From Minisyncoccota bacterium (GTDB lineage Bacteria; Patescibacteriota; JACMRA01), in assembly GCA_014376695.1 (NCBI GenBank), contig JACMRA010000013.1, positions 1 to 58,555 on the forward strand: a stretch of DNA of 58,555 nt. Reading direction: 5' to 3'. The position numbers and the translations under genes were made by a program. Positions 1 to 58,555 of this stretch are shown here, one piece after another. Numbering within the stretch: position 1 is the stretch's first letter; the number at the start of each line of letters is the position of its first letter. The notes below the pieces were generated by a model. It was given only the letters and a program-made list of their open reading frames with translations, was not told the DNA's origin and did no database searches.

Positions 1-1
1 A

Positions 2-244
2 ATTAAAAATAGTAACTTTACCCTAACTCCATGTCGCTATAATATGAAAATGTTATCAACTATTTGGCAAAATAACTTGATGAATATGGGATCGATTATA
101 GAATCAGTATTTTCTAGTTTGAAAACACATTATGGTTTAGTTGATACAATATCAAGATCAGTCAATGGATATTTGACTAACTATTTAAGAGCTATATTTA
201 GGTATTGTTTTAGGAATATCTTTAGCTATGTTATACTTTCGTAA
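2..244 (+). CDS. transposase C-terminal part (partial, runs off window start)
   Basis: The reading frame is open from the first bases of the window to the TAA at 242-244, so it continues upstream. The order of motifs resembles the end of DDE transposases of the IS982/IS4 type: a TPxRxNMK-like stretch, then IESVFSSLKTHYGL, then SRSVNGYL followed by aromatic residues. In those families the glutamate in the IE-VF-LK motif is the last catalytic acid. An ATG at 44 lies inside the domain, so it is probably not the real start. No terminal inverted repeat could be recognised between 245 and 512. The family assignment rests on motif memory only. It could be an intact element cut by the window or a remnant. 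Confidence 0.5.
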   Translation: MKNSNFTLTPCRYNMKMLSTIWQNNLMNMGSIIESVFSSLKTHYGLVDTISRSVNGYLTNYLRAIFRYCFRNIFSYVILS

Positions 245-512
245 TTGGGGCAATTAGCTTTCCGCAGTTTAACTGAAAATGCTGTCAATTATTAAGGATA
301 GTTTTTGAGCGATGTTTTTGTATGTATTCAGTTGCCCGTTTATCAACACCACCTCGTATCCGCGCGCTGGCAAGTTCTCTCAAACCCACACCCTTGTAGA
401 GTCAATCTTGGAATGTCTAAGGTGGATTTGAACATGTTCTACTGGCAGTCCTCGGAACAGGGATCAAGGATTAATCTCGGGATTAAAGATTGGCAACAAA
501 CTCAGTTATCGT
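245..512. other. intergenic, no gene supported
   Basis: This stretch lies between the transposase tail and the 3' end of the minus-strand beta-helix gene. A short plus-strand frame (305-520) is open, but it overlaps the neighbouring gene's end, has no promoter and has no recognisable motif. I see no tRNA, terminator hairpin or clear inverted repeat. Confidence 0.5.
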
Positions 513-3356
513 CTATCTAATCAACTCAATCGAGTCCCCAGAAGCACGAGCTAGGGATCTGTCTGAGGAGCTTATATTGCCGTTCATATTTAAATCCATT
601 CTCGAGTATACGTTAATTGCATCGATCGCCTTTCTCGTTAGTACTCTATCAGTTGCATTAATTATCCCATCTCCATTGGCATTAGAACTTTTCATTCCAT
701 AAACTCCGGTCTTGACCAAAAATTGATTCGAACCATAAACATTTGCATTGCCCGTAAAATCCAGATTATTTACAGTATTTGAGGTTATGGTAATTGGAGT
801 ATTAGTTGAAATAGCTAAGTGATTACGATGTCTGATAGTAACATTATAGCTACCCGAAGGTAAATTACCCAAATTTAGAGGGCTTGTTTGATCCGAGGTA
901 TCAACAATATTCCCAGTATCAGTCAACAATCCTGCCTTTTGGGCTAAGGTAGTTCCACCGGCCCCGCTGCGAATTTGTACCAAAACCCAATCAACAATAT
1001 TGGGATTAATGCTGACTACGCTTTCGGTCCCAGAATAATTAGTTGGAGTGGTATTATAAGGTTGAGACAAGGGAATTAAATTACCCGCATTCAAATTCAG
1101 ATTCATACCCGAACTAACCGGGTTGTAAGGCCCAGAAAGAAAAACTTGGGCTGACAAGGAAGTAGTAGTATTCCCTCCGCCTCCTTGTGCAACTGTAGTA
1201 ATATCTATACCGTTCGGTGTAATGGTTGATGGAATTAGATCTGCAACAATTATTTGTGATTCAAACGCTGGAATAGTAAGAGAGGAAATAGCCGTCCCAG
1301 CCAGTGTCTTGTACCCAGTACCAATACTCTTTGTTACAGGTGCATCTGTTGGATTATAATAAATAACCGCCCTAGGATTTTGACCTGGTGTTTGAGTATA
1401 GGAATTAGTAGTCGCGTCAGTGTCTTTGCCTGTGGTTTTCCAATCTGCCAAGGTTTGGTCGCCGGTGTTGTTTTGGATAAAATTGGGTGAATACGGATTG
1501 GATAAATAGTTACCACTCGATTGACCAAAATTACCTGCATTCTCAACTTCATAGACATTAGCGGCCTGTATATTGTTAACATAGGTGTTGTTTGTGTGAT
1601 TGATATTAAAGCCACCTCCTATGCCCAAATTAGCTCGCCCCGCTCCATAAATCTTGTTTTCTGTAACTGTACCGGTACCTCCAGGGGTATCAAAAATTAG
1701 TCCATTAGCGGCCATATGGATAATTGTATTTTTGGATACAGTTGTGTTGGTCGCTCCCGCGTCGCTATGAATTCCCCATGCCCAGCCGCCGCGATCAATT
1801 CTAAAAACGTCCCAATCATTATTTGTTCCATCCAAATTTCCAATTCCGTTAATAACAATATTTTGACTGAGGGTTGTATTTGTAGACCCAGTTCCATACA
1901 TTCGAAAGCCCACGGCCTCGGCTTTGGTTAGTCCTATCGTGTTTATATAATTTTTGCCAAAAGCATTACCGCCACCATAATCCAGAACGGCCGTTGTCCC
2001 CAAATTGTTGAATTGATTTAGGTTGAATTGATTGTTTTTGCCATTGTCTAATTGCTTACTGATTACAACTGCATTGCCATTTTCGGTGCAGTCGCCCCCG
2101 AACAAGCCACACCCCATACCGACAGGACTAAAATTCTTAAGCAGAGCAATATTTTGTATTTTATTGTTACTAAAATTTGAGTTATTTGAGGCCATGAAAA
2201 TTGCATTCATATTCGCCCCATCAATAGTATTGCCCAAGACGGTCAAATCCGTACCCCCATACCATCCGTCTGCAGCCGAATTAAACGTCCAAGTAAACAG
2301 ATTTAAACCAATCAAAGCCGAATTTAAAATTCTGTTATTAGTAATCACTATATTAGAACTTTGCTGACTGGAACTCCCTTCAAAGTTAGTTGGAGCTGCA
2401 ATTCCGTGCCGATAACTGTTGCGGACTTCGAAATTATCCACAATTACATTGGATATTGGCGCACTCATATCCTGGCCCAAATTTATCCCACCAAAAGATC
2501 TATTATCAGTTCGATTAACAACACTAGCTTGAATATTTGCTGGTGATCCTGTAGTAGAATATATATATAATTTGTTGGTAGGTAGGTCGTAGTACCATTC
2601 GCCATTTTGATCCAAGGTATTGATGCTGTTATCAATCCACGCACCCCAACCACCGTTTGTTGCACAATTCCCTCCCCAGCAATTCACATTAGTTTGAGTT
2701 GTAATCTGATTTCCCAATTGGGATTGAATTTTGTGGTTTTCAATGTACCAAGTCATACCACGAACATGTACATTACCGCCGCTAAATGATTGCGGTAAGC
2801 TAGCAAAGTCCAAAGTGGTTGCATTCGATTGGCCTGTAATATTCATATAGCCACCTTCTGGTGCATCAATATTCGGATAGCGACCCAATTGTAAGCGATT
2901 ACCGCTGCCAAAAACTTGATTGATGCCATTTGTAAATTTTCCTGCATTTGCCCCACTATTCAAGTCAGCAACATAACGATTCGCTCCACTACTAGCAAAA
3001 CCAGAGACATCCTTGGAACCTGAAATTATAGGTTTATTAGTACAATTTGCAGGATTTGAACTGATTTTTATGGGATTTAATTGAGTTCCAGAATTCTTTA
3101 TTGTTAATTCCTCCCCCTCCCAAATATCACCACAGTTGAACAAAACTTGATCTCCCGGTGTTAAGCTTAGGGAGTTAACTTTTGCAATTGTCTTAAAAGC
3201 TTGATTAGCTGCCGTTCCTGAATTTGTATCGCTACCGCTTGTTGAAATATAATATGTAGAATTAGCGGTGAGCACTTCTATTTCCTTGATATTAATAAAA
3301 AAACTTAACATAAAAGAACAGATGAGGAGTGTTGTGAAGAATTTAAAGACTTTCAT
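513..3356 (-). CDS. secreted right-handed beta-helix protein with dockerin-like C-terminus
   Basis: This is a 947-residue exported protein. The N-terminus is a signal peptide (MKVFKF, then a hydrophobic run to about residue 23). From about residue 35 the motif YISTSGSDTNSGT is typical of the start of pectate-lyase-like or parallel beta-helix proteins. Many Asn-rich 'NTI/NNxI' turns follow to about residue 640, as in right-handed beta-helices. The last 55 residues hold two calcium-loop repeats (NANGDGIINATD and DLNMNGNISSSD), resembling dockerin type I or EF-hand-like ends that are common on CPR surface proteins. It may bind or cleave polysaccharide, but no catalytic residues could be assigned. 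It ends in TAG. No ribosome-binding site is visible. Confidence 0.8.
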   Translation of the reverse strand: MKVFKFFTTLLICSFMLSFFINIKEIEVLTANSTYYISTSGSDTNSGTAANQAFKTIAKVNSLSLTPGDQVLFNCGDIWEGEELTIKNSGTQLNPIKISSNPANCTNKPIISGSKDVSGFASSGANRYVADLNSGANAGKFTNGINQVFGSGNRLQLGRYPNIDAPEGGYMNITGQSNATTLDFASLPQSFSGGNVHVRGMTWYIENHKIQSQLGNQITTQTNVNCWGGNCATNGGWGAWIDNSINTLDQNGEWYYDLPTNKLYIYSTTGSPANIQASVVNRTDNRSFGGINLGQDMSAPISNVIVDNFEVRNSYRHGIAAPTNFEGSSSQQSSNIVITNNRILNSALIGLNLFTWTFNSAADGWYGGTDLTVLGNTIDGANMNAIFMASNNSNFSNNKIQNIALLKNFSPVGMGCGLFGGDCTENGNAVVISKQLDNGKNNQFNLNQFNNLGTTAVLDYGGGNAFGKNYINTIGLTKAEAVGFRMYGTGSTNTTLSQNIVINGIGNLDGTNNDWDVFRIDRGGWAWGIHSDAGATNTTVSKNTIIHMAANGLIFDTPGGTGTVTENKIYGAGRANLGIGGGFNINHTNNTYVNNIQAANVYEVENAGNFGQSSGNYLSNPYSPNFIQNNTGDQTLADWKTTGKDTDATTNSYTQTPGQNPRAVIYYNPTDAPVTKSIGTGYKTLAGTAISSLTIPAFESQIIVADLIPSTITPNGIDITTVAQGGGGNTTTSLSAQVFLSGPYNPVSSGMNLNLNAGNLIPLSQPYNTTPTNYSGTESVVSINPNIVDWVLVQIRSGAGGTTLAQKAGLLTDTGNIVDTSDQTSPLNLGNLPSGSYNVTIRHRNHLAISTNTPITITSNTVNNLDFTGNANVYGSNQFLVKTGVYGMKSSNANGDGIINATDRVLTRKAIDAINVYSRMDLNMNGNISSSDRSLARASGDSIELIR

Positions 3357-3604
3357 ATATATTAATATAGTTACTATTGTGTGGTTATGTTATTATCGGC
3401 TAATACTTAATTCATTAGTACTAAATTTGTCAAATCATAAAACACCAATTACACTTAGTTTTGAATTTATCACCCAACCTATCAAAAACTTTTTTCGCCC
3501 TGGCAAATATTATTTTATTGTTTCATATTTTGATTGAATCCGATTTGAATTGCACACCTCCATTTAATAAAGACTACCCAAGCCTCACAAATGGCTACAA
3601 CTCT

Positions 3605-4546
3605 ATGCCTCATCTTATCTCTATCCTTGGTCAGACAGCCACTGGCAAGTCAACACTTGCTACCCAACTTGCCAATCATTTAATCAATCAAGGCAAAACG
3701 GCAATCCTAGTCAACTGCGACTCCCGCCAAATCTACAAAGGTTTGGATCTTGGAGCTGGCAAAGAAATGGGTTTTTGGGCCATAGACTCCCAGACTGGAT
3801 TAAAGGCTTATATTTCGCAAGGTGTTGCCAATTATTTGATAGACTTTATTGAGCTGGAACGGTACTACAATTTATCTAATTATATAGCGGCCTGGATAGG
3901 CTTATTCCAAAATCCTGCAATTACCGCCCTGGATTATGTAATATTAGTCGGCGGTACAGGTCTATGGGCCAAAGCTGTAATCGAAGAACTAGATCTCCCC
4001 CAAATCAAACCCGAATATAGCACAAGTTTCGACACGCTAAAAGCCGAATTAGACAAACTCCCACTCCTAGATTTACAGGACAAGCTAGCTCCCTCAACCG
4101 CAGAGTCGCTGTCCCGCAGCGAAATCAATAACCCAAGGCGACTAGTCAACTACTTAGCCAAGCAACAAAGCGAGCAGCAAAACTGGTACCAACCCAATAA
4201 TTATCAATACCCTGTGTTCGAGTCTAAGCATACTTTTTGGCTCCAAATAGACGAAAAAACCCTTAGAGAAAATATCCAAAAGCGAATCACCAGCCGTATA
4301 GACAGCGGAATGCTTGTGGAAATCAAATGCGTGTACAGTCAATATGGAGGCAAGCGATTAATAGATCTAGGTCTCGAATATGGACTAGGAGTCAAAATGA
4401 TTGAACAAAATTGGACCAATCAAAAATACGCAGACGAACTAGCCAGTCAAACTTGGCAATACGCCCGCAGGCAACGGATTTGGCTCCAGAAGCAAGTCAA
4501 CATAATCCCAATTATCCAAATCCAAGATATTATTGATAGGATTTAA
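3605..4546 (+). CDS. miaA: tRNA dimethylallyltransferase
   Basis: It transfers a dimethylallyl group to N6 of A37 in tRNAs reading UNN codons. The 313-residue protein has the P-loop GQTATGKST near its start, then the DSRQIYKGLDLGAGK motif and the VGGTGLWAKAV motif. The C-terminal TWQYARRQRIWLQK is the usual family ending (QYARRQ-x-W). The frame is open further upstream (a start at 3461 is possible), but MiaA proteins begin directly before the P-loop strand, so the ATG at 3605 is preferred. The length is normal for the family. There is no Shine-Dalgarno motif. It stands alone between divergent or unrelated genes, and its stop is TAA. Confidence 0.93.
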   Translation: MPHLISILGQTATGKSTLATQLANHLINQGKTAILVNCDSRQIYKGLDLGAGKEMGFWAIDSQTGLKAYISQGVANYLIDFIELERYYNLSNYIAAWIGLFQNPAITALDYVILVGGTGLWAKAVIEELDLPQIKPEYSTSFDTLKAELDKLPLLDLQDKLAPSTAESLSRSEINNPRRLVNYLAKQQSEQQNWYQPNNYQYPVFESKHTFWLQIDEKTLRENIQKRITSRIDSGMLVEIKCVYSQYGGKRLIDLGLEYGLGVKMIEQNWTNQKYADELASQTWQYARRQRIWLQKQVNIIPIIQIQDIIDRI

Positions 4547-4566
4547 CCGTAGTGATAACTTTGGAA

Positions 4567-4785
4567 ATGTCTATTATCTTATATTCAATAGCTTTAGCCT
4601 ACTTTACCGTCAAGCCAAAAAAAAGAGTCTGACTCAGCTTTATTCTCAATTTCCTAACTTTAATTTCTTACATTGTAATACTCCTAATTGCCGTTGCCAT
4701 ATATTTGGGACTCAACATCTTTACCAAAATTATTTTTTATATTCACTATAGCCAAGTAAAAGCTTCTGGTGTTCGCCAATCATAA
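4567..4785 (+). other. possible small membrane protein ORF interrupted by one in-frame TGA
   Basis: Starting at ATG 4567, the frame reads a hydrophobic segment (MSIILYSIALAYFTV) and a basic patch (KPKKRV). It then meets TGA at 4630-4632, continues with a longer hydrophobic stretch (residues 23-52, two possible membrane helices) and stops at TAA 4783. Apart from the TGA it looks like one small membrane protein of about 72 residues. In this window TGA is almost never used as a stop. The interruption could therefore be a sense-read UGA, a simple nonsense mutation in a dying gene, or chance hydrophobicity in AT-rich DNA. No homologue is recognised. Confidence 0.3.
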
Positions 4786-4833
4786 CTAGTAATAAACCTA
4801 ATGAATTCCAACTGTAGCAAAAAGGCGTCGCAG

Positions 4834-5355
4834 TCAGATTATTTTAGTTGCTAACTGCTTATTATCCTGCACTTCTAAGTGTGCGATGATTCTTTCTTTA
4901 GTTGCAATTGTTTGATTTAGGTTTCGAATCAGTTTATCAATCTGAGATATTTTCGCTAGAACGTTAGCATATTTTTCACTTTCTTCGCCAAAAGATACAC
5001 CAGTCAATTCCAAATTTCGTAATTCAATTACGTGAAATGTTGTTATCCAGTGAGCACGCCTCTTCATAGCCCGGACATTAAATCTGAGGGTCGATATTAT
5101 AGTTGTAGCCCTCTCACAATATTCTGGACTTAATAAATTTAATAATGTCCTATTGATATCAGTAAGTAACTCAGAACTATTTGAAAATAGAGTATTAGTT
5201 GTTGGATTATACAGTCCATAATAAACAATTTTTTCCACTGGAATATCCAAAGAACTTTCATCATCAATAAACTCTAGTGTCCAATAACCTTCTAAATTCT
5301 CTTCACAACATTTTCTAGTTTTTATTCTATGGTGATGAAATATACCTGGATTCAT
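4834..5355 (-). CDS. hypothetical protein (possible second part of a frameshifted gene)
   Basis: This 173-residue protein is of unknown function. It has a CC pair near residue 16, a predicted alpha/beta middle and a C-terminal helical, coiled-coil-like tail (residues 130-173, KISQIDKLIRNLNQTIATK). It overlaps the preceding small ORF by 29 bp in a different frame and has no promoter of its own. Together they may be one gene broken by a frameshift, or two coupled genes. It is the only candidate gene in the window that ends in TGA. Reading through that TGA would add about 12 codons before a TAG. Confidence 0.5.
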   Translation of the reverse strand: MNPGIFHHHRIKTRKCCEENLEGYWTLEFIDDESSLDIPVEKIVYYGLYNPTTNTLFSNSSELLTDINRTLLNLLSPEYCERATTIISTLRFNVRAMKRRAHWITTFHVIELRNLELTGVSFGEESEKYANVLAKISQIDKLIRNLNQTIATKERIIAHLEVQDNKQLATKII

Positions 5356-5503
5356 ATTTAAATGTCTGAGGTTCTTTACAGAATAAATTTTGATTCCGTA
5401 GGCGCTCTAATTCTTCACCCTCGAATTGAATGGGAGTGATAGATAAATCTATATTTGCGAAATTCCTGCCTAGAGCTTCTGGTTGGCTTAAAGTTTCTGA
5501 CAT
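5327..5503 (-). CDS. short hypothetical protein with its own promoter (probable 5' part of the next ORF)
   Basis: This is a 58-residue frame beginning MSETLSQPEALGRNF. The start is set at the ATG at 5503 because a good promoter (TTGACG, 17-bp spacer, TTATAG) ends 10 nt upstream. The promoter argues that the locus is expressed. The ORF stops at TAG, 29 bp inside the following 173-codon frame. A single indel near 5330-5390 would fuse the two into one protein of about 220 residues. No family is recognised. Confidence 0.45.
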   Translation of the reverse strand: MSETLSQPEALGRNFANIDLSITPIQFEGEELERLRNQNLFCKEPQTFKYESRYISSP

Positions 5504-5513
5504 AATCACCTTA

Positions 5514-5542
5514 CTATAACATACTAATTAGTGTATCGTCAA
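5514..5542 (-). promoter_or_regulatory. sigma70-type promoter for the 5503 gene
   Basis: On the minus strand, -35 TTGACG (5537-5542) is separated by 17 bp from -10 TTATAG (5514-5519). The ATG at 5503 lies 10 nt downstream of the -10 box, so the predicted leader is only a few nucleotides. Confidence 0.6.
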
Positions 5543-5548
5543 GGCAAG

Positions 5549-6439
5549 TTACCCCTGGCATTTCAAACAAAAAACTGTTGTCCTCCCGGCTAGTTTAATT
5601 GACTTGAGATCTCTTTGGCAAACTAGACAGGGCTTACCGCCTCGATTATAGACCTTGTGATAATGAGCGTAATTACCTCGGCTTCCGTCCGCTAATAGAT
5701 AGTTGGCGATACTTGAGCCTCCCTGTTCGATAGCTAGCGGGATAATTTTATTGATAGATTTGACGATCTTTTTGAGTTCAAGTTGGGTCAATGATTTGTT
5801 AGTTCGCATCGGCGCAATACCGGCGTCAAAGCAAACCTCATCGGCATAAATATTACCAAGCCCGACAACTCCCCTCCCATCAAGAAAATTTTTCTTAACC
5901 ATTCCTGATAATTTACCAAAATCCTCAACAAATTGCTCGACCCCAAAACTTCCTTGGGCGGGATCTTGACCAAGTTTTGACCAGTCGTGATCCAGTTGCA
6001 TTGCCCCATAATCAGGATAATACAAAACATAACCAAACATTCGCGTGTCATTAAAATAAAGAACTCCATCATCTAACTCAAAAATAATATGCGAGTGCTT
6101 GCTTGGTAGCTCTAAGCTCTCAATAGGATGCCCACCAAAAACTGTATCCCCAACTTTGGGTTGGTAGACTAGTTGCCCAGTCATTTTGAGGTGGACCAGT
6201 ATTATCGCCCCCGACTCCATTGTGATTATAATATTTTTGGAGACCCGTGTTAAGGATAATATTTTTTGGCCGGTTAGTCCCGTGATAAAACTTTGGACTT
6301 TTGCTAGATTTTCGGTTCTTTTGGTGCCTTTGTCCGACACCAGTTTTGGCTTGAAGACTTGCACCGACTTAATAACTTGCCCCACAATGTAAGGTTCTAA
6401 ACTTCGTCGCAGGCTCTCAACCTCAGGTAATTCTGGCAT
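5549..6439 (-). CDS. mutM: formamidopyrimidine-DNA glycosylase
   Basis: This is a bifunctional glycosylase/AP lyase that removes 8-oxoguanine and formamidopyrimidines. The 296-residue protein begins MPELPEVESLRRSL, so the catalytic Pro2 and Glu3 are present. The conserved lysine motif lies in HLKMTGQL. GLGNIYADEVCFDAGI is the helix-two-turn-helix region. A C-terminal zinc finger (CLVC at the start, CLKC at the end) completes the protein. It starts 4 nt after the upstream 151-codon ORF, so the two are probably co-transcribed. No Shine-Dalgarno is visible. Confidence 0.95.
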   Translation of the reverse strand: MPELPEVESLRRSLEPYIVGQVIKSVQVFKPKLVSDKGTKRTENLAKVQSFITGLTGQKILSLTRVSKNIIITMESGAIILVHLKMTGQLVYQPKVGDTVFGGHPIESLELPSKHSHIIFELDDGVLYFNDTRMFGYVLYYPDYGAMQLDHDWSKLGQDPAQGSFGVEQFVEDFGKLSGMVKKNFLDGRGVVGLGNIYADEVCFDAGIAPMRTNKSLTQLELKKIVKSINKIIPLAIEQGGSSIANYLLADGSRGNYAHYHKVYNRGGKPCLVCQRDLKSIKLAGRTTVFCLKCQG

Positions 6440-6443
6440 ATTA

Positions 6444-6899
6444 TTATAGGTTCAATATCTTTTTCGAATCTGGATTAAATTCAATTTCGGTATAGTTGTT
6501 ATGGTCAAATTCAATTGCAAACAAATAATTATGTATATCTGATTGGGGTTTGATTACTCTAGAAACTAAAATATCTTTTGAAGATTTAGTAATTTTTAAT
6601 TGATAGGTTATGATCCCCATGATGAAATCGGGGTTATTTTGACCTAATGCTTCTAATCGCTCTAAGTACACAATTAATAGCGAATCAACATCACCATCAA
6701 AACTTTCAGGTTGAGCTATTAGAACTTTGTAATCTAGCGAGTTTTTATACCGGAGAATACAAAAAGGTATAAGAATGCAATTGTTTACCTTCCAATATTC
6801 TAAAGACAATTCTTGTGCATAATCCAGAATTTCATCTAAGATAAAGTCTTCATTGGTTGAATTAATCACCCCTACTTGAGATTCAGTTTTGTTAAACAA
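6444..6899 (-). CDS. hypothetical protein upstream of mutM
   Basis: This is about 151 residues, acidic, with no signal peptide or membrane segment and no recognised family. The annotated start is a TTG (6899). Just upstream lies ATG AAA TTC TTA followed by a run of eight A. If the A-run were one base shorter, the ATG at about 6917 would be in frame and give a more convincing start (MKFLKKLFNKTES). The true start may therefore be hidden by a homopolymer indel or slippage. It lies between murC and mutM in what appears to be one minus-strand operon. Confidence 0.6.
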   Translation of the reverse strand: MFNKTESQVGVINSTNEDFILDEILDYAQELSLEYWKVNNCILIPFCILRYKNSLDYKVLIAQPESFDGDVDSLLIVYLERLEALGQNNPDFIMGIITYQLKITKSSKDILVSRVIKPQSDIHNYLFAIEFDHNNYTEIEFNPDSKKILNL

Positions 6900-6923
6900 T
6901 TTTTTTTAAGAATTTCATAAACA

Positions 6924-8315
6924 CTACCCACCTCGATGATAAGCCTTATTTAATTCCTTGACCAAGATTGGAGCGATTTTATTGAGATCTCCAGCGTTGA
7001 GCAGTACCAAAATATCTCCGCTAGCTGTACGCCTGGTAACAATATCGATAATATCATCTAATTGATCGACAAAATGAGTTGTCTTGGGATTGAGACCAAC
7101 ACGAAAGGCCTCAAAATTATACTCACCAGAAGCTCTCCCGTCATAAACTGGGGTGATCAAAATTTCGTCAGCGTATCCACAAGCCCGGACAAAATCAGGC
7201 TCAAATTGCGAAATCCGATTAAAACTATGCGGTTGCCAAATAGCCACCACTCGATTCTTGGGGTGGGCTTTTTTGAGGCCGATAAGGGTGGCTTGGATTT
7301 CGGTGGCGGCGTGAGCATAATCATCCAGGACCGTGATTTTGTTTTGGCTTATACCGAGGACTTCGCACCGGCGATTGACAGTTGGGAGTGACTTGAGACT
7401 TAGGGTTACCTTGTCGAGATTGAGACCAAGAGTCTGGGCAACTAAGTAACCAGCCATAATATTCATCGCATTATGCTCTCCAACATAGGGTGCAAAAGCA
7501 TCGTTATTGATATACTTAGTATCCTCCAGGTAAAGACCAATACGGATACCAGTTAATTCGTGGCGGATATGCCGTATATGATTTTGACTATTAATGTGCC
7601 GCCCAAACAACTGAAAACGATTTTGCTTAGCAAGTGGCAAATTGTTATAAATACTTTGGATTTGCTTATCGTCGCTATTGGCAATAATTATCCCGTCATT
7701 AGCAAGTGTAATATCCACAAACTCCTCAAATGTATCAAGGTAATCCTTGGCCGTTGGATAGATATCGGGATGATCCCAATCGATATTATTGATAACCGCA
7801 ATCTTAGGCGTTAGGGTAAGTAATGTCTTGGCAAATTCATCGGCCTCAATAACAAAAACCTCGCTAGTTCCGAGATGGCTGCTCTGCTTCGGGTCGGGGA
7901 CGCCGATCAAATAACCACAATCAACCCCACAAAATTGCAAAATATGCTTGATGATACTCGTGGTTGTAGTCTTGCCGTGACTTCCGCTCACTGCAATCAA
8001 TTGCCTCCCTTCAAAAAGTACCGGGAAGAGCTGGTGCCGCGTCCACACAGGAATGCCTCGCTTTTTAGCCTCGAGAATAAGAAGATGATCGTCTCTAAGA
8101 GCCGAAGTCACAAAAAGCAAATCAATACCATCCAGCGGTGCAATATCTGTATCAGAAGAAATCTTAACTCCTTGATTAATAAAAAATTCAGAATATTTGT
8201 TCTGGGCTTTGTCGGCGCCTGTAATAATTACACCCATTTGGAGTAAAAGATTGGCTATTCCATTAAGTCCAGCTCCTGAAATACCTACAATGTGGACTTT
8301 TTTGAATGGAAACAT
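6924..8315 (-). CDS. murC: UDP-N-acetylmuramate--L-alanine ligase
   Basis: It adds L-alanine to UDP-MurNAc, the first cytoplasmic step of the peptidoglycan stem peptide. The 463-residue protein has the Rossmann start HIVGISGAGLNGIAN, the Mur-ligase ATP loop SGSHGKTTTTS near residue 110, EADEF, and the NNIDWDHPDIY motif. The C-terminal domain begins around VLDDYAHAATEI. This order is diagnostic of the MurC/Mpl group. The length fits MurC, and MurC is favoured over Mpl because no other Mur context suggests recycling. tRNA-Glu lies 60 nt upstream on the same strand. Its presence implies the cell makes a wall. Confidence 0.92.
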   Translation of the reverse strand: MFPFKKVHIVGISGAGLNGIANLLLQMGVIITGADKAQNKYSEFFINQGVKISSDTDIAPLDGIDLLFVTSALRDDHLLILEAKKRGIPVWTRHQLFPVLFEGRQLIAVSGSHGKTTTTSIIKHILQFCGVDCGYLIGVPDPKQSSHLGTSEVFVIEADEFAKTLLTLTPKIAVINNIDWDHPDIYPTAKDYLDTFEEFVDITLANDGIIIANSDDKQIQSIYNNLPLAKQNRFQLFGRHINSQNHIRHIRHELTGIRIGLYLEDTKYINNDAFAPYVGEHNAMNIMAGYLVAQTLGLNLDKVTLSLKSLPTVNRRCEVLGISQNKITVLDDYAHAATEIQATLIGLKKAHPKNRVVAIWQPHSFNRISQFEPDFVRACGYADEILITPVYDGRASGEYNFEAFRVGLNPKTTHFVDQLDDIIDIVTRRTASGDILVLLNAGDLNKIAPILVKELNKAYHRGG

Positions 8316-8375
8316 TTCGCTAAAAACTCATTTACTCGTTTGTAATTGTCATCTGGTGATGTAAAAGATTGAAAT

Positions 8376-8450
8376 TGGTAGCGCTACGGGGAGTTGAACC
8401 CCGCTTGCAGGAATGAAAGTCCTGAGTCCTAACCGATAGACGATAGCGCC
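8376..8450 (-). tRNA. tRNA-Glu (UUC)
   Basis: A full cloverleaf is readable. The acceptor stem is GGCGCTA paired with TAGCGCT (first pair G-U). The anticodon loop is CTTTCAT with anticodon TTC, and the T arm is CGGGG-TTCAACT-CCCCG. The 3' CCA is encoded (8376-8378). Confidence 0.95.
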
Positions 8451-8535
8451 ATTTGATAACCACCAGATACTTATATAGTTATAAAAGTTTAAACTCTTGT
8501 CAAGAAGTTTTTGATTACCTTCAACAACAGGTAGC

Positions 8536-8552
8536 GGCGAGCCTGTCTCGCC
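8536..8552. repeat. short inverted repeat GGCGAG-5-CTCGCC
   Basis: This is a perfect 6-bp stem with loop CCTGT in the gap between tRNA-Glu and the ligase fragment. It has no T-run on either strand, so it is not a classical terminator. It resembles a GC-rich palindromic intergenic element. Confidence 0.45.
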
Positions 8553-8607
8553 ATTTCGACTTATCATTTCTCAATTTGACCCCTTTGTTAACTCAGATGG
8601 GGTGGTT

Positions 8608-9108
8608 TTATGGGTGGGTATTATTTTGGTGTAGCTTAATCACCGACACAACCTCTGGGATAATATCTCCGGCCTTGCGGATTACTAGAATATCTCCAAT
8701 TGCCAAATCCTTGGTAATTACGTTTTTGTAATTGTGGAGCGTGGCCATCTGAACTGTGCTCCCGGCTAAGAGAACTGGCTCGAGCTTGGCAACGGGAGTT
8801 ACTTTGCCCGTGCGGCCGACTTGCCAAATAATATCAAGTAATTTGGTTGTGGTTTCCTCTGCTGGAAATTTGATCGCGCACCAACCGCGAGGAGTTTTGC
8901 CAACAATCCCAAGCTCATCTCTAAGCTGATTGTCGTTTAATTTGACCACCATCCCGTCAATTGGGTAACCTAGGTGATTTTTTTGGGATTGAATCTTCTC
9001 GGAGTAGCTCCATACCTGCTCAAGTCCGGTAACTACTTTGTTGAGAGGGCTGGTTGCAAAGCCCATTTGGCTGAGAAATTCGAGTTCTTGACTGTGTTTG
9101 CTAAACAT
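8608..9108 (-). pseudogene. NAD-dependent DNA ligase internal fragment
   Basis: The 166 codons match the middle of LigA only. They cover the end of the adenylation domain (YPIDGMVVKLND, motif IV, and CAIKFPAEE, motif V) and the start of the OB fold (QVGRTGKVTPVAKLEPV, GSTVQMATLHN). The catalytic KxDG lysine, NAD-binding Ia domain, zinc finger, helix-hairpin-helix and BRCT domains are missing. LigA is normally about 670 residues. The frame is intact and starts 6 nt after the ABC permease stop, so it is probably co-transcribed. It cannot ligate on its own. It is most likely a remnant of a duplication or rearrangement, with a complete ligA expected elsewhere. Confidence 0.85.
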
Positions 9109-9114
9109 AAAAAA

Positions 9115-9903
9115 TTAAGCTCTTAGCCCGTAACCTTTATTAAGAAAATACCAACTTGCAAGTCCAAATCCAGCATTTAAAAGTACCAAAACCGAAATAG
9201 ATACCGCAAGAGGCGTCTGGCTAACCCCGTAAAATCCATACCTAAACCCATCTATCATATAAACAATTGGATTAAATCGCGAAATGGTTTGCCAAATTGG
9301 CGGCAATTGATTGATCGAATAGAAAACACCGCCAAGATAAGTAAGCGGCGTCAAAACAAAAGTTGGAATAATTGAAACATCATCAAAAGTCTTGGCAAAA
9401 AGCCCATTAAGAAACCCAGCCAGTGCAAAAGTAGTAGCTGTCAAAATACTAAACAAAACTACATAACCCAAACTAAAAATCTGCAAAGGTACAAAAAATA
9501 GCGAAATTAAAATTATAATAGCCCCGATAACCAGCCCGCGTAAAACCCCAGTACTAACAAAACCTAGCAATATTATCCAATTAGGAGTTGGCGAGACCAG
9601 TATTTCTTCGATATGGCGTTGGAACTTTGCCCCAAACAAAGCAAAAACTACATTTTGAAACGAATTGAGAATTACGGCCATCATCACAAGTCCGGGAACC
9701 AAAAATTGCATATAAGTCAACCCGTCAAAAGTTCCATTAATCCGAGACCCAACGAACGAGCCAAAAACTACAAAATAAAGCGATTGGGTGATCACTGGTG
9801 GCAAAAGATTCTGTTGCCATACGCGGAGGTTGCGGACGACTTCTTTGCGGACGATTGAATAATAGCTAACCCAGCATAAACGAAAATATTGAAGTGTGGT
9901 CAT
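9115..9903 (-). CDS. ABC-2 type transporter permease
   Basis: This is a 262-residue integral membrane protein with about six hydrophobic helices. The cytoplasmic N-terminus (RKEVVRNLRVWQQNLLPPV) and the FLVPGLVMMAVI and PLTYLGGVFYSI segments are typical of the DrrB/NodJ-like ABC-2 family. It follows its ATPase by 4 nt on the minus strand, so the pair forms an exporter. The substrate is unknown; drugs, lipids or polysaccharides are usual for the family. No Shine-Dalgarno precedes the start. Confidence 0.88.
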   Translation of the reverse strand: MTTLQYFRLCWVSYYSIVRKEVVRNLRVWQQNLLPPVITQSLYFVVFGSFVGSRINGTFDGLTYMQFLVPGLVMMAVILNSFQNVVFALFGAKFQRHIEEILVSPTPNWIILLGFVSTGVLRGLVIGAIIILISLFFVPLQIFSLGYVVLFSILTATTFALAGFLNGLFAKTFDDVSIIPTFVLTPLTYLGGVFYSINQLPPIWQTISRFNPIVYMIDGFRYGFYGVSQTPLAVSISVLVLLNAGFGLASWYFLNKGYGLRA

Positions 9904-9907
9904 AAAA

Positions 9908-10846
9908 TTATTTTTTTAGAATGTTAATAAACAGAGTTTCTAAGCGATTACCTTTGGGGCGGAGACTCTTGACAGTGATTTTTTGAGTCGTCAGATATTG
10001 AATAAGATCGTTAATGGTTTGCTTGGATCCAATCTCAACTTCTAGACTATTTTCATCAATCACAACTAATTCGAATTTACTCGTGTTGGTAACTGCCTGA
10101 GCTACGAGCGGGGTCGGGACAAACTCTATAATATAACTTTCTTTGTCTGCGGAATGCAAGAGATTTTTGACTGTATCTAGCTTGACTATCTCCCCGTCTT
10201 TGATTATTGCTGCTCGAGTGCAGAGAGCTTCGACCTCTTCTAGGTAGTGGGTTGTTAGAAGTATTGTTACCCCATTTTCTCTATTGATTTTTTGGAGGTA
10301 ATTCCACATTCCCAGTCGTAATTGGACATCAACCCCAGCTGTTGGCTCGTCCAATATCAGAATTTGTGGATTGTGCATTAGGCTTCGAGCGATCATAAGT
10401 CGGCGTTTCATCCCGCCAGAAAGTGTGCGGCTCGGACTAGCAAGCTTGCCTCCAAGACCTAGATCTGTTAGGATTTGCTTAGCCCGAGGAATAGCAATCT
10501 CTCGATTAATTCCATAATACCCAGCCTGCGTCACACAGATATCGAGGCAACTATCGAATATCCCAAAGTTAAATTCTTGCGGTACAACTCCCAGATAAGT
10601 CTTAGCCGTCACAAAATCTTTGTCAGTATTCACGCCTTTAATCTCAACTTGACCAGTAGTTTTGGTAACCAAATCAGTAAGTATATTGATCAAAGTAGTC
10701 TTACCAGCCCCGTTAGCACCGAGCAAAGCAAAAAATTCACCCTCCTGTATTTCCAAGTTAATATCCTTAAGTGCCTGAACACCTTTGGATGGATAGAGTT
10801 TACTTACACTAACTAGCTTAATAGCTGGAATTGCAGAATTGGTCAT
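9908..10846 (-). CDS. ABC transporter ATP-binding protein
   Basis: This is a 312-residue nucleotide-binding subunit of the DrrA/CcmA type. It has Walker A GANGAGKTT, signature LSGGMKRR, Walker B LILDEPTAGVD and the H-loop TTHYLEE. A C-terminal accessory domain of about 80 residues follows. The frame is open further upstream (a start at 10915 is possible). The ATG at 10846 (MTNSAIPAIKL) is preferred because the ABC domain begins just after it. It overlaps nothing and is followed by its permease. Confidence 0.9.
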   Translation of the reverse strand: MTNSAIPAIKLVSVSKLYPSKGVQALKDINLEIQEGEFFALLGANGAGKTTLINILTDLVTKTTGQVEIKGVNTDKDFVTAKTYLGVVPQEFNFGIFDSCLDICVTQAGYYGINREIAIPRAKQILTDLGLGGKLASPSRTLSGGMKRRLMIARSLMHNPQILILDEPTAGVDVQLRLGMWNYLQKINRENGVTILLTTHYLEEVEALCTRAAIIKDGEIVKLDTVKNLLHSADKESYIIEFVPTPLVAQAVTNTSKFELVVIDENSLEVEIGSKQTINDLIQYLTTQKITVKSLRPKGNRLETLFINILKK

Positions 10847-10908
10847 ATAATGCTTATATGGGTAGATAAGTAATTTTTGGCAAGGGACCGAAAAGATTGA
10901 TTTTTTTG

Positions 10909-10937
10909 TTGACAATTTAGCCCCGATAGGATAGCTT
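10909..10937 (+). promoter_or_regulatory. candidate promoter for lepB
   Basis: TTGACA (10909-10914), 17 bp, then TAGCTT (10932-10937), a weak -10. The ATG at 10951 is 13 nt further on, predicting a leader of about 6 nt. Confidence 0.4.
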
Positions 10938-10950
10938 ATAACTATTGTTT

Positions 10951-11634
10951 ATGTCGCTACCTATAACCACTGCCAAACCGAAGTCAATCACAAAAGCTTT
11001 TTTTGCCAATTTTTTGAAATTTTTATGGGTATTTCTTTTTGTCTCGATTCTCCTCAAGCTTTTTGTTTTTCAACAAGTGACCGTGGTTGGACCAAGTATG
11101 GAACCTAATTACTTTACAGGGCAAGGGCTAATTGTTAACCAGATAGATAAGGATTTTGGACGGGGACAAGTTGTAGCTGTTTTCAAGGATCGCGAAGTAG
11201 CTCGCAGCGCCAACTTCTTTACCAAATTCCAAGCCACCATCTATCTCAAGCGAATTATTGGTTTGCCAGGAGAGTCAATCGAAATGATCGGCGACAAGGT
11301 AATTATCTATAACTCAGAGCATCCCGAAGGCAAGATATTAAGCGAGACCTATCTTGGAGCTAGCATTGTCGCAAGGTTAAAATCCGATAGATTTTACTAC
11401 CCAAAAACCGCAATCGCCGCAGGCACATTTTTTTTGATGGGAGATAATCGCATCAACAGCCAGGACTCACGAAACCTTGGCGCCTTTCCAGCATATTCAT
11501 TATTCGGGCAAGAAGTCCTGAGATTTTGGCCATGGCCAACCAGTGAAATATTCCAGAGGCCAATTTACAGCTTCGCTGATATAGATATAGACACCAAAAA
11601 AGCCCTGTCTCTGATTGGAAGTGGGCGGGAGTAG
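10951..11634 (+). CDS. lepB: signal peptidase I
   Basis: It cleaves signal peptides from exported proteins at the outer face of the cytoplasmic membrane. The 227-residue protein has one N-terminal membrane helix (residues about 18-42). The catalytic serine lies in GPSMEPNYF and the catalytic lysine in YLKRIIGLPGE. The GDNRINSQDSRNLG box is also present. All S26 family boxes are present in order. A TTG six nt earlier is in frame, but the ATG at 10951 is the natural start. It probably processes the exported proteins seen at both ends of this window. Confidence 0.94.
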   Translation: MSLPITTAKPKSITKAFFANFLKFLWVFLFVSILLKLFVFQQVTVVGPSMEPNYFTGQGLIVNQIDKDFGRGQVVAVFKDREVARSANFFTKFQATIYLKRIIGLPGESIEMIGDKVIIYNSEHPEGKILSETYLGASIVARLKSDRFYYPKTAIAAGTFFLMGDNRINSQDSRNLGAFPAYSLFGQEVLRFWPWPTSEIFQRPIYSFADIDIDTKKALSLIGSGRE

Positions 11635-11674
11635 CTGTTATAATTGATCAGATAAACCTCCTCTAACAATGTGC

Positions 11675-11699
11675 AAAAACCTTTACACCAAGGCTTTTT
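11675..11699 (+). terminator. possible terminator after lepB
   Basis: The hairpin pairs AAAA.CCTT with AAGG.TTTT around a 6-nt loop and ends in a T-run, 40 nt after the lepB stop. Confidence 0.4.
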
Positions 11700-11833
11700 A
11701 TCAAATTTGACAATTAGTGTTATATATATACTGCTATTAGTTTTGATAGAAATGTCAATAACTGCAAACCCAACTAAATAGATAAAGGTTAAAAGTACTA
11801 AAACGATCATTTACGTTCGCTCTATCTCTAGTT

Positions 11834-12136
11834 TTGACAACTGTGTCTTTCACAGCGCTCCAAGTACCCTTCAGTCAAAAAGCTGAAGCTCAGTGCGTGC
11901 CAAACTACCAAAATCACGTTGGAGCAGCTTTCAGTCTTCTTCAGTGTGTTGGACAACTAGCATGGATGACTGCAACAACATACAGCGTAAAAACTCAGCA
12001 CCTCTCCGAGTCGTTTGCTAGAAGCTATGGATACTGCCCGTCAGATCCAAATGTATTGGCAAACGAGTACGGAAGTAGAAACGGTTCACGATTTTGGTTT
12101 AGATTCAACGATCGTATGTACTTCGTTAGAAACTAG
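11834..12136 (+). CDS. small secreted cysteine-containing protein (start uncertain)
   Basis: The mature part (after AEAQC) is about 80 residues with four cysteines. It matches no family I know. The only standard start codon in frame is TTG 11834, which yields a signal peptide without a basic end. The open frame reaches back to 11786 and there reads RLKVLKRSFTFALSLVL. That is an ideal signal-peptide n-region and h-region, but it has no ATG, GTG or TTG. The true start may be a non-standard codon, or the start codon has been lost by mutation or a sequencing error. An 8-bp-stem hairpin follows at 12179. Confidence 0.5.
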   Translation: MTTVSFTALQVPFSQKAEAQCVPNYQNHVGAAFSLLQCVGQLAWMTATTYSVKTQHLSESFARSYGYCPSDPNVLANEYGSRNGSRFWFRFNDRMYFVRN

Positions 12137-12178
12137 TTAACGAAATTTGAAAACCTGCATCTGCTTATCTAAATTCAC

Positions 12179-12203
12179 GAGAACGATGGCATTCGTCGTT
12201 CTC
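12179..12203. terminator. hairpin between two small genes
   Basis: GAGAACGA and TCGTTCTC form a perfect 8-bp stem with a 9-nt loop, 42 nt after the stop of the secreted protein gene. The following T-run is weak (CATTCCTT), so termination is likely but not certain. Confidence 0.5.
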
Positions 12204-12221
12204 ATTCCTTAATGACAATTT

Positions 12222-12572
12222 ATGATTAATACAATTTTCACCTTGCTATCTTCTACTTTACTGAATCAAATTTTATTCGGTATTAATCTAGGTAATACCG
12301 CCCTGCCAAAGAAATTAATTTTTTCAAAATTTAATATAGGTTTCGGCTTCTTTTTCTCGGCAACTTTAATCGTAAATTTATTCTTTTATTATAATAACGG
12401 GCTTAAAAATGACTTATTGCTCACCTACGCCCTTTATTTCATTCTGTCTTTTTCGTTTCTTGGAACGTTAGTTTTTTATCTAAAAGCATTCTGGAGAGAA
12501 ATCATCAATATCGCCAAATTACAAATTTTCATCACAAGATTTGGTGTTGGGAGCGATAATTACACTCCTTAG
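12222..12572 (+). CDS. membrane protein, N-terminal part (probable frameshifted gene)
   Basis: This 116-residue hydrophobic protein has three likely helices and no recognised family. It ends at TAG 12570 while a second hydrophobic frame (+1) starts at 12541 inside it. The final residues (FGVGSDNYTP) are polar and out of character, as expected after a frameshift near 12535-12545. Together with the next ORF it would make one membrane protein of about 180 residues with five or six helices. Confidence 0.55.
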   Translation: MINTIFTLLSSTLLNQILFGINLGNTALPKKLIFSKFNIGFGFFFSATLIVNLFFYYNNGLKNDLLLTYALYFILSFSFLGTLVFYLKAFWREIINIAKLQIFITRFGVGSDNYTP

Positions 12573-12762
12573 CCCTCTCAATTACATCTCACCACTAATT
12601 TACGGCAATATAAATTGGTTGATATTGGGTGCTGTATATTTAGTTTTTGGTGCTATGGCTGTACTTCGATTAATATTTAGAACTAAGTTTAAATTTGGGA
12701 TTTATTACAGTATTCTAGTAGAGCTATTGTTAGTCTTAGGGTTGTATTTATTAATAAAGTAA
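12541..12762 (+). CDS. membrane protein, C-terminal part (probable frameshifted gene)
   Basis: These 73 codons form two clear hydrophobic helices (LVLGAIITLLSPL region and ILVELLLVLGLYLLI). The frame overlaps the preceding ORF by 32 bp. There is no promoter or ribosome-binding site, so translation as an independent gene is doubtful. It is most simply the second half of the 12222 gene. Confidence 0.5.
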   Translation: MVLGAIITLLSPLNYISPLIYGNINWLILGAVYLVFGAMAVLRLIFRTKFKFGIYYSILVELLLVLGLYLLIK

Positions 12763-12784
12763 GAATTAACCATAGAATTAACCG

Positions 12785-14245
12785 CTATAACATCTTTTTT
12801 TTCTTAGTCACAATCAACATATTCATTCTTGGGTTTTTGGCAAAGACTTGTTCGTGTTTTAGGACAAAGTCCCAGAATTTGTCTGTCCAGAGTTTTTCCC
12901 AGTCTTGATCGCCTTTGCCACTAGGGTAATCTGACATCTTTTTGAGATAATTTCCACCAGCCACATATGGCTTGGTCGCAAAAATTCCCCCATCGGCGTA
13001 TAACCCCATTCCCAGCACGTTGGCAACCATCACCCAACTGTAACTATCGATAAACATCGTCATAAACCACTCATAACACTCCATCGGATCGTATTCATTG
13101 AGCGTCATCCAATTGCTAATTACCATTAACCGCTCGATATGGTGACAATAAGCATAATCAAAGACGCTGGCCAGAGCATTATAAAGTGGCAGATTGGATT
13201 GAATACTCCCGAGTTCCGACTTATCCCAAAAATAATTGGGCAGCTTTTTGTGATTGCCAAAAAAATTATAACTAACCAAATTATCCCTATAAACATTCCA
13301 ATATAGGCAATTGACCCACTCACGCCAACCAATAATTTGGCGAATAAAGCCCTCTCTAGAATTATCAGGGATATGGTTTTGTCGCATTACCCAGTCAACT
13401 ACCTCCTGCGGTGTAAGAAGCCCGTTGTTCAAAAGTGGCGAAATTGTCGAATGAAATAAAAATGGATCCCGAGCCGTCAAAGCATCTTCATAAATCCCAA
13501 ATTTCTCAAAATATAGCTTGCCAAACTCCTCAAGTAATTCAAGAGCCTGAGGTCGGTTAACCGGAAAATACAAACCACTAAGGCTCCCATAATTATCACA
13601 AAAATGTGTTTCAATCAGCTTTTTGGCTTCAATTTCATGTCTCGACTGATAGGCTTTTGGCCGCTTAATTACCGTCTCGGTTTTTGGGATTTTTTTGCGA
13701 TTTTCTTCGTCTAGCGACCATTTGCCAAGACTTGAATTACCCTCATTATCGATAAACAAACCAAGCCTTCTTCGTTGCATTATATAAAAATCATTCATTC
13801 GAAGCCCCTTGGCGTGCTTTGTCCTGTAAGCATTCCAGTCAACCTGCCGTGTCAAAAATTTGGGCGAAACCAACCAATGTAAATTCAGGTTAAACTTTTG
13901 GGCTAGCTCGATTATAGTTTTTTTAAACCCTTTGTCATCGACTTCGACAATATAAATATCGGTGTATCCGTGCTTTGCGCCTGCCAGAATATCGAAGAGC
14001 ATTTCAAGATCTATTTGCTTGTCGAAGCGGTAGTAATCAACGGTTTTATCCAGAGATATTAGGTGGTCAGCGTACTCGCGCATCGCCACGAAACAATACA
14101 AAATCCGGGCCTTGTGATATAAAAACTCCGTATTAAAATCCTTAGACTCAAGCATTACATAATTAGTCTCAATCTCTAGGGCAGGATGATTATGATAGAG
14201 TTGATCGCCTAAGATTAGAGTTATATTTTTGGGGGAAGTAGCCAT
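12785..14245 (-). CDS. cryptochrome/photolyase-related protein lacking the Fe-S cysteines
   Basis: This is a 486-residue member of the photolyase-related family (COG3046, prokaryotic 6-4 photolyase/FeS-BCP type). The N-terminal Rossmann part starts ITLILGDQLYHNHPAL. The FAD-binding helical part contains QIIGWREWVNCLYW, YAYCHHIERLMVISNW, MFIDSYSWVMVANVLGMG and ADGGIFATKPYVAGG. In characterised FeS-BCPs the MSDY motif is followed by a cysteine trio binding a 4Fe-4S cluster. Here MSDYPSGKGDQDWEKLW contains none, so the cluster is probably absent. The role is likely light-dependent repair or photoreception. Confidence 0.85.
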   Translation of the reverse strand: MATSPKNITLILGDQLYHNHPALEIETNYVMLESKDFNTEFLYHKARILYCFVAMREYADHLISLDKTVDYYRFDKQIDLEMLFDILAGAKHGYTDIYIVEVDDKGFKKTIIELAQKFNLNLHWLVSPKFLTRQVDWNAYRTKHAKGLRMNDFYIMQRRRLGLFIDNEGNSSLGKWSLDEENRKKIPKTETVIKRPKAYQSRHEIEAKKLIETHFCDNYGSLSGLYFPVNRPQALELLEEFGKLYFEKFGIYEDALTARDPFLFHSTISPLLNNGLLTPQEVVDWVMRQNHIPDNSREGFIRQIIGWREWVNCLYWNVYRDNLVSYNFFGNHKKLPNYFWDKSELGSIQSNLPLYNALASVFDYAYCHHIERLMVISNWMTLNEYDPMECYEWFMTMFIDSYSWVMVANVLGMGLYADGGIFATKPYVAGGNYLKKMSDYPSGKGDQDWEKLWTDKFWDFVLKHEQVFAKNPRMNMLIVTKKKKML

Positions 14246-14388
14246 ATATTAGACAGCTTTAGCAGTATGCGTAATTGTGTCAAAAGCCCTAAGATTACAG
14301 GAAGAATTTACTTGCAATTTTACAAAGATCTTTTGTGATTTTCAATTGACAATTGGCAGTTTATGTGATTTGATGTAGATAGTTTTTA

Positions 14389-15690
14389 ATGAATTTTTCT
14401 GTTTTTATTGATATGAATAAGCTAAACACTGTTACTCAAAATATTCACTTTTACCTCAAAAATCTACGGGCAACCAATAAGTTGATTTACATTGCCTGTT
14501 TGTTATTTTGCCTAATGGTATTTGGGTTGATTAGCATTGTACAGCCTCATACAGAATTAATTCGCACCAGGGCGCAGAGCCAGCCTTGTCAAACGGGAAC
14601 CAATCAATATCAGATCTGCTACGCCGAGTATATCTCCCCACCTATTCTGGCAAGCGCCAATTCATCTTCGGCAACCCCACTTCTCCAATCTGTTCAAGTA
14701 GCCCAAAATACCCTTACTGACAAAGATTTTACAGTTTCTGTACCTGCCGAATCAGCTCCCAAATCAGCTGCGCCAACGCCAACGCCAGATCCCAAGCCCG
14801 TTGAAACGCCAAAACCCGTAGAAACGCCAAAACCCACCACAGATCCCACACCTGCCAAATCGGCAATCGTAAATTCTCAGGCTCAGCCCACCCCTAGTTC
14901 GGAACCAGTCAAGACCAGTGAACCAGCAATTGTGAGTAAATCGGAATCAGCTCCAACTAGTGCGCCAGAATTCGGACTCGGTCAGGCGGGGACGGTGGCA
15001 AGTATTGACTTATCAAAATCCGCCCAACCACCCAAAAATAACAGCAATAATTGGAGTTTTCTACTTATACAAAACTGGATTTACATTCTTGGCTCCATCA
15101 TCGCATTGCTGCTTATGATTTTGATTTTCTCAATTATTCGAGCTAGTCGCAAACGCACCAAACAAAATATCAAACCTGTCCCAACTAATAAAAAATCCCC
15201 AGATCTCGATAACTTGACTTATCGTCTCGACAATATGCCACCAGAGGTTGAAGCTAATTCCACTTCAGAATTTGATAATCCTTTTGAGGCCGTGGCCAAT
15301 ATACCCACTTTTGATAGTGATAATCTAAGCTTTGGTCCATCGACCCAATTCCCAAATCAGTCAAATGCAAGCCAACCCTTTGAACCAATTAATCCAATCT
15401 ATCTCCAAGAAATTCCAGCCCCTCAAATTACAAATCCAGCCCCAACTCTTAATGTCTCGGGTTACTCGTCGCTAATTCACGACCGTCTCAATCAGGTTAA
15501 ATCGGTACCCAAAGACCCTCAAAAACAAGCCCTTGATAATCAACTCTGGGCCGAATACAACCACTATTTGACTGGCAAAAGAAGCCGGCCGTTCCCTTTG
15601 ACCATCAAAGATAGAGTCTTTTTTGCGTATTCCTTGGCTTACATTACGGTCAAAGTCTATGTAGTTGACTGGGATCTCTGGGGAGAATAA
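14389..15690 (+). CDS. proline-rich bitopic membrane protein of unknown function
   Basis: The 433 residues contain a hydrophobic helix at about 32-52. A long Pro/Thr/Ser-rich region follows with a VETPKP repeat (residues about 125-160). A second helix lies at about 224-247 (IYILGSIIALLLMILIFSII). After a basic stretch comes a cytoplasmic Pro/Asn-rich part, and a conserved-looking last 75 residues rich in aromatics (AEYNHYLTGKRSRPFPLTI). The middle segment is therefore probably outside the cell. No enzyme motif is visible. It could be a cell-surface or envelope-spanning scaffold. Confidence 0.7.
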   Translation: MNFSVFIDMNKLNTVTQNIHFYLKNLRATNKLIYIACLLFCLMVFGLISIVQPHTELIRTRAQSQPCQTGTNQYQICYAEYISPPILASANSSSATPLLQSVQVAQNTLTDKDFTVSVPAESAPKSAAPTPTPDPKPVETPKPVETPKPTTDPTPAKSAIVNSQAQPTPSSEPVKTSEPAIVSKSESAPTSAPEFGLGQAGTVASIDLSKSAQPPKNNSNNWSFLLIQNWIYILGSIIALLLMILIFSIIRASRKRTKQNIKPVPTNKKSPDLDNLTYRLDNMPPEVEANSTSEFDNPFEAVANIPTFDSDNLSFGPSTQFPNQSNASQPFEPINPIYLQEIPAPQITNPAPTLNVSGYSSLIHDRLNQVKSVPKDPQKQALDNQLWAEYNHYLTGKRSRPFPLTIKDRVFFAYSLAYITVKVYVVDWDLWGE

Positions 15691-15714
15691 GCCTACCAAG
15701 AATTGACAAGTCGT

Positions 15715-16770
15715 TTAGTTTCCGATTATAAATTCGACTATATCACCGTCAAGCATTGGATAGTCTTTGCCAGCTAAATTCAGTTTACCGCCTGCAGTTA
15801 CGCCTTTCCAGCCACCAAGCTCAACAAAATCTTTGTATTTACAAACGCTGGCTTTAATAAACTTTTTTTCAAAATCGGTATGGATTTTGCCAGCACACTC
15901 CGGAGCCAGCATTCCGTTAGTAAACGTCCAGGCCCGAGCCTCTTTTTCGCCTACGGTTAGATAGGTGGATAGATTGAGTGTCTCGAAACATTTCTTGATT
16001 AGTTTATCTAGTCCGCTTTCTGGACTGACCCCAAGCTCAATCCTCTCCTCAATACTCATATCCGCAAGAGCCAGCTCTCCAGCAATATCCAACTCAAAGT
16101 CAGTAGCGTACTCGAAGTTGGCCGTATCCAAACTCACATTACACAGTCGCATAATCGGTTTATCAGTTAATAAATTGAGTCCTTTTCGCCATTTGATAAG
16201 ATCTTTGTCGGCGTTGGCTGGGCTTAATACCGTATTAGCTGGTTGGAGATTGACCACGGCTTGAAGCAACTCTTGGGCCAAATTAATTTTTTGACTGGCT
16301 AGGACATCTTTGCTGGTTTTGAGGTCTTTTTCGAGGCGAGTCATCATTTTCTCAAGCATTGATTGATCGGCCATTGTCAATTCCATCACTAGAATTTCTT
16401 CGTCTTCGCCTGGATTAACTCGATTTTCGACGTGAATTATATTATCATCCTCAAAACATCGAAGCACCATTAATATCATATCACACTCGCGAATATGGCT
16501 AAGGAATTGATTACCGAGCCCCGCTCCTTGTGAAGCTCCTTTGACAAGCCCCGCGATATCCTTGAACTCGATATTGGCGTAAATTGTCTTTTCGGCATTG
16601 GCCATTGCGGCCAGCTTTTCGAGCCGTGGATCGTGGACTGCTACCGTTCCATCGGTTGGATCAATGGTACAAAATGGGAAGTTAGCCACTGGCACAGTGT
16701 TCTTAGTAATAAGATTAAATAGGGATGATTTGCCCGCGTTAGGCAGGCCTACAAGTCCGACAGATAGCAT
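15715..16770 (-). CDS. ychF: ribosome-binding ATPase YchF
   Basis: This is an Obg-family P-loop protein that prefers ATP and associates with ribosomes. The 351-residue protein has GLVGLPNAGKSSLFN (G1), the FCTIDP switch, and DIAGLVKGASQGAGLGNQFL (G3 region). A helical insert and the C-terminal TGS domain (LTVGEKEARAWTFTNG to DGDIVEFIIGN) follow. The frame stays open to 16839, but YchF proteins begin two or three residues before the GLVGLPN motif, so the ATG at 16770 is chosen. It lies 70 nt after cysS on the same strand. Confidence 0.94.
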   Translation of the reverse strand: MLSVGLVGLPNAGKSSLFNLITKNTVPVANFPFCTIDPTDGTVAVHDPRLEKLAAMANAEKTIYANIEFKDIAGLVKGASQGAGLGNQFLSHIRECDMILMVLRCFEDDNIIHVENRVNPGEDEEILVMELTMADQSMLEKMMTRLEKDLKTSKDVLASQKINLAQELLQAVVNLQPANTVLSPANADKDLIKWRKGLNLLTDKPIMRLCNVSLDTANFEYATDFELDIAGELALADMSIEERIELGVSPESGLDKLIKKCFETLNLSTYLTVGEKEARAWTFTNGMLAPECAGKIHTDFEKKFIKASVCKYKDFVELGGWKGVTAGGKLNLAGKDYPMLDGDIVEFIIGN

Positions 16771-16840
16771 AGAACAAATTAGATTAATGGGATTATTTTT
16801 TGATATCAAAAGCCTATTAGAGAATAACCAAAAAGTCAAC

Positions 16841-18592
16841 CTAATCCATCAGCGTAGGATTCCACCACAGCCCATAACCCCAAGGATAATCATCTACTTG
16901 ATACCCAAGTTTAGCAATTTCAACCCTAAGTCTATCCGCTTCGGCCCAGTTTTTTACCTCTTTGGCTTGTTGTCGTTGAATTGCGAGAGTTTCAATTGTC
17001 CAATTGTCGCACCCGTCAAATAAATTTAAATTTAATAATCCTTTATCCATCCAATCAATTAAAACTGCAAAATCATGGAAGAAGTCCGCCTCGTCTAGAT
17101 TATCAATACTCAAGTCCCAATCTTCATGTTCTTTGTTATAGCTACCTTTAATTGAAGACTTAGATATGCTCCCGAAAAGTCTATTCATCTCATTTGTAAC
17201 AACTTCTAAAAACAGTGGAAAGTTTAGATTATTCACTAAATCTGATATAAGTTTATTATTATATTCTTGCATTTTGGGTAAACCTTTATCTTGGTCAGAG
17301 ATGCTAACATTAATATTTTGAACTACCTTTGATATTTTGGTACCCAGCTTCCGTAGGTTAAACAACCGAGCTTGGCTCTGGGCCAGCTTATCCCAAGTAA
17401 AGTCCATTTGCTGCGTGTAGTGGTGTTCCATCAACATCAATCGATAGGCCAAAGGGTCGAAGCCCTTAATCTTGAACTTGTCCTGAACTTCTTGCGGTGG
17501 ATTCTCCAGACTATAAAAGCCAGTATCCGCATACTTCCCAACCACCAAAAAAACATTACCAAGTGATTTACTCATCTTTTTACCGTTCACCAACACGAAT
17601 TTGTTATGTACCCAATACTTGGACAAATGAAACCCTAAGGCCTCAGACTGCAATATCTCGTTCTTGTGGTGGACATCGATATGATCCTCCCCGCCAAGAT
17701 GGAGATCGATAACTGTTTTATTCTTAAAAGGGTCAAAGCTAAAACTTGAATCCCCTCCAGCCCCCTCTATCAAGGGGGTATCTTGACCAGCAATAGCAGA
17801 TATCATAGCCACGCATTCGCTATGCCAGCCCGGGCAACCCCACTTTTCTAGAATTTCTCTATAACTCCCAGCAAGTACATCCTTCGCATCGAAAAAATCA
17901 ACAAAGCGCCACTTCTGCAAACTATCCGCGCTAACGAATTTCCAAAGCGCAAAATCACTTGGGTTTTTGGTGGTGTTCTTGGTATCTCTATCTGTGAATT
18001 GATTACTTTGGCCGGCTCGTTGCTTGGCTTGAGTTTCGAGTATAGTTCTAAGCGGCTCAGTAATTAAGAAATCAGAACTACCAAAAATCGCCTGATTATT
18101 ACTACTGTCAAAATAAATCCCGTCCTCCAACAAATAAGCCTTGTCAGCTATCAGCAACTCTAAACTCAGTATCATCTGCTCCTCGATATATTCGGTGGCC
18201 TTTGGTCGCATTATTCCCGTTGGAATTTCGATCCCGATGGCCTGACATTGCTTGAGATAATCATCGGTATAAAAGTTAATAATATCTTGCACGTTTTTGT
18301 TTTCGCGTTTAGCACCCTTTTCGAGTTTATCCTCACCGTCATCTCCATCGTCGACCAAATGACCAACATCGGTAATATTGCTAATCCACTGGGTGTGCCA
18401 GCCAGCCAGTTTCCCAACCCTAGCTATCGTATCCCCAAGCCAAGTCGCTCTAAGGTTCCCAATATGCATATAATTATAGACGGTTGGACCACAAGAATAT
18501 ATTTTTAGAGTGTTGCTGATTACAGTTTTGGCTGGGTCTAAAGTTATAATTTGTTTTTGGTAGCTATCAAAGAGTTGGATTGGCGTGGGCAT
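16841..18592 (-). CDS. cysS: cysteinyl-tRNA synthetase
   Basis: It charges tRNA-Cys. The 583-residue class I synthetase has CGPTVYNYMHIGNLR (HIGH box), GHLVDDGDDGEDK, GCPGWHSECVAM (zinc and cysteine site), and KKMSKSLGN (KMSKS box). A C-terminal helical domain ends in GYQVDDYPWGYGLWW. Relative to usual CysS there are about 20 extra residues (DTPLIEGAGGDSSFSFD and neighbours) between GWHSECVAM and the DLHLGGEDHIDVHH motif. Their DNA contains an 18-bp inverted repeat. The ATG at 18592 is preferred over an in-frame TTG at 18649, which would overlap the methyltransferase gene. Confidence 0.95.
   Translation of the reverse strand: MPTPIQLFDSYQKQIITLDPAKTVISNTLKIYSCGPTVYNYMHIGNLRATWLGDTIARVGKLAGWHTQWISNITDVGHLVDDGDDGEDKLEKGAKRENKNVQDIINFYTDDYLKQCQAIGIEIPTGIMRPKATEYIEEQMILSLELLIADKAYLLEDGIYFDSSNNQAIFGSSDFLITEPLRTILETQAKQRAGQSNQFTDRDTKNTTKNPSDFALWKFVSADSLQKWRFVDFFDAKDVLAGSYREILEKWGCPGWHSECVAMISAIAGQDTPLIEGAGGDSSFSFDPFKNKTVIDLHLGGEDHIDVHHKNEILQSEALGFHLSKYWVHNKFVLVNGKKMSKSLGNVFLVVGKYADTGFYSLENPPQEVQDKFKIKGFDPLAYRLMLMEHHYTQQMDFTWDKLAQSQARLFNLRKLGTKISKVVQNINVSISDQDKGLPKMQEYNNKLISDLVNNLNFPLFLEVVTNEMNRLFGSISKSSIKGSYNKEHEDWDLSIDNLDEADFFHDFAVLIDWMDKGLLNLNLFDGCDNWTIETLAIQRQQAKEVKNWAEADRLRVEIAKLGYQVDDYPWGYGLWWNPTLMD
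17761..17778. repeat. palindromic element inside cysS coding sequence
   Basis: CCCCCT and AGGGGG form 6-bp arms around a 6-nt loop. The element encodes the TPLIEGAGG stretch, which is extra relative to ordinary CysS. It resembles the palindromic insertions in the first two permeases at 41667 and 42592. Confidence 0.55.
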
Positions 18593-18629
18593 ATTTTTGT
18601 ACTTGCGGGTTAATACAAACAGCATTATA

Positions 18630-19157
18630 TTAATTAGAATCTCCGTCAAGTCTTAGAGCTGTATTAAACAAATAACTGACAGCGGTCATACAATTACTGA
18701 CATTGAGACTTTCCTTAGTTCCTTGCATATAGAGATGGAGGTTGGCCGTCATCTGACTCATAAGATCTTGTTCTAGTCCGTGAATTTCGTTACCAAGCCA
18801 CAGGAAGATACTGGACTTCTCAATTGGGTTTTGGTTCAATAATTGATGTAATTTTCGTTGATTGAAGAGGTAATCGACTATGTCAACGCTGGTCACATCT
18901 ATCTCTATCCCGTAGTGGTAGCAATTCTTGGAATACCGCTGGAGAGCTGATTGATAATGGTCGTAGTGTTCCCAGGGGACCGTATTCTCGGCTCCAATTG
19001 CTGTCTTGGTTATTAATTTGAGATTGGAACCAATTGGCTTTGGCGTGTATCCAATCAAAATCATCTTCATTTCAAGGGCGTCGCAAGTCCGCATAATAGC
19101 TCCGACATTCCAAGCCGAACGGATGTTGTTTAGGACGATATAGATTTTGGGAGGCAT
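18630..19157 (-). CDS. SpoU/TrmH-family RNA 2'-O-methyltransferase
   Basis: This 175-residue protein is a bare SPOUT catalytic domain without an N-terminal RNA-binding domain. Motif 1 is NNIRSAWNVGAIMRTCDA, motif 2 FLWLGNEIHGLEQ, and motif 3 GTKESLNVSNCMTAVSYLF. Together these form the trefoil-knot SAM site. The target is probably a tRNA or rRNA ribose, but the exact position cannot be told. Its start overlaps the stop of the DUF1653-like gene (ATG/TAA), indicating co-translation, and cysS follows 37 nt later. Confidence 0.88.
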   Translation of the reverse strand: MPPKIYIVLNNIRSAWNVGAIMRTCDALEMKMILIGYTPKPIGSNLKLITKTAIGAENTVPWEHYDHYQSALQRYSKNCYHYGIEIDVTSVDIVDYLFNQRKLHQLLNQNPIEKSSIFLWLGNEIHGLEQDLMSQMTANLHLYMQGTKESLNVSNCMTAVSYLFNTALRLDGDSN

Positions 19158-19480
19158 TAAATCTGCGTAAAGTCTAGTTTATTTAACTCGGCAATTGTTT
19201 TTTCATCGGTAATTAATCTAAACCTTGCCCCTGAATAATCTCCATATATAACATTTTCAAGGAACATATCAAGAGGTCGAACATTAAAATTAGCCTCGTA
19301 GTCAAACACGTGATTAGGTCTATATAATGGTTGATATGCAACGAGAATTTCTTCCGTTTCAGAGTGTACAGCGATTCCTATTATCTTGTAACTGTAGTCA
19401 TTTAATGACTTTTGGTTGTCATGCTTATAGTGATAATAAAAAGACCCAACAATAGGATATTTTTTTGAAAAGTTTATCAT
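19157..19480 (-). CDS. DUF1653-like protein
   Basis: These 107 residues have the pattern of the small DUF1653 family. There is an N-terminal YYHYKH segment, a central SETEEILVAYQPLY, and then NVRPLDMFLENV. The function of the family is unknown. The gene begins 19 nt after tRNA-Leu on the same strand and overlaps the methyltransferase gene, so tRNA-Leu, this gene, the methyltransferase and cysS may form one transcription unit linked to translation. Confidence 0.7.
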   Translation of the reverse strand: MINFSKKYPIVGSFYYHYKHDNQKSLNDYSYKIIGIAVHSETEEILVAYQPLYRPNHVFDYEANFNVRPLDMFLENVIYGDYSGARFRLITDEKTIAELNKLDFTQI

Positions 19481-19499
19481 AATTAATTAATAAATTGCG

Positions 19500-19586
19500 T
19501 GGTGCCGCCGGAGGGACTTGAACCCTCACGGTATTGCTACCATCGGATTTTGAGTCCGACGCGTCTACCAGTTCCACCACAGCGGC
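19500..19586 (-). tRNA. tRNA-Leu (CAA)
   Basis: The acceptor stem GCCGCTG pairs with CGGCGGC. The anticodon loop CTCAAAA carries anticodon CAA. A long variable arm is present as expected for leucine, the T arm has GGTTCAAGTCC, and 3' CCA is encoded (19500-19502). Confidence 0.94.
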
Positions 19587-19664
19587 ATACAGTTACAAGC
19601 TAAACGTGCAAGGGAATTTTTGTCAAATTTGACCAATTTCTGTCTTGGATGCAAGCTTATTTAT

Positions 19665-20813
19665 ATGTTCGATATTATTAAGTCCGCTATCAAGGATAAG
19701 ACCCTGCTCAAAATCACCCTCTCCAAAAAAATCAACAAGAACCAGTCGCTTCGAAACCTCTTTATCAAGCCAATTTTGGTTAGTGGGCGGGAATTGTATA
19801 ACCTTGTCTATCGCTACCAGACAAAAGACATCACCAAGAACGTGGCCGAAATTGATATGCTACGCGAGATTGGTGAGGTCTGCGGCGTGGGCAAAATGCT
19901 TAGAACCTGCGATATATTCACAACTACCGAACATATCCAAATCCTCATCCCAAAGAATGGCGAAAACAAAATTATCCGCAAACCAGTTCAAGAGCAAGCA
20001 AGCCTTAGCCCCGAAACCCAAACCCCAGCTCAAAATCCAGCTCAAAGTATCTATCTCCAGCAACTCGGCCTACTAGATAATAGTGGCAAGGTTATCCCGT
20101 CAATGTCTCACAAATACAAGCAAATCAATCAATATATCGAATTAATCAAGCCTACACTCAAGGACATCAATCCCAATGCCAAAATCCTAGATATGGGAAG
20201 CGGTAAAGGCTATCTGACTTTTGCTTTGGCGAGCTACCTTGAGCATAATCAGATTATTGGAGTCGAGTCGCGACAAGAATTAGTTGACGAATGCAATAGA
20301 ATTGTTGCCGTGGCCAAGATTGATAATTTGAGCTTTGAGAGTGGGTTAGTTGAGAACTATTACAATTATAATCAAGATCTTGCTGGGATTATTGCCTTAC
20401 ATGCCTGTGATATTGCCACCGACCAAGCCATCTGGACAGGTATCAAGAATCAAGTTGAATTCATCATCGTCGCCCCTTGTTGCCAGCGACAAATCCGCAG
20501 TAATATGCAGGATAATAAAGAGGCCGGATTGTTCAAAAGTATTACCAAATATGGCATTTTGTTCGAGCGACAAGCCGAAATCCTGACCGATACAATTAGA
20601 GCTTTGATTCTTGAGTCGCAGGGCTACAAAACCAATGTTATAGAATTTATCGACTGGGAACACACGCCCAAAAATACCTTAATCCTAGCCAAAAAATCTA
20701 ATCTAACTCCAGAATATCGAGAGGCAGCCCTGTCCAAAATTCAGGAACTAAAAACTCAATTCGGGATTACCGAGCATTATTTAGATAAATTAGTCGAAAC
20801 TGCCAAAGTTTAA
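19665..20813 (+). CDS. SAM-dependent methyltransferase (class I)
   Basis: This 382-residue protein has an N-terminal domain of about 165 residues with no recognised fold. A Rossmann methyltransferase follows, with ILDMGSGKGYLTFALA (motif I), GVESRQELVDEC, and ALHACDIATDQAI followed by the VAPCCQRQ segment. The HACD..AT and APCC motifs recall METTL25/RRNAD1-like and related bacterial proteins. The substrate is unknown, possibly RNA. The frame is open to 19620, but the ATG at 19665 gives a natural start. It overlaps the convergent 412-codon gene by 4 bp at the stop codons. Confidence 0.8.
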   Translation: MFDIIKSAIKDKTLLKITLSKKINKNQSLRNLFIKPILVSGRELYNLVYRYQTKDITKNVAEIDMLREIGEVCGVGKMLRTCDIFTTTEHIQILIPKNGENKIIRKPVQEQASLSPETQTPAQNPAQSIYLQQLGLLDNSGKVIPSMSHKYKQINQYIELIKPTLKDINPNAKILDMGSGKGYLTFALASYLEHNQIIGVESRQELVDECNRIVAVAKIDNLSFESGLVENYYNYNQDLAGIIALHACDIATDQAIWTGIKNQVEFIIVAPCCQRQIRSNMQDNKEAGLFKSITKYGILFERQAEILTDTIRALILESQGYKTNVIEFIDWEHTPKNTLILAKKSNLTPEYREAALSKIQELKTQFGITEHYLDKLVETAKV

Positions 20814-22048
20814 TCTTGGTATAAACTCAAAATCCAAGTCTTAATCGCGTCTTTTTCGGTCATTTCTTGACTTCCAGGTTCCCCAAAATCCTTGACAATA
20901 TCGTTATAGAATCCAGCCAAAAGGGTATTGATTGTCACCCTGATTTGATTATCTACCATTGGCTTGTTATAATTTTCTCCCTGCTGACTTTCGGCCTGTT
21001 TGTGGATAAATTCTCGGATACTTGTTGATAGTAACTCATAAGTTGATTGAATATTAGCCAGTCTTGGCCCGACATTTTTGAGTGCGTCGAATAGGAATCT
21101 AATCTCTAGCGAATGATATAAGTACCCAGTATCCAGACTGTTAATAGTCAGCGGAGTATAGTTAAGCCCACTTCTATCTTGATAGCTCCAAACTTGTCCA
21201 ATGCTAAAAAAGTTAGTGTTAAGAGTCTCGGTATCGAATGGATTAGCCTCAGTCTTTTTGAAATACGGAATTAGGACATCTTGCCCATAAGATAGTAACA
21301 TTTTGGCCGTTACTTGGGCTGGCTTGTTGCCAAATCCCCCGATAAGCCACTTGAGTTGCTTAAAAATTTCGAGTGAGGTTTTGGATATATTTGTATCTTT
21401 ATGAGTCTCCTTAGCTTTTAGGACATTTCTAGTATCTTGATAAAATCGCCGAATATTCGTCTTGGTATCTTCCCAGCTACTGCCTTTTTCGACCTGATTT
21501 GATAGTTCTACGGTTGCAAATATCTGCTTTGTTTCCTCCTCTAGGCCCTCAATAGCCTTGACATTGATGTAATTTGGGATAGGGACTTCGGTTTGAGTTT
21601 CTGGTTGAGCGCCGGCCTTGATTGCCATTCGAGTTAATTTGAGTAAATTGAAATAAAGTTGACTGGCAGTTGTTGCGGTCAATTTGGTGTGGCGAAACAT
21701 TCGCGACTCAATCGAACCGTCCGTAATTTGAGTTACATCTGCAAAGCTACCAAAGATTGAAGCTATGGGACGGGCTTTGTCTGGCATAGTATATCCGTCT
21801 TCTACAATTCTTGCAACCGAATATTGACAGTCAGGATTATCCCCAACTGTGATTCGGTGATTTTGTAGCCCTTGATAAAAACTGGTGGCCACAATTGTTT
21901 GCTTAGGTAGTTTGATTTGAATATATCCTAATTCTGGCTGGGGAATTAGAGTGATACCGTTACCGATATTTTGACCTGATTCCTGAGGTTTTTGATCTAC
22001 TTTTTTAGCTGTTGGCATATTTTTTTGGGGGGGGGTAATTTTATCCAT
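20810..22048 (-). CDS. hypothetical protein, 412 residues
   Basis: There is no recognised family, signal peptide or membrane segment. The N-terminus is polar and proline-containing and the rest appears alpha/beta then helical. The first codons pass through nine C followed by seven A (coding strand), and a second ATG (22018, MPTAKK) lies just after this run, so the start is ambiguous and slippage could switch it. It is the last gene of a likely operon with the DedA protein (12 nt upstream) and the 249-residue protein. A role in envelope biology is only a guess from context. Confidence 0.65.
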   Translation of the reverse strand: MDKITPPQKNMPTAKKVDQKPQESGQNIGNGITLIPQPELGYIQIKLPKQTIVATSFYQGLQNHRITVGDNPDCQYSVARIVEDGYTMPDKARPIASIFGSFADVTQITDGSIESRMFRHTKLTATTASQLYFNLLKLTRMAIKAGAQPETQTEVPIPNYINVKAIEGLEEETKQIFATVELSNQVEKGSSWEDTKTNIRRFYQDTRNVLKAKETHKDTNISKTSLEIFKQLKWLIGGFGNKPAQVTAKMLLSYGQDVLIPYFKKTEANPFDTETLNTNFFSIGQVWSYQDRSGLNYTPLTINSLDTGYLYHSLEIRFLFDALKNVGPRLANIQSTYELLSTSIREFIHKQAESQQGENYNKPMVDNQIRVTINTLLAGFYNDIVKDFGEPGSQEMTEKDAIKTWILSLYQD

Positions 22049-22060
22049 ATTTGATTAGTT

Positions 22061-22702
22061 TTAATTTGACTTTGTTGATTGAGTTTTTTTGTGATTTTTG
22101 TGATACCAGCCTATTATTAAAATAAGTATAATCAGCCCTACGCTAATGGTCAAAGGCTTGCCATAAGTATCGAGTAGACCAGCTACAGACATCCAGTTAG
22201 CTCCAAGTTGCCAGGAGGTAATCACCAAGGCTGCGGCCCAAACGGTGGCTCCAAGGCCGGTAGCCAGCATAAACTTCTTGAACTCAAGCTTGAGAACGCC
22301 CGAGGGAATCGAAATTAATGAGCGAAGTAACGGGACAAACTGACAGACAAACACTGACCAGTAACCATATCGATTAAACATTCTAGTTGCCTTAATATAG
22401 TCCTCAGGGCCAAAACCTAGATACTTACCAAATCTATCGATAAATTTTACCCCAAAAGTTTTGCCTGCCCACCAAAAAATACTAGAGGCCAAAAGATTAC
22501 CCAACACCGCCAAAAAAATCACCACAAAAATATTAAGGTAGCCACTATAAACCCAAAAACCAGCCGCCCCAAAAATCAATTCAGATGGCACAATTGGAAT
22601 CAGCGAATCAGCAATCGCCCCAAAGAAGACAGCTAAATAACCCCAATCCCGGCCAAGATTGAGAAACCAGCCAGTCAAACTATCAAAAATGTTCACAGTC
22701 AT
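22061..22702 (-). CDS. DedA-family membrane protein
   Basis: This 213-residue polytopic protein has the DedA/SNARE-associated (VTT) signature. The N-terminal re-entrant region is FFGAIADSLIPIVPSELIFGAAGF. FVCQFVPLLRSLISIPSGVLKLEFKKFMLATGLGATVWA carries the essential arginine, and further helices follow. DedA proteins are implicated in lipid carrier or phospholipid flipping across the membrane, which affects wall synthesis. It is preceded by the 249-residue gene (16 nt) and followed by the 412-residue gene (12 nt). Confidence 0.9.
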   Translation of the reverse strand: MTVNIFDSLTGWFLNLGRDWGYLAVFFGAIADSLIPIVPSELIFGAAGFWVYSGYLNIFVVIFLAVLGNLLASSIFWWAGKTFGVKFIDRFGKYLGFGPEDYIKATRMFNRYGYWSVFVCQFVPLLRSLISIPSGVLKLEFKKFMLATGLGATVWAAALVITSWQLGANWMSVAGLLDTYGKPLTISVGLIILILIIGWYHKNHKKTQSTKSN

Positions 22703-22718
22703 ATGACCGTATATTTAG

Positions 22719-23468
22719 CTAGGCTTTGGCTTTTGTCAATTGACGCAGGATTGCCAAATAATCAGCATGCTGAAGCATTGCGTAACCAGTCGGTATTAAT
22801 CCCGCAAAATAACTCCATTCGGCGTATTTAAATTTTAGCAAGTAGCTCAAAGCGGATATAGAGATACCAACAGCTCCACTCAAATTTCGTAATTTTTCAG
22901 CGCTTTTAATTGCTAGCACTTGTGAATCTACCCGAAGACTATCTTTCTTTAGCTCTTTCTCAGCGGTGATCAAAGTCCTCAAAGTAGACGTCAGACATTC
23001 CTCGGCAGGTAGCACGTGTTTAGGATTGTTTAGGTAGGTACGAATTTGATCTAACTTAGCGCGAATGGCTTGATTGCATGTGTTATAATTTCTTGATACG
23101 GCCTTATTTTCGGAGTTTAGTAATATCGATTCAATCCCATTTTCACCGACTACTATTGTACTATTATCTAAGATCTTAATTAACAAATCGATTACTACAA
23201 TGTAATTATTGGAATTTTTTGGGTCAAGATACCTTTCTAATGCACCGATGTTCGGACTTTGAGGATTTTGTCGAGAATATTTTTCTAAGTAAGCTTGGGA
23301 GGAGGGCCGTTGCAAAGCTTCCCACACATTAGGTTGATTATCAATGTGACAAGCATCTCTAATCGCTGATTTGATGAGTATTGGTATTTGTTTTGCGTGT
23401 TCGTCAAATATTTTTTGTCGGCCGATAATTTGGTTTTTTGGATTAATCCAGTCGTGCGTGTCTCCCAT
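22719..23468 (-). CDS. hypothetical protein, 249 residues
   Basis: The first 185 residues are soluble and mostly helical. The C-terminal 60 contain two weak hydrophobic stretches (AVGISISALSYLL and WSYFAGLIPTGYAML), suggesting membrane association. No family is recognised. It is the first gene of the operon that includes the DedA protein. The upstream gap to the divergent gene holds back-to-back TTGACA-like boxes (23535-23552), a plausible pair of divergent -35 elements. Confidence 0.6.
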   Translation of the reverse strand: MGDTHDWINPKNQIIGRQKIFDEHAKQIPILIKSAIRDACHIDNQPNVWEALQRPSSQAYLEKYSRQNPQSPNIGALERYLDPKNSNNYIVVIDLLIKILDNSTIVVGENGIESILLNSENKAVSRNYNTCNQAIRAKLDQIRTYLNNPKHVLPAEECLTSTLRTLITAEKELKKDSLRVDSQVLAIKSAEKLRNLSGAVGISISALSYLLKFKYAEWSYFAGLIPTGYAMLQHADYLAILRQLTKAKA

Positions 23469-23576
23469 ATTTAACTAGTGTATATTTGTCTTTTGGTTTT
23501 CTTAGTATAATCCACTAACTCAAGACTCAATCTTTGTCAAAGAGAGTTGACAATATTTGGGTTCTCAGACATAGAT

Positions 23577-23990
23577 ATGAATACTTGCAAAACAAAATTA
23601 TCCAAACATAAATTTTTATTCTTTCTTATGAATCTTATAAGCTACAACATTTTAATCTATTTCAATTACTTACTGACCGGTATACTCTTGGTCGTACCGT
23701 GGTTTTTATCCAGTAACCCCACCCCTAACATTGTCCTATCCATAGTGGCAATAGTTCTTCTCTTTATCCTAGCCTCATCAAAAGGCGTCAAATTCCCTAA
23801 CGCCGAATATCTCTCACCAAAAACCGTCCTACTCTGTCTTATGCTAGTTGGGATTGTACTACCTTTTAGTAACCTATTCTTACAATTCAGCCAAAACTCC
23901 TTGCTTATCTGGGTGACTTATGTTGTGTCCTCACTTCAATTAGCCTCAATAGTTATTACCAATCTCAATCCCATTAACGACCTAAAATAA
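23577..23990 (+). CDS. small four-helix membrane protein
   Basis: This protein of about 137 residues has four predicted helices (LMNLISYNILIYF, LLTGILLVVPWFL, IVLSIVAIVLLFILA, LLCLMLVGIVLPFS, then a last one). No family is recognised. The ATG at 23577 is preferred over the TTG at 23547, which is itself part of a TTGACA box. The stop codon overlaps the ATG of the NYN gene (TAATG), so the two are translationally coupled. Confidence 0.6.
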   Translation: MNTCKTKLSKHKFLFFLMNLISYNILIYFNYLLTGILLVVPWFLSSNPTPNIVLSIVAIVLLFILASSKGVKFPNAEYLSPKTVLLCLMLVGIVLPFSNLFLQFSQNSLLIWVTYVVSSLQLASIVITNLNPINDLK

Positions 23991-24991
23991 TGAAATATAT
24001 CAACAAAACTAATAGAGAGTCAAATTCTATCAGTCATAACAATGATCAGCTGACTTACGCTTTCATTGACGCCCAAAACCTGCACCAATCATCAAAGCAC
24101 TGGGGCTGGAAGCTCGATTACACAAAGTTTCGCGAGTACCTGCGAACCGAATTTAACGCAACAATTGCCTATCTCTTTATGGGGTACATTCAGGAAAATC
24201 AAGAAATTTATAGCAACCTCCAAAAACAGGGCTACATTCTGGTATTTCGAGAGACTAGCGAGATTGATGAACACATCAAAGGCAACTGCGACGTTGAACT
24301 AGTAATGCAAGCCATGCTTGATTATAACGAGTACGAGCAAGCGGTAGTAGTTACTGGCGACGGGGATTTCACTCCTTTGATTAGACATCTCAATAACAAC
24401 GGCAAACTCAAAAACTTGCTAATTCCCAACCGTGAGAGCTTCTCCAAATGGCTAACAAAAACGGCCAAAGGCAAGATGACATTTATCAATATGCTCAAGG
24501 CTCAGCTTTACGCTCCAATGCATTCCGGAGACACAGAAGATATGCAACCTAATTTTCATAGTCGAAGTCGAAATACCCCGCAACAAGATCGACCCACGCG
24601 TATCCAGCCAGCAAGTCCAATTCTAACCCCGCCAGACAAGACTGAAAGCGAGCTACCTGGCCTATCAAATAGCGAACATCCAAGGCCAAATCCCCGCAGC
24701 GGTCGCGGTCGCGGCAACCAGCCAACGGTTATAAAGTTTTATAATACCGAAACCTCACGCCAAATTAGCCCAATACAAGTCCAAGAACCAGCCATCGAAC
24801 TGATTGCCAAAGTACCAACTGTTCTTGAAGATCCGCTCGAAACCCCAGCCCCAAAAAAGACGCCTCGCCCAAGAATTCGATCTCCCCGAGTCAAAAAAGA
24901 CCTTCTCGAACCCGAAACAAGCGAGATAAAAAAAAGTGAATTAGATATGGATTTGTCAAAACCAATTAAAGCTGTAAGTATTCATTTATAA
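23990..24991 (+). CDS. NYN-domain (LabA/DUF88-like) putative ribonuclease
   Basis: Residues about 22-170 form an NYN/PIN-like nuclease domain. [11 protein letters not shown] provides the first acid, [14 protein letters not shown] the central acid, and [13 protein letters not shown] the DxD pair. These acids coordinate metal in the family, which cleaves RNA. The C-terminal 160 residues are low-complexity, rich in Pro, Arg and Thr ([27 protein letters not shown]), and could bind nucleic acid. It is coupled to the upstream four-helix membrane protein by an overlapping stop and start. Confidence 0.82.
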
Positions 24992-25118
24992 TTGTAACCT
25001 ATACAATCGCACTCGGCGTAACCCCCAAAATAATTTTATAAACAAAAGGCATACGCATTTGTACCAGAATTATTCCGAGTTATTGGGAGCAATGAGAATA
25101 AACCACCTTATCTTTTTT

Positions 25119-26372
25119 ATGAGCCAAAAAACTGATTCTAAGAACCAACATCTCAACTTACTCCATCATCTTAATCTCGACACCGATTTGATTAAGTACT
25201 TGGAAGATACGGGAAATAAGGCCGAAGTCACTAAGCTTGCCAGTCAAGCCATCGGTGTAGATGCCAGCCTTCGAACCCGTAATATCAAGATGATACAGGC
25301 AATTATCGACAAAGCTCCGGCCACAACCAAGCTCGAAGCTCAATCTATCAAGGACTTAGAAAATGAATCTCCATACATCCAAATTCGTGGAGCCAAAGAA
25401 AATAACCTCAAAGATATATCAATAAAAATCCCACTCAAATGCTTTGTGGCGATCACAGGAGTTTCTGGAAGTGGCAAATCTACCTTGATTAACGATATAC
25501 TAAGCAATTATTTGATGAATTATTTTTATGATTCACGACTGCCAGTTGGTGAGCATAGCGAGATTTTTGGTTTGGAGAACATCGATAAGGCCATCATCAT
25601 TGATCAAAGTCCAATCGGCCGAACTCCAAGATCTAATCCGGCTACCTATACCAAGTTATTTGACCCAATCCGAACTTTGTTTGCCGAGCTACCTGAGTCG
25701 CGGGCTAGAGGTTATTTACAAGGGAGGTTTAGTTTTAATGTACCCGGAGGGCGGTGCGAAACCTGTGAGGGAGACGGATCTATAAAAGTCGAGATGAAGT
25801 TTTTGCCCGATGTATACGTTACTTGCGAAGATTGCAACGGCCAAAGATATAACAAAGAAACCCTCGAAATTAAATTCAAAGACAAAAATATTGCCGATAT
25901 TCTGGCCATGTCAGTTGCCCAGGCCTTGGTATTCTTTGAAAATCACACCACTGTCTTTCGCCGCTTAAGCACTATGCACAGCGTTGGACTCGATTATCTA
26001 ACTCTTGGACAACCGGCAACGACCCTTTCTGGCGGGGAGGCCCAGCGTATCAAACTCTCCACAGAGTTAAGTAAGATTGGAACTGGCGATACTCTGTATA
26101 TCCTAGACGAACCGACCACGGGACTCCACCCGCTAGATGTAAAGCAACTTCTCGGCGTCCTACATAAACTAGTGGACAAAGGTAATACGGTCTTGGTAAT
26201 TGAGCACAATCTCGATGTCATAAAAACTGCCGACTGGATAATCGACCTCGGCCCAGAAGGCGGGGACAAAGGCGGAATGATAGTTGGAAGCGGCACCCCA
26301 GAACAAATCGCCAAAACCAAAGATAGCTACACAGGCCAATATCTAGCCAATACCCTGAAAAAACACCTGTAG
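25119..26372 (+). CDS. stand-alone C-terminal half of UvrA
   Basis: Residues about 85-417 align with the second half of the UvrA excinuclease subunit. They include [20 protein letters not shown], Walker [28 protein letters not shown], zinc cysteines (CETCEGDG and CEDCNGQRY), signature [12 protein letters not shown], Walker [16 protein letters not shown], and [22 protein letters not shown]. Full UvrA is about 940 residues. Here the first ABC module and UvrB-binding domain are replaced by about 85 helical residues of unknown origin. The ATPase site is intact, so it could be a functional half-protein, part of a split UvrA, or a decaying copy. The start (25119 or 25092) is uncertain. Confidence 0.88.
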
Positions 26373-26439
26373 GCTAATTTCTCTCTTTGCTGAAGTGGTC
26401 TATGTGTCAGCCTATGGTATATATAGTTTAGAATTATAA

Positions 26440-26468
26440 TTGACAATATTAATTGTGTAAGTGATAAT
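26440..26468 (+). promoter_or_regulatory. promoter for the 26496 gene
   Basis: TTGACA (26440-26445), 17-bp spacer, GATAAT (26463-26468). The leader would be about 20 nt with no Shine-Dalgarno. Confidence 0.6.
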
Positions 26469-26478
26469 ATCATTATCA
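26462..26478. promoter_or_regulatory. operator-like palindrome over the -10 box
   Basis: TGATAAT-ATC-ATTATCA is a perfect 7-bp inverted repeat centred just after the -10 box of the 26496 promoter. A repressor dimer bound here would block transcription. Confidence 0.4.
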
Positions 26479-26495
26479 AATAATACATCATAATT

Positions 26496-26951
26496 ATGGT
26501 CGAGCTCTGTCAAATAAAATACCCTGGGGGCCTTCCTCAAATGGAGGATTTCAATTTCGATGATTTTGAGTACCTACCTTCAGCAGTAGCATTTCTAATT
26601 TATTTATTAAACGTAGATATAACGAAGTTAAAAGGTTCAATCAATATATCATTCCTCAACAAAGAAAATAATCACCCTCATTTACTCAAGCTGTCTGGGG
26701 ATGATAATTCGTTTAGTTTGGAAGTTTTAGATGACGAGAGGAATGTAGCCGACGAAACTGGAGGAGGTGCATTTGTCGACGAAAAACTAACTTACAACAA
26801 AAATGACGGGAGTCAATCATCGTTAAAATATCCAGATTCGACTATACAACATGATAACCCTTTAACTGAGTTTGTGCTTGTTTCGACCTTCGGTTGGCTA
26901 CAGCGTGGCAACGCAACTATAAAAGCGACAGGTCAAAACAGAACAACTTAA
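26496..26951 (+). CDS. hypothetical acidic protein
   Basis: This 151-residue protein is acidic and soluble, with no signal peptide and no recognised family. It has a good promoter and an operator-like palindrome immediately upstream, so it is probably a real, regulated single gene. It ends 6 bp from the convergent glyA stop. Confidence 0.6.
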   Translation: MVELCQIKYPGGLPQMEDFNFDDFEYLPSAVAFLIYLLNVDITKLKGSINISFLNKENNHPHLLKLSGDDNSFSLEVLDDERNVADETGGGAFVDEKLTYNKNDGSQSSLKYPDSTIQHDNPLTEFVLVSTFGWLQRGNATIKATGQNRTT

Positions 26952-26956
26952 CCTCC

Positions 26957-28303
26957 CTACTCAAATTTAATATCATCTAGTAAATCAAAAGTCTCCTCTG
27001 TGGAGATATTTTTGTCGTACCACCAGTTAAGTTTGTTGGTTATATTATGAACCCGCTCGATCAAAATATGCTTGGCACTTAGGTTTTCGATAGTCTCGTT
27101 AATTATATTAGCTAACTCCACGATTTGATCCTCGCTTATGCCACGACTAGTTAGGGCAGGCATACCAAATCTCAATCCAGAGGGTTTCCAGGCAGTTTTT
27201 TTGTCTCCGGGGATGGTATTTCGATTGACAATAACCCCAATAGACTCTAGTTCTTGCTGGATATGGAGACTATCATAAGTGTCTTTCAATTCTATCAAAC
27301 ATAGGTGAGTTTCGGTGGGGGAAACAATATTTTGACCTAGGGATTTGAGGGTTTTTTCCAAAAGTTTAGTATTGGTGAGCACTCGCTGACTATATTCGCC
27401 AAATGTTAGTTTGTCGGGATATTGCTCGGAGCCAAGAACTTCTAGTAAGCACTGTCCAACACTAGCAATTTGGGCAAAATTTGGCCCACCGAGAAGACCT
27501 GGAAAAACTGTGCGATTGACAATATCAATTAGAGGCTTATCTGGCAGGGAACTTGCATAATCTGGTCGATAATTCTTGGCAAAGAGCATAGCTCCTCGTG
27601 GCCCCCGCAAAGTCTTATGTGTAGTGGTCGCCACAAAATCAGCTCCATCGACCCCATAACCAAACGGAGTGCTATGCAACCCACTAGCCACTAGACCACT
27701 AATATGAGCAATATCAGCCAGCACCATCGCTCCGTGCTGGTGAGCTATCTGGCACATTGGCACAAAATCAAATTTTTTGGGGTACGACGAAAACCCGACA
27801 ATCACAAGCTTTGGTTTAAATTCCGCAATTTTAGCTTCGTATTCTCCTAGATCGATTTGCCAATCGCGTTCGCCGATTTGGGTCAAGCCGTAAGTCTGAT
27901 GTTCAAAAAACTTATTCCAACTACTTGTATCGTGCATATGTGACAAATGCCCACCATCTGCAAGGCTTAGGCTCAGTATTTTGTCTTGGGGTTGTAAGCA
28001 GCTTAGATAAACTAGACTGTTGGCTACGCTGCCACTGAGGACTTGGAGATTGACACCGTACTCATCTTGAGCTTTGAATACTTCTAGGGCTTTTTGCATT
28101 ACGAAGAGTTCTAGCTCATCAACGAGGTTGTTGCCTGCATAATAACGCTTGCCAGGATACCCCTCACCGTATTTAAGACTCCATTGACTTCCCGTAAGAT
28201 CCAGACACTTGGGAGAGGGGTAATTCTCACTAGCAATCAAATTAAGGGTGTTGCGCTGTCTCAAGGATTCTTCTTGAGTAAGATCTGTAACAAAATTCGG
28301 CAT
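26957..28303 (-). CDS. glyA: serine hydroxymethyltransferase
   Basis: This PLP enzyme interconverts serine and glycine and supplies one-carbon units on tetrahydrofolate. The 448-residue protein has LNLIASENYPSP at the N-terminus, the substrate loop YGEGYPGKRYYAGN, HADIAHISGL-like DIAHISGLVASGLH, and the PLP lysine in TTTHKTLRGPRGAM. The fold type I pattern is complete. The C-terminus is about 25 residues longer than usual. The upstream gap of 263 bp to the divergent lactonase gene shows no riboswitch that I recognise. Confidence 0.95.
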   Translation of the reverse strand: MPNFVTDLTQEESLRQRNTLNLIASENYPSPKCLDLTGSQWSLKYGEGYPGKRYYAGNNLVDELELFVMQKALEVFKAQDEYGVNLQVLSGSVANSLVYLSCLQPQDKILSLSLADGGHLSHMHDTSSWNKFFEHQTYGLTQIGERDWQIDLGEYEAKIAEFKPKLVIVGFSSYPKKFDFVPMCQIAHQHGAMVLADIAHISGLVASGLHSTPFGYGVDGADFVATTTHKTLRGPRGAMLFAKNYRPDYASSLPDKPLIDIVNRTVFPGLLGGPNFAQIASVGQCLLEVLGSEQYPDKLTFGEYSQRVLTNTKLLEKTLKSLGQNIVSPTETHLCLIELKDTYDSLHIQQELESIGVIVNRNTIPGDKKTAWKPSGLRFGMPALTSRGISEDQIVELANIINETIENLSAKHILIERVHNITNKLNWWYDKNISTEETFDLLDDIKFE

Positions 28304-28502
28304 AAAAAATAAAATTAGTGAACAAATTAAAAATATGTAATGGAAAACCGGTAACTAGATATGTTCCCCCGCATTAGGATGTATTTAAAGCATTAAAAAC
28401 TTAAAACAAATTCTTGGCAAGTCAAATTTACTCACTCGTGCGCTGTGCTCTAACTGCGTTATCACAAAAAAAACTTGACGAATTATTAAATACCTCAAAC
28501 CC

Positions 28503-28530
28503 TTGTTAGGATGTACTACCTACTTATACT
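28503..28530 (+). promoter_or_regulatory. candidate promoter for 6-phosphogluconolactonase gene
   Basis: TTGTTA (28503-28508), 16 bp, TATACT (28525-28530). The leader would be about 30 nt. No Shine-Dalgarno precedes the ATG at 28567. Confidence 0.4.
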
Positions 28531-28566
28531 TATCGTACTAAGAGGTCAAACTAAAGACAATTTGTT

Positions 28567-29271
28567 ATGCAAATAAACCTATATAAGCCAAAAGTGATGG
28601 AGTTTGAAACTCTAGATGTTATGTATCGCCAAGTCTGCGACATAATCGAGGACAAAATTCACTATACCCAACAAGACAAAGGAGTCGCCCGACTTCTACT
28701 ATCAGCCGACAATCCGTGCCTGCCAATCTACAAGAAACTAGCCCATAGCGGCATAATTGACTGGCAAGATATAGAACTTTATCAGACGGATGAAAAATAC
28801 GTGCCAAAGACTGACCCAAACTCTAAGCAAAAAATTATATCTGACGCGTTAGGGGTAATTAATCAAACAGCTGGGAGCTACTTTTTTGATACGTCGCTCG
28901 AAATAAATACGGCAATAAAGAATTACAACCAGATTCTTGATACCTTGGACGGAGTGTTTTTTGACCAAGGAATTATAAGTGTAAGGAGCGATGGTTCTAT
29001 CGGCGGGCTTTTTCCAGGTGGAAATAGTATCAAACACCACGATAACTACGCCATTGCCACCCAATCTCCAGACTCGGCCTCGGGGCCAAATCGACTCAGC
29101 CTGACTGTTGAAACTATATTAAACACCGAAGAGTTATATATTATTTTGACGGGAGAGAGCAACCGTCAAGTTCTCCTCGAAATGATAGAGGGCAATTTAC
29201 CAGCCACTGAATATCCGGCAAGGGTTTTGTTAACTCATCCGAATGTTACGATTTTTTGCTGCTTCGATTAG
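28567..29271 (+). CDS. pgl: 6-phosphogluconolactonase (glucosamine-6-phosphate isomerase-like fold)
   Basis: It hydrolyses 6-phosphoglucono-1,5-lactone in the oxidative pentose phosphate pathway. The 234 residues follow the DevB/Pgl family layout. An N-terminal sugar-phosphate loop (LLLSADNPCLPIYKKLAHSG) is followed by the IDWQDIELYQTDEKYVP segment, which matches the family's 'W..v....DERyVp' box, and then an SN-like NSKQKII segment. Pgl is favoured over NagB because a glucose-6-phosphate dehydrogenase homologue is present at 38.3 kb. The sequence is divergent. Confidence 0.75.
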   Translation: MQINLYKPKVMEFETLDVMYRQVCDIIEDKIHYTQQDKGVARLLLSADNPCLPIYKKLAHSGIIDWQDIELYQTDEKYVPKTDPNSKQKIISDALGVINQTAGSYFFDTSLEINTAIKNYNQILDTLDGVFFDQGIISVRSDGSIGGLFPGGNSIKHHDNYAIATQSPDSASGPNRLSLTVETILNTEELYIILTGESNRQVLLEMIEGNLPATEYPARVLLTHPNVTIFCCFD

Positions 29272-29536
29272 CCTGAAACAATTCTTTCAAATTGATTAAA
29301 AATAGCTATATCAATGATAGCAAAATCGTAAATAACTTGAAATTTTATATTTCAACTTGAAAATTTAGTTTATAGCTATAAGAACAAAACGACGGCAGGC
29401 TTGAAGCGGAAATATTTTTGACAGATAGCGGTAATATTCTTATTGTTTTATTAGTATTTTTTTAACCTCAATAAATTAAAAAAAATTTATCTACACAAAA
29501 ACAACTCTAATTTAGATAACCTAAACCATTTTACTA

Positions 29537-30094
29537 ATGACTAATTTCCCATTTGACCAAGTTTCAGATCACATCAAAACCTCAATTGTTGTCTATTCTC
29601 ATAAACTAGACGATAAAAATCTATTTCTACTTTTCAAAAAAAACCTCGACAGCAAAGTAGATACTAAAATTAACTCCAACGAAAATTGGGAGGTTCTGGA
29701 AGAGACAATTGCTATCTCCACGGAAGATGCTCAAACTTGGCTTGCAAATTATCTGGGTGTAAAAGAAAGCGAGGTTGATATGCAAAGGGTTAAATATGTC
29801 CAAGATGGTAAATCAGTGGAAATGGAGCGAATCCTCGTCTTTAAGGCTGACGAAACAGTTTTGGACAAGATCACAGGTCTGAATCCCAACAGTAAATGGA
29901 TATCTATTTCTGAAATCCCAAAGTTACTAGCTCTCGGCCGAATTAGCCAGCAGTTATCCAATCTTATTGCCGGCATTCAGAACTGGCGAGTAGATCTCAA
30001 CAAAATTAATCACCTTAAATTTGATATACCACTGGCCCCATTCGTTATTTCTGATACCTTATTTAATAATGCAAACTCGGAGATGTGGGGATAG
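29537..30094 (+). CDS. hypothetical protein, possibly degenerate Nudix fold
   Basis: The 185 residues contain a beta-rich first half (SIVVYSHKLDDKNLFLLFKKN) and a central VEMERILVFKADE strand. A WISISEIPKLLALGRISQQL segment follows, recalling the last strand and helix of Nudix proteins. The catalytic Nudix box (GX5EX7REUXEEXGU) is not present, so hydrolase activity is unlikely. The preceding 265 bp are AT-rich with no gene seen. Confidence 0.5.
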   Translation: MTNFPFDQVSDHIKTSIVVYSHKLDDKNLFLLFKKNLDSKVDTKINSNENWEVLEETIAISTEDAQTWLANYLGVKESEVDMQRVKYVQDGKSVEMERILVFKADETVLDKITGLNPNSKWISISEIPKLLALGRISQQLSNLIAGIQNWRVDLNKINHLKFDIPLAPFVISDTLFNNANSEMWG

Positions 30095-30108
30095 TTATGC
30101 ATAATTGC

Positions 30109-30480
30109 CTACTCCCAAAGTTTAGTAATCAAAATAGGTGAGTCTTTGTGTTGAACCTTCTTTAAGGCTACGGTGTTCATAAACTGTTGCTTTTCTAGCT
30201 GACTAATCTTGGTGTACATCCAAAATAGAGGCTTGGCAGTCGGGGCGCTAGCCAAACAATAGTATTGCTTTAGTCCGATGTGGTCGGTCTGCATCTGCTC
30301 GCCAATCTTTGGTTTGACCAAATGTTCCAGATCGAAACCATCGGGATTAGCCTCAGTTTTGACCCCAAAATAATATACCTCATCCAGGTCTAGCATATTT
30401 AGGCCGAGATGACCTTCTGCCATTATAGCCTCGGTAATTCCATCTGTAAGGATTATAATTTGTTTGTGGGTTTCAGTCAT
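30109..30480 (-). CDS. hypothetical protein
   Basis: This 123-residue soluble protein has no recognised family. It starts about 25 nt after a terminator-like hairpin that separates it from tRNA-Ser. The convergent gene ends 14 nt away. Confidence 0.5.
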   Translation of the reverse strand: MTETHKQIIILTDGITEAIMAEGHLGLNMLDLDEVYYFGVKTEANPDGFDLEHLVKPKIGEQMQTDHIGLKQYYCLASAPTAKPLFWMYTKISQLEKQQFMNTVALKKVQHKDSPILITKLWE

Positions 30481-30497
30481 CTATAGAGTATAAAGAT

Positions 30498-30520
30498 TAA
30501 AATTAGCCCATTTGTGGGCT
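30498..30520 (-). terminator. terminator after tRNA-Ser
   Basis: AGCCCA-TTTG-TGGGCT (30505-30520) is a perfect 6-bp stem. On the minus strand it is followed by AATTTTAAT, 16 nt after the tRNA end. Confidence 0.5.
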
Positions 30521-30535
30521 TTAAAAAATTAAGAA

Positions 30536-30626
30536 TGGAGGAGGTGGAGGGATTCGAACCCTCGATACCGGTTTAGGGTATACCCGCTTTCCAAGCGAGC
30601 GCACTAGACCACTATGCGACACCTCC
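30536..30626 (-). tRNA. tRNA-Ser (GGA)
   Basis: The acceptor stem GGAGGTG pairs with CACCTCC. The anticodon loop CTTGGAA has anticodon GGA. A long variable arm and a standard T arm (GAGGG-TTCGAAT-CCCTC) are present. A CCA appears to be encoded with U at the discriminator position, which is unusual for serine tRNA. Confidence 0.93.
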
Positions 30627-30627
30627 G

Positions 30628-30672
30628 AAAAAAAACAAAAGTCTGTCAAACTCAACTAGTAAGGGTGACAGA
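30628..30672 (-). terminator. terminator of the ribosomal protein operon
   Basis: On the minus strand TCTGTCA pairs with TGACAGA (30642-30672). The stem is extended by a CTC/GGG part and followed by CTTTTGTTTTTTTT. It lies 35 nt after the bL35 stop. Confidence 0.75.
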
Positions 30673-30707
30673 TTTGAATTACAGAAAAACTAGTGGGCCT
30701 AGGCTGA

Positions 30708-30920
30708 TTATATAATAGCTTTTAGCTTGTCGTAGCACTTGTGAAGTTCTGTGTACTTCCTTCCTTTCAAGACTCTAGATCTTGACTTTCCGATCATACG
30801 GTGTTGCCTGAAGGATTTTGCAATCATTAATTTACCTTTGGAGAGGTCACCGCCATTAGTAACCTTGATTCGCTTCTTAGAAGATTTATGTGTTTTGGCT
30901 TTGAATTTTTTTAGAGTCAT
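30708..30920 (-). CDS. rpmI: ribosomal protein bL35
   Basis: This 70-residue basic protein of the large subunit carries KAKTHKSSKKRIKVTNGG, the bL35 N-terminal signature, and a C-terminal HRMIGKSRSRVLKGRKY. It is the last gene of a five-gene ribosomal operon. It is not next to infC or rplT here, unlike in most bacteria. Confidence 0.9.
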   Translation of the reverse strand: MTLKKFKAKTHKSSKKRIKVTNGGDLSKGKLMIAKSFRQHRMIGKSRSRVLKGRKYTELHKCYDKLKAII

Positions 30921-30946
30921 AATATGATATTAATTTATTATAAAAA

Positions 30947-31156
30947 CTACTTCCAAGCAACTTTTGTCTCTGTAAAAGTAACGTGCTTTTTTAGTCCTGG
31001 ATGATATTTTTTTAGAGTCAGTTTAGTAACTTGACCACTTTTTGCCTTGTTTTTGGCCTTAGACTTTTTGGTTAGGTATCTAAAGGTTACTTTTTTTCCT
31101 GTTTCTTCATTCACTGCTGTACCAATCAGACAGATTTTGGTTTTTTGCCAAGCCAT
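30947..31156 (-). CDS. rpmG: ribosomal protein bL33
   Basis: The 69 residues contain the bL33 pattern (TFRYLTKKSK and TLKKYHPGLKKHVTFTETK). The positions that hold zinc-binding cysteines in some bL33 proteins are non-cysteine (KYHPGLKKH), so this is the zinc-free form. The N-terminus is longer than usual. It sits between uS2 and bL35. Confidence 0.88.
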   Translation of the reverse strand: MAWQKTKICLIGTAVNEETGKKVTFRYLTKKSKAKNKAKSGQVTKLTLKKYHPGLKKHVTFTETKVAWK

Positions 31157-31197
31157 AATATTGTTTTAATAAGGGGTTATTTTTTGTTGATTGTTGA

Positions 31198-31989
31198 TTA
31201 ATTGACTCGAGGTCGAAATACTGTCTTTGGTTTGTCCTTTTGATCTTTGTCTCGAGCTTCCGTAATAGCCAAAGCATCAGCCGCACCCTGATTGTAAGAC
31301 TCCAATAATTTATTAGCAATTAAGTCAACAGCATTAAGAGATGTGTTATTAAAGGTAATAGATGTACTTAGATCTTGTGGAAGAAGGATAGTATTAAGAT
31401 TAGTAAAACAAATCAAAGGTACCTTATTAGTTTCGGCCTCTAAGATAGCTGTCTTATTTTTTTTGGGATCAAGGACAATTACAACGCCTGGGAAACTGTT
31501 TTTGAGGTTTCGAATACCGGCAAATAGGTTCATTTTCTTTTGGTATTCTCTAGTTTTTGACAGTTGTTCGTTGCGAGTTAGCTTAGCAAAAAAATCTACG
31601 TTGTTAACAATACTTTCGAGTTTGTCGATTTCCTTTAGAGTTTTTCGGATGGTTTGCCAGTTAGTTAGCTGTCCGCCGAGCCATCGATAATGCACATATG
31701 GCATAGGTGTTGCAAATGTGTTGGCAAATTTGACCGTGTATTCAGAAATATACTTAGAAGTACCTACGATAAGTACTTGTTTTCGTTTTTTTCCGACGCT
31801 GTACATTAGCTTAGTTGCTTCAGCAAGACTATCCAATGTATTAGTTAGGTCAATTACACAGAGTGAATTATTGTCTATTTTGTGTACTTGATTTTTTAGT
31901 TTTGGGTTGATACGGCTTTTATGACTACCACGGTGGGCTCCTACTTCGTAGAGACTCATTAAGCTAAGTTGGGAATTTGTTGATGACAT
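31198..31989 (-). CDS. rpsB: ribosomal protein uS2
   Basis: This 263-residue small-subunit protein has LYEVGAHRGSHKSRINPK near the N-terminus and the YVHYRWLGGQLTNWQTIR motif. FPGVVIVLDPKKNKTAILEA and the VPLICFTNLN segment follow. The length is normal. It is usually paired with tsf, but here it lies between uL23 and bL33. Confidence 0.93.
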   Translation of the reverse strand: MSSTNSQLSLMSLYEVGAHRGSHKSRINPKLKNQVHKIDNNSLCVIDLTNTLDSLAEATKLMYSVGKKRKQVLIVGTSKYISEYTVKFANTFATPMPYVHYRWLGGQLTNWQTIRKTLKEIDKLESIVNNVDFFAKLTRNEQLSKTREYQKKMNLFAGIRNLKNSFPGVVIVLDPKKNKTAILEAETNKVPLICFTNLNTILLPQDLSTSITFNNTSLNAVDLIANKLLESYNQGAADALAITEARDKDQKDKPKTVFRPRVN

Positions 31990-32013
31990 AATCTATAATT
32001 ATTTATTTCAAAA

Positions 32014-32304
32014 TTAACTAAGTTGAGTTGCTGTTTCTTCGGTGATAACCTGACCAATTGGTAATGTTACATTCCACTTTGTAGGGCGGAATTGAGTAAC
32101 CTTATTCTTCTTAGCTCCTTTTAGCTTAACTTTGTTGTAGCTTGCAGTTGAGGTAATTCGAGTTGGCTTGAGGCCAATTTTGACTAGTTTTTTGCCTAGT
32201 TCAATTTTGTTCATTTTGACGTTCTTGTTAGCGTTAGTCAAGGTGTAGACATTGTTCGCTTGAGCGGTTGTAGATTTTTCGGTTTGATGGAGTTTCCAAG
32301 TCAT
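32014..32304 (-). CDS. rplW: ribosomal protein uL23
   Basis: The 96 residues fit uL23 as a protein with a NNVYTLTNANKNVKMNKIELG region and a WNVTLPIGQVI end, matching the family's 'AnKieIk.aie' and 'k.v.L..G..i' patterns. It is short and divergent. It follows uL22 by 40 nt, the reverse of their usual order in the S10 operon. Confidence 0.75.
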   Translation of the reverse strand: MTWKLHQTEKSTTAQANNVYTLTNANKNVKMNKIELGKKLVKIGLKPTRITSTASYNKVKLKGAKKNKVTQFRPTKWNVTLPIGQVITEETATQLS

Positions 32305-32344
32305 AAATCAATATTATAATAAATTTTCAAATCAAAACTGGTAA

Positions 32345-32680
32345 CTATATAGCTGCCAAAGTAACTTTAATTCGTGAATATCTTCGGGCAATTCGGTGAG
32401 CTGTTCCTCTAGCACGTGGAATAGATCGGTACAATCTTTGGGCTTCTTCAGCAAAAATACTGTCTACCTTGAACTTGTCATATTCGGTCTCAACGAGACT
32501 TAGATTAGAAGCAGCCGATAAAAGTAGGTGATAGATTTTCTTTGATTTTGGGCGACTGTTATGTGCTAATTGCTCAAGCGCCTGACTAAGAACCATACCT
32601 CTAATGATATTTAAGACTAAGCGAGCTTTTTGCGGTGTGTAATTGAGTACGGTAGAGGCTGTGTAGTTTTTGAGTGACAT
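32345..32680 (-). CDS. rplV: ribosomal protein uL22
   Basis: This 111-residue protein lines the exit tunnel. TPQKARLVLNIIRGM, SAASNLSL and the C-terminal RARGTAHRIARRYSRIKVTL are the family boxes. It is the first gene of the operon. A possible promoter (TTGACA, 18 bp, TAAATT) lies about 60 nt upstream around 32743-32771. Confidence 0.93.
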   Translation of the reverse strand: MSLKNYTASTVLNYTPQKARLVLNIIRGMVLSQALEQLAHNSRPKSKKIYHLLLSAASNLSLVETEYDKFKVDSIFAEEAQRLYRSIPRARGTAHRIARRYSRIKVTLAAI

Positions 32681-32812
32681 ATATTATCTTGTTATCTTTG
32701 GGGAGTCTTTTGAGATTTGCAATAATGCTATATATACCAATTTAGCTGGAACTAACTTTTTTTGTCAAGAGATTGGATTTTAACTGGATTAAATAACATC
32801 TGCCCCCCAGAT

Positions 32813-33736
32813 TTATAAGAACAAAATTCGTTCACGGTCTATTGGCTCATTCACTAGTTTACCAGCCTCTCTTATCGGGCCAATTGGTCCTGTAACCCAC
32901 CTCATCCTCAAGGCACCATTTATTCTGACTATCTCATAATATGTAGGGTTGTCAGTGGATAACAAATGAAGACTAAGCTCGTCTATGATTTTAGCAATGC
33001 GGGATTCCCAGTCTCGATAAAAGGGAGGTTCTTGATCTTGGCTTGAAACACTCTCAGATCCTGTTAACCTGCTTTTAAGGATAAACCGACCTTCCTTTTC
33101 ACCAAAAAATGGAATATGCTTATATTGCGATAAAAAATACAATATATTAGCAAGAGTGGCTTGTATTTTAGACGGGGCCTCTATGATATTATTAGCTAAA
33201 TCATATTTATCCATCTTAAGTAATCGTATCATATCTATGATAATACCATCTGCATGGAAAGCTTCAATCTTTTTACCGGCTTTTTTTCTGACTAAGGTGA
33301 ACATCTCGTCTTCATCTGGATTAAATGCTTCAACAAATTTCTTCCGTGCATTATCGCCGTCTAATACATCTACAATACTTTGTAAATGTTGGAATATGTC
33401 TGATTTGTCTTTGGATGGATATATACAACTTATAACACTAATTACCAACCTTTGCTTTTCAATAGGTAATCCATTTATCAGGTTATTGAATTCAGTAGTT
33501 TGCTCTCTGTCTTTTAAATCTTGTGGAGTCAGCGGAGGTGCATCGTTGGGTTTAATTGCGATTTGAGAGTTTCCTTCTGGCAAGATTTCTATGTTGATGT
33601 AATTTATTATTGATTGAATCAACTGAGTAACCTCGGGATTCTTGGGATTCTTGAGACCTTCTATCACTTTAATAAGTAGTTCAGTGGCAACCTTAGCCTC
33701 TCTTTTAGTCGGAGAAAGTGGATTAAGAGTGTTCAT
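32813..33736 (-). CDS. hypothetical protein, 307 residues
   Basis: This soluble, mixed alpha/beta, fairly acidic protein has no signal peptide or membrane segment and no recognised family. It lies between tRNA-Ala and the ribosomal operon on the same strand. The 183 bp between it and the tRNA hold no other gene. Confidence 0.6.
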   Translation of the reverse strand: MNTLNPLSPTKREAKVATELLIKVIEGLKNPKNPEVTQLIQSIINYINIEILPEGNSQIAIKPNDAPPLTPQDLKDREQTTEFNNLINGLPIEKQRLVISVISCIYPSKDKSDIFQHLQSIVDVLDGDNARKKFVEAFNPDEDEMFTLVRKKAGKKIEAFHADGIIIDMIRLLKMDKYDLANNIIEAPSKIQATLANILYFLSQYKHIPFFGEKEGRFILKSRLTGSESVSSQDQEPPFYRDWESRIAKIIDELSLHLLSTDNPTYYEIVRINGALRMRWVTGPIGPIREAGKLVNEPIDRERILFL

Positions 33737-33919
33737 TAGTAATATAATTTAAATTTGTTTCCAAAGGCTATCAAAATCTGATTTAGTCTTTGTGATTTGG
33801 TTTATCACCATGATTTGTCATAGCCATAGTCTAAAATAGTGGTTTTGTCAATCGTTTGTTACTAAATATTAAACAAAAAAACAGTCTAACGAGTAGGCTG
33901 ATTTCTAAAACTTGATTTT

Positions 33920-33993
33920 TGGTGGACCCTAAGGGAGTCGAACCCTTTACTCATCCGTGCAAAGGACGCATTATACCGTTTAACTAAGGGCCC
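33920..33993 (-). tRNA. tRNA-Ala (UGC)
   Basis: The acceptor stem GGGCCCT pairs with AGGGTCC (one G-U). The anticodon loop TTTGCAC has anticodon TGC, the T arm is standard, and CCA is encoded (33920-33922). Confidence 0.94.
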
Positions 33994-34042
33994 GGTAATA
34001 AAGATAATTATATTAGAATGAAATTCTAGTTTTTTGTCAAGA

Positions 34043-35017
34043 TTAATCCTTGTAGCTATTGCCAAAAAAACTCTTAAAAACCCCTACAATCCACTCCAAA
34101 CTAAACCACGAATTATATTTGATGGTATTTGGTATTGGGCGAATTTTGGAAGCCGTTCCTGTGGACGGAAAAAACTTAGAATTCTGCGGATTGCCCCTGA
34201 CTTGATTGATTTGTTGAATGGCACTTGACTGGTTTTGATTGTCGAGATCTTCAGTTGGACTATTGTAATTGTGAGAAATACTGCTACTGCTCGCGGCATT
34301 TGAGGAGGACGGTATTGAAGTCGAAGAACTCAAAACGGCCCCGGCAATAGTGCTACTACTGACCGATTGGTTGACCTGCTGGCCATGTTGCGGGCTTGGC
34401 GGCTGAAAGCCATTGCTATAACCATAAGATTGGTGCGGCTGACTCTGTGTTGGTTTGCTGACTAATTGAGGTGCTGGTTGCGAAAAGTAGGACGGCTCCG
34501 GCCCTGATTCAGACAAGCTTGGAGAGGGTTGAGCGCGGTAACCGTTAGTGTAAAACTGGGCATTTTGGGGGAAAATTGAGGAATTGAGACTTGAGCTTGG
34601 ATCAATTGGCACAATCTTAGGGGCGGATTCTGGAATATGATTGTATGCATTGGGTTGGGTTGAGCCAGGTTGGTACTGATTAGAAGTAGGTTGCCGAGGC
34701 TGATAACTATTGATGCTAGCGAACTGATTATTAGATTGCCCTGGATTTAATCTCGGCGTAGGCGTGCCAGGAGTGGTCTGCGGTTGCCGATATGGCTGGT
34801 TGCGAGTAGATTGAGGGCCTTGATTATAACTTGGGTATGGCGAGGGTTGGGGCTTGTGGAATTGAGGCTGGGAATACTGCGGTTGAGATGTATTACTGGG
34901 CCCTCCCCGATAAGTACTAGCCTGTCCTGTTGAATTTGACCTATTAGGCGCCGAGACAAACCCATCAACGGATCGTCTAACACTCGGATTACCGGTCGGT
35001 CGGTAGTTACTATTCAT
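34043..35017 (-). CDS. low-complexity Pro/Gln/Ser-rich protein with conserved-looking C-terminal tail
   Basis: About 280 of 324 residues are low-complexity (repeated QPQ, PSP, NQYQPGST, SSST), without a signal peptide. The last 40 residues are different and aromatic (NTIKYNSWFSLEWIVGVFKSFFG) and could form an amphipathic membrane-binding helix. No family is recognised. It is divergent from gyrA. It may be an intrinsically disordered scaffold or envelope-associated protein. Confidence 0.65.
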   Translation of the reverse strand: MNSNYRPTGNPSVRRSVDGFVSAPNRSNSTGQASTYRGGPSNTSQPQYSQPQFHKPQPSPYPSYNQGPQSTRNQPYRQPQTTPGTPTPRLNPGQSNNQFASINSYQPRQPTSNQYQPGSTQPNAYNHIPESAPKIVPIDPSSSLNSSIFPQNAQFYTNGYRAQPSPSLSESGPEPSYFSQPAPQLVSKPTQSQPHQSYGYSNGFQPPSPQHGQQVNQSVSSSTIAGAVLSSSTSIPSSSNAASSSSISHNYNSPTEDLDNQNQSSAIQQINQVRGNPQNSKFFPSTGTASKIRPIPNTIKYNSWFSLEWIVGVFKSFFGNSYKD

Positions 35018-35193
35018 AAATTTATTAATCTAAAATAATCTCAAAAAACACTCAAAAAAAACCAAAAGCTAGTGAACTTCGAGAAGCGATTTTGAAATAG
35101 ATTTATCTATGAGTTAAGTTTGACAACGAAAATAAAATAAGTCAACACTTAAGTTAAAACCAATCCTCAGTCGTCAAAAGCTTCAATCGAATT

Positions 35194-37434
35194 ATGTCAC
35201 AAGATCAATTAATGGATGATAATCAACCCACCAGTAACTCCCTAGAAATAGACCTTACAAGTCTAACTCAAGCTGGCGTAACTCCAGAAAACGACAAAAT
35301 CATCGTCAAAGTTCTCGAAACCGAAATGCAAAGTTCGTACCTCAAATATGCAATGAGCGTAATTGTTTCACGTGCCTTGCCTGACGTACGAGATGGACTC
35401 AAGCCAGTCCATAGGCGTATAATCTACGTAATGAACAAAATGGGACTAACCCCTGGGGCCAAATACACCAAATCTGCACAAGTAGTCGGAGAAGTGATGG
35501 GGAAATACCACCCTCATGGAGATGCCTCTATATACGACGCTATGGTTCGTATGGCTCAGCCCTTTAGTCTCTTGCAACCGTTAGTTGACGGACAAGGGAA
35601 CTTTGGGTCTGTCGATGGCGATAGTGCCGCGGCCATGCGTTATACCGAGTCAAGGATGACCAAATCAGCCACATTCCTAGTCACTGACATCGAAAAAGAT
35701 ACTGTCGATATGCAGGACAATTACGACGGCTCAAATCGTGAACCAATGGTACTACCGTCGCGTATTCCAAATCTGCTAATTAACGGCTCCTCGGGTATTG
35801 CAGTTGGGATGGCGACCAATATTCCACCGCATAATCTTGGCGAAGTCTGCGAGGCGCTCATCTATCTACAATCCAACCCAGAGGCCACCATCGAAGACCT
35901 GACTCAGTATATCAAAGGACCAGATCTTCCAACTGGCTGCACCCTTTACGGGATCAAAGATATTCTTAGTGCCTACCACACCGGTAGGGGTAAGGTCGCC
36001 ATGCGGGCAAACGCCGAACTAGGCGAGGATTACATCATTATCAAAGAAGTTCCCTACCAAGTCAACAAATCAACCACCATCGAAAAACTAGCCGAACTAG
36101 TCAAAGAGAAGAGAATCGAAGGTATCAAAGACATCCGAGACGAGTCTAACAAAGAGGGTATCCGCGTAGTAATTGAGTGCAAACGCGACAGCAGTCCAGA
36201 AGTTGTCCTCAATCAAATTTATGCCCAGACAGACTTCCAGATAAATTTGCACTTTAACTTGCTTGCTCTGGTCAATCGAGGTCGACAACCAAAACTACTT
36301 AATCTTAAGGAAATTTTGGTTGAATTCTTAGCTCACCGAGACGAAATTGTCACAAGGCGAACCAAATACGAGCTTAGACATGCCAACGCCGAGTTGCACA
36401 TACTGGACGGACTCAAAATCGCTCTTGATTTTATTGATGAGGTTATCAAGATTATTCGAGCTTCCTACGACAAGGTAGAGGCCAGCAAAGGACTCAAAGA
36501 ACGCTTTGGCTTTAGCGACTTACAGGTCGAAGCTATCCTCCAAATGAGACTCCAAACTCTAACCAATCTAGACAAGAATAAGATCGAAGACAAGCGACAA
36601 GCCCTCATCGCCCTGATTGCCAAACTCAACGAAATCCTTAACAATCCCGCGGTCAAGGCAGCCCTCATCAGCAGCGAAATTACGGAGGCCAGCGAAAAGC
36701 TAGCCAAACCCCGCCAAACTACCATCGTCGATTACCCTATTGGTTCTTACAACAAAGAAGATTATATCGAGGAAGAGGAAGTCCTAGTTCAGCTAACTAA
36801 GGAGCAATATCTCAAAATTTTACCAGTCGATACTTTCCGGAACCAAGGTCGAGGTGGTCGAGGGATTACAAGTTTCAACGCCAAGGATGATGACTGGGTC
36901 AAAACTAGCCTTATCGCCAATAGTCATGACTACGTTTATGCTTTTACTAATACAGGTCGGGTATTCAAGTCGCGTGTCTTTGAGTTGCCAAGCGGATCGC
37001 GTACAGGCCGCGGTCAAAACCTTATCAACTATTTTAACCTTCGGGAAGAAGAAAAAATCACCAATATCCTAGCCCTAACCAAAGACGAGGAACTAAACAA
37101 AATCGGTTCTTTGATCTTTGTAACGGTCAACGGCATAATCAAAAAAACTGATTTGGATCAATTTAGTAATACCAGAAGCAACGGAATTATCGCTATAGGA
37201 CTTCGAGAAGGCGATGACTTACTTGAGGTAAAATACTGCCATAATCAAACCGACAATATCATAATTTCGTCCAATAATGGCAAAACTGTAATCTTCGGTT
37301 GCGACGATCTTAACTCACTCGGGCGAACAGCTAGTGGTGTTAGAGGAATCAGGCTCAAACCGTCTGACAAAGTAATTTCGCTGTTGACTTCTACTTTTGA
37401 TTTTGCGGTTGGTGACGAGAACGAGGAAGATTAG
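35194..37434 (+). CDS. gyrA: DNA gyrase subunit A
   Basis: This is the breakage-reunion subunit of gyrase. The 746 residues contain [39 protein letters not shown] (quinolone region), and the catalytic Tyr150 in [10 protein letters not shown]. The coiled-coil tower follows. The GyrA box is present as QGRGGRGI, which favours GyrA over ParC, and the protein ends in an acidic tail (GDENEED). At the position of E. coli Ser83 there is Ala111, as in mycobacteria, which can lower quinolone sensitivity. An N-terminal extension of about 30 residues is poorly conserved. No gyrB is adjacent. Confidence 0.95.
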
Positions 37435-37656
37435 CTTTACTTGACTAAGTAGTGTGTTATTGTTTGAATGAACTTTAGACAGGATTGGTTATGATTGTAA
37501 TATTTAAGGTACTCATTACGATTCTTATTATCTATCTATTTTTCTATGTCATAGCTTGGTTGTTTAACCAACAATGATTTTCCAGCGGATTGGTACGACT
37601 CTGTGCCTTTCCGTTTTCCTGTAATTTTAATTTTTAGCCTAATAAGGCTTATTTTT

Positions 37657-37685
37657 TTGACAAGTTTTTATATTACATATAGAAT
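37657..37685 (+). promoter_or_regulatory. promoter giving a leaderless transcript of the 37693 gene
   Basis: TTGACA (37657-37662), 17 bp, TAGAAT (37680-37685). The ATG at 37693 is 7 nt after the -10 box, so transcription should begin at or next to the start codon. This decides against the longer frame from 37603. Confidence 0.65.
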
Positions 37686-37692
37686 ATATAAT

Positions 37693-37992
37693 ATGACCAA
37701 AGATATATCCGTAAGCTTTTTAACCAATCACTTCCTTGAGGTGCAAAAAATGTTAGATCGCAACTGGATTGTCCGTGTCCTTAACTCCAAGTCTAAGGCC
37801 GTAATCGCCACAATGTATCCTGGCCAAACCCAAAAAATAGCACAGAGCGCAACCATTATCATAGATGATATACCCTCCGAATACCTGATTCCAATTACTA
37901 ATGACCAAAAACAAAACCTTTATGAAGTATCTGCTCAAAACCCAGCTCAATATAATCAAAAACCCTTGTATAGATATTCAACTAGTCGATAA
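37693..37992 (+). CDS. small hypothetical partner of the retropepsin-like gene
   Basis: These 99 residues (MTKDISVSFLTNHFLEVQ) match no family I know. The start is fixed by the promoter 7 nt upstream. The 3' end overlaps the protease gene by 92 bp in another frame, implying tight coupling. Small proteins encoded next to such proteases sometimes resemble antitoxins, but no DNA-binding motif is evident here. Confidence 0.6.
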   Translation: MTKDISVSFLTNHFLEVQKMLDRNWIVRVLNSKSKAVIATMYPGQTQKIAQSATIIIDDIPSEYLIPITNDQKQNLYEVSAQNPAQYNQKPLYRYSTSR

Positions 37993-38341
37993 ACTTACAA
38001 GCAAAAGGCAAGATTTTGAAGCGCTTATTGATACCGGTTTTGATGGCTGGATTTCGTTTGACCTGGCACTGGCCTCTATCCTTGGACTGGAGTCGCTCGG
38101 TCTTATCAAGACCATAAATGCTGATGGCCAAGAAATTCTCAATCCCGTTTTTGTAGTAGATATCCAGTTGCCTTGCCTGGATTTAGCCTCTACTAGCTAC
38201 CGAATAAAATGCATAGCTAAAGCAAAGCAAGTTGACGAAGTTATAATTGGCTCAAAATTCCTGGATCACTTTTGCAACCAAAATAAGCTTAAGCTGTCTT
38301 TCGATTATCCCAATAATGAGATTTATTTTGAAGATCTGTAA
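37901..38341 (+). CDS. retropepsin-like (clan AA) aspartic protease
   Basis: The 146-residue single-domain protein carries the catalytic DTG triad in ALIDTGFDGWISFD. The later hydrophobic-hydrophobic-G flap partner is in EVIIGSKFLDHF. This matches the bacterial/archaeal AF_0612-like retropepsins, which act as homodimers. The substrate is unknown. Either 37901 or 37922 could be the start. It overlaps the upstream gene by up to 92 bp and ends 3 bp from the convergent dehydrogenase gene. Confidence 0.8.
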   Translation: MTKNKTFMKYLLKTQLNIIKNPCIDIQLVDKLTSKRQDFEALIDTGFDGWISFDLALASILGLESLGLIKTINADGQEILNPVFVVDIQLPCLDLASTSYRIKCIAKAKQVDEVIIGSKFLDHFCNQNKLKLSFDYPNNEIYFEDL

Positions 38342-38344
38342 AAC

Positions 38345-39322
38345 TTATTTTTTTGGTAGGGAATCTATCAATCTCCACATATCCTCCACTTGTTTGGCCG
38401 TCACAAAACTACTGTAATCCTCATTCTCAAGAGCTTTTATCATTTTTAGATGTTCGAATTGGGATTGGCCGATTAGATTAATTTTAGTCCCGTTAATCTC
38501 AATATCCCAAACTCTGGCTGGCTGTTTTTTGCCGCTGATTAGCCTTATAGTTGAGGGCATTAGGGCTGGATTATGTAATTCCAAATCAAAATAGGTCTCG
38601 GTATTCGATACAATTCCTTGCAATTCTGGATTATCGTTATAGCCCGCATATTGGACGGTTGTGTAATTTTTTATGTTGTAATTACCCCAATCAAAGCCCA
38701 TTACAAGCTTGCTATGAACACAGAATAATTCCCCAAAAAACATTAAGTGAGATATCATATCTCGAGTTGCCCCAGTTTTGTCATAAAAAGCTATCCTACC
38801 AACGGCATCGTTAGTTTCTAGGCAACGGATAGTTACGGTTCTTAAAGGTTGATTACCTAACTCAAAAGTCTCAATATCCTTAAACAAAAAATGGTCAAAG
38901 AAATGCACTGATCGCTCAAGAATTGGGCTAGATTGAATTAATTCTAGTGTTTGTTTCATATTGGTCGAATCTGCGGCAAAGGGCTTCTCTATAATTATAT
39001 CGAGAGAAATGTTTTCAATGTTCTGTATTTGGCTAATTGTTGTAAGTATATCTTGGTAGCTTACCGGTGGCAGGGACAAATAAACAATCAAACGCTTGTT
39101 AGAGATGCCAGAGAGTAGATTGTTCCATGTTTCAATACTTGTGTAATCCGACTGAATAATTTGATAAGTGGCCGGTACTGTGTAGCTCAGCAATTTACGC
39201 GACCATAATGTAATTTCAAGCTCATTTTGAGTTGCCAGCGCTGGGATAATTTTGATTTTTGCTAGATTGCCAGAAGCTCCAAGAAGAACAAAGTGAGTTG
39301 GAGAAAGCGTAGGTTGAGTCAT
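38345..39322 (-). CDS. zwf: compact glucose-6-phosphate dehydrogenase homologue
   Basis: The 325 residues retain the G6PDH signatures. VLLGASGNLAKIKIIPAL is the dinucleotide loop, IIEKPFAAD matches EKPFG.D, and FFDHFLFKD is equivalent to DHYLGKE (Asp-His and Lys kept). FYDKTGATRDMISHLMFFG carries the later histidine. Typical enzymes are about 490 residues, so roughly a third of the beta-sheet domain is missing. With pgl at 28.6 kb it suggests a short oxidative pentose phosphate branch. The ATG at 39322 lies 8 nt after a -10 box. Confidence 0.82.
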   Translation of the reverse strand: MTQPTLSPTHFVLLGASGNLAKIKIIPALATQNELEITLWSRKLLSYTVPATYQIIQSDYTSIETWNNLLSGISNKRLIVYLSLPPVSYQDILTTISQIQNIENISLDIIIEKPFAADSTNMKQTLELIQSSPILERSVHFFDHFLFKDIETFELGNQPLRTVTIRCLETNDAVGRIAFYDKTGATRDMISHLMFFGELFCVHSKLVMGFDWGNYNIKNYTTVQYAGYNDNPELQGIVSNTETYFDLELHNPALMPSTIRLISGKKQPARVWDIEINGTKINLIGQSQFEHLKMIKALENEDYSSFVTAKQVEDMWRLIDSLPKK

Positions 39323-39330
39323 ATAGATAT

Positions 39331-39359
39331 ATAATCCGCTCCATGGCAAATATTGTCAA
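39331..39359 (-). promoter_or_regulatory. promoter for zwf, leaderless geometry
   Basis: On the minus strand, TTGACA (39354-39359), 17 bp, GATTAT (39331-39336), with the ATG 8 nt beyond. It lies in the 41-bp gap after ftsA. Confidence 0.55.
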
Positions 39360-39363
39360 TAAA

Positions 39364-40644
39364 CTATTTACCGAAGCCCAAAAAGCCTAACAATCCTTTT
39401 TTTTGGTTAGTGTTCTTGCGGGGATAGTTGCTGGAGCGAGTTCTAGATTGAGGTGTATCAAAAATATTGCGATTTTGCCCGATCTCTTCTGGGTGGTTTA
39501 TAGCGTAACTAAGAATTGCTATCGAATTGGCAAAGGTCGGATCGTGGTTAAAATCAAGGATAAATTTGAGTTCTTTTTCGCTGTAAATATTCTTGTAGAC
39601 GGGTAGCCCGGTTATATTCTTGGCGACCTCGTGAATACCCTGCAAACTGGCACCTCCTCCGACCAAAACTAGCCCACCAGGAAACTTTGTTTTGCCAAAT
39701 TTTTCGTATAAGTTCTTGAGTAGCAACAAAAATATCTCTTCAACTCGCTCGGTAGCAAACTGCTTAATCCGCCCAGAATCAAAAACGTAATTGGTTTGGG
39801 TCTCCGGATCATAGACCTCGAAGCTTTGGGGCTGATTGTGGATATCATTACTCAAATTGCAATGGCTTTTTTTGACTTCTTCGGCAATATCGATGCTGGT
39901 TTGTAGGCCGTAGGCTAAATCGCTCGTAATTTTTTCGGAGCCGACGTTGATTACTCCAGAACCAATCATTTCATCGTTAGCCCAGACAACATAACTAGTG
40001 GTCGAAAAACCCAAGTCAACAAGTACAGTCCCAAGGCTTTTTTGCCTGCTGTTAAGCATAAGCTCGCTGGTCACAAATGGCATATAGAGCTTATCAACTA
40101 GATCTAGCTCAGCCTGGTGAAATATCCGACTAAAGTTGCGAACTACCCCAGGATCAGCCGTAATGGTCAGAGTTCGGCAGGATAATTTCTCACCAACTAG
40201 CCCCATTGGATTTTTGATTCCGTCAGTGTCGTCCATCCCAAAGCTAAGCGGCAAAAATTGTAGTATTTCACGGTCGCGAAGGTTGAAGGCTTTTTTGAGA
40301 CTGTCATAAACTACTCGATCCACATCCTCGACCGTAACTTCTTGACCCGACAGGGGGATATAACCCTCCGAATTGATAAATTCTACCCCAAAGCTATTGA
40401 TCCCAATCAAAGTTTCCCGAATCCCGAATCCAATAATATTCTCGGCCTCAGCCACCAAATCATAAACCGCTTGACTAATCTCGGACATATCAGTTATGAC
40501 GCCCCTTTTGAGACCGTAAGCCGGTCGTTCCAAAAGCGCGTAGACTTGAATACGGTCTTTTTCGTCTAGGGTTTTGCTGGCAATTGCTAATTTGACCGAT
40601 GAGGATCCTACATCAATTGCGACTAAGTATTGATCTGAAGCCAT
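39364..40644 (-). CDS. ftsA: cell division protein FtsA
   Basis: This actin-like protein tethers FtsZ to the membrane. The 426 residues contain LVAIDVGSSSVKLAI (phosphate 1) and the SHS2 1C domain. VLVDLGFSTTSYVVW is phosphate 2, and GGLVLVGGGASLQGI is the adenosine motif. The C-terminal linker ends in GLLGFLGFGK, an amphipathic membrane-targeting helix. No ftsZ or ftsQ is adjacent in the window. Together with murC and ftsE it indicates conventional septation with a wall. Confidence 0.94.
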   Translation of the reverse strand: MASDQYLVAIDVGSSSVKLAIASKTLDEKDRIQVYALLERPAYGLKRGVITDMSEISQAVYDLVAEAENIIGFGIRETLIGINSFGVEFINSEGYIPLSGQEVTVEDVDRVVYDSLKKAFNLRDREILQFLPLSFGMDDTDGIKNPMGLVGEKLSCRTLTITADPGVVRNFSRIFHQAELDLVDKLYMPFVTSELMLNSRQKSLGTVLVDLGFSTTSYVVWANDEMIGSGVINVGSEKITSDLAYGLQTSIDIAEEVKKSHCNLSNDIHNQPQSFEVYDPETQTNYVFDSGRIKQFATERVEEIFLLLLKNLYEKFGKTKFPGGLVLVGGGASLQGIHEVAKNITGLPVYKNIYSEKELKFILDFNHDPTFANSIAILSYAINHPEEIGQNRNIFDTPQSRTRSSNYPRKNTNQKKGLLGFLGFGK

Positions 40645-40806
40645 TGATAAAAATTGTTGGGATTAGATTTGATTGAAGCCTCGGTTAATATATAAACAAA
40701 TATATAAATAAAAGTTAAAAATACGCCACCAAAATTGCAACCAAAATTAAATTATAGAAATTAAGCTACAAAAAAGCAGATTTTGTCAAAGTATAAGCCC
40801 GGGTTT

Positions 40807-40835
40807 TTGACCATATCCAAAATCTAACCTACTAT
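40807..40835 (+). promoter_or_regulatory. promoter of the ABC ATPase/permease cluster
   Basis: TTGACC (40807-40812), 17 bp, TACTAT (40830-40835). The ATG at 40845 is 9 nt after the -10 box, giving a predicted leader of only 2-4 nt. Confidence 0.65.
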
Positions 40836-40844
40836 GTAGTAAAT

Positions 40845-41630
40845 ATGACTCTTCTAAAATCTACCAACCTTTCCAAAACATTCACTGTCTACAAACGACT
40901 AGGACTGTTCAAACGTCAAAAAAAAGAAGTCGAAGCGATAACCGACTTTGACCTAGAAATCAATCAACCAATAATCTTCGGGCTGGTTGGACCAAACGGC
41001 GCTGGCAAAACCACTTTTATAAAGCACTGTCTTGGGCTAGTAGAAAAATCCGCGGGCCAAATTGAAGTCCTTGGCTACAATCCATACCTTCGAAAACCTG
41101 CTTTTCTCAAGCAAGTCGGCCTAGTTAGCGGTCAAAAACAGAACCTAGATCCCAACCTGTCGGCACTCGAATCCCTTCGCCTTTCTGGATATCTTTACGA
41201 TATGATGACGGCCGAAATTGAAGAGCGAATTAACTTTTTGGTAGACAAATTTGAGATTCGAGAAAAATTGGAGGTTCCAGTTAGACAATTATCCCTAGGT
41301 CAGCGAATGAAATTCGAAATTATCAGCTCCGTGTTACACTCCCCAAAATTTTTGTTTATGGACGAGCCAACCCTCGGCCTTGACTTTGACGCCCAGAATA
41401 TTATGCGATCGATGCTTTTGGAACTCCACCGCGAACAAGGCTTAACAATCCTACTTACAAGCCATTATCTGCCAGACATTACTTTGCTTTGCTCAAGGCT
41501 CGCCGTAATCGAAAAAGGCAAAAAAGTCTTTGAAGGTTCTTTGAGTGAGTTAATGCAAGAGAGTGGCAGAGACGGCTACCTCAAAACCCTAATCACCGAA
41601 CTCCAAAAAGAAGACAAAAAGAACGCTTAA
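40845..41630 (+). CDS. ABC transporter ATP-binding protein (COG4586-like)
   Basis: This 261-residue ATPase has Walker A LVGPNGAGKTTFIKH, Q-loop GLVSGQKQNL, signature LSLGQRMKFEI, Walker B FLFMDEPTLGLDF and H-loop LTSHYLPD. The N-terminal FKRQKKEVEAITDFDLEI and the GQKQ variant are typical of COG4586. In that group one ATPase usually works with two ABC-2 permeases (COG4587 and COG3694/DUF990). Here four paralogous permeases follow in the same direction, the first 9 nt downstream, so the ATPase probably energises alternative permease pairs. The substrate is unknown. Confidence 0.9.
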   Translation: MTLLKSTNLSKTFTVYKRLGLFKRQKKEVEAITDFDLEINQPIIFGLVGPNGAGKTTFIKHCLGLVEKSAGQIEVLGYNPYLRKPAFLKQVGLVSGQKQNLDPNLSALESLRLSGYLYDMMTAEIEERINFLVDKFEIREKLEVPVRQLSLGQRMKFEIISSVLHSPKFLFMDEPTLGLDFDAQNIMRSMLLELHREQGLTILLTSHYLPDITLLCSRLAVIEKGKKVFEGSLSELMQESGRDGYLKTLITELQKEDKKNA

Positions 41631-41639
41631 AACAAATTT

Positions 41640-42500
41640 ATGACTCATACAACCACGTATCCAAACTCTCCCTTTATAAAGGGAGATGGCCAGCGGCCAG
41701 AGGAATTAACCTACAAACCAACCTTCATGCAAAAACTCTTTGGGAGGAATTATAAATGGTGGTATATTTTTAAATTCTATTTTAACAAATCTTTAGCCTA
41801 TCGACTGAATTACTTTGCAATGATTGGGCGATATTTAATAACATTTTGTATTTTTGCTCTAATTTTATATCTGAAAGGAGGTAAAGAATCTCTTGATTAT
41901 TATATTTTGGCTTCCATTGGTTACTATTTCTATGTCATTTTTAATAATACTTCATTCGAAATGAAGGATGGTGTACTTTTTGGTAAATATAGTTACCATT
42001 TTTTATTGCCAACAAATATGCATTTAAAGTTTTATATTCAATCATTTGGAATGTTAGTGTTGCCTTTTATAATAAGATTTTTTATTTTTGTAGGGATAAT
42101 TTTAGCTTTGAAAATATCCATTATATTTAGTTTTAATCTTTTAATAGCCTTAATTCTGTCTGTTTGTTCCGCCGTTTTAATCGGTAACTTTTGGCAAACA
42201 ATTATAGGTTCCACATCTTTTTATCTCCCTGATAACAAATATATTTTGATGGGGACGGATGACTTAGTTCAACTTCTAACTGGTAGTTTAGTCCCTCTAG
42301 TTGGTGTCTTATCCTTTTTGCAATTTACACCCTGGTCTTGGATTATCCACCACCCAATGCAGATCTACCTCGGTAAATACGATTTTAATCAAACTTTAAT
42401 GGTCTTTGCTGGCGGGATTGCTTGGTGCGTTGTTCTATATTTCTTAGCCAAATGGATATTTAAGATGGGGTTGAAACGGAACGAGGCCGTGGGGCTGTAA
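41640..42500 (+). CDS. mosaic ABC-2 permease, copy 1
   Basis: This 286-residue, six-helix ABC-2 permease has a conserved entry segment (GRNYKWWY, residues about 36-43). The membrane core contains the MKDGVLFGKYSYHFLLPTN motif shared in form by all four copies. The last 50 residues (HPMQIYLGKYDFNQ to RNEAVGL) are nearly identical between copies. The 5' 128 bp match copy 2 with one mismatch while the core is highly divergent. Codons 7-24 (YPNSPFIKGDGQRPEELT) are an in-frame palindromic insertion absent from copies 3 and 4. Confidence 0.85.
   Translation: MTHTTTYPNSPFIKGDGQRPEELTYKPTFMQKLFGRNYKWWYIFKFYFNKSLAYRLNYFAMIGRYLITFCIFALILYLKGGKESLDYYILASIGYYFYVIFNNTSFEMKDGVLFGKYSYHFLLPTNMHLKFYIQSFGMLVLPFIIRFFIFVGIILALKISIIFSFNLLIALILSVCSAVLIGNFWQTIIGSTSFYLPDNKYILMGTDDLVQLLTGSLVPLVGVLSFLQFTPWSWIIHHPMQIYLGKYDFNQTLMVFAGGIAWCVVLYFLAKWIFKMGLKRNEAVGL
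41667..41699. repeat. palindromic insertion in permease copy 1
   Basis: A perfect 20-bp palindrome (TCTCCCTTTA plus its reverse complement, 41667-41686) is followed at once by TGGCC-AGC-GGCCA (41687-41699). The extra ~54 bp are in frame and absent in copies 3 and 4, where MTHTTT joins directly to YKPT. Confidence 0.75.
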
Positions 42501-42564
42501 GCTCACTATTGATAATAAACAACCAAAATAACCAATTCAAAATTACTAACGAAGCCTAAATTTT
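42351..42564 (+). repeat. conserved 3' end of permease gene plus spacer, copy 1
   Basis: The last 150 bp of the gene recur at the ends of the other three permease genes (43300-43449, 44183-44332, 45776-45925). The 64-bp intergenic spacer after copy 1 is also nearly repeated after copy 2 (43450-43513), ending in AAATTTT just before the ATG. Confidence 0.85.
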
Positions 42565-43449
42565 ATGACTCATACAACCACGTATCCAAACTCTCCCTTT
42601 ATAAAGGGAGATGGCCAGCGGCCAGAGGAATTAACCTACAAACCAACCTTCATGCAAAAACTCCTTGGGAGGAATTATAAATGGTGGTATATAGTAAAGC
42701 AAAGCTTTAAATCAAATACGACTTACCGCTATAATTCACTGGCTTGGTTGCTAAGTTCAATAGTTTTAGTTTTGGGAACTCTTACGGTTTGGTATATTAA
42801 TTACAGTCAAAGCGGAGTTTTATCACCAGATTTCAAAGAGATTTTTACATATTTTGTAATTGGCGAAGGGTTCATTTTTGCAAGTGCTATTCAATTCGAT
42901 ATTGGAGAAAATATTAAAGACGGTAAATTTTCTAACAAGCTCTTAATGCCGACAAATTATTTAAAGTACTATTTCTGTTACCAATTTGGCTATCAACTTT
43001 TTGAAAACCTTAGTAAGTTAATAGTTTATCTGGGGCTGGCTTTAGCACTAAATCAATTTCTCATTTTACCAACAATTCTAAATTTTTGTGCCTTTTTAAT
43101 CGCAATAGTTATAGCGTATTTATTAAATGTTGCAATCGGGATAATTATCGGTGGGTCAGCATTTTTTTTAACAGCATTTTTTGGGAGTGCCTCTTTATTT
43201 GACAGCCTGAGACTTGTTTTTAGTGGGCGTCTATTTCCTTTTAATAAATTAAATATTTTAAAACCACTAGCTTTCACTCCTTTTGCCTTTACTTTTTTCC
43301 ACCCAATGCAAATCTACCTCGGCAAATACCATTTTAATCAAACTTTAATGGTCTTTGCTGGTGGAATTGCTTGGTGCCTTGCCCTCTACTTCTTAGCCAA
43401 ATGGATATTCAAGATAGGATTGAAACGCAATGAGGCCGTGGGATTGTAA
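42565..43449 (+). CDS. mosaic ABC-2 permease, copy 2
   Basis: The 294 residues share the N-terminal ~43 residues and the palindromic insertion with copy 1, and the last 50 residues with all copies. The core (KQSFKSNTTYRYNSLAWLL onward, with the NIKDGKFSNKLLMPTN motif) is unrelated at DNA level to copy 1 but has the same ABC-2 topology. The C-terminal 150 bp are the most diverged of the four (for example KYHFNQ and FKIGLKRNEAVGL), suggesting the homogenising event is older here. It is translated without a Shine-Dalgarno. Confidence 0.85.
   Translation: MTHTTTYPNSPFIKGDGQRPEELTYKPTFMQKLLGRNYKWWYIVKQSFKSNTTYRYNSLAWLLSSIVLVLGTLTVWYINYSQSGVLSPDFKEIFTYFVIGEGFIFASAIQFDIGENIKDGKFSNKLLMPTNYLKYYFCYQFGYQLFENLSKLIVYLGLALALNQFLILPTILNFCAFLIAIVIAYLLNVAIGIIIGGSAFFLTAFFGSASLFDSLRLVFSGRLFPFNKLNILKPLAFTPFAFTFFHPMQIYLGKYHFNQTLMVFAGGIAWCLALYFLAKWIFKIGLKRNEAVGL
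42592..42624. repeat. palindromic insertion in permease copy 2
   Basis: It is identical to the element in copy 1 (20-bp palindrome 42592-42611, then TGGCC-AGC-GGCCA), exactly 925 bp downstream. Confidence 0.75.
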
Positions 43450-43513
43450 GCTCACTATTTATAATAAATAACCAAAATAACAAATCCGAAATTATTAACG
43501 AAACCCAAATTTT
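43300..43513 (+). repeat. conserved 3' end of permease gene plus spacer, copy 2
   Basis: Same 150-bp coding end and 64-bp spacer as at 42351-42564, with scattered substitutions. Confidence 0.8.
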
Positions 43514-44332
43514 ATGACCCATACAACCACCTACAAACCAACCTTAATGCAATCACTCCTTGGGAGGAATTACAAATGGTGGTATGCGTTATTATATAAT
43601 TTAAATCTATCCTTAGCTTATTCTTTTAGCTCTATTTTCGCCTTGTTTCGAGATTTGTTACCGCTAGCCATCTCCTTGCTGATCTATGGAAAGTATTCTA
43701 CTACAAATGAATACGCTATTTATTTTATTATTGGTAATGTTTTTTTAAAAACCTGTGGGCTTGTTTGGGATATAAGTTGGGATTTTCGAGCAGATATTAA
43801 AAATGGCTCAATAACCACCAAAATGTTAAAACCGAGTAGTTTGTTAGGGCAATACCTTGTCGTTTCACTCGGTGCTAATTTATATTCCTATTTAATCAAT
43901 ATTTTGATCGCGGTAATTATGTTAATTGGTGGCGGATTAATATCATCTATACCTCTAAATTTCAATATATTGCCAGCCGTTCTATTAATTCTGGTCGGGG
44001 ATGTTATATTTTTCTTTATTGAAGTTATCGTTGGATCTTGTGCTTTTTTTGTTAGAGAGACAAATACTCTAATTGAAACTAAAAATAGTCTAATACCATT
44101 TCTTGCTGGTGCGCTATTTTTCTTAAATACAAACTCATTTACTAGCAATTTTATTTTTCTACCTTTTGCTTTTGCAGTCCACCATCCAATGCAGATCTAC
44201 CTTGGTAAATACGATTTTAACCAAACCCTAATGGTTTTTGCTGGTGGAATTGCTTGGTGTGTTGTCCTCTATTTCTTAGCCAAATGGATATTTAAGATGG
44301 GGTTGAAACGGAATGAGGCCGTGGGGCTGTAA
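43514..44332 (+). CDS. mosaic ABC-2 permease, copy 3
   Basis: This 272-residue permease has the short N-terminus (MTHTTTYKPTLMQSLLGRN) without the palindromic insertion. The core (LAYSFSSIFALFRDLLPLA, ADIKNGSITTKMLKPSS) is distinct from the other copies. The final 150 bp (44183-44332) are almost the same as in copies 1 and 4. About 27 nt after its stop lies the promoter and operator of the VapBC pair, which separates it from copy 4. Confidence 0.85.
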   Translation: MTHTTTYKPTLMQSLLGRNYKWWYALLYNLNLSLAYSFSSIFALFRDLLPLAISLLIYGKYSTTNEYAIYFIIGNVFLKTCGLVWDISWDFRADIKNGSITTKMLKPSSLLGQYLVVSLGANLYSYLINILIAVIMLIGGGLISSIPLNFNILPAVLLILVGDVIFFFIEVIVGSCAFFVRETNTLIETKNSLIPFLAGALFFLNTNSFTSNFIFLPFAFAVHHPMQIYLGKYDFNQTLMVFAGGIAWCVVLYFLAKWIFKMGLKRNEAVGL

Positions 44333-44359
44333 GAACCCAATCCCTCCCAAAGCCTGTTC

Positions 44360-44397
44360 TTGACAGTAAAGCATAAATTGGGTAATCTGGTATTACC
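44360..44397 (+). promoter_or_regulatory. vapBC promoter with overlapping operator
   Basis: TTGACA (44360-44365), 17 bp, TAATCT (44383-44388). The inverted repeat GGTAAT-CTGGT-ATTACC (44381-44397) covers the -10 box and the start site. That is where a ribbon-helix-helix antitoxin would bind to repress its own operon. Confidence 0.6.
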
Positions 44398-44427
44398 GTA
44401 AAATAAAGTTATTAATTATAACCATTT

Positions 44428-44697
44428 ATGACCACCTCTGTAAGTACAATTAGTCTAAAGCTCCCAACTATCATCAAAGCGCAATTAGCCAAAACAGCCA
44501 AAACCCAGCGACAAACTGTTAGCCAATACCTTAGAAGTATCATTATGGACAAATTAAATCTAAGCGTAAAGCAAAAAAGTCCGTTCTTGGATATCGCTGG
44601 GACTATGACAGGAGCCGAATCCGTGGCAATGCTAGAGCAGATACAGAACAATAGACAAAACCGTAAATCGGATTATTGGCATAATTTAATCGGCTAA
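44428..44697 (+). CDS. ribbon-helix-helix antitoxin (VapB-like)
   Basis: This 89-residue protein has an N-terminal beta strand (STISLKLP) and two helices (IIKAQLAKTAKTQ, TVSQYLRSIIMDKL), the layout of RHH/CopG-type antitoxins. A C-terminal tail that would wrap the toxin follows. The gene stop is 4 bp before the PIN toxin ATG. It is presumed to repress its promoter through the palindrome at 44381-44397. Confidence 0.8.
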   Translation: MTTSVSTISLKLPTIIKAQLAKTAKTQRQTVSQYLRSIIMDKLNLSVKQKSPFLDIAGTMTGAESVAMLEQIQNNRQNRKSDYWHNLIG

Positions 44698-44701
44698 AGC
44701 T

Positions 44702-45106
44702 ATGTATTTATTGGATACTAATATAATTAGCTTTATAGCCAAAAATCACATGGCGACCATTAATAAATTAGAGAGTGTTGATGGGGATCAAGTCTCCACC
44801 TGCTCCATTGTTATGAGTGAGTTATTTTTTGGAGCCGTTAATCATCCCGACCCAGTTAGAGGTAAAATTCACCTACAAAATTACTCCAAGCTTTCGTCCC
44901 AAACTTTGATCTATGATTTTGATATTGAGGCGGCAATGACATTTGCCCAACTAAAATCCCAACTAAAAAAAACTGGCATAGTAATCGATGATTTCGACCT
45001 TCTCATCGGCTCAATTGCCTTGGCTAATGATTTAATCTTGGTAACTAATAACACTAAGCACTTTGCCAAAATTCCAAATCTGCGATTAGAAGACTGGAGT
45101 AAATAA
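44702..45106 (+). CDS. PIN-domain ribonuclease toxin (VapC-like)
   Basis: The 134 residues form a PIN domain. YLLDTNIISFI provides the first acid, CSIVMSELFFGA the conserved Ser-Glu, and DDFDLLIGSIALANDLILVTNNTKHF the acidic pair and the final T/N-N motif. VapC toxins usually cut tRNA or rRNA. The stop lies 9 nt before permease copy 4, so the toxin and that permease are probably co-transcribed, which is unusual. Confidence 0.88.
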   Translation: MYLLDTNIISFIAKNHMATINKLESVDGDQVSTCSIVMSELFFGAVNHPDPVRGKIHLQNYSKLSSQTLIYDFDIEAAMTFAQLKSQLKKTGIVIDDFDLLIGSIALANDLILVTNNTKHFAKIPNLRLEDWSK

Positions 45107-45115
45107 AAACTGTAA

Positions 45116-45925
45116 ATGTCCAGTGCCGCAATTACCAAACCAACCTTAATGCAATCGCTCCTTGGGAGGAATTATAAATGGTGGTATATAGGGCTGTTTA
45201 CAATAAAACAAAATTTTAATTATTTTTGGGATGAAATATTCACTTCATTTTATAGATTTGTTTATCTGATTGGCTTAATTACTCTTGGAACGCACAATAA
45301 TGACAATCCGAGCTTTGTTAAATATCTTTTGATCGGGAGCGTATTTTATGCATGTACAGAATCATTTATTGTTTGGCAATTAGGTGAAGAGATAAAATCA
45401 GGCAAAATTATTAATGTTTTGTTGAAGCCAGTTAATTACATTACTTACAATGCCGTTATCGGCTTATTTAAATGTGTGAATGTCTTTTTTAGCTATTTAC
45501 CATGGATGGCCATTCTGTTTTTCATATATAAACCAAATTTAATAGAAGATATTAGGAATATTTGGGTTTTCATTTTGTTTTATTTGATTAGTTGGTTTAT
45601 TCGGATGATGTTTGATTTCATTTTTGCTTTTGGTGCCTTCTGGTTTACTGAGTATCAAGGTTTGTCGTACTTAGATTATAACGGTGCAAGTTTCTTATCT
45701 GGTTCGTTATTCCCATTAGTCTATCTGTCTAATAATCCACTGTTAATCTACAACCCTTTTGCGTTTACCTTTTACCACCCAATGCAGATCTACCTTGGTA
45801 AATACGATTTTAACCAAACTTTAATGGTTTTTGCCGGTGGGATTACTTGGTGTATTGCCCTCTATTTCTTAGCCAAATGGGTATTTAAGATGGGTCTCAA
45901 ACGGAATGAAGCTGTGGGACTGTAA
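45116..45925 (+). CDS. mosaic ABC-2 permease, copy 4
   Basis: The 269 residues begin with a different leader (MSSAAITKPTLMQSLLGRN) but rejoin the shared segment GRNYKWWY. The core (KQNFNYFWDEIFTSFYRF, GEEIKSGKIINVLLKPVN) is unlike the other copies at DNA level, while the last 150 bp (45776-45925) are nearly the same. It depends for transcription on vapBC read-through or on an unseen promoter. It is probably an alternative partner for the ATPase at 40.8 kb. Confidence 0.85.
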   Translation: MSSAAITKPTLMQSLLGRNYKWWYIGLFTIKQNFNYFWDEIFTSFYRFVYLIGLITLGTHNNDNPSFVKYLLIGSVFYACTESFIVWQLGEEIKSGKIINVLLKPVNYITYNAVIGLFKCVNVFFSYLPWMAILFFIYKPNLIEDIRNIWVFILFYLISWFIRMMFDFIFAFGAFWFTEYQGLSYLDYNGASFLSGSLFPLVYLSNNPLLIYNPFAFTFYHPMQIYLGKYDFNQTLMVFAGGITWCIALYFLAKWVFKMGLKRNEAVGL

Positions 45926-45950
45926 GGACGGAATGCCTCCTGAGCAAAGC

Positions 45951-45973
45951 GCCGAGGCTGTGGGATTGTAAGG
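45951..45973 (+). repeat. remnant of a fifth permease 3' end
   Basis: GAGGCTGTGGGATTGTAAGG repeats the final codons (EAVGL, stop) of the permease genes 48 bp after the stop of copy 4. It looks like a scar of a deleted or rearranged further copy. Confidence 0.6.
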
Positions 45974-46078
45974 CTCGAGCAAATTTGAACTCCACACTGC
46001 ACCCCAAAACCAAAGATCGATGAATTAAAATATTTACTCTCTGTATAGAACCTGTGAGGAATACAAGCTAATTTAGAC

Positions 46079-46107
46079 TTGTCAAAGTTTGTATAGTCTG
46101 CTATCAT
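46079..46107 (+). promoter_or_regulatory. promoter of the 46147 gene
   Basis: TTGTCA (46079-46084), 17 bp, TATCAT (46102-46107). The leader would be about 33 nt without a Shine-Dalgarno. Confidence 0.55.
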
Positions 46108-46146
46108 AAGCATATAGACAGTATTAATTTTAATTTACTAATTACT

Positions 46147-46728
46147 ATGAACCGATTAGACACATCAGGACAATTAGGCACATCAGAAAAACTCAATAAT
46201 ATGTCACGGTTAGGACGCACTGCACTAAACGCTATTGCTGTTGGTGTCGTTGGATTTACAATGTCACACACCTCAGGTGCCAAAGCCATTCCAACCTCTT
46301 TTAATCAAATAAAACCATCCGCTCAAAATGTTCAAATATCTCCAGAATCGGCAAAAATTCAGTATGGCAAGTTTTTTGTAACCGGCTTTACTAATCAATT
46401 AACTCATGAGACGATGAACGGTTTTTATGACGTACCCCTCTTTGAACGCTTTATAATTCTAACCGCTGAACAATATAACTCTTTTGCGGGTCGGTATGAC
46501 GGCAGTTTGATCCCAGGGGGTGCTCTAACCGTATATAATGCGCGTATTTTTGAATCGAGTGAAGGAGAGGATCCTAGATCTCCTAAATCTATATTTTTAA
46601 ATAACTTAAGAAAAAATCCTAGGTATCGCGACGCGGAACTATACGCAGTAGATATGGATCGCATTCTTGAATTTGGCGATGAGCAGCCCGGCGTAAGGTT
46701 TTGGGTTAAGTTACCAAAAGGCAGATAA
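46147..46728 (+). CDS. putative exported protein
   Basis: The first 18 residues are polar. A possible signal sequence (MSRLGRTALNAIAVGVVGF, cut near GAKA) then follows, so an internal start at ATG 46201 is also possible. The mature part of about 145 residues has no recognised family. The gene has its own promoter and is a single-gene unit upstream of the reductase gene. Confidence 0.55.
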   Translation: MNRLDTSGQLGTSEKLNNMSRLGRTALNAIAVGVVGFTMSHTSGAKAIPTSFNQIKPSAQNVQISPESAKIQYGKFFVTGFTNQLTHETMNGFYDVPLFERFIILTAEQYNSFAGRYDGSLIPGGALTVYNARIFESSEGEDPRSPKSIFLNNLRKNPRYRDAELYAVDMDRILEFGDEQPGVRFWVKLPKGR

Positions 46729-46825
46729 ATTCGACTTGTACGAACCAGATCCAACCGTCCGGTTGACAAATAAATGTTTGAGATTTTTGATTATGGGTAC
46801 TAAGACTTCTTAACAGAATTTCTAT

Positions 46826-49336
46826 ATGACACCTAACCAAGTTTCTATCACAACCATTTTGGACGCTAATCGAAGCGGCCTTTCCAGCCTAATTGACAGC
46901 CAAATCATAACTGATAATACAATTTCTCGACTTCCTGATAACGTCAATCAAGACGATTTAGAAGGGCTTTTGGCAAGTATTTGCGCCTCCCTAGCCAACA
47001 AACACCCGGATTATTCTATTTTAGCTGGAAGAATTGCCATGGCCAAGTTGCACCGCCATCTAGCAGTTGATAAAGTTAGTTTCGTGGACAATCTCCAGCG
47101 ACAATACGACCAAATGATCGGCAAAAAACGATCCACTCGGATTTCAACCGAGGTAATGGAATTTTGTCGCAAGTATGCAAGTGAGTTGCAAGAAATTATC
47201 GATTATTCGGCTGATTTTGATAACTATGATTACTCGGCTTTTCAATCGTATTACCGAAAATCCCTGCGTCAGATTGACAATGTTGTTGTCGAAACCCCTA
47301 ATCAAATGTTTCTACGAGTTGCCGTGGGCATCCATATCCCTAAGCTTCGCTCCAAACTTGAACTAGATTCGTTCGAGGAATATGCAGGCTTTCGGCCTCA
47401 AACTTACCGATTAATGACCATTACCGATGAGCAGCGATTAATCGAAATCAAAAACTATTACAAAGAACTAAGCCAGCGAAAAATCTCACCCCAGAGTCCA
47501 ATTATCGTCCACGCCGGCAGCCAAATGAATCAAATGCCGTCATGCTACCTTCAATATTGTGGAGATTCTATGAGCGGTAGTAGCCACGGCGAAGACACTT
47601 ATTCAGTCGACGGCAAGGTCAAAGGTATTTTTGGGGCTTTGGCCCAGATGGCTAGCCAAGGCAAATCTGGCGGAGCCACCGGTGTCAATATTAGCGATGT
47701 TCGCTCCAGCGGTAGCTATATCAACAAGACAGGCGGTTATTCCAATGGAATTTTACCTTTTATGAAGATTTTTGATTCCAGTATTGCCGCCGTTAATCAA
47801 GGCGGGCGTCGCGCGGGGGTTTGCACTCTTTATATCGAGCCTTGGCACAAGGATATTCTGGACTTTCTTGATGCTGGCGACCATTTTAGTATCGAGGAGA
47901 AACGCTGTAAGAATATCTTTTTTGCTCTTTACACCAATGATCTCTTTTTTGAACGATTAATCGCTGACAAAGGCAAAGCTAAATGGACTATCTTCGATCC
48001 CGCTGTAATTGTAAATCGCCTTGGTTACTCACTCTCGGATGTCTTTGGCGAGGACTTCAAACGCGATTATTCACTCCTTGAGAGCGAAGGACTTGGCGAG
48101 ACAATTAGCCTGATGGAAATCTGGAATCGAGTCTGCAAATTGCTCCAGATTAGCGGTAACCCTTATATTGTCCATAAGGACTCAATAAACGCCAAATCCA
48201 ACCAAAAAAATATCGGCGTAATCAAAGGCTCTAATGTCTGCTGTGAAGTGGCCCTAGTCTCAAGCGAAGATGAAACAGGTGTTTGCGTTCTCTCGTCCAT
48301 TGCCCTGCCCAAATATGTCAACAAAACCACCAAATCAATGGATTGGGAAGCCCTAATCGAGTCAGCCCGTATCGCAACACGCAGCCTAAATAATGTAATT
48401 GACATCCAGCACTATCCAACTCCCGAAACTCGCAACTCGTGCCTCAGATCGCGGGCTATTGGAATTGGTGCCCAAGGGTTAGCGGATGTTTTTGCAATGC
48501 TCAAGATGGACTTCGATAGCTTAGAGGCCAAAAAGCTTAACAAGGCCATTTACGAAGCTATTTATTATGGCTGCCTAGATGAATCGGCCAATCTTGCCAA
48601 GTTAGAAGGTGCTTATGATTATTACAAAGGCTCGCCAATCTCTAAGGGTATCCTCCAATATGATATGTGGGGAGTTAAAGATTCTGAGACATTTTTGGGA
48701 GCTGACAAATGGACAGCCTTAAGAAACAAAATCCAGCAATACGGCGTCCGCAACAGCGAAGTAACCGCTCTAATGCCAACGGCTTCCAGCTCAATTCGCA
48801 TGGGAAACACCGAAATGCACGAACCATTTACCCGCAACATCTATATAAGGCAGTACATCGGCGGGTCGATCAAAGTGATTAACACCCATCTAGTTAGCGA
48901 CTTGGTTGAACTAGGATTATGGGACGATTATATGTGCCAGCAAATTATCAATAACGACGGTTCTGTCCAAGGTATCGAGGCAATACCGGATGACATTCGC
49001 TCAAGGTACAGAACGGCCTACGAACTAGGGTTCAAGGATTTGATTGGTATGATGGCTGATCGCTCCCCTTTTGTCAGTCAAGCTAGTAGCTTTAATCACC
49101 ATATAACTTACGCCGATAGCTCACCAACTGCCTTCACCCAGAGAATCATCTACGCCTGGAAATCTGGGCTCAAGACGCTTTCCTACTATATCCACACGGA
49201 GACTGCCAGCAACGCCAAACGCGAATTAGGCGGAGTTCAATTAACCAAACCCGAACCAATTCGAACCCCCGAACCACAAATCCAAGACGGCGCAGCCTGC
49301 AATATGGAAGAGGACTGCGAGGTGTGTAGTAGTTAG
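46826..49336 (+). CDS. nrdA: ribonucleoside-diphosphate reductase, class I alpha subunit
   Basis: It makes deoxyribonucleotides. The 836 residues contain MNQMPSCYLQYCGD (first redox cysteine), GGATGVNISDVRSSGS, and GSNVCCEVAL (active-site Cys and Glu). Further boxes are LMPTASSSIRMGNTEMHEP, GLKTLSYYIHTET (radical-transfer Tyr pair) and the C-terminal CEVCSS (mobile cysteine pair). This is the class I pattern. An N-terminal ATP-cone is not obvious, so overall activity control may be absent. No nrdB is adjacent. The last 60 bp recur imperfectly at 50494. Confidence 0.93.
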   Translation: MTPNQVSITTILDANRSGLSSLIDSQIITDNTISRLPDNVNQDDLEGLLASICASLANKHPDYSILAGRIAMAKLHRHLAVDKVSFVDNLQRQYDQMIGKKRSTRISTEVMEFCRKYASELQEIIDYSADFDNYDYSAFQSYYRKSLRQIDNVVVETPNQMFLRVAVGIHIPKLRSKLELDSFEEYAGFRPQTYRLMTITDEQRLIEIKNYYKELSQRKISPQSPIIVHAGSQMNQMPSCYLQYCGDSMSGSSHGEDTYSVDGKVKGIFGALAQMASQGKSGGATGVNISDVRSSGSYINKTGGYSNGILPFMKIFDSSIAAVNQGGRRAGVCTLYIEPWHKDILDFLDAGDHFSIEEKRCKNIFFALYTNDLFFERLIADKGKAKWTIFDPAVIVNRLGYSLSDVFGEDFKRDYSLLESEGLGETISLMEIWNRVCKLLQISGNPYIVHKDSINAKSNQKNIGVIKGSNVCCEVALVSSEDETGVCVLSSIALPKYVNKTTKSMDWEALIESARIATRSLNNVIDIQHYPTPETRNSCLRSRAIGIGAQGLADVFAMLKMDFDSLEAKKLNKAIYEAIYYGCLDESANLAKLEGAYDYYKGSPISKGILQYDMWGVKDSETFLGADKWTALRNKIQQYGVRNSEVTALMPTASSSIRMGNTEMHEPFTRNIYIRQYIGGSIKVINTHLVSDLVELGLWDDYMCQQIINNDGSVQGIEAIPDDIRSRYRTAYELGFKDLIGMMADRSPFVSQASSFNHHITYADSSPTAFTQRIIYAWKSGLKTLSYYIHTETASNAKRELGGVQLTKPEPIRTPEPQIQDGAACNMEEDCEVCSS

Positions 49337-49337
49337 G
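49278..49337 (+). repeat. direct repeat, copy 1 (3' end of nrdA)
   Basis: The first 36 bp (49278-49313) are identical to 50494-50529 and the last 13 bp (TGTAGTAGTTAGG) are also shared, with small differences between. This copy is the functional end of nrdA. Confidence 0.85.
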
Positions 49338-49427
49338 CGGTGAAAATTGTTATTTATTATTAGTCTCTACTTGTAAAAATAGAAAATTTAAAGTAAACTA
49401 CTAGCAATAACAATTAAACACCAATCT

Positions 49428-50471
49428 ATGACTAAGAATACAGATCAGGCAGAATTTTTTAATCATTATAAAATAGGTATGGAAAAACAATTTACAACAA
49501 CAGATATATTAACTCAACTTAATGTAATTAAGGAAAGGGCTATGGAGATTTTGAGTCAAGCTACTCCTGAGTCCTACACATTCTTAGCTCTAGATACTCG
49601 CAAAAAGCGCGCAATTTCTTTGCAGAGGATTCTATCTAATTTAAAACTTAGAGCTACGCAAAATGGCCAAATGGAGATATCTCAATTTAAAGAAGTCAAA
49701 AAAATAATTAAACAAATCAAGTTGGAAAACTGGTCGAAGCAAGCTAAAGAGTACCCGATTATAAAAGCAAGTAAAACTAAACAAGAAGTTTACGAAAATA
49801 CAGACCCGTATTCTGAGATACCATTTTTGGAACCACGAGATTATATGGGTATTTCTAAGGATCAGAATTTTGACTTAGATGACTTATCTCTAGTAACTGC
49901 ATTGACACCTCCTGGCTACACTCAACCTTGGCATTACCATACAGATAGCTATGAAGTGAATTTTTATGAAGGACAAAGCCAAGCCTTATACAAAAAGGAT
50001 GGGAATGAAGTGCAATTAAATATGCAATTGGGTGACTATGCATTTATCCATCCGAATACAAATCATACTATTAGAAATACATCTCTTTTACCAATTAGAA
50101 ATTGCTCGGTTAAAGTTCCAAACGCGCTAAAAGACAGAGGTGAAGACGAAAATTATCGAGTTGACGGTATTGGCGATAAACTGAGTATGATCAATATGGG
50201 CGGAGGTATTAGTGAAATTAATTTCTCACAAAAAAGTAATGAAATACCCTATATAACTCGATTATATCGCATTGATAAAACAACAATTACAATACGTTCA
50301 AATAACGATTCAATTCTTTATGTTCTCAAGGGTGGCTTTGAATCTTATATTGCCAATAAGACGGATGTTCTATCTCAATCAGATGTAATTATACTAGACT
50401 CAGACAACCCTGAAATTATAATTAAAAATCTCACTGGCGATGGTTTAATATATCAAATCGAAAAAGCATAA
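49428..50471 (+). CDS. bicupin-like protein inserted after nrdA
   Basis: This 347-residue protein has a helical first 115 residues followed by two cupin-like beta-barrel regions. In the first, PWHYHTDSYEVNFYEG and GDYAFIHPNTNHTI give the His-His-Glu-His metal pattern. In the second (residues about 260-345) metal ligands are not evident. The function is unknown; a dioxygenase, isomerase or sensor is possible. The gene is AT-richer than nrdA and lies exactly between the two copies of the nrdA 3' end, which suggests acquisition by recombination. Confidence 0.7.
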   Translation: MTKNTDQAEFFNHYKIGMEKQFTTTDILTQLNVIKERAMEILSQATPESYTFLALDTRKKRAISLQRILSNLKLRATQNGQMEISQFKEVKKIIKQIKLENWSKQAKEYPIIKASKTKQEVYENTDPYSEIPFLEPRDYMGISKDQNFDLDDLSLVTALTPPGYTQPWHYHTDSYEVNFYEGQSQALYKKDGNEVQLNMQLGDYAFIHPNTNHTIRNTSLLPIRNCSVKVPNALKDRGEDENYRVDGIGDKLSMINMGGGISEINFSQKSNEIPYITRLYRIDKTTITIRSNNDSILYVLKGGFESYIANKTDVLSQSDVIILDSDNPEIIIKNLTGDGLIYQIEKA

Positions 50472-50493
50472 TAATCGCGAGTCATAACTTTTG

Positions 50494-50551
50494 AAATCCA
50501 AGACGGCGCAGCCTGCAATATGGAAGAGGTGTGCGGTTTGTAGTAGTTAGG
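50494..50551 (+). repeat. direct repeat, copy 2 (decayed nrdA 3' end)
   Basis: It starts with 36 identical bases, then has a short divergent part lacking 2 bp, then the shared TGTAGTAGTTAGG. It would encode QDGAACNMEEVCGL and a stop, so the CxxC redox tail is lost and it is non-functional. Confidence 0.85.
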
Positions 50552-50556
50552 GTAGG

Positions 50557-51198
50557 TTATCTGACTCCACCATGGTGGCTACAAGTTCCACGCCCCTTAC
50601 TCGGACTGACTGCTCCATCTGCGCAAATACTCCCAAACCCTAATGTAGGTTGATTAGATAATATTGGTTCCGTGTACCACTGAATTTCCTTAAATCTCAG
50701 GTCTGTGAATGATAAAATACTTTTCATAGAATCTTTTTTACGAATTGAAACCGTTTTACCTTCTAAAGAAAAGTAGTAATTTGACCAACATTTTACAACC
50801 CCGTCACAAGTAACACCTATCACTGGTTTAATTCCCGATGTTAAAAATCCGCTCTGATACGAAATATTATTCGTCATTAGACTACCTCGCCAATTATTCA
50901 TCCAATCATCATTATCTTGAATAATCACATTATAACAATACTTATCATGATTATTGTCCCTAATTAATTTTGGAGATTTTTCAATATAAAAAGAATATTT
51001 TGGATCCTCTTCGCTATTTACGAGATAGCTTTCGGAGGACTCACCACAATAACTTGGTAAGTCTGGAAAATCTAATTCGTGAAGCGAGGCACTTGATTGA
51101 GCTACGCTGGAATTACTACTATTCAGATAATTAAGATATGGCTCTTTAAATACCGTCTCAATTTCCGCACTTTTTGAAAATATATTAGAACTAGGGGG
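50557..51198 (-). pseudogene. open frame without a start codon, probable decayed gene
   Basis: The minus-strand frame is open for 213 codons from just after a TAG at 51199 to a TAA at 50557, but it has no ATG, GTG or TTG before a GTG at 50928. The upstream part is Ser-rich (NSSNSSVAQSSASL) and the downstream part contains W, C and G-rich stretches as in an extracellular protein. A hydrophobic signal-like stretch (VSPLVLIYF) occurs in another frame immediately upstream. A frameshift near the A-run at about 51175 probably destroyed the start. No family is recognised. Confidence 0.45.
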
Positions 51199-51352
51199 CT
51201 AACTTTATTTTTTAACTCGATCTTAGCATGGTTTATATTGTTGTTGGAGGTAGTAAAATAATTATAGCCTAGTATTTAATATAATAAACTAATACAATAA
51301 ACCAATCTAACAAAGTTCGTTTAGTGAAATAAGTTTAAAATAACTAAATCCC
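51199..51352. other. AT-rich intergenic, no gene seen
   Basis: It lies between the decayed minus-strand gene and the promoter of the 51390 gene. No hairpin, repeat or ORF can be supported. Confidence 0.5.
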
Positions 51353-51381
51353 TTGACCATAATCAACTTTTTTTATAAAAT
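51353..51381 (+). promoter_or_regulatory. promoter of the 51390 gene, leaderless geometry
   Basis: TTGACC (51353-51358), 17 bp, TAAAAT (51376-51381), and the ATG at 51390 is 8 nt further. Confidence 0.65.
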
Positions 51382-51389
51382 ATAGACAT

Positions 51390-51623
51390 ATGACTACTGT
51401 AAATAACAAAAACCCGAAACTTTCCCCAGGTACGATTATTCGTCGTGATGGAGATGTCAGGGTTATTGACTTCTTTACAAAAAACGCTTCAAAATTCCGG
51501 AAAAAACCTAATGACTCAAAAGAAATTGCTCAGCCTAGAACTGCCGTTGTCAGAAATCCTTTACCCTACGCTCGAATGCACCGTTTTGGGAAGTGGCGAA
51601 AATATCAAGTTATAGACTTTTAG
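51390..51623 (+). CDS. small basic hypothetical protein
   Basis: The 77 residues are Arg/Lys-rich (VIDFFTKNASKFRKKPNDSK, MHRFGKWRKYQVIDF), without a signal or membrane segment. A strong promoter 8 nt upstream supports it as a real gene. It may bind nucleic acid, but no family is recognised. Confidence 0.6.
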   Translation: MTTVNNKNPKLSPGTIIRRDGDVRVIDFFTKNASKFRKKPNDSKEIAQPRTAVVRNPLPYARMHRFGKWRKYQVIDF

Positions 51624-51706
51624 ACAAAGATTAAAGCTAGTATTACAACACCTTGCCAAAATCTAACCGATTATTTAACCTTCCGAAGACATAATACTAA
51701 CGACAT

Positions 51707-52603
51707 ATGGATAGAAATAGAGATGCAACTCGAGTAAAAAAAATAAAGGAATATTGGAATAAAAAGAACCTCGAAAAATTGATAAAACTCGGCGTAAATA
51801 TAGCGATCGTATTTATCGGTGTTCAATCGATCAATAATCTAAAATATCCCGAGAACTTTGCAGTAGGCGCCGTAGTAAGCATTGCCCTTGTCGTTGCCAA
51901 CCACTTAAGGCTAAAACATGAACAAGAAACAGTCTTACAACTAAGAACTAAGTTGCCACGTATTCTTAGACTTGAAAGCGGGCAATCTGGATCTAAAATC
52001 ATAGGTAAAGCTCGTTATGACAAAACAGCAGATTTAGTAGTTCAATCATCAAGATTGCCAAACTCAAATAGATGTCTAGACGAACGAGTCCTTAAGGATA
52101 AACCAAGGCCAAATAAACTCCGTAAATTTAATAATGCTCTAAAGCTGGGAATTTCTGTACACCTTCTAAGAAGCAAAATCAAGCGAAATTGGCGCGAGCT
52201 AAATGATCTAGAAAAGGAAGCAAAGGACCAGTTTACTATAAATAAAAATGTCTTGTTAGTAGCTAAGTTATGTGCTCTCCAGCTAAAAGATACACCAAGA
52301 GATATGGGTATCTACAACCTAATACTTGAATATCTCCAGTCAGGAGATTTGTATATCGCCAGGTCCTCAAGCTTTAGTCGTGATTATGACAAGATCGTGA
52401 GGAGTCCTGATTTCCAAGTGGCTGAAATTGGAGATTTGGTCTGGGAAAGATTAGAAAAGGGGATTAAATTAATTGCTGCCACGTTCCCACCTAAAGACAA
52501 ATCGGAACTTGAAAGCTTGATGGCTAAAAATAGCTCAATTTATTCAGGTTTTAGACGTCAGTTTATAAAGGAGTATGATTCAACTCAAAAAGTAGAATCT
52601 TAA
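51707..52603 (+). CDS. hypothetical protein with an N-terminal membrane helix pair
   Basis: In this 298-residue protein, residues about 24-68 contain two hydrophobic stretches (GVNIAIVFIGVQSI and FAVGAVVSIALVVAN) separated by a short loop. The remaining 230 residues are basic and soluble, probably cytoplasmic. No family is recognised. It is convergent with ftsE, 28 bp apart. Confidence 0.6.
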   Translation: MDRNRDATRVKKIKEYWNKKNLEKLIKLGVNIAIVFIGVQSINNLKYPENFAVGAVVSIALVVANHLRLKHEQETVLQLRTKLPRILRLESGQSGSKIIGKARYDKTADLVVQSSRLPNSNRCLDERVLKDKPRPNKLRKFNNALKLGISVHLLRSKIKRNWRELNDLEKEAKDQFTINKNVLLVAKLCALQLKDTPRDMGIYNLILEYLQSGDLYIARSSSFSRDYDKIVRSPDFQVAEIGDLVWERLEKGIKLIAATFPPKDKSELESLMAKNSSIYSGFRRQFIKEYDSTQKVES

Positions 52604-52631
52604 ATTGGCCAAAGTTCTAGGATAATCATCC

Positions 52632-53327
52632 CTAATAATCTGGCAAATAATACACCCCAAACTCCTGGTCCATAGCAACGGAACCCTTATGGATGGTAAT
52701 TACTCGCTTCTTAAGTTTGTCGACGATTTCACGGTCGTGAGTAGCCAGAATTACCGTTGTCCCCGAGTTGTTAATCTTAAGAAGTAGAGAAATAATATCA
52801 AACGAGTTAGCTTTGTCGAGGTTACTTGTTGGCTCGTCGGCTAGGAGTAATATGGGATTATGTGATAAAGCCCTGGCAATAGACACTCGCTGTTTCTCAC
52901 CGCCCGATAATTCATTAGGGAAATTTTTGGATTTATCAGCAATGCCAACCAATTCAAGCAGCCGTGGCACATCGCGTTGAATTTCTTTTCGAGTTGCGCC
53001 GGCTACCTCCATGGCAAGTGATACATTTTCAAAAACGGTTCGATTGTTTAGTAGTTTGTAATCTTGAAAGATATAACCGATACGGCGGCGAAGGTAAGGT
53101 AAGAACTCAGCTTTAATTTTTTCGACGCGGATATCTTCTATCCAAATTTCGCTGCCGTCACCAGGCCTCATTTCACCGATTAACATCTTAAGGATAGTGG
53201 ATTTACCAGCTCCCGAGTGGCCAATAATCGAGACAAACTCACCATTTTTGATCTCAAAATTAACATTGTTTAATCCACCGTATTCACTTCCAGCAAATTT
53301 TTTGCTGACGTTTTTGAACTTGATCAT
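52632..53327 (-). CDS. ftsE: cell division ATP-binding protein FtsE
   Basis: This 231-residue ABC ATPase has IKFKNVSKKFAGSEYGGLNNV, Walker A GHSGAGKSTILK, FQDYKLLNNRTVFENV, signature LSGGEKQRVSIARAL, Walker B LLLADEPTSNLD and ATHDREIVD. The DYKLL segment and the overall length fit FtsE. FtsE with FtsX activates peptidoglycan hydrolases at the septum. No ftsX follows; the next 28 bp lead straight into a convergent gene, so the partner must be elsewhere. A promoter with a very short leader lies upstream. Confidence 0.85.
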   Translation of the reverse strand: MIKFKNVSKKFAGSEYGGLNNVNFEIKNGEFVSIIGHSGAGKSTILKMLIGEMRPGDGSEIWIEDIRVEKIKAEFLPYLRRRIGYIFQDYKLLNNRTVFENVSLAMEVAGATRKEIQRDVPRLLELVGIADKSKNFPNELSGGEKQRVSIARALSHNPILLLADEPTSNLDKANSFDIISLLLKINNSGTTVILATHDREIVDKLKKRVITIHKGSVAMDQEFGVYYLPDY

Positions 53328-53336
53328 ATTAGTATA

Positions 53337-53365
53337 AGAATATACCGCTAGTTGAAAATAGTCAA
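53337..53365 (-). promoter_or_regulatory. ftsE promoter, leaderless geometry
   Basis: On the minus strand, TTGACT (53360-53365), 17 bp, TATTCT (53337-53342), then 9 nt to the ATG. Confidence 0.6.
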
Positions 53366-53392
53366 ATCAAAAACTATTAAAATCGAAATGAA

Positions 53393-53418
53393 CCAAAAAA
53401 AATCACCTAAAGTAGGTA
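53393..53418 (-). terminator. terminator of the uS9-bL27 operon
   Basis: On the minus strand, ACCTA-CTT-TAGGT is followed by GATTTTTTTT, about 37 nt after the bL27 stop. Confidence 0.65.
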
Positions 53419-53453
53419 AAATTCATATAAAATAAGTAATAAATTCAAAAACG

Positions 53454-53783
53454 CTAAGCCGGAATTTCTTCTGTAGTTTCTTCGTCCATATCTACCAATT
53501 CGTATTCTACTGGAATAATAGAGACGAAAGTCCGCTTCTTGAGACTACCAGTAAAAGTGATAACTTTTTTCTTAGTGAAATGAACATGGCCATCAGTAAC
53601 TGCGTAAAGTGTATCGTCGCGACCTACTCGAATATTAGCACCAGCGTGGAATTTAGACCCTCGCTGTCGAATAATTATATTGCCAGTAGTTACAAATTCT
53701 GATCCAAAGGCTTTTACACCTAATCTTTTTGAACGTGAATCGCGTCCGTTGCGGGTTGAGCCTGCTGCTTTCTTGGTTGACAT
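53454..53783 (-). CDS. rpmA: ribosomal protein bL27
   Basis: The 109 residues begin [24 protein letters not shown], followed by [19 protein letters not shown] and [16 protein letters not shown], the family core. There is no Firmicutes-type cleavable N-terminal extension. An acidic C-terminal tail ([13 protein letters not shown]) is longer than usual. It follows uS9 by 81 nt rather than the usual partner uL21. Confidence 0.93.
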
Positions 53784-53864
53784 AATGTAATGATAAAACT
53801 AAATAAGGAAAGTTGATAAATAAAGAATATTGAGTATAAAGTCCGAGATTTGGATTAAAGAATA

Positions 53865-54272
53865 TTATCGCTTACTCCACTGTTCTCGCTTTCTGGCTTT
53901 TCGGAATCCGGCTTTCTTTGGGAGAACCTTACGAATATCGGTTGTGAGATATTTGTAGACTTTGGCTACTGCACGTAGTTCTGGCGTCATTAACACAAGT
54001 GACTTGCTCACAGCTAATCTACATGCTTGAGCTTGACCGCTCACTCCTCCTCCGTTAACAAAGAAATGTACTTGACCAGTTGTGATGCTCAAGTTGTTTA
54101 ACGCTTCGGTGATGACTTGGCGAAATTGCTCTGGGAAATAAGTCGCGAATGGCTTCTTGTTGACTAAAATAGTTAATTCTTCGCTGGTTGGATAGTATTT
54201 TGCTCGGGCTGTAGCAGCTTTTCTGCGTCCTACACCGTAAAAATACCTCACATCGGTAATACTTGTACTCAT
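53865..54272 (-). CDS. rpsI: ribosomal protein uS9
   Basis: This 135-residue protein has YFYGVGRRKAATARAKYYP, the VNGGGVSGQAQACRLAVSKSL motif, and a C-terminal GFRKARKREQWSKR tail. The terminal KR reaches the P-site tRNA. Its usual partner uL13 is not present upstream. It is the first gene of a two-gene operon with bL27. Confidence 0.94.
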   Translation of the reverse strand: MSTSITDVRYFYGVGRRKAATARAKYYPTSEELTILVNKKPFATYFPEQFRQVITEALNNLSITTGQVHFFVNGGGVSGQAQACRLAVSKSLVLMTPELRAVAKVYKYLTTDIRKVLPKKAGFRKARKREQWSKR

Positions 54273-54304
54273 ATTAATCTTAAAATTTGTTGGTTATGAT
54301 ACAA

Positions 54305-54333
54305 GTATAATAAGATTATAAACAATTTGTCAA
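54305..54333 (-). promoter_or_regulatory. rpsI promoter
   Basis: On the minus strand, TTGACA (54328-54333), 17 bp, TTATAC (54305-54310), with a leader of about 25 nt lacking a Shine-Dalgarno. Confidence 0.65.
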
Positions 54334-54345
54334 ATTATCACTCGA

Positions 54346-54374
54346 TTGACAAATACTTGGTTTATAATTAATAA
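54346..54374 (+). promoter_or_regulatory. candidate promoter of the solute-binding protein gene
   Basis: TTGACA (54346-54351), 17 bp, TAATAA (54369-54374). A second TATAAT at 54388-54393 could be an alternative -10. It is divergent from the rpsI promoter. Confidence 0.45.
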
Positions 54375-54413
54375 GCTTGTTAGCTTTTATAATCCGCAGT
54401 ATCCTCATAATAT

Positions 54414-56555
54414 ATGTCAAACAAAAGATTTACCAGTTTCTTCGATAATGATTTAGAGTCGGCCACCCAAGCTTATTTCGACAACAAAAAAAATAATCAC
54501 AAAAGCCCGCTCGGAGAACAGTCAGAGGAGGAAATTCTTCAATCTAATTTTGACGTGCATATAAATATATCCGAAAGAAATTCCACCTTTCGCAAGCCCG
54601 ATTATGTCAACCAACATCGTATCTATGAAGAGAAGCTAGCCGAGAACTGGTGGACGAGGGGGATTAAACTCTGTTACCATCCTGTTGAATTATATCATTC
54701 AATCAAGAATACATTTGGGATTTTTCAAGTGGCCATCCTCTTGGCTTTGGCTGGTATGGCCTGCGGTGGCGGCTTAATTACGTACGGAGCCTATTTATCC
54801 CTAACCAAAGAAGTAGCGGCTGTTGGCGGTGAATTCTGGGAAGGGTTTGTAGGACAACAACTCAGACATTTTAATCCAGTCCTAGCTTCTAATAGCCAGA
54901 TGGAGGATAGAGTAACTAGTCTTTTGTATCACCCCTTATACAAAGTTGAACACAGCGACATTCTCAACAATATTAGTAGCCCTAAACTCACACCCGTCCT
55001 ACTCGAAAAAAATCCTGAATGGATTGGAACTCCCGGCAAATCTATCAACTTTCAGCTCAAAAAAAATCTCAAGTGGAGTAGCGGTAAGCCCATAACTGTA
55101 GAGGATGTGGAATACAGCTTTGCAAGACTAAAAGAAAACGACGGAAACCCCAGGTTTAATAGCCTTTTGAAAAATTTAGAATTTAAAACTGTGGGGACTT
55201 ATCAGTTTGAAATCAATGCAAGTGATGATAATTTTTTGGATTTGAGTTTGCTTAATCATCTTAATTTCAGGCCTATTAGCAAGTCCTTTTATCAGGAAAA
55301 AAGTAATATCGGCTTGATTACCGATCTCAATTCGGTGTATGCAACCGTGACAAGCGGTGACTTTGGTATGAGTGATAGCGTGCTGGATCCCATTACCAAT
55401 AGCCCAAATCTCTTAATCCAAAGCGAAATCAAAAATGAGAAAAAGCCCAACCCCATCCGCAATAGCAAAACTGGCAAATACGAAACTATAGTTCTAAATC
55501 GAAGTGGGCTCAACAATAATACGAGCGAAAATGTCTGGATAGAAAAATATATTATCACTAATTTTGACAGTATAAAAGACAACAAAAATCTTAGTCAAAA
55601 TAGCTTAGAAGCCTTTTCCAAAAAAATCAAACTAAATCTGTTCACACGTACTCCAGATAGCTTCGAGGGGGAAATTGGCGATGCACTGCCTAGTTCGCTC
55701 AGTGATTACACCCAAAAATACTTGCCTGGAAATCAAGTCTATTCCCTATTTGTTAATATGGCTCGGCGAAATGATGGCTACCTAATTAATGGCAAATTAC
55801 GTAAATATCTAATATGTAGTTTATCGAATTTTAACCCAAAGGACAGTCTCAAAAATAAATTTACACCCTTAGGCTCACTCCGAAAAAATTTACCAATTCA
55901 ACTAGGGACCAGCCCGCTTGATTGTCCAACAGGCCCCGAAGATATTGATAAAATTATTCTCAGTGCCAAAGATGACAGCGGCCAAAATATCTATACAATC
56001 AATAATGATACGACTCGAAACATCAAAGAAGTCAATGTCTACGGCATGCCAATTCGACTAAATATACTCAATTTAACTAATTCTGGAGATCCAATGATAT
56101 CAGAGCTTAGGCAAAACCTACTTAATATCGGCTTTGCAACTAACGAACCAATATCCGAAGCCGAAAATATCAGTGTCAACTTAGAAAATCGAGTCAAAAA
56201 TTTTAACCTGGCCTTAATTGATAATAAGCTTGAGGACACAATGTTATATAATCAAATAGGAGCCAAAAGCTGGGATATATCCCAAGTAGGTAATAACAGC
56301 AAAGACCCAATCCCCTCCTACGATTTTGAAAAGAATCTAGTTAACTGGAAGGCTACCAATAATCAAGAGTCCAAAGATAAACTTATCAGCTTTTATCAAA
56401 ATGAATATAGTCTAATTAATCTCTGGCAAGCCAAAACCGAAGTTAGCTACTTTGATAATAAATCTCTGACGGCTCTAGACTTAAATAGCGAATGGACAAG
56501 CAATTCCATAAATAAATATTTGTACAAACTTCATTACAATACCGACCGAAAATAA
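54414..56555 (+). CDS. membrane-anchored peptide/solute-binding protein (SBP family 5)
   Basis: These 713 residues are divided into three parts. Residues 1-95 are cytoplasmic and charged. One membrane helix lies at about 98-125 (FQVAILLALAGMACGGGLITYG). A large external domain with the OppA/DppA-like layout follows (SLLYHPLYKVE, LKWSSGKPITVEDVEYSFARLKEN). The domain continues to the C-terminus. Family 5 proteins capture oligopeptides for ABC importers. An uncleaved N-terminal anchor with a long cytoplasmic arm is atypical. No importer permeases are nearby in the window. Confidence 0.78.
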   Translation: MSNKRFTSFFDNDLESATQAYFDNKKNNHKSPLGEQSEEEILQSNFDVHINISERNSTFRKPDYVNQHRIYEEKLAENWWTRGIKLCYHPVELYHSIKNTFGIFQVAILLALAGMACGGGLITYGAYLSLTKEVAAVGGEFWEGFVGQQLRHFNPVLASNSQMEDRVTSLLYHPLYKVEHSDILNNISSPKLTPVLLEKNPEWIGTPGKSINFQLKKNLKWSSGKPITVEDVEYSFARLKENDGNPRFNSLLKNLEFKTVGTYQFEINASDDNFLDLSLLNHLNFRPISKSFYQEKSNIGLITDLNSVYATVTSGDFGMSDSVLDPITNSPNLLIQSEIKNEKKPNPIRNSKTGKYETIVLNRSGLNNNTSENVWIEKYIITNFDSIKDNKNLSQNSLEAFSKKIKLNLFTRTPDSFEGEIGDALPSSLSDYTQKYLPGNQVYSLFVNMARRNDGYLINGKLRKYLICSLSNFNPKDSLKNKFTPLGSLRKNLPIQLGTSPLDCPTGPEDIDKIILSAKDDSGQNIYTINNDTTRNIKEVNVYGMPIRLNILNLTNSGDPMISELRQNLLNIGFATNEPISEAENISVNLENRVKNFNLALIDNKLEDTMLYNQIGAKSWDISQVGNNSKDPIPSYDFEKNLVNWKATNNQESKDKLISFYQNEYSLINLWQAKTEVSYFDNKSLTALDLNSEWTSNSINKYLYKLHYNTDRK

Positions 56556-56559
56556 ACCC

Positions 56560-56593
56560 GCCCAACAAAAACCCCCCGAAATTAATCAGGGGG
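56560..56593 (-). terminator. terminator of the surface protein gene
   Basis: CCCCC and GGGGG arms (56572-56593) flank a 12-nt loop. On the minus strand they are followed by GTTTTTG. The hairpin lies between two convergent stops and may serve both. Confidence 0.65.
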
Positions 56594-56618
56594 AAATAGT
56601 TGTTCTTTTGTGTGGGAA

Positions 56619-58555
56619 TTATTTATTTTTGGATGAGCTGCGTGTTATGCCTGTTCCAATCATTCCGAGAATTGAGAGAGTCATAAGAGTAATAACACTT
56701 CCAGCACTTCGACTACCAGTTCCAACCAAACTTGTTACAGTTACTGGTGCAGGAGTTGCTACACTAGTAGCTCCAGTATTAACAACTTTGATTGTCATAA
56801 GTCCTGGGCCGAATGGATCTCGAATGTTGCCAACTGTGCTATCATCGTCGCCTGCTTGGTTATCGGTGATCGAGAAGCTTGATGTAACAACTGATTTAGA
56901 ACCAACGGTTTGGGAACCAACGGTTACGTTACTCCAAGTTTGGTAACTGCCGCCGATGTACTTTCTCCACTTGTATTGACTTGGATTAGTCATATCGTGC
57001 CAGAAGTAAGTAAGGTTGACAGTTTTGCCACAAGGTGCTTCAAATCCGAGAAGTCCAAATGGGTAACTAAAGTCAGGGTCTAGTTTTGGCATGTCAGCTC
57101 CGTTATAAGTTTTGACCATCTTAAGGATTTGACATTCTCCACTGGCAACGATAGTGACATATTTACCATCAGAATTCTTGATAGTTGCAACGTTGGGTTG
57201 GAATTTGTCAGGGATATTGTCGCCATTACCATCGCCGTTGTTTGGGCCAGCGTTTTCAATCGAATCGATTACGCCATCGCCGTCTGTATCGCAGGTATTA
57301 GTTGCAACACAGGCAATGTCGAGAACTGGATTAACTACAGGAGCATTGATGACAACGGGATTTGAAACTGTTCCTGCTGGGTTAGACTGAGTTGCAGAGA
57401 TAACATTTGGGTTAGTTCCAATTGGTAGTGAGTTAGTTGGGGTTGCTGTGAATGTACCGTTTGTACATGCTGTTGTTTGGGCTACACCATTAATTGTTAT
57501 AGTTACCGTATTTCCAGTTACACAAGTTCCAGAAATAACTGGGGTTGGATTTGTATTGGTTACTGGGATAGGGTTAACTGTTACAGGAGCCACTGAAGTT
57601 TTGATAGTGAAACCACAAGGCGCTGTCGCAGGAGAAACAATACCTGATGAATCTTTTTGTGTTGCGGTGATTGAGTAATCGCCATCAGCAAGTACGGGAT
57701 GTAAATAAGTCCATTGACCCATTGCGTCTGCTGTAATAATATGAGTATGACCTGTTGGAGTCATCGAAATTGTAATGGTTGCATTTGGTAGGCCTGTTCC
57801 GGAGAATGTAGGAGTACTACTAGAAAGTGTGCTTCCACAAGCTGGGCCACTAACTACTGGCGCCGCTGGTGGGGTTGGGTAAGTTCGTACTGCAACTGGT
57901 CCGCTAATTACAACTGGAGTTGAAAGTGTTCCGATTGGATTGGACTGGATGACCGAGATAGCATTTGTGTTAGCTCCAATTGGTAGTGGGTTAGTTGGAA
58001 CTACTGAGAATGTGCCGTTTGCACACGTTGTTGTCTGAGCTGAGCCGTTAATTGTTACGGTTACTGTATTTCCGCTTACACAAGTTCCAGAGATTGCTGG
58101 GGTTGGGTTTGTGTTAGTTGTTGGAATTGGATTAACTGTTACAGGTGCTACTGGAGTTTTGATAGTAAAAGCACAAGGCGCTGTCGCAGGTGAAATATTA
58201 CCAGATTGATCTTTTTGTGTTGCGGTGATCGAGTAATTACCATCAGCAAGTACGGGATGTAAATAAGTCCATTGACCCATTGCGTCTGCTGTAATAATAT
58301 GAGTATGACCTGTTGGAGTCATTGAGATGGTTATGGTCGCGTTTGGTTGAGCTGTACCAGAGAATGTAGGAGTATTACTAGAAAGTGTGCTTCCACAAGC
58401 TGGGCCACTGATCATAGGTGCTGCTGGTGTAACTAATGCTGGTGCAGCAACTGGAGCATTAATGACAACTGGGGTTGAAACTGTTGCTGCTGGATTAGTT
58501 TGGGTTACCGAAATAGCATTTGGGTTGGCTCCAACTGGTAGTGGGTTAGTTGGGG
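56619..58555 (-). CDS. large repetitive surface protein (5' end beyond the window)
   Basis: The frame is open to the window edge, so the N-terminus is missing. It consists of repeated Ig-like adhesin units (GPACGSTLSS, TPTGHTHIITADAMGQWTYL, NPTPAISGTCVSGNTVTVTI). A calcium-type segment (DTDGDGVIDSIENAG, GDGNGDNIPD) follows, then a 'choice-of-anchor U'-like domain (FGLLGFEAPCGKTV, SITDNQAGDDDSTVG). The end has LVGTG, a hydrophobic helix and a basic tail (RSSSKNK), which resembles a sortase sorting signal with LVGTG in place of LPxTG. It is probably displayed on the surface and used for adhesion. Confidence 0.82.
   Translation of the reverse strand, partial: PTNPLPVGANPNAISVTQTNPAATVSTPVVINAPVAAPALVTPAAPMISGPACGSTLSSNTPTFSGTAQPNATITISMTPTGHTHIITADAMGQWTYLHPVLADGNYSITATQKDQSGNISPATAPCAFTIKTPVAPVTVNPIPTTNTNPTPAISGTCVSGNTVTVTINGSAQTTTCANGTFSVVPTNPLPIGANTNAISVIQSNPIGTLSTPVVISGPVAVRTYPTPPAAPVVSGPACGSTLSSSTPTFSGTGLPNATITISMTPTGHTHIITADAMGQWTYLHPVLADGDYSITATQKDSSGIVSPATAPCGFTIKTSVAPVTVNPIPVTNTNPTPVISGTCVTGNTVTITINGVAQTTACTNGTFTATPTNSLPIGTNPNVISATQSNPAGTVSNPVVINAPVVNPVLDIACVATNTCDTDGDGVIDSIENAGPNNGDGNGDNIPDKFQPNVATIKNSDGKYVTIVASGECQILKMVKTYNGADMPKLDPDFSYPFGLLGFEAPCGKTVNLTYFWHDMTNPSQYKWRKYIGGSYQTWSNVTVGSQTVGSKSVVTSSFSITDNQAGDDDSTVGNIRDPFGPGLMTIKVVNTGATSVATPAPVTVTSLVGTGSRSAGSVITLMTLSILGMIGTGITRSSSKNK
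57301..58555 (-). repeat. 558-bp tandem repeats in the surface protein gene
   Basis: Segments 558 bp apart (for example 57691 and 58249) are almost identical over more than 100 bp. At least two full units and part of a third are seen before the window ends. Each unit encodes 186 residues made of two Ig-like modules. Confidence 0.85.

What the first reader, a model, noticed from the sequence alone, without database searches (positions are those of the whole stretch)
40845..45973. Four-permease mosaic array behind one ABC ATPase, with constant ends and variable cores
Seen: the last 150 bp of four adjacent permease genes are nearly identical, and the entry segment (GRNYKWWY) is also shared. The 64-bp spacer is duplicated between copies 1-2 and 2-3. 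Copies 1 and 2 share 128 bp at the 5' end with one mismatch. The roughly 200-codon membrane cores are highly diverged, and a fifth 3'-end scar sits at 45951. Known: ABC systems of the COG4586/4587/3694 type normally have one ATPase and two permeases. Inference: conserved flanks act as recombination or gene-conversion tracts. These would shuffle substrate-determining cores, or keep the ATPase-facing and C-terminal parts uniform while the cores diversify for heteromeric pairing.
Basis: partly seen in the sequence, partly recalled or inferred. Interest (0 to 1): 0.8.

Follow-up and report, generated by a model that had tools for sequence, protein, structure and literature searches.

The report
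Four exporter genes with shared ends
A small, uncultured bacterium carries one membrane-pump motor gene followed by four channel genes whose two ends have been copied between them by recombination while their middles are about as different as those of unrelated species, so one motor may serve several different channels.

Summary
One ABC-2 ATPase (40845-41630) is followed by four permease genes; three match Pfam PF06182 and the fourth aligns with them. Their first 24-42 and last 49 codons are alike (C-ends 85-92% DNA identity), while the ~200-codon cores are only 16-29% identical in protein.

Protein-level selection alone does not explain this. At codons encoding the same residue, cores share the synonymous codon about as often as chance (0.34-0.50), as does the ATPase against its orthologue in another genus (0.40). 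The ends share it at 0.60-1.00. So the ends share DNA ancestry younger than that genus split; the cores do not. A non-coding 64-bp spacer is also duplicated (56/64).

The cores are unusually AT-rich for this genome; the ends are not. None of 18 permease pairs from 10 other genomes of the phylum shows shared ends, and the two relatives with the locus hold one permease each.

Best reading: end-restricted gene conversion in a tandem array with divergent cores. Capture of foreign cores through the shared ends is a live rival. Active shuffling is not shown: no core moved between copies, no silent copies were found, and no population data were available.

The parts
40845..41630 (+). ABC-2 type ATPase, 261 aa, Walker A GPNGAGKTT, signature LSLGQ, Walker B FLFMDEP
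   Evidence: PF00005 E 4e-22; drrA-like in NCBIfam, below the cut-off; translation
41640..42500 (+). permease copy 1 (c1), 286 aa; core about 41766-42350, most diverged
   Evidence: no Pfam match of its own
41655..41708 (+). 54-nt in-frame insert of c1, with palindrome CTCCCTTTATAAAGGGAG
42501..42564 (+). 64-bp spacer c1-c2
   Evidence: 56/64 identical to the c2-c3 spacer
42565..43449 (+). permease copy 2 (c2), 294 aa; core nearest to the single permeases of G003 and G004
   Evidence: PF06182 E 2e-14
42580..42633 (+). the same 54-nt insert in c2
43450..43513 (+). 64-bp spacer c2-c3
43514..44332 (+). permease copy 3 (c3), 272 aa
   Evidence: PF06182 E 1e-14
44428..44697 (+). VapB/RelB-like antitoxin, inserted between c3 and c4
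   Evidence: weak DUF6290 and RelB-type matches
44702..45106 (+). VapC-like PIN toxin
   Evidence: PF01850 E 3e-12; VapC models E 4e-33
45116..45925 (+). permease copy 4 (c4), 269 aa; first codons differ (MSSAA) beside the VapBC pair
   Evidence: PF06182 E 6e-14
45954..45972 (+). scar: extra copy of the permease 3' end

Best explanation
This is an ABC-2 exporter operon expanded to one ATPase and four permeases. Shown: the two ends of the permeases and one spacer share DNA-level ancestry much younger than that of the cores. Inferred mechanism: homologous recombination between neighbouring copies (gene conversion, possibly unequal crossover) keeps rewriting the ends and stops at the edge of the diverged cores, while selection keeps four intact, different cores. 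Inferred function: permeases with uniform ends and different membrane cores pair on, or alternate with, one ATPase, so one motor serves several substrates or a heteromeric exporter.
For: Codon identity at residue-identical codons: cores 0.34-0.50 (chance 0.34-0.45), ATPase against G004 orthologue 0.40 (chance 0.37), C-ends 0.60-0.75, N-ends 0.86-1.0. Non-coding spacer duplicated at 56/64. c1/c2 N-ends without synonymous difference, with a shared insert unique to them. Borders identical in all six pairs and sharp. C-end path lengths 0.12-0.14 between copies against 1.4-1.5 to relatives; in cores c2 is nearer to G003 and G004 (2.2-2.4) than to c1, c3, c4 (3.6-4.2). All four frames intact. RecA encoded. 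Not a family trait: 18 other pairs show none of it.
Against: The low GC3 of the cores (0.22-0.29 against a genome mean of 0.37) is not predicted by end conversion. The borders show no erosion, which long-term conversion would be expected to leave. Incongruence of topology is not significant: four cores as one clade is not rejected (p-AU 0.127). Mosaic tracts inside the C-end are not significant by permutation. Function is inferred from gene content alone.
Confidence: 0.6

Rival explanations
1. Core capture: the array arose by duplication of one gene, and AT-rich cores from other strains or species then replaced the original cores by recombination across the shared ends, so the locus is a core-exchange site.
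For: Cores are AT-rich for this genome: amino-acid-stratified odds of GC3 0.56 against all sampled genes, z -6.9, ends 1.3; C-end minus core GC3 is +0.28, +0.22, +0.19, +0.09 against mean -0.02, sd 0.07 in 47 other permeases. Sharp uneroded borders. ComEC and RecA are encoded, so DNA uptake and recombination are plausible.
Against: No donor was found; the cores group with the family's own permeases (84/90); donor DNA next to the cores should have brought diverged end sequence, but the ends are most alike right at the borders; c4's composition shift is weak.
Confidence: 0.27
2. Selection alone: old paralogues whose ends are conserved because the protein ends are functionally constrained, with no DNA exchange.
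For: C-ends have almost no protein change (dN 0-0.05) beside dS 0.43-0.93, and LYFLAK..FK.GLKRNEAVGL is partly kept in G004.
Against: Codon identity in the ends far above chance, duplicated non-coding spacer, and ends of other phylum arrays not conserved.
Confidence: 0.06
3. Assembly artefact: variants of one locus from several strains strung together by the assembler.
For: Draft genome in 16 contigs; c1 and c2 share 134 bp at 98.5%.
Against: Ends and spacers differ by 8-15% between copies, and the order includes unique sequence (VapBC, different c4 start), so a tandem join by shared k-mers is unlikely except between c1 and c2.
Confidence: 0.04
4. Programmed cassette system in which the border blocks act as specific recombination sites.
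For: Highest identity lies at the core borders.
Against: No silent or inverted copies in the assembly, no recombinase gene recognised beside the array, all four copies are complete genes.
Confidence: 0.03

Closest known systems
ABC-2 exporters of the PF06182 (ABC2_membrane_6) type, usually annotated as one ATPase plus two permeases (COG4586/4587/3694; COG assignment from general knowledge, not tested)
   Same: ATPase and three of four permeases match by profile; gene order ATPase then permeases
   Different: Four permeases on one ATPase, with shared ends; other sampled genomes of the phylum hold at most three matches
TLR1/TLR6 partial gene conversion (PMC2077338)
   Same: Tandem paralogues in which one part is kept alike by gene conversion while the rest diverges
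   Different: Mammalian receptors, one end only, orthologues in nine species prove recurrence; here a bacterial exporter, both ends, four copies, no orthologous array
GOT1 paralogues of Tigriopus (PMC3728101)
   Same: Islands of high divergence beside converted regions within one gene
   Different: Much lower divergence and a population data set
Concerted evolution of prokaryotic paralogues (PMC6053082)
   Same: Paralogues of one genome more alike than orthologues
   Different: Catalogued for genes as units; here confined to gene ends

Membership tests
ABC-2 exporter, PF06182 type | ATPase with intact ABC motifs | tested here: met
   PF00005 E 4e-22; motifs in the translation
ABC-2 exporter, PF06182 type | Permeases match PF06182 | tested here: met
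   c2, c3, c4 above the gathering score; c1 has no match but aligns over its length
ABC-2 exporter, PF06182 type | Two permease genes per ATPase | tested here: not met
   Four here; one in G003 and G004
ABC-2 exporter, PF06182 type | Export of a substrate | not testable with these tools
   No assay and no characterised close homologue found
Concerted evolution by gene conversion | Paralogues more alike than to orthologues | tested here: met
   Ends: 0.12-0.14 against 1.4-1.5; cores: not met, c2 nearer to G003 and G004
Concerted evolution by gene conversion | Likeness extends to synonymous or non-coding sites | tested here: met
Concerted evolution by gene conversion | Conflicting tree topologies between gene parts | tested here: inconclusive
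   p-AU 0.127 for the four cores as one clade
Cassette or phase-variation system | Silent or partial donor copies, inverted sites or a dedicated recombinase | tested here: not met
   Only four copies of each end in the 78%-complete assembly, all on one strand, besides one 19-nt scar
Cassette or phase-variation system | Variation in order or content within a population | not testable with these tools
   No second genome of the genus was held; no metagenome scan available

The most novel reading that the evidence does not exclude
The locus is a core-exchange site: the conserved ends are homology arms through which a bacterium able to take up DNA captures different, AT-rich transporter cores from other strains and keeps them in tandem under one ATPase, giving a modular exporter repertoire.
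Probability: 0.25. Interest if true: 0.75.

Novelty: new variant of a known kind. Interest (0 to 1): 0.47.

Why it matters
Partial gene conversion that keeps one part of tandem paralogues uniform while the rest diverges is documented for a few animal genes. A bacterial transporter array with both ends homogenised and cores at saturation would give a compact test of how one motor ATPase is shared among channels, and of whether shared ends serve as entry points for new channel cores in small, gene-poor genomes. If the cores prove to be imported, the locus is a natural example of modular exporter assembly.

Tried and rejected
AlphaFold2 of c2 with the four-copy alignment gave pLDDT 43, so the ends could not be placed on a fold and no fold search was run. 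No solved homologue by sequence; the single hit (9r1o, E 0.014) is weak. Genus, order and class searches added no relatives beyond the six genomes of the family. A viral contig scan found no relative. Mosaic tracts inside the C-end (c1 and c3 share the last 60 bp at 98%) were not significant by permutation (p 0.08). Literature searches for COG4586/4587/3694 and for the Synechocystis viologen exporter gene names found no papers. The deletion in G004's broken permease ends near the core/C-end border, but both sides carry an AF(x)F motif, so I read it as a repeat-mediated deletion, not as support for a special site. The Shine-Dalgarno-like GGGAGG...ATG inside the N-end block is out of frame and absent in G004; treated as coincidence. 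GC-biased gene conversion could raise GC3 in the ends but does not explain cores below the genome average.

Full report
What is there. The window belongs to a 0.96-Mb draft genome in 16 contigs, 78% complete; a family member found in a public collection is a MAG labelled 'candidate division SR1'. An ABC-2 ATPase (40845-41630) is followed on the same strand by four permease genes, c1-c4. c2, c3 and c4 match PF06182 above the Pfam cut-off; c1 has no match of its own but aligns with the others over its length. A VapBC-like pair sits between c3 and c4. FtsA lies upstream in the opposite direction; a hypothetical protein and a ribonucleotide reductase lie downstream.

The pattern. A codon alignment shows three zones: an N-end (24 codons, 42 in c1 and c2), a core of 195-203 codons, and a 49-codon C-end. 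DNA identity is high in both ends and 0.2-0.6 in the core. The borders are sharp and common to all six pairs: mean identity drops from 1.00 to 0.33 between adjacent 9-bp bins after NYKWWY, and rises from 0.50 to 0.94 at HPMQIY. Core protein identity between copies is 16-29%, about the same as to permeases of other families of the phylum. c2's core is closest (32%) to the single permease of G003, and the broken permease of G004 is closest to c2 (31%).

Not selection alone. At codons where both copies encode the same residue (Met and Trp left out), the chance of the same codon is 0.34-0.41 by genome usage and up to 0.50 by the usage of the permease cores. Cores give 0.34-0.50. The ATPase against its 78%-identical orthologue in G004 gives 0.40, so that split is already saturated. 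C-ends give 0.60-0.75 and N-ends 0.86-1.0, z 2.8 to 7.8. The ends therefore share DNA ancestry younger than the split from G004. The 64-bp non-coding spacer is duplicated at 56/64. c1 and c2 share their N-end without any synonymous difference, including an insert with an 18-nt palindrome found only there in the assembly. The homogenisation looks like several events of different age: N-end c1/c2 recent, spacer intermediate, C-ends older (33-53% of synonymous sites differ).

How unusual. A profile search of 380 genomes of the phylum found matches in 68; only the window's genome has more than three. Eighteen permease pairs from ten other genomes show last-50-codon DNA identity of 0.37-0.60 against 0.85-0.92 here. 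In the family, G003 has one permease and an ATPase with an apparent frameshift; G004 has an ATPase with a changed first Walker A glycine and one permease broken by a stop and a deletion; three genomes have none. All family genomes are incomplete, so absence is weak evidence.

Composition. Core GC3 is 0.22-0.29 and C-end GC3 0.39-0.50. Stratified by amino acid, the cores have odds 0.54-0.56 against sampled membrane or all genes of the same genome (z about -7), while the ends are slightly above average (1.2-1.3, z 1.4-2.2). The 22 other sampled membrane genes all have GC3 of 0.29 or more. In 47 other permeases the C-end minus core difference averages -0.02 (sd 0.07, maximum 0.19), versus +0.28, +0.22, +0.19 and +0.09 here. 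Two readings remain: imported cores, or native cores that drifted towards AT while conversion (perhaps GC-biased) kept the ends near or above the genome average. The second does not by itself explain cores below the genome average.

Trees. The core tree puts the four cores and the two family permeases together (84/90), with long branches for c1, c3 and c4 (1.9-2.5) and a shorter one for c2 (0.79). Four cores as one clade is not rejected (p-AU 0.127). The C-end tree puts the four copies on one side of a branch (100/78), 0.12-0.14 from c2, with the relatives at 1.4-1.5. The contrast in distance is large; the contrast in topology is not proven.

Mechanism. Best supported: recombination between tandem copies rewrites the ends and is blocked by core divergence. 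RecA and ComEC are encoded. I prefer old paralogues with end conversion (0.6) over core capture (0.27), mainly because the cores group with the family and no donor was seen; composition and uneroded borders keep capture alive. The function (one ATPase serving several permeases singly or in pairs) is an inference from gene content only.

Known parallels. TLR1/TLR6 (PMC2077338) and GOT1 (PMC3728101) show partial conversion beside diverging regions; concerted evolution of prokaryotic paralogues is catalogued (PMC6053082). I found no description of both ends of four bacterial permeases being homogenised, though the paper library is partial.

A side observation that may bear on the array. In the 367 kb of this genome that I read, three housekeeping genes (ribonucleotide reductase, a comM-like gene, a class I tRNA synthetase) are followed within about 3 kb by short same-strand copies of their own 3' ends with other DNA in between; the same search gave no isolated copies for internal gene segments. 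The fifth permease tail at 45954 looks like the same kind of scar. Insertion by one-sided homologous recombination, as in homology-facilitated illegitimate recombination (PMC3240628, abstract seen), could produce this, but it is untested.

Noticed in passing
window 49278-49336 and 50494-50551: The 3' end of the ribonucleotide reductase gene is copied (92% over 60 bp) 1.2 kb downstream, with an AT-rich cupin gene (49428-50471, GC3 0.26) in between; looks like an insertion that duplicated the gene tail.
   Followed up: partly
L118 (G000:C16) 13460-18061: The tail of a comM-like (Mg-chelatase/ChlI) gene is copied twice downstream (49 bp at 92%, 29 bp at 97%), with a TPR segment and another gene segment in between: gene tail, insert, tail, insert, tail.
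   Followed up: partly
L112 (G000:C10) 1088-4923 and L110 (G000:C8) 11842-14751: Degenerate copies of the tails of a class I tRNA synthetase gene (71% over 73 bp) and of a PIN-domain gene (91% over 75 bp) lie near the parent genes.
   Followed up: partly
L116 (G000:C14) 11842-13545: A 136-bp identical repeat joins a longer gene to a fragment whose C-terminal part matches the polymorphic toxin domain Ntox17; looks like a displaced toxin-tip cassette.
   Followed up: no
L016 7986-9645: In a family member the same ATPase has a changed Walker A (VPNGVGKTT) and its only permease has a stop codon and a core deletion: a decaying copy of the system.
   Followed up: yes
L016 and window: The relative is labelled candidate division SR1, a group said to read TGA as glycine, but genes in both loci read well with the standard bacterial code; label or code deserves a check.
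   Followed up: no
window 56619-58555: A gene for an Ig-like-domain protein with long internal DNA repeats (82% over 651 bp) lies near the contig end.
   Followed up: no
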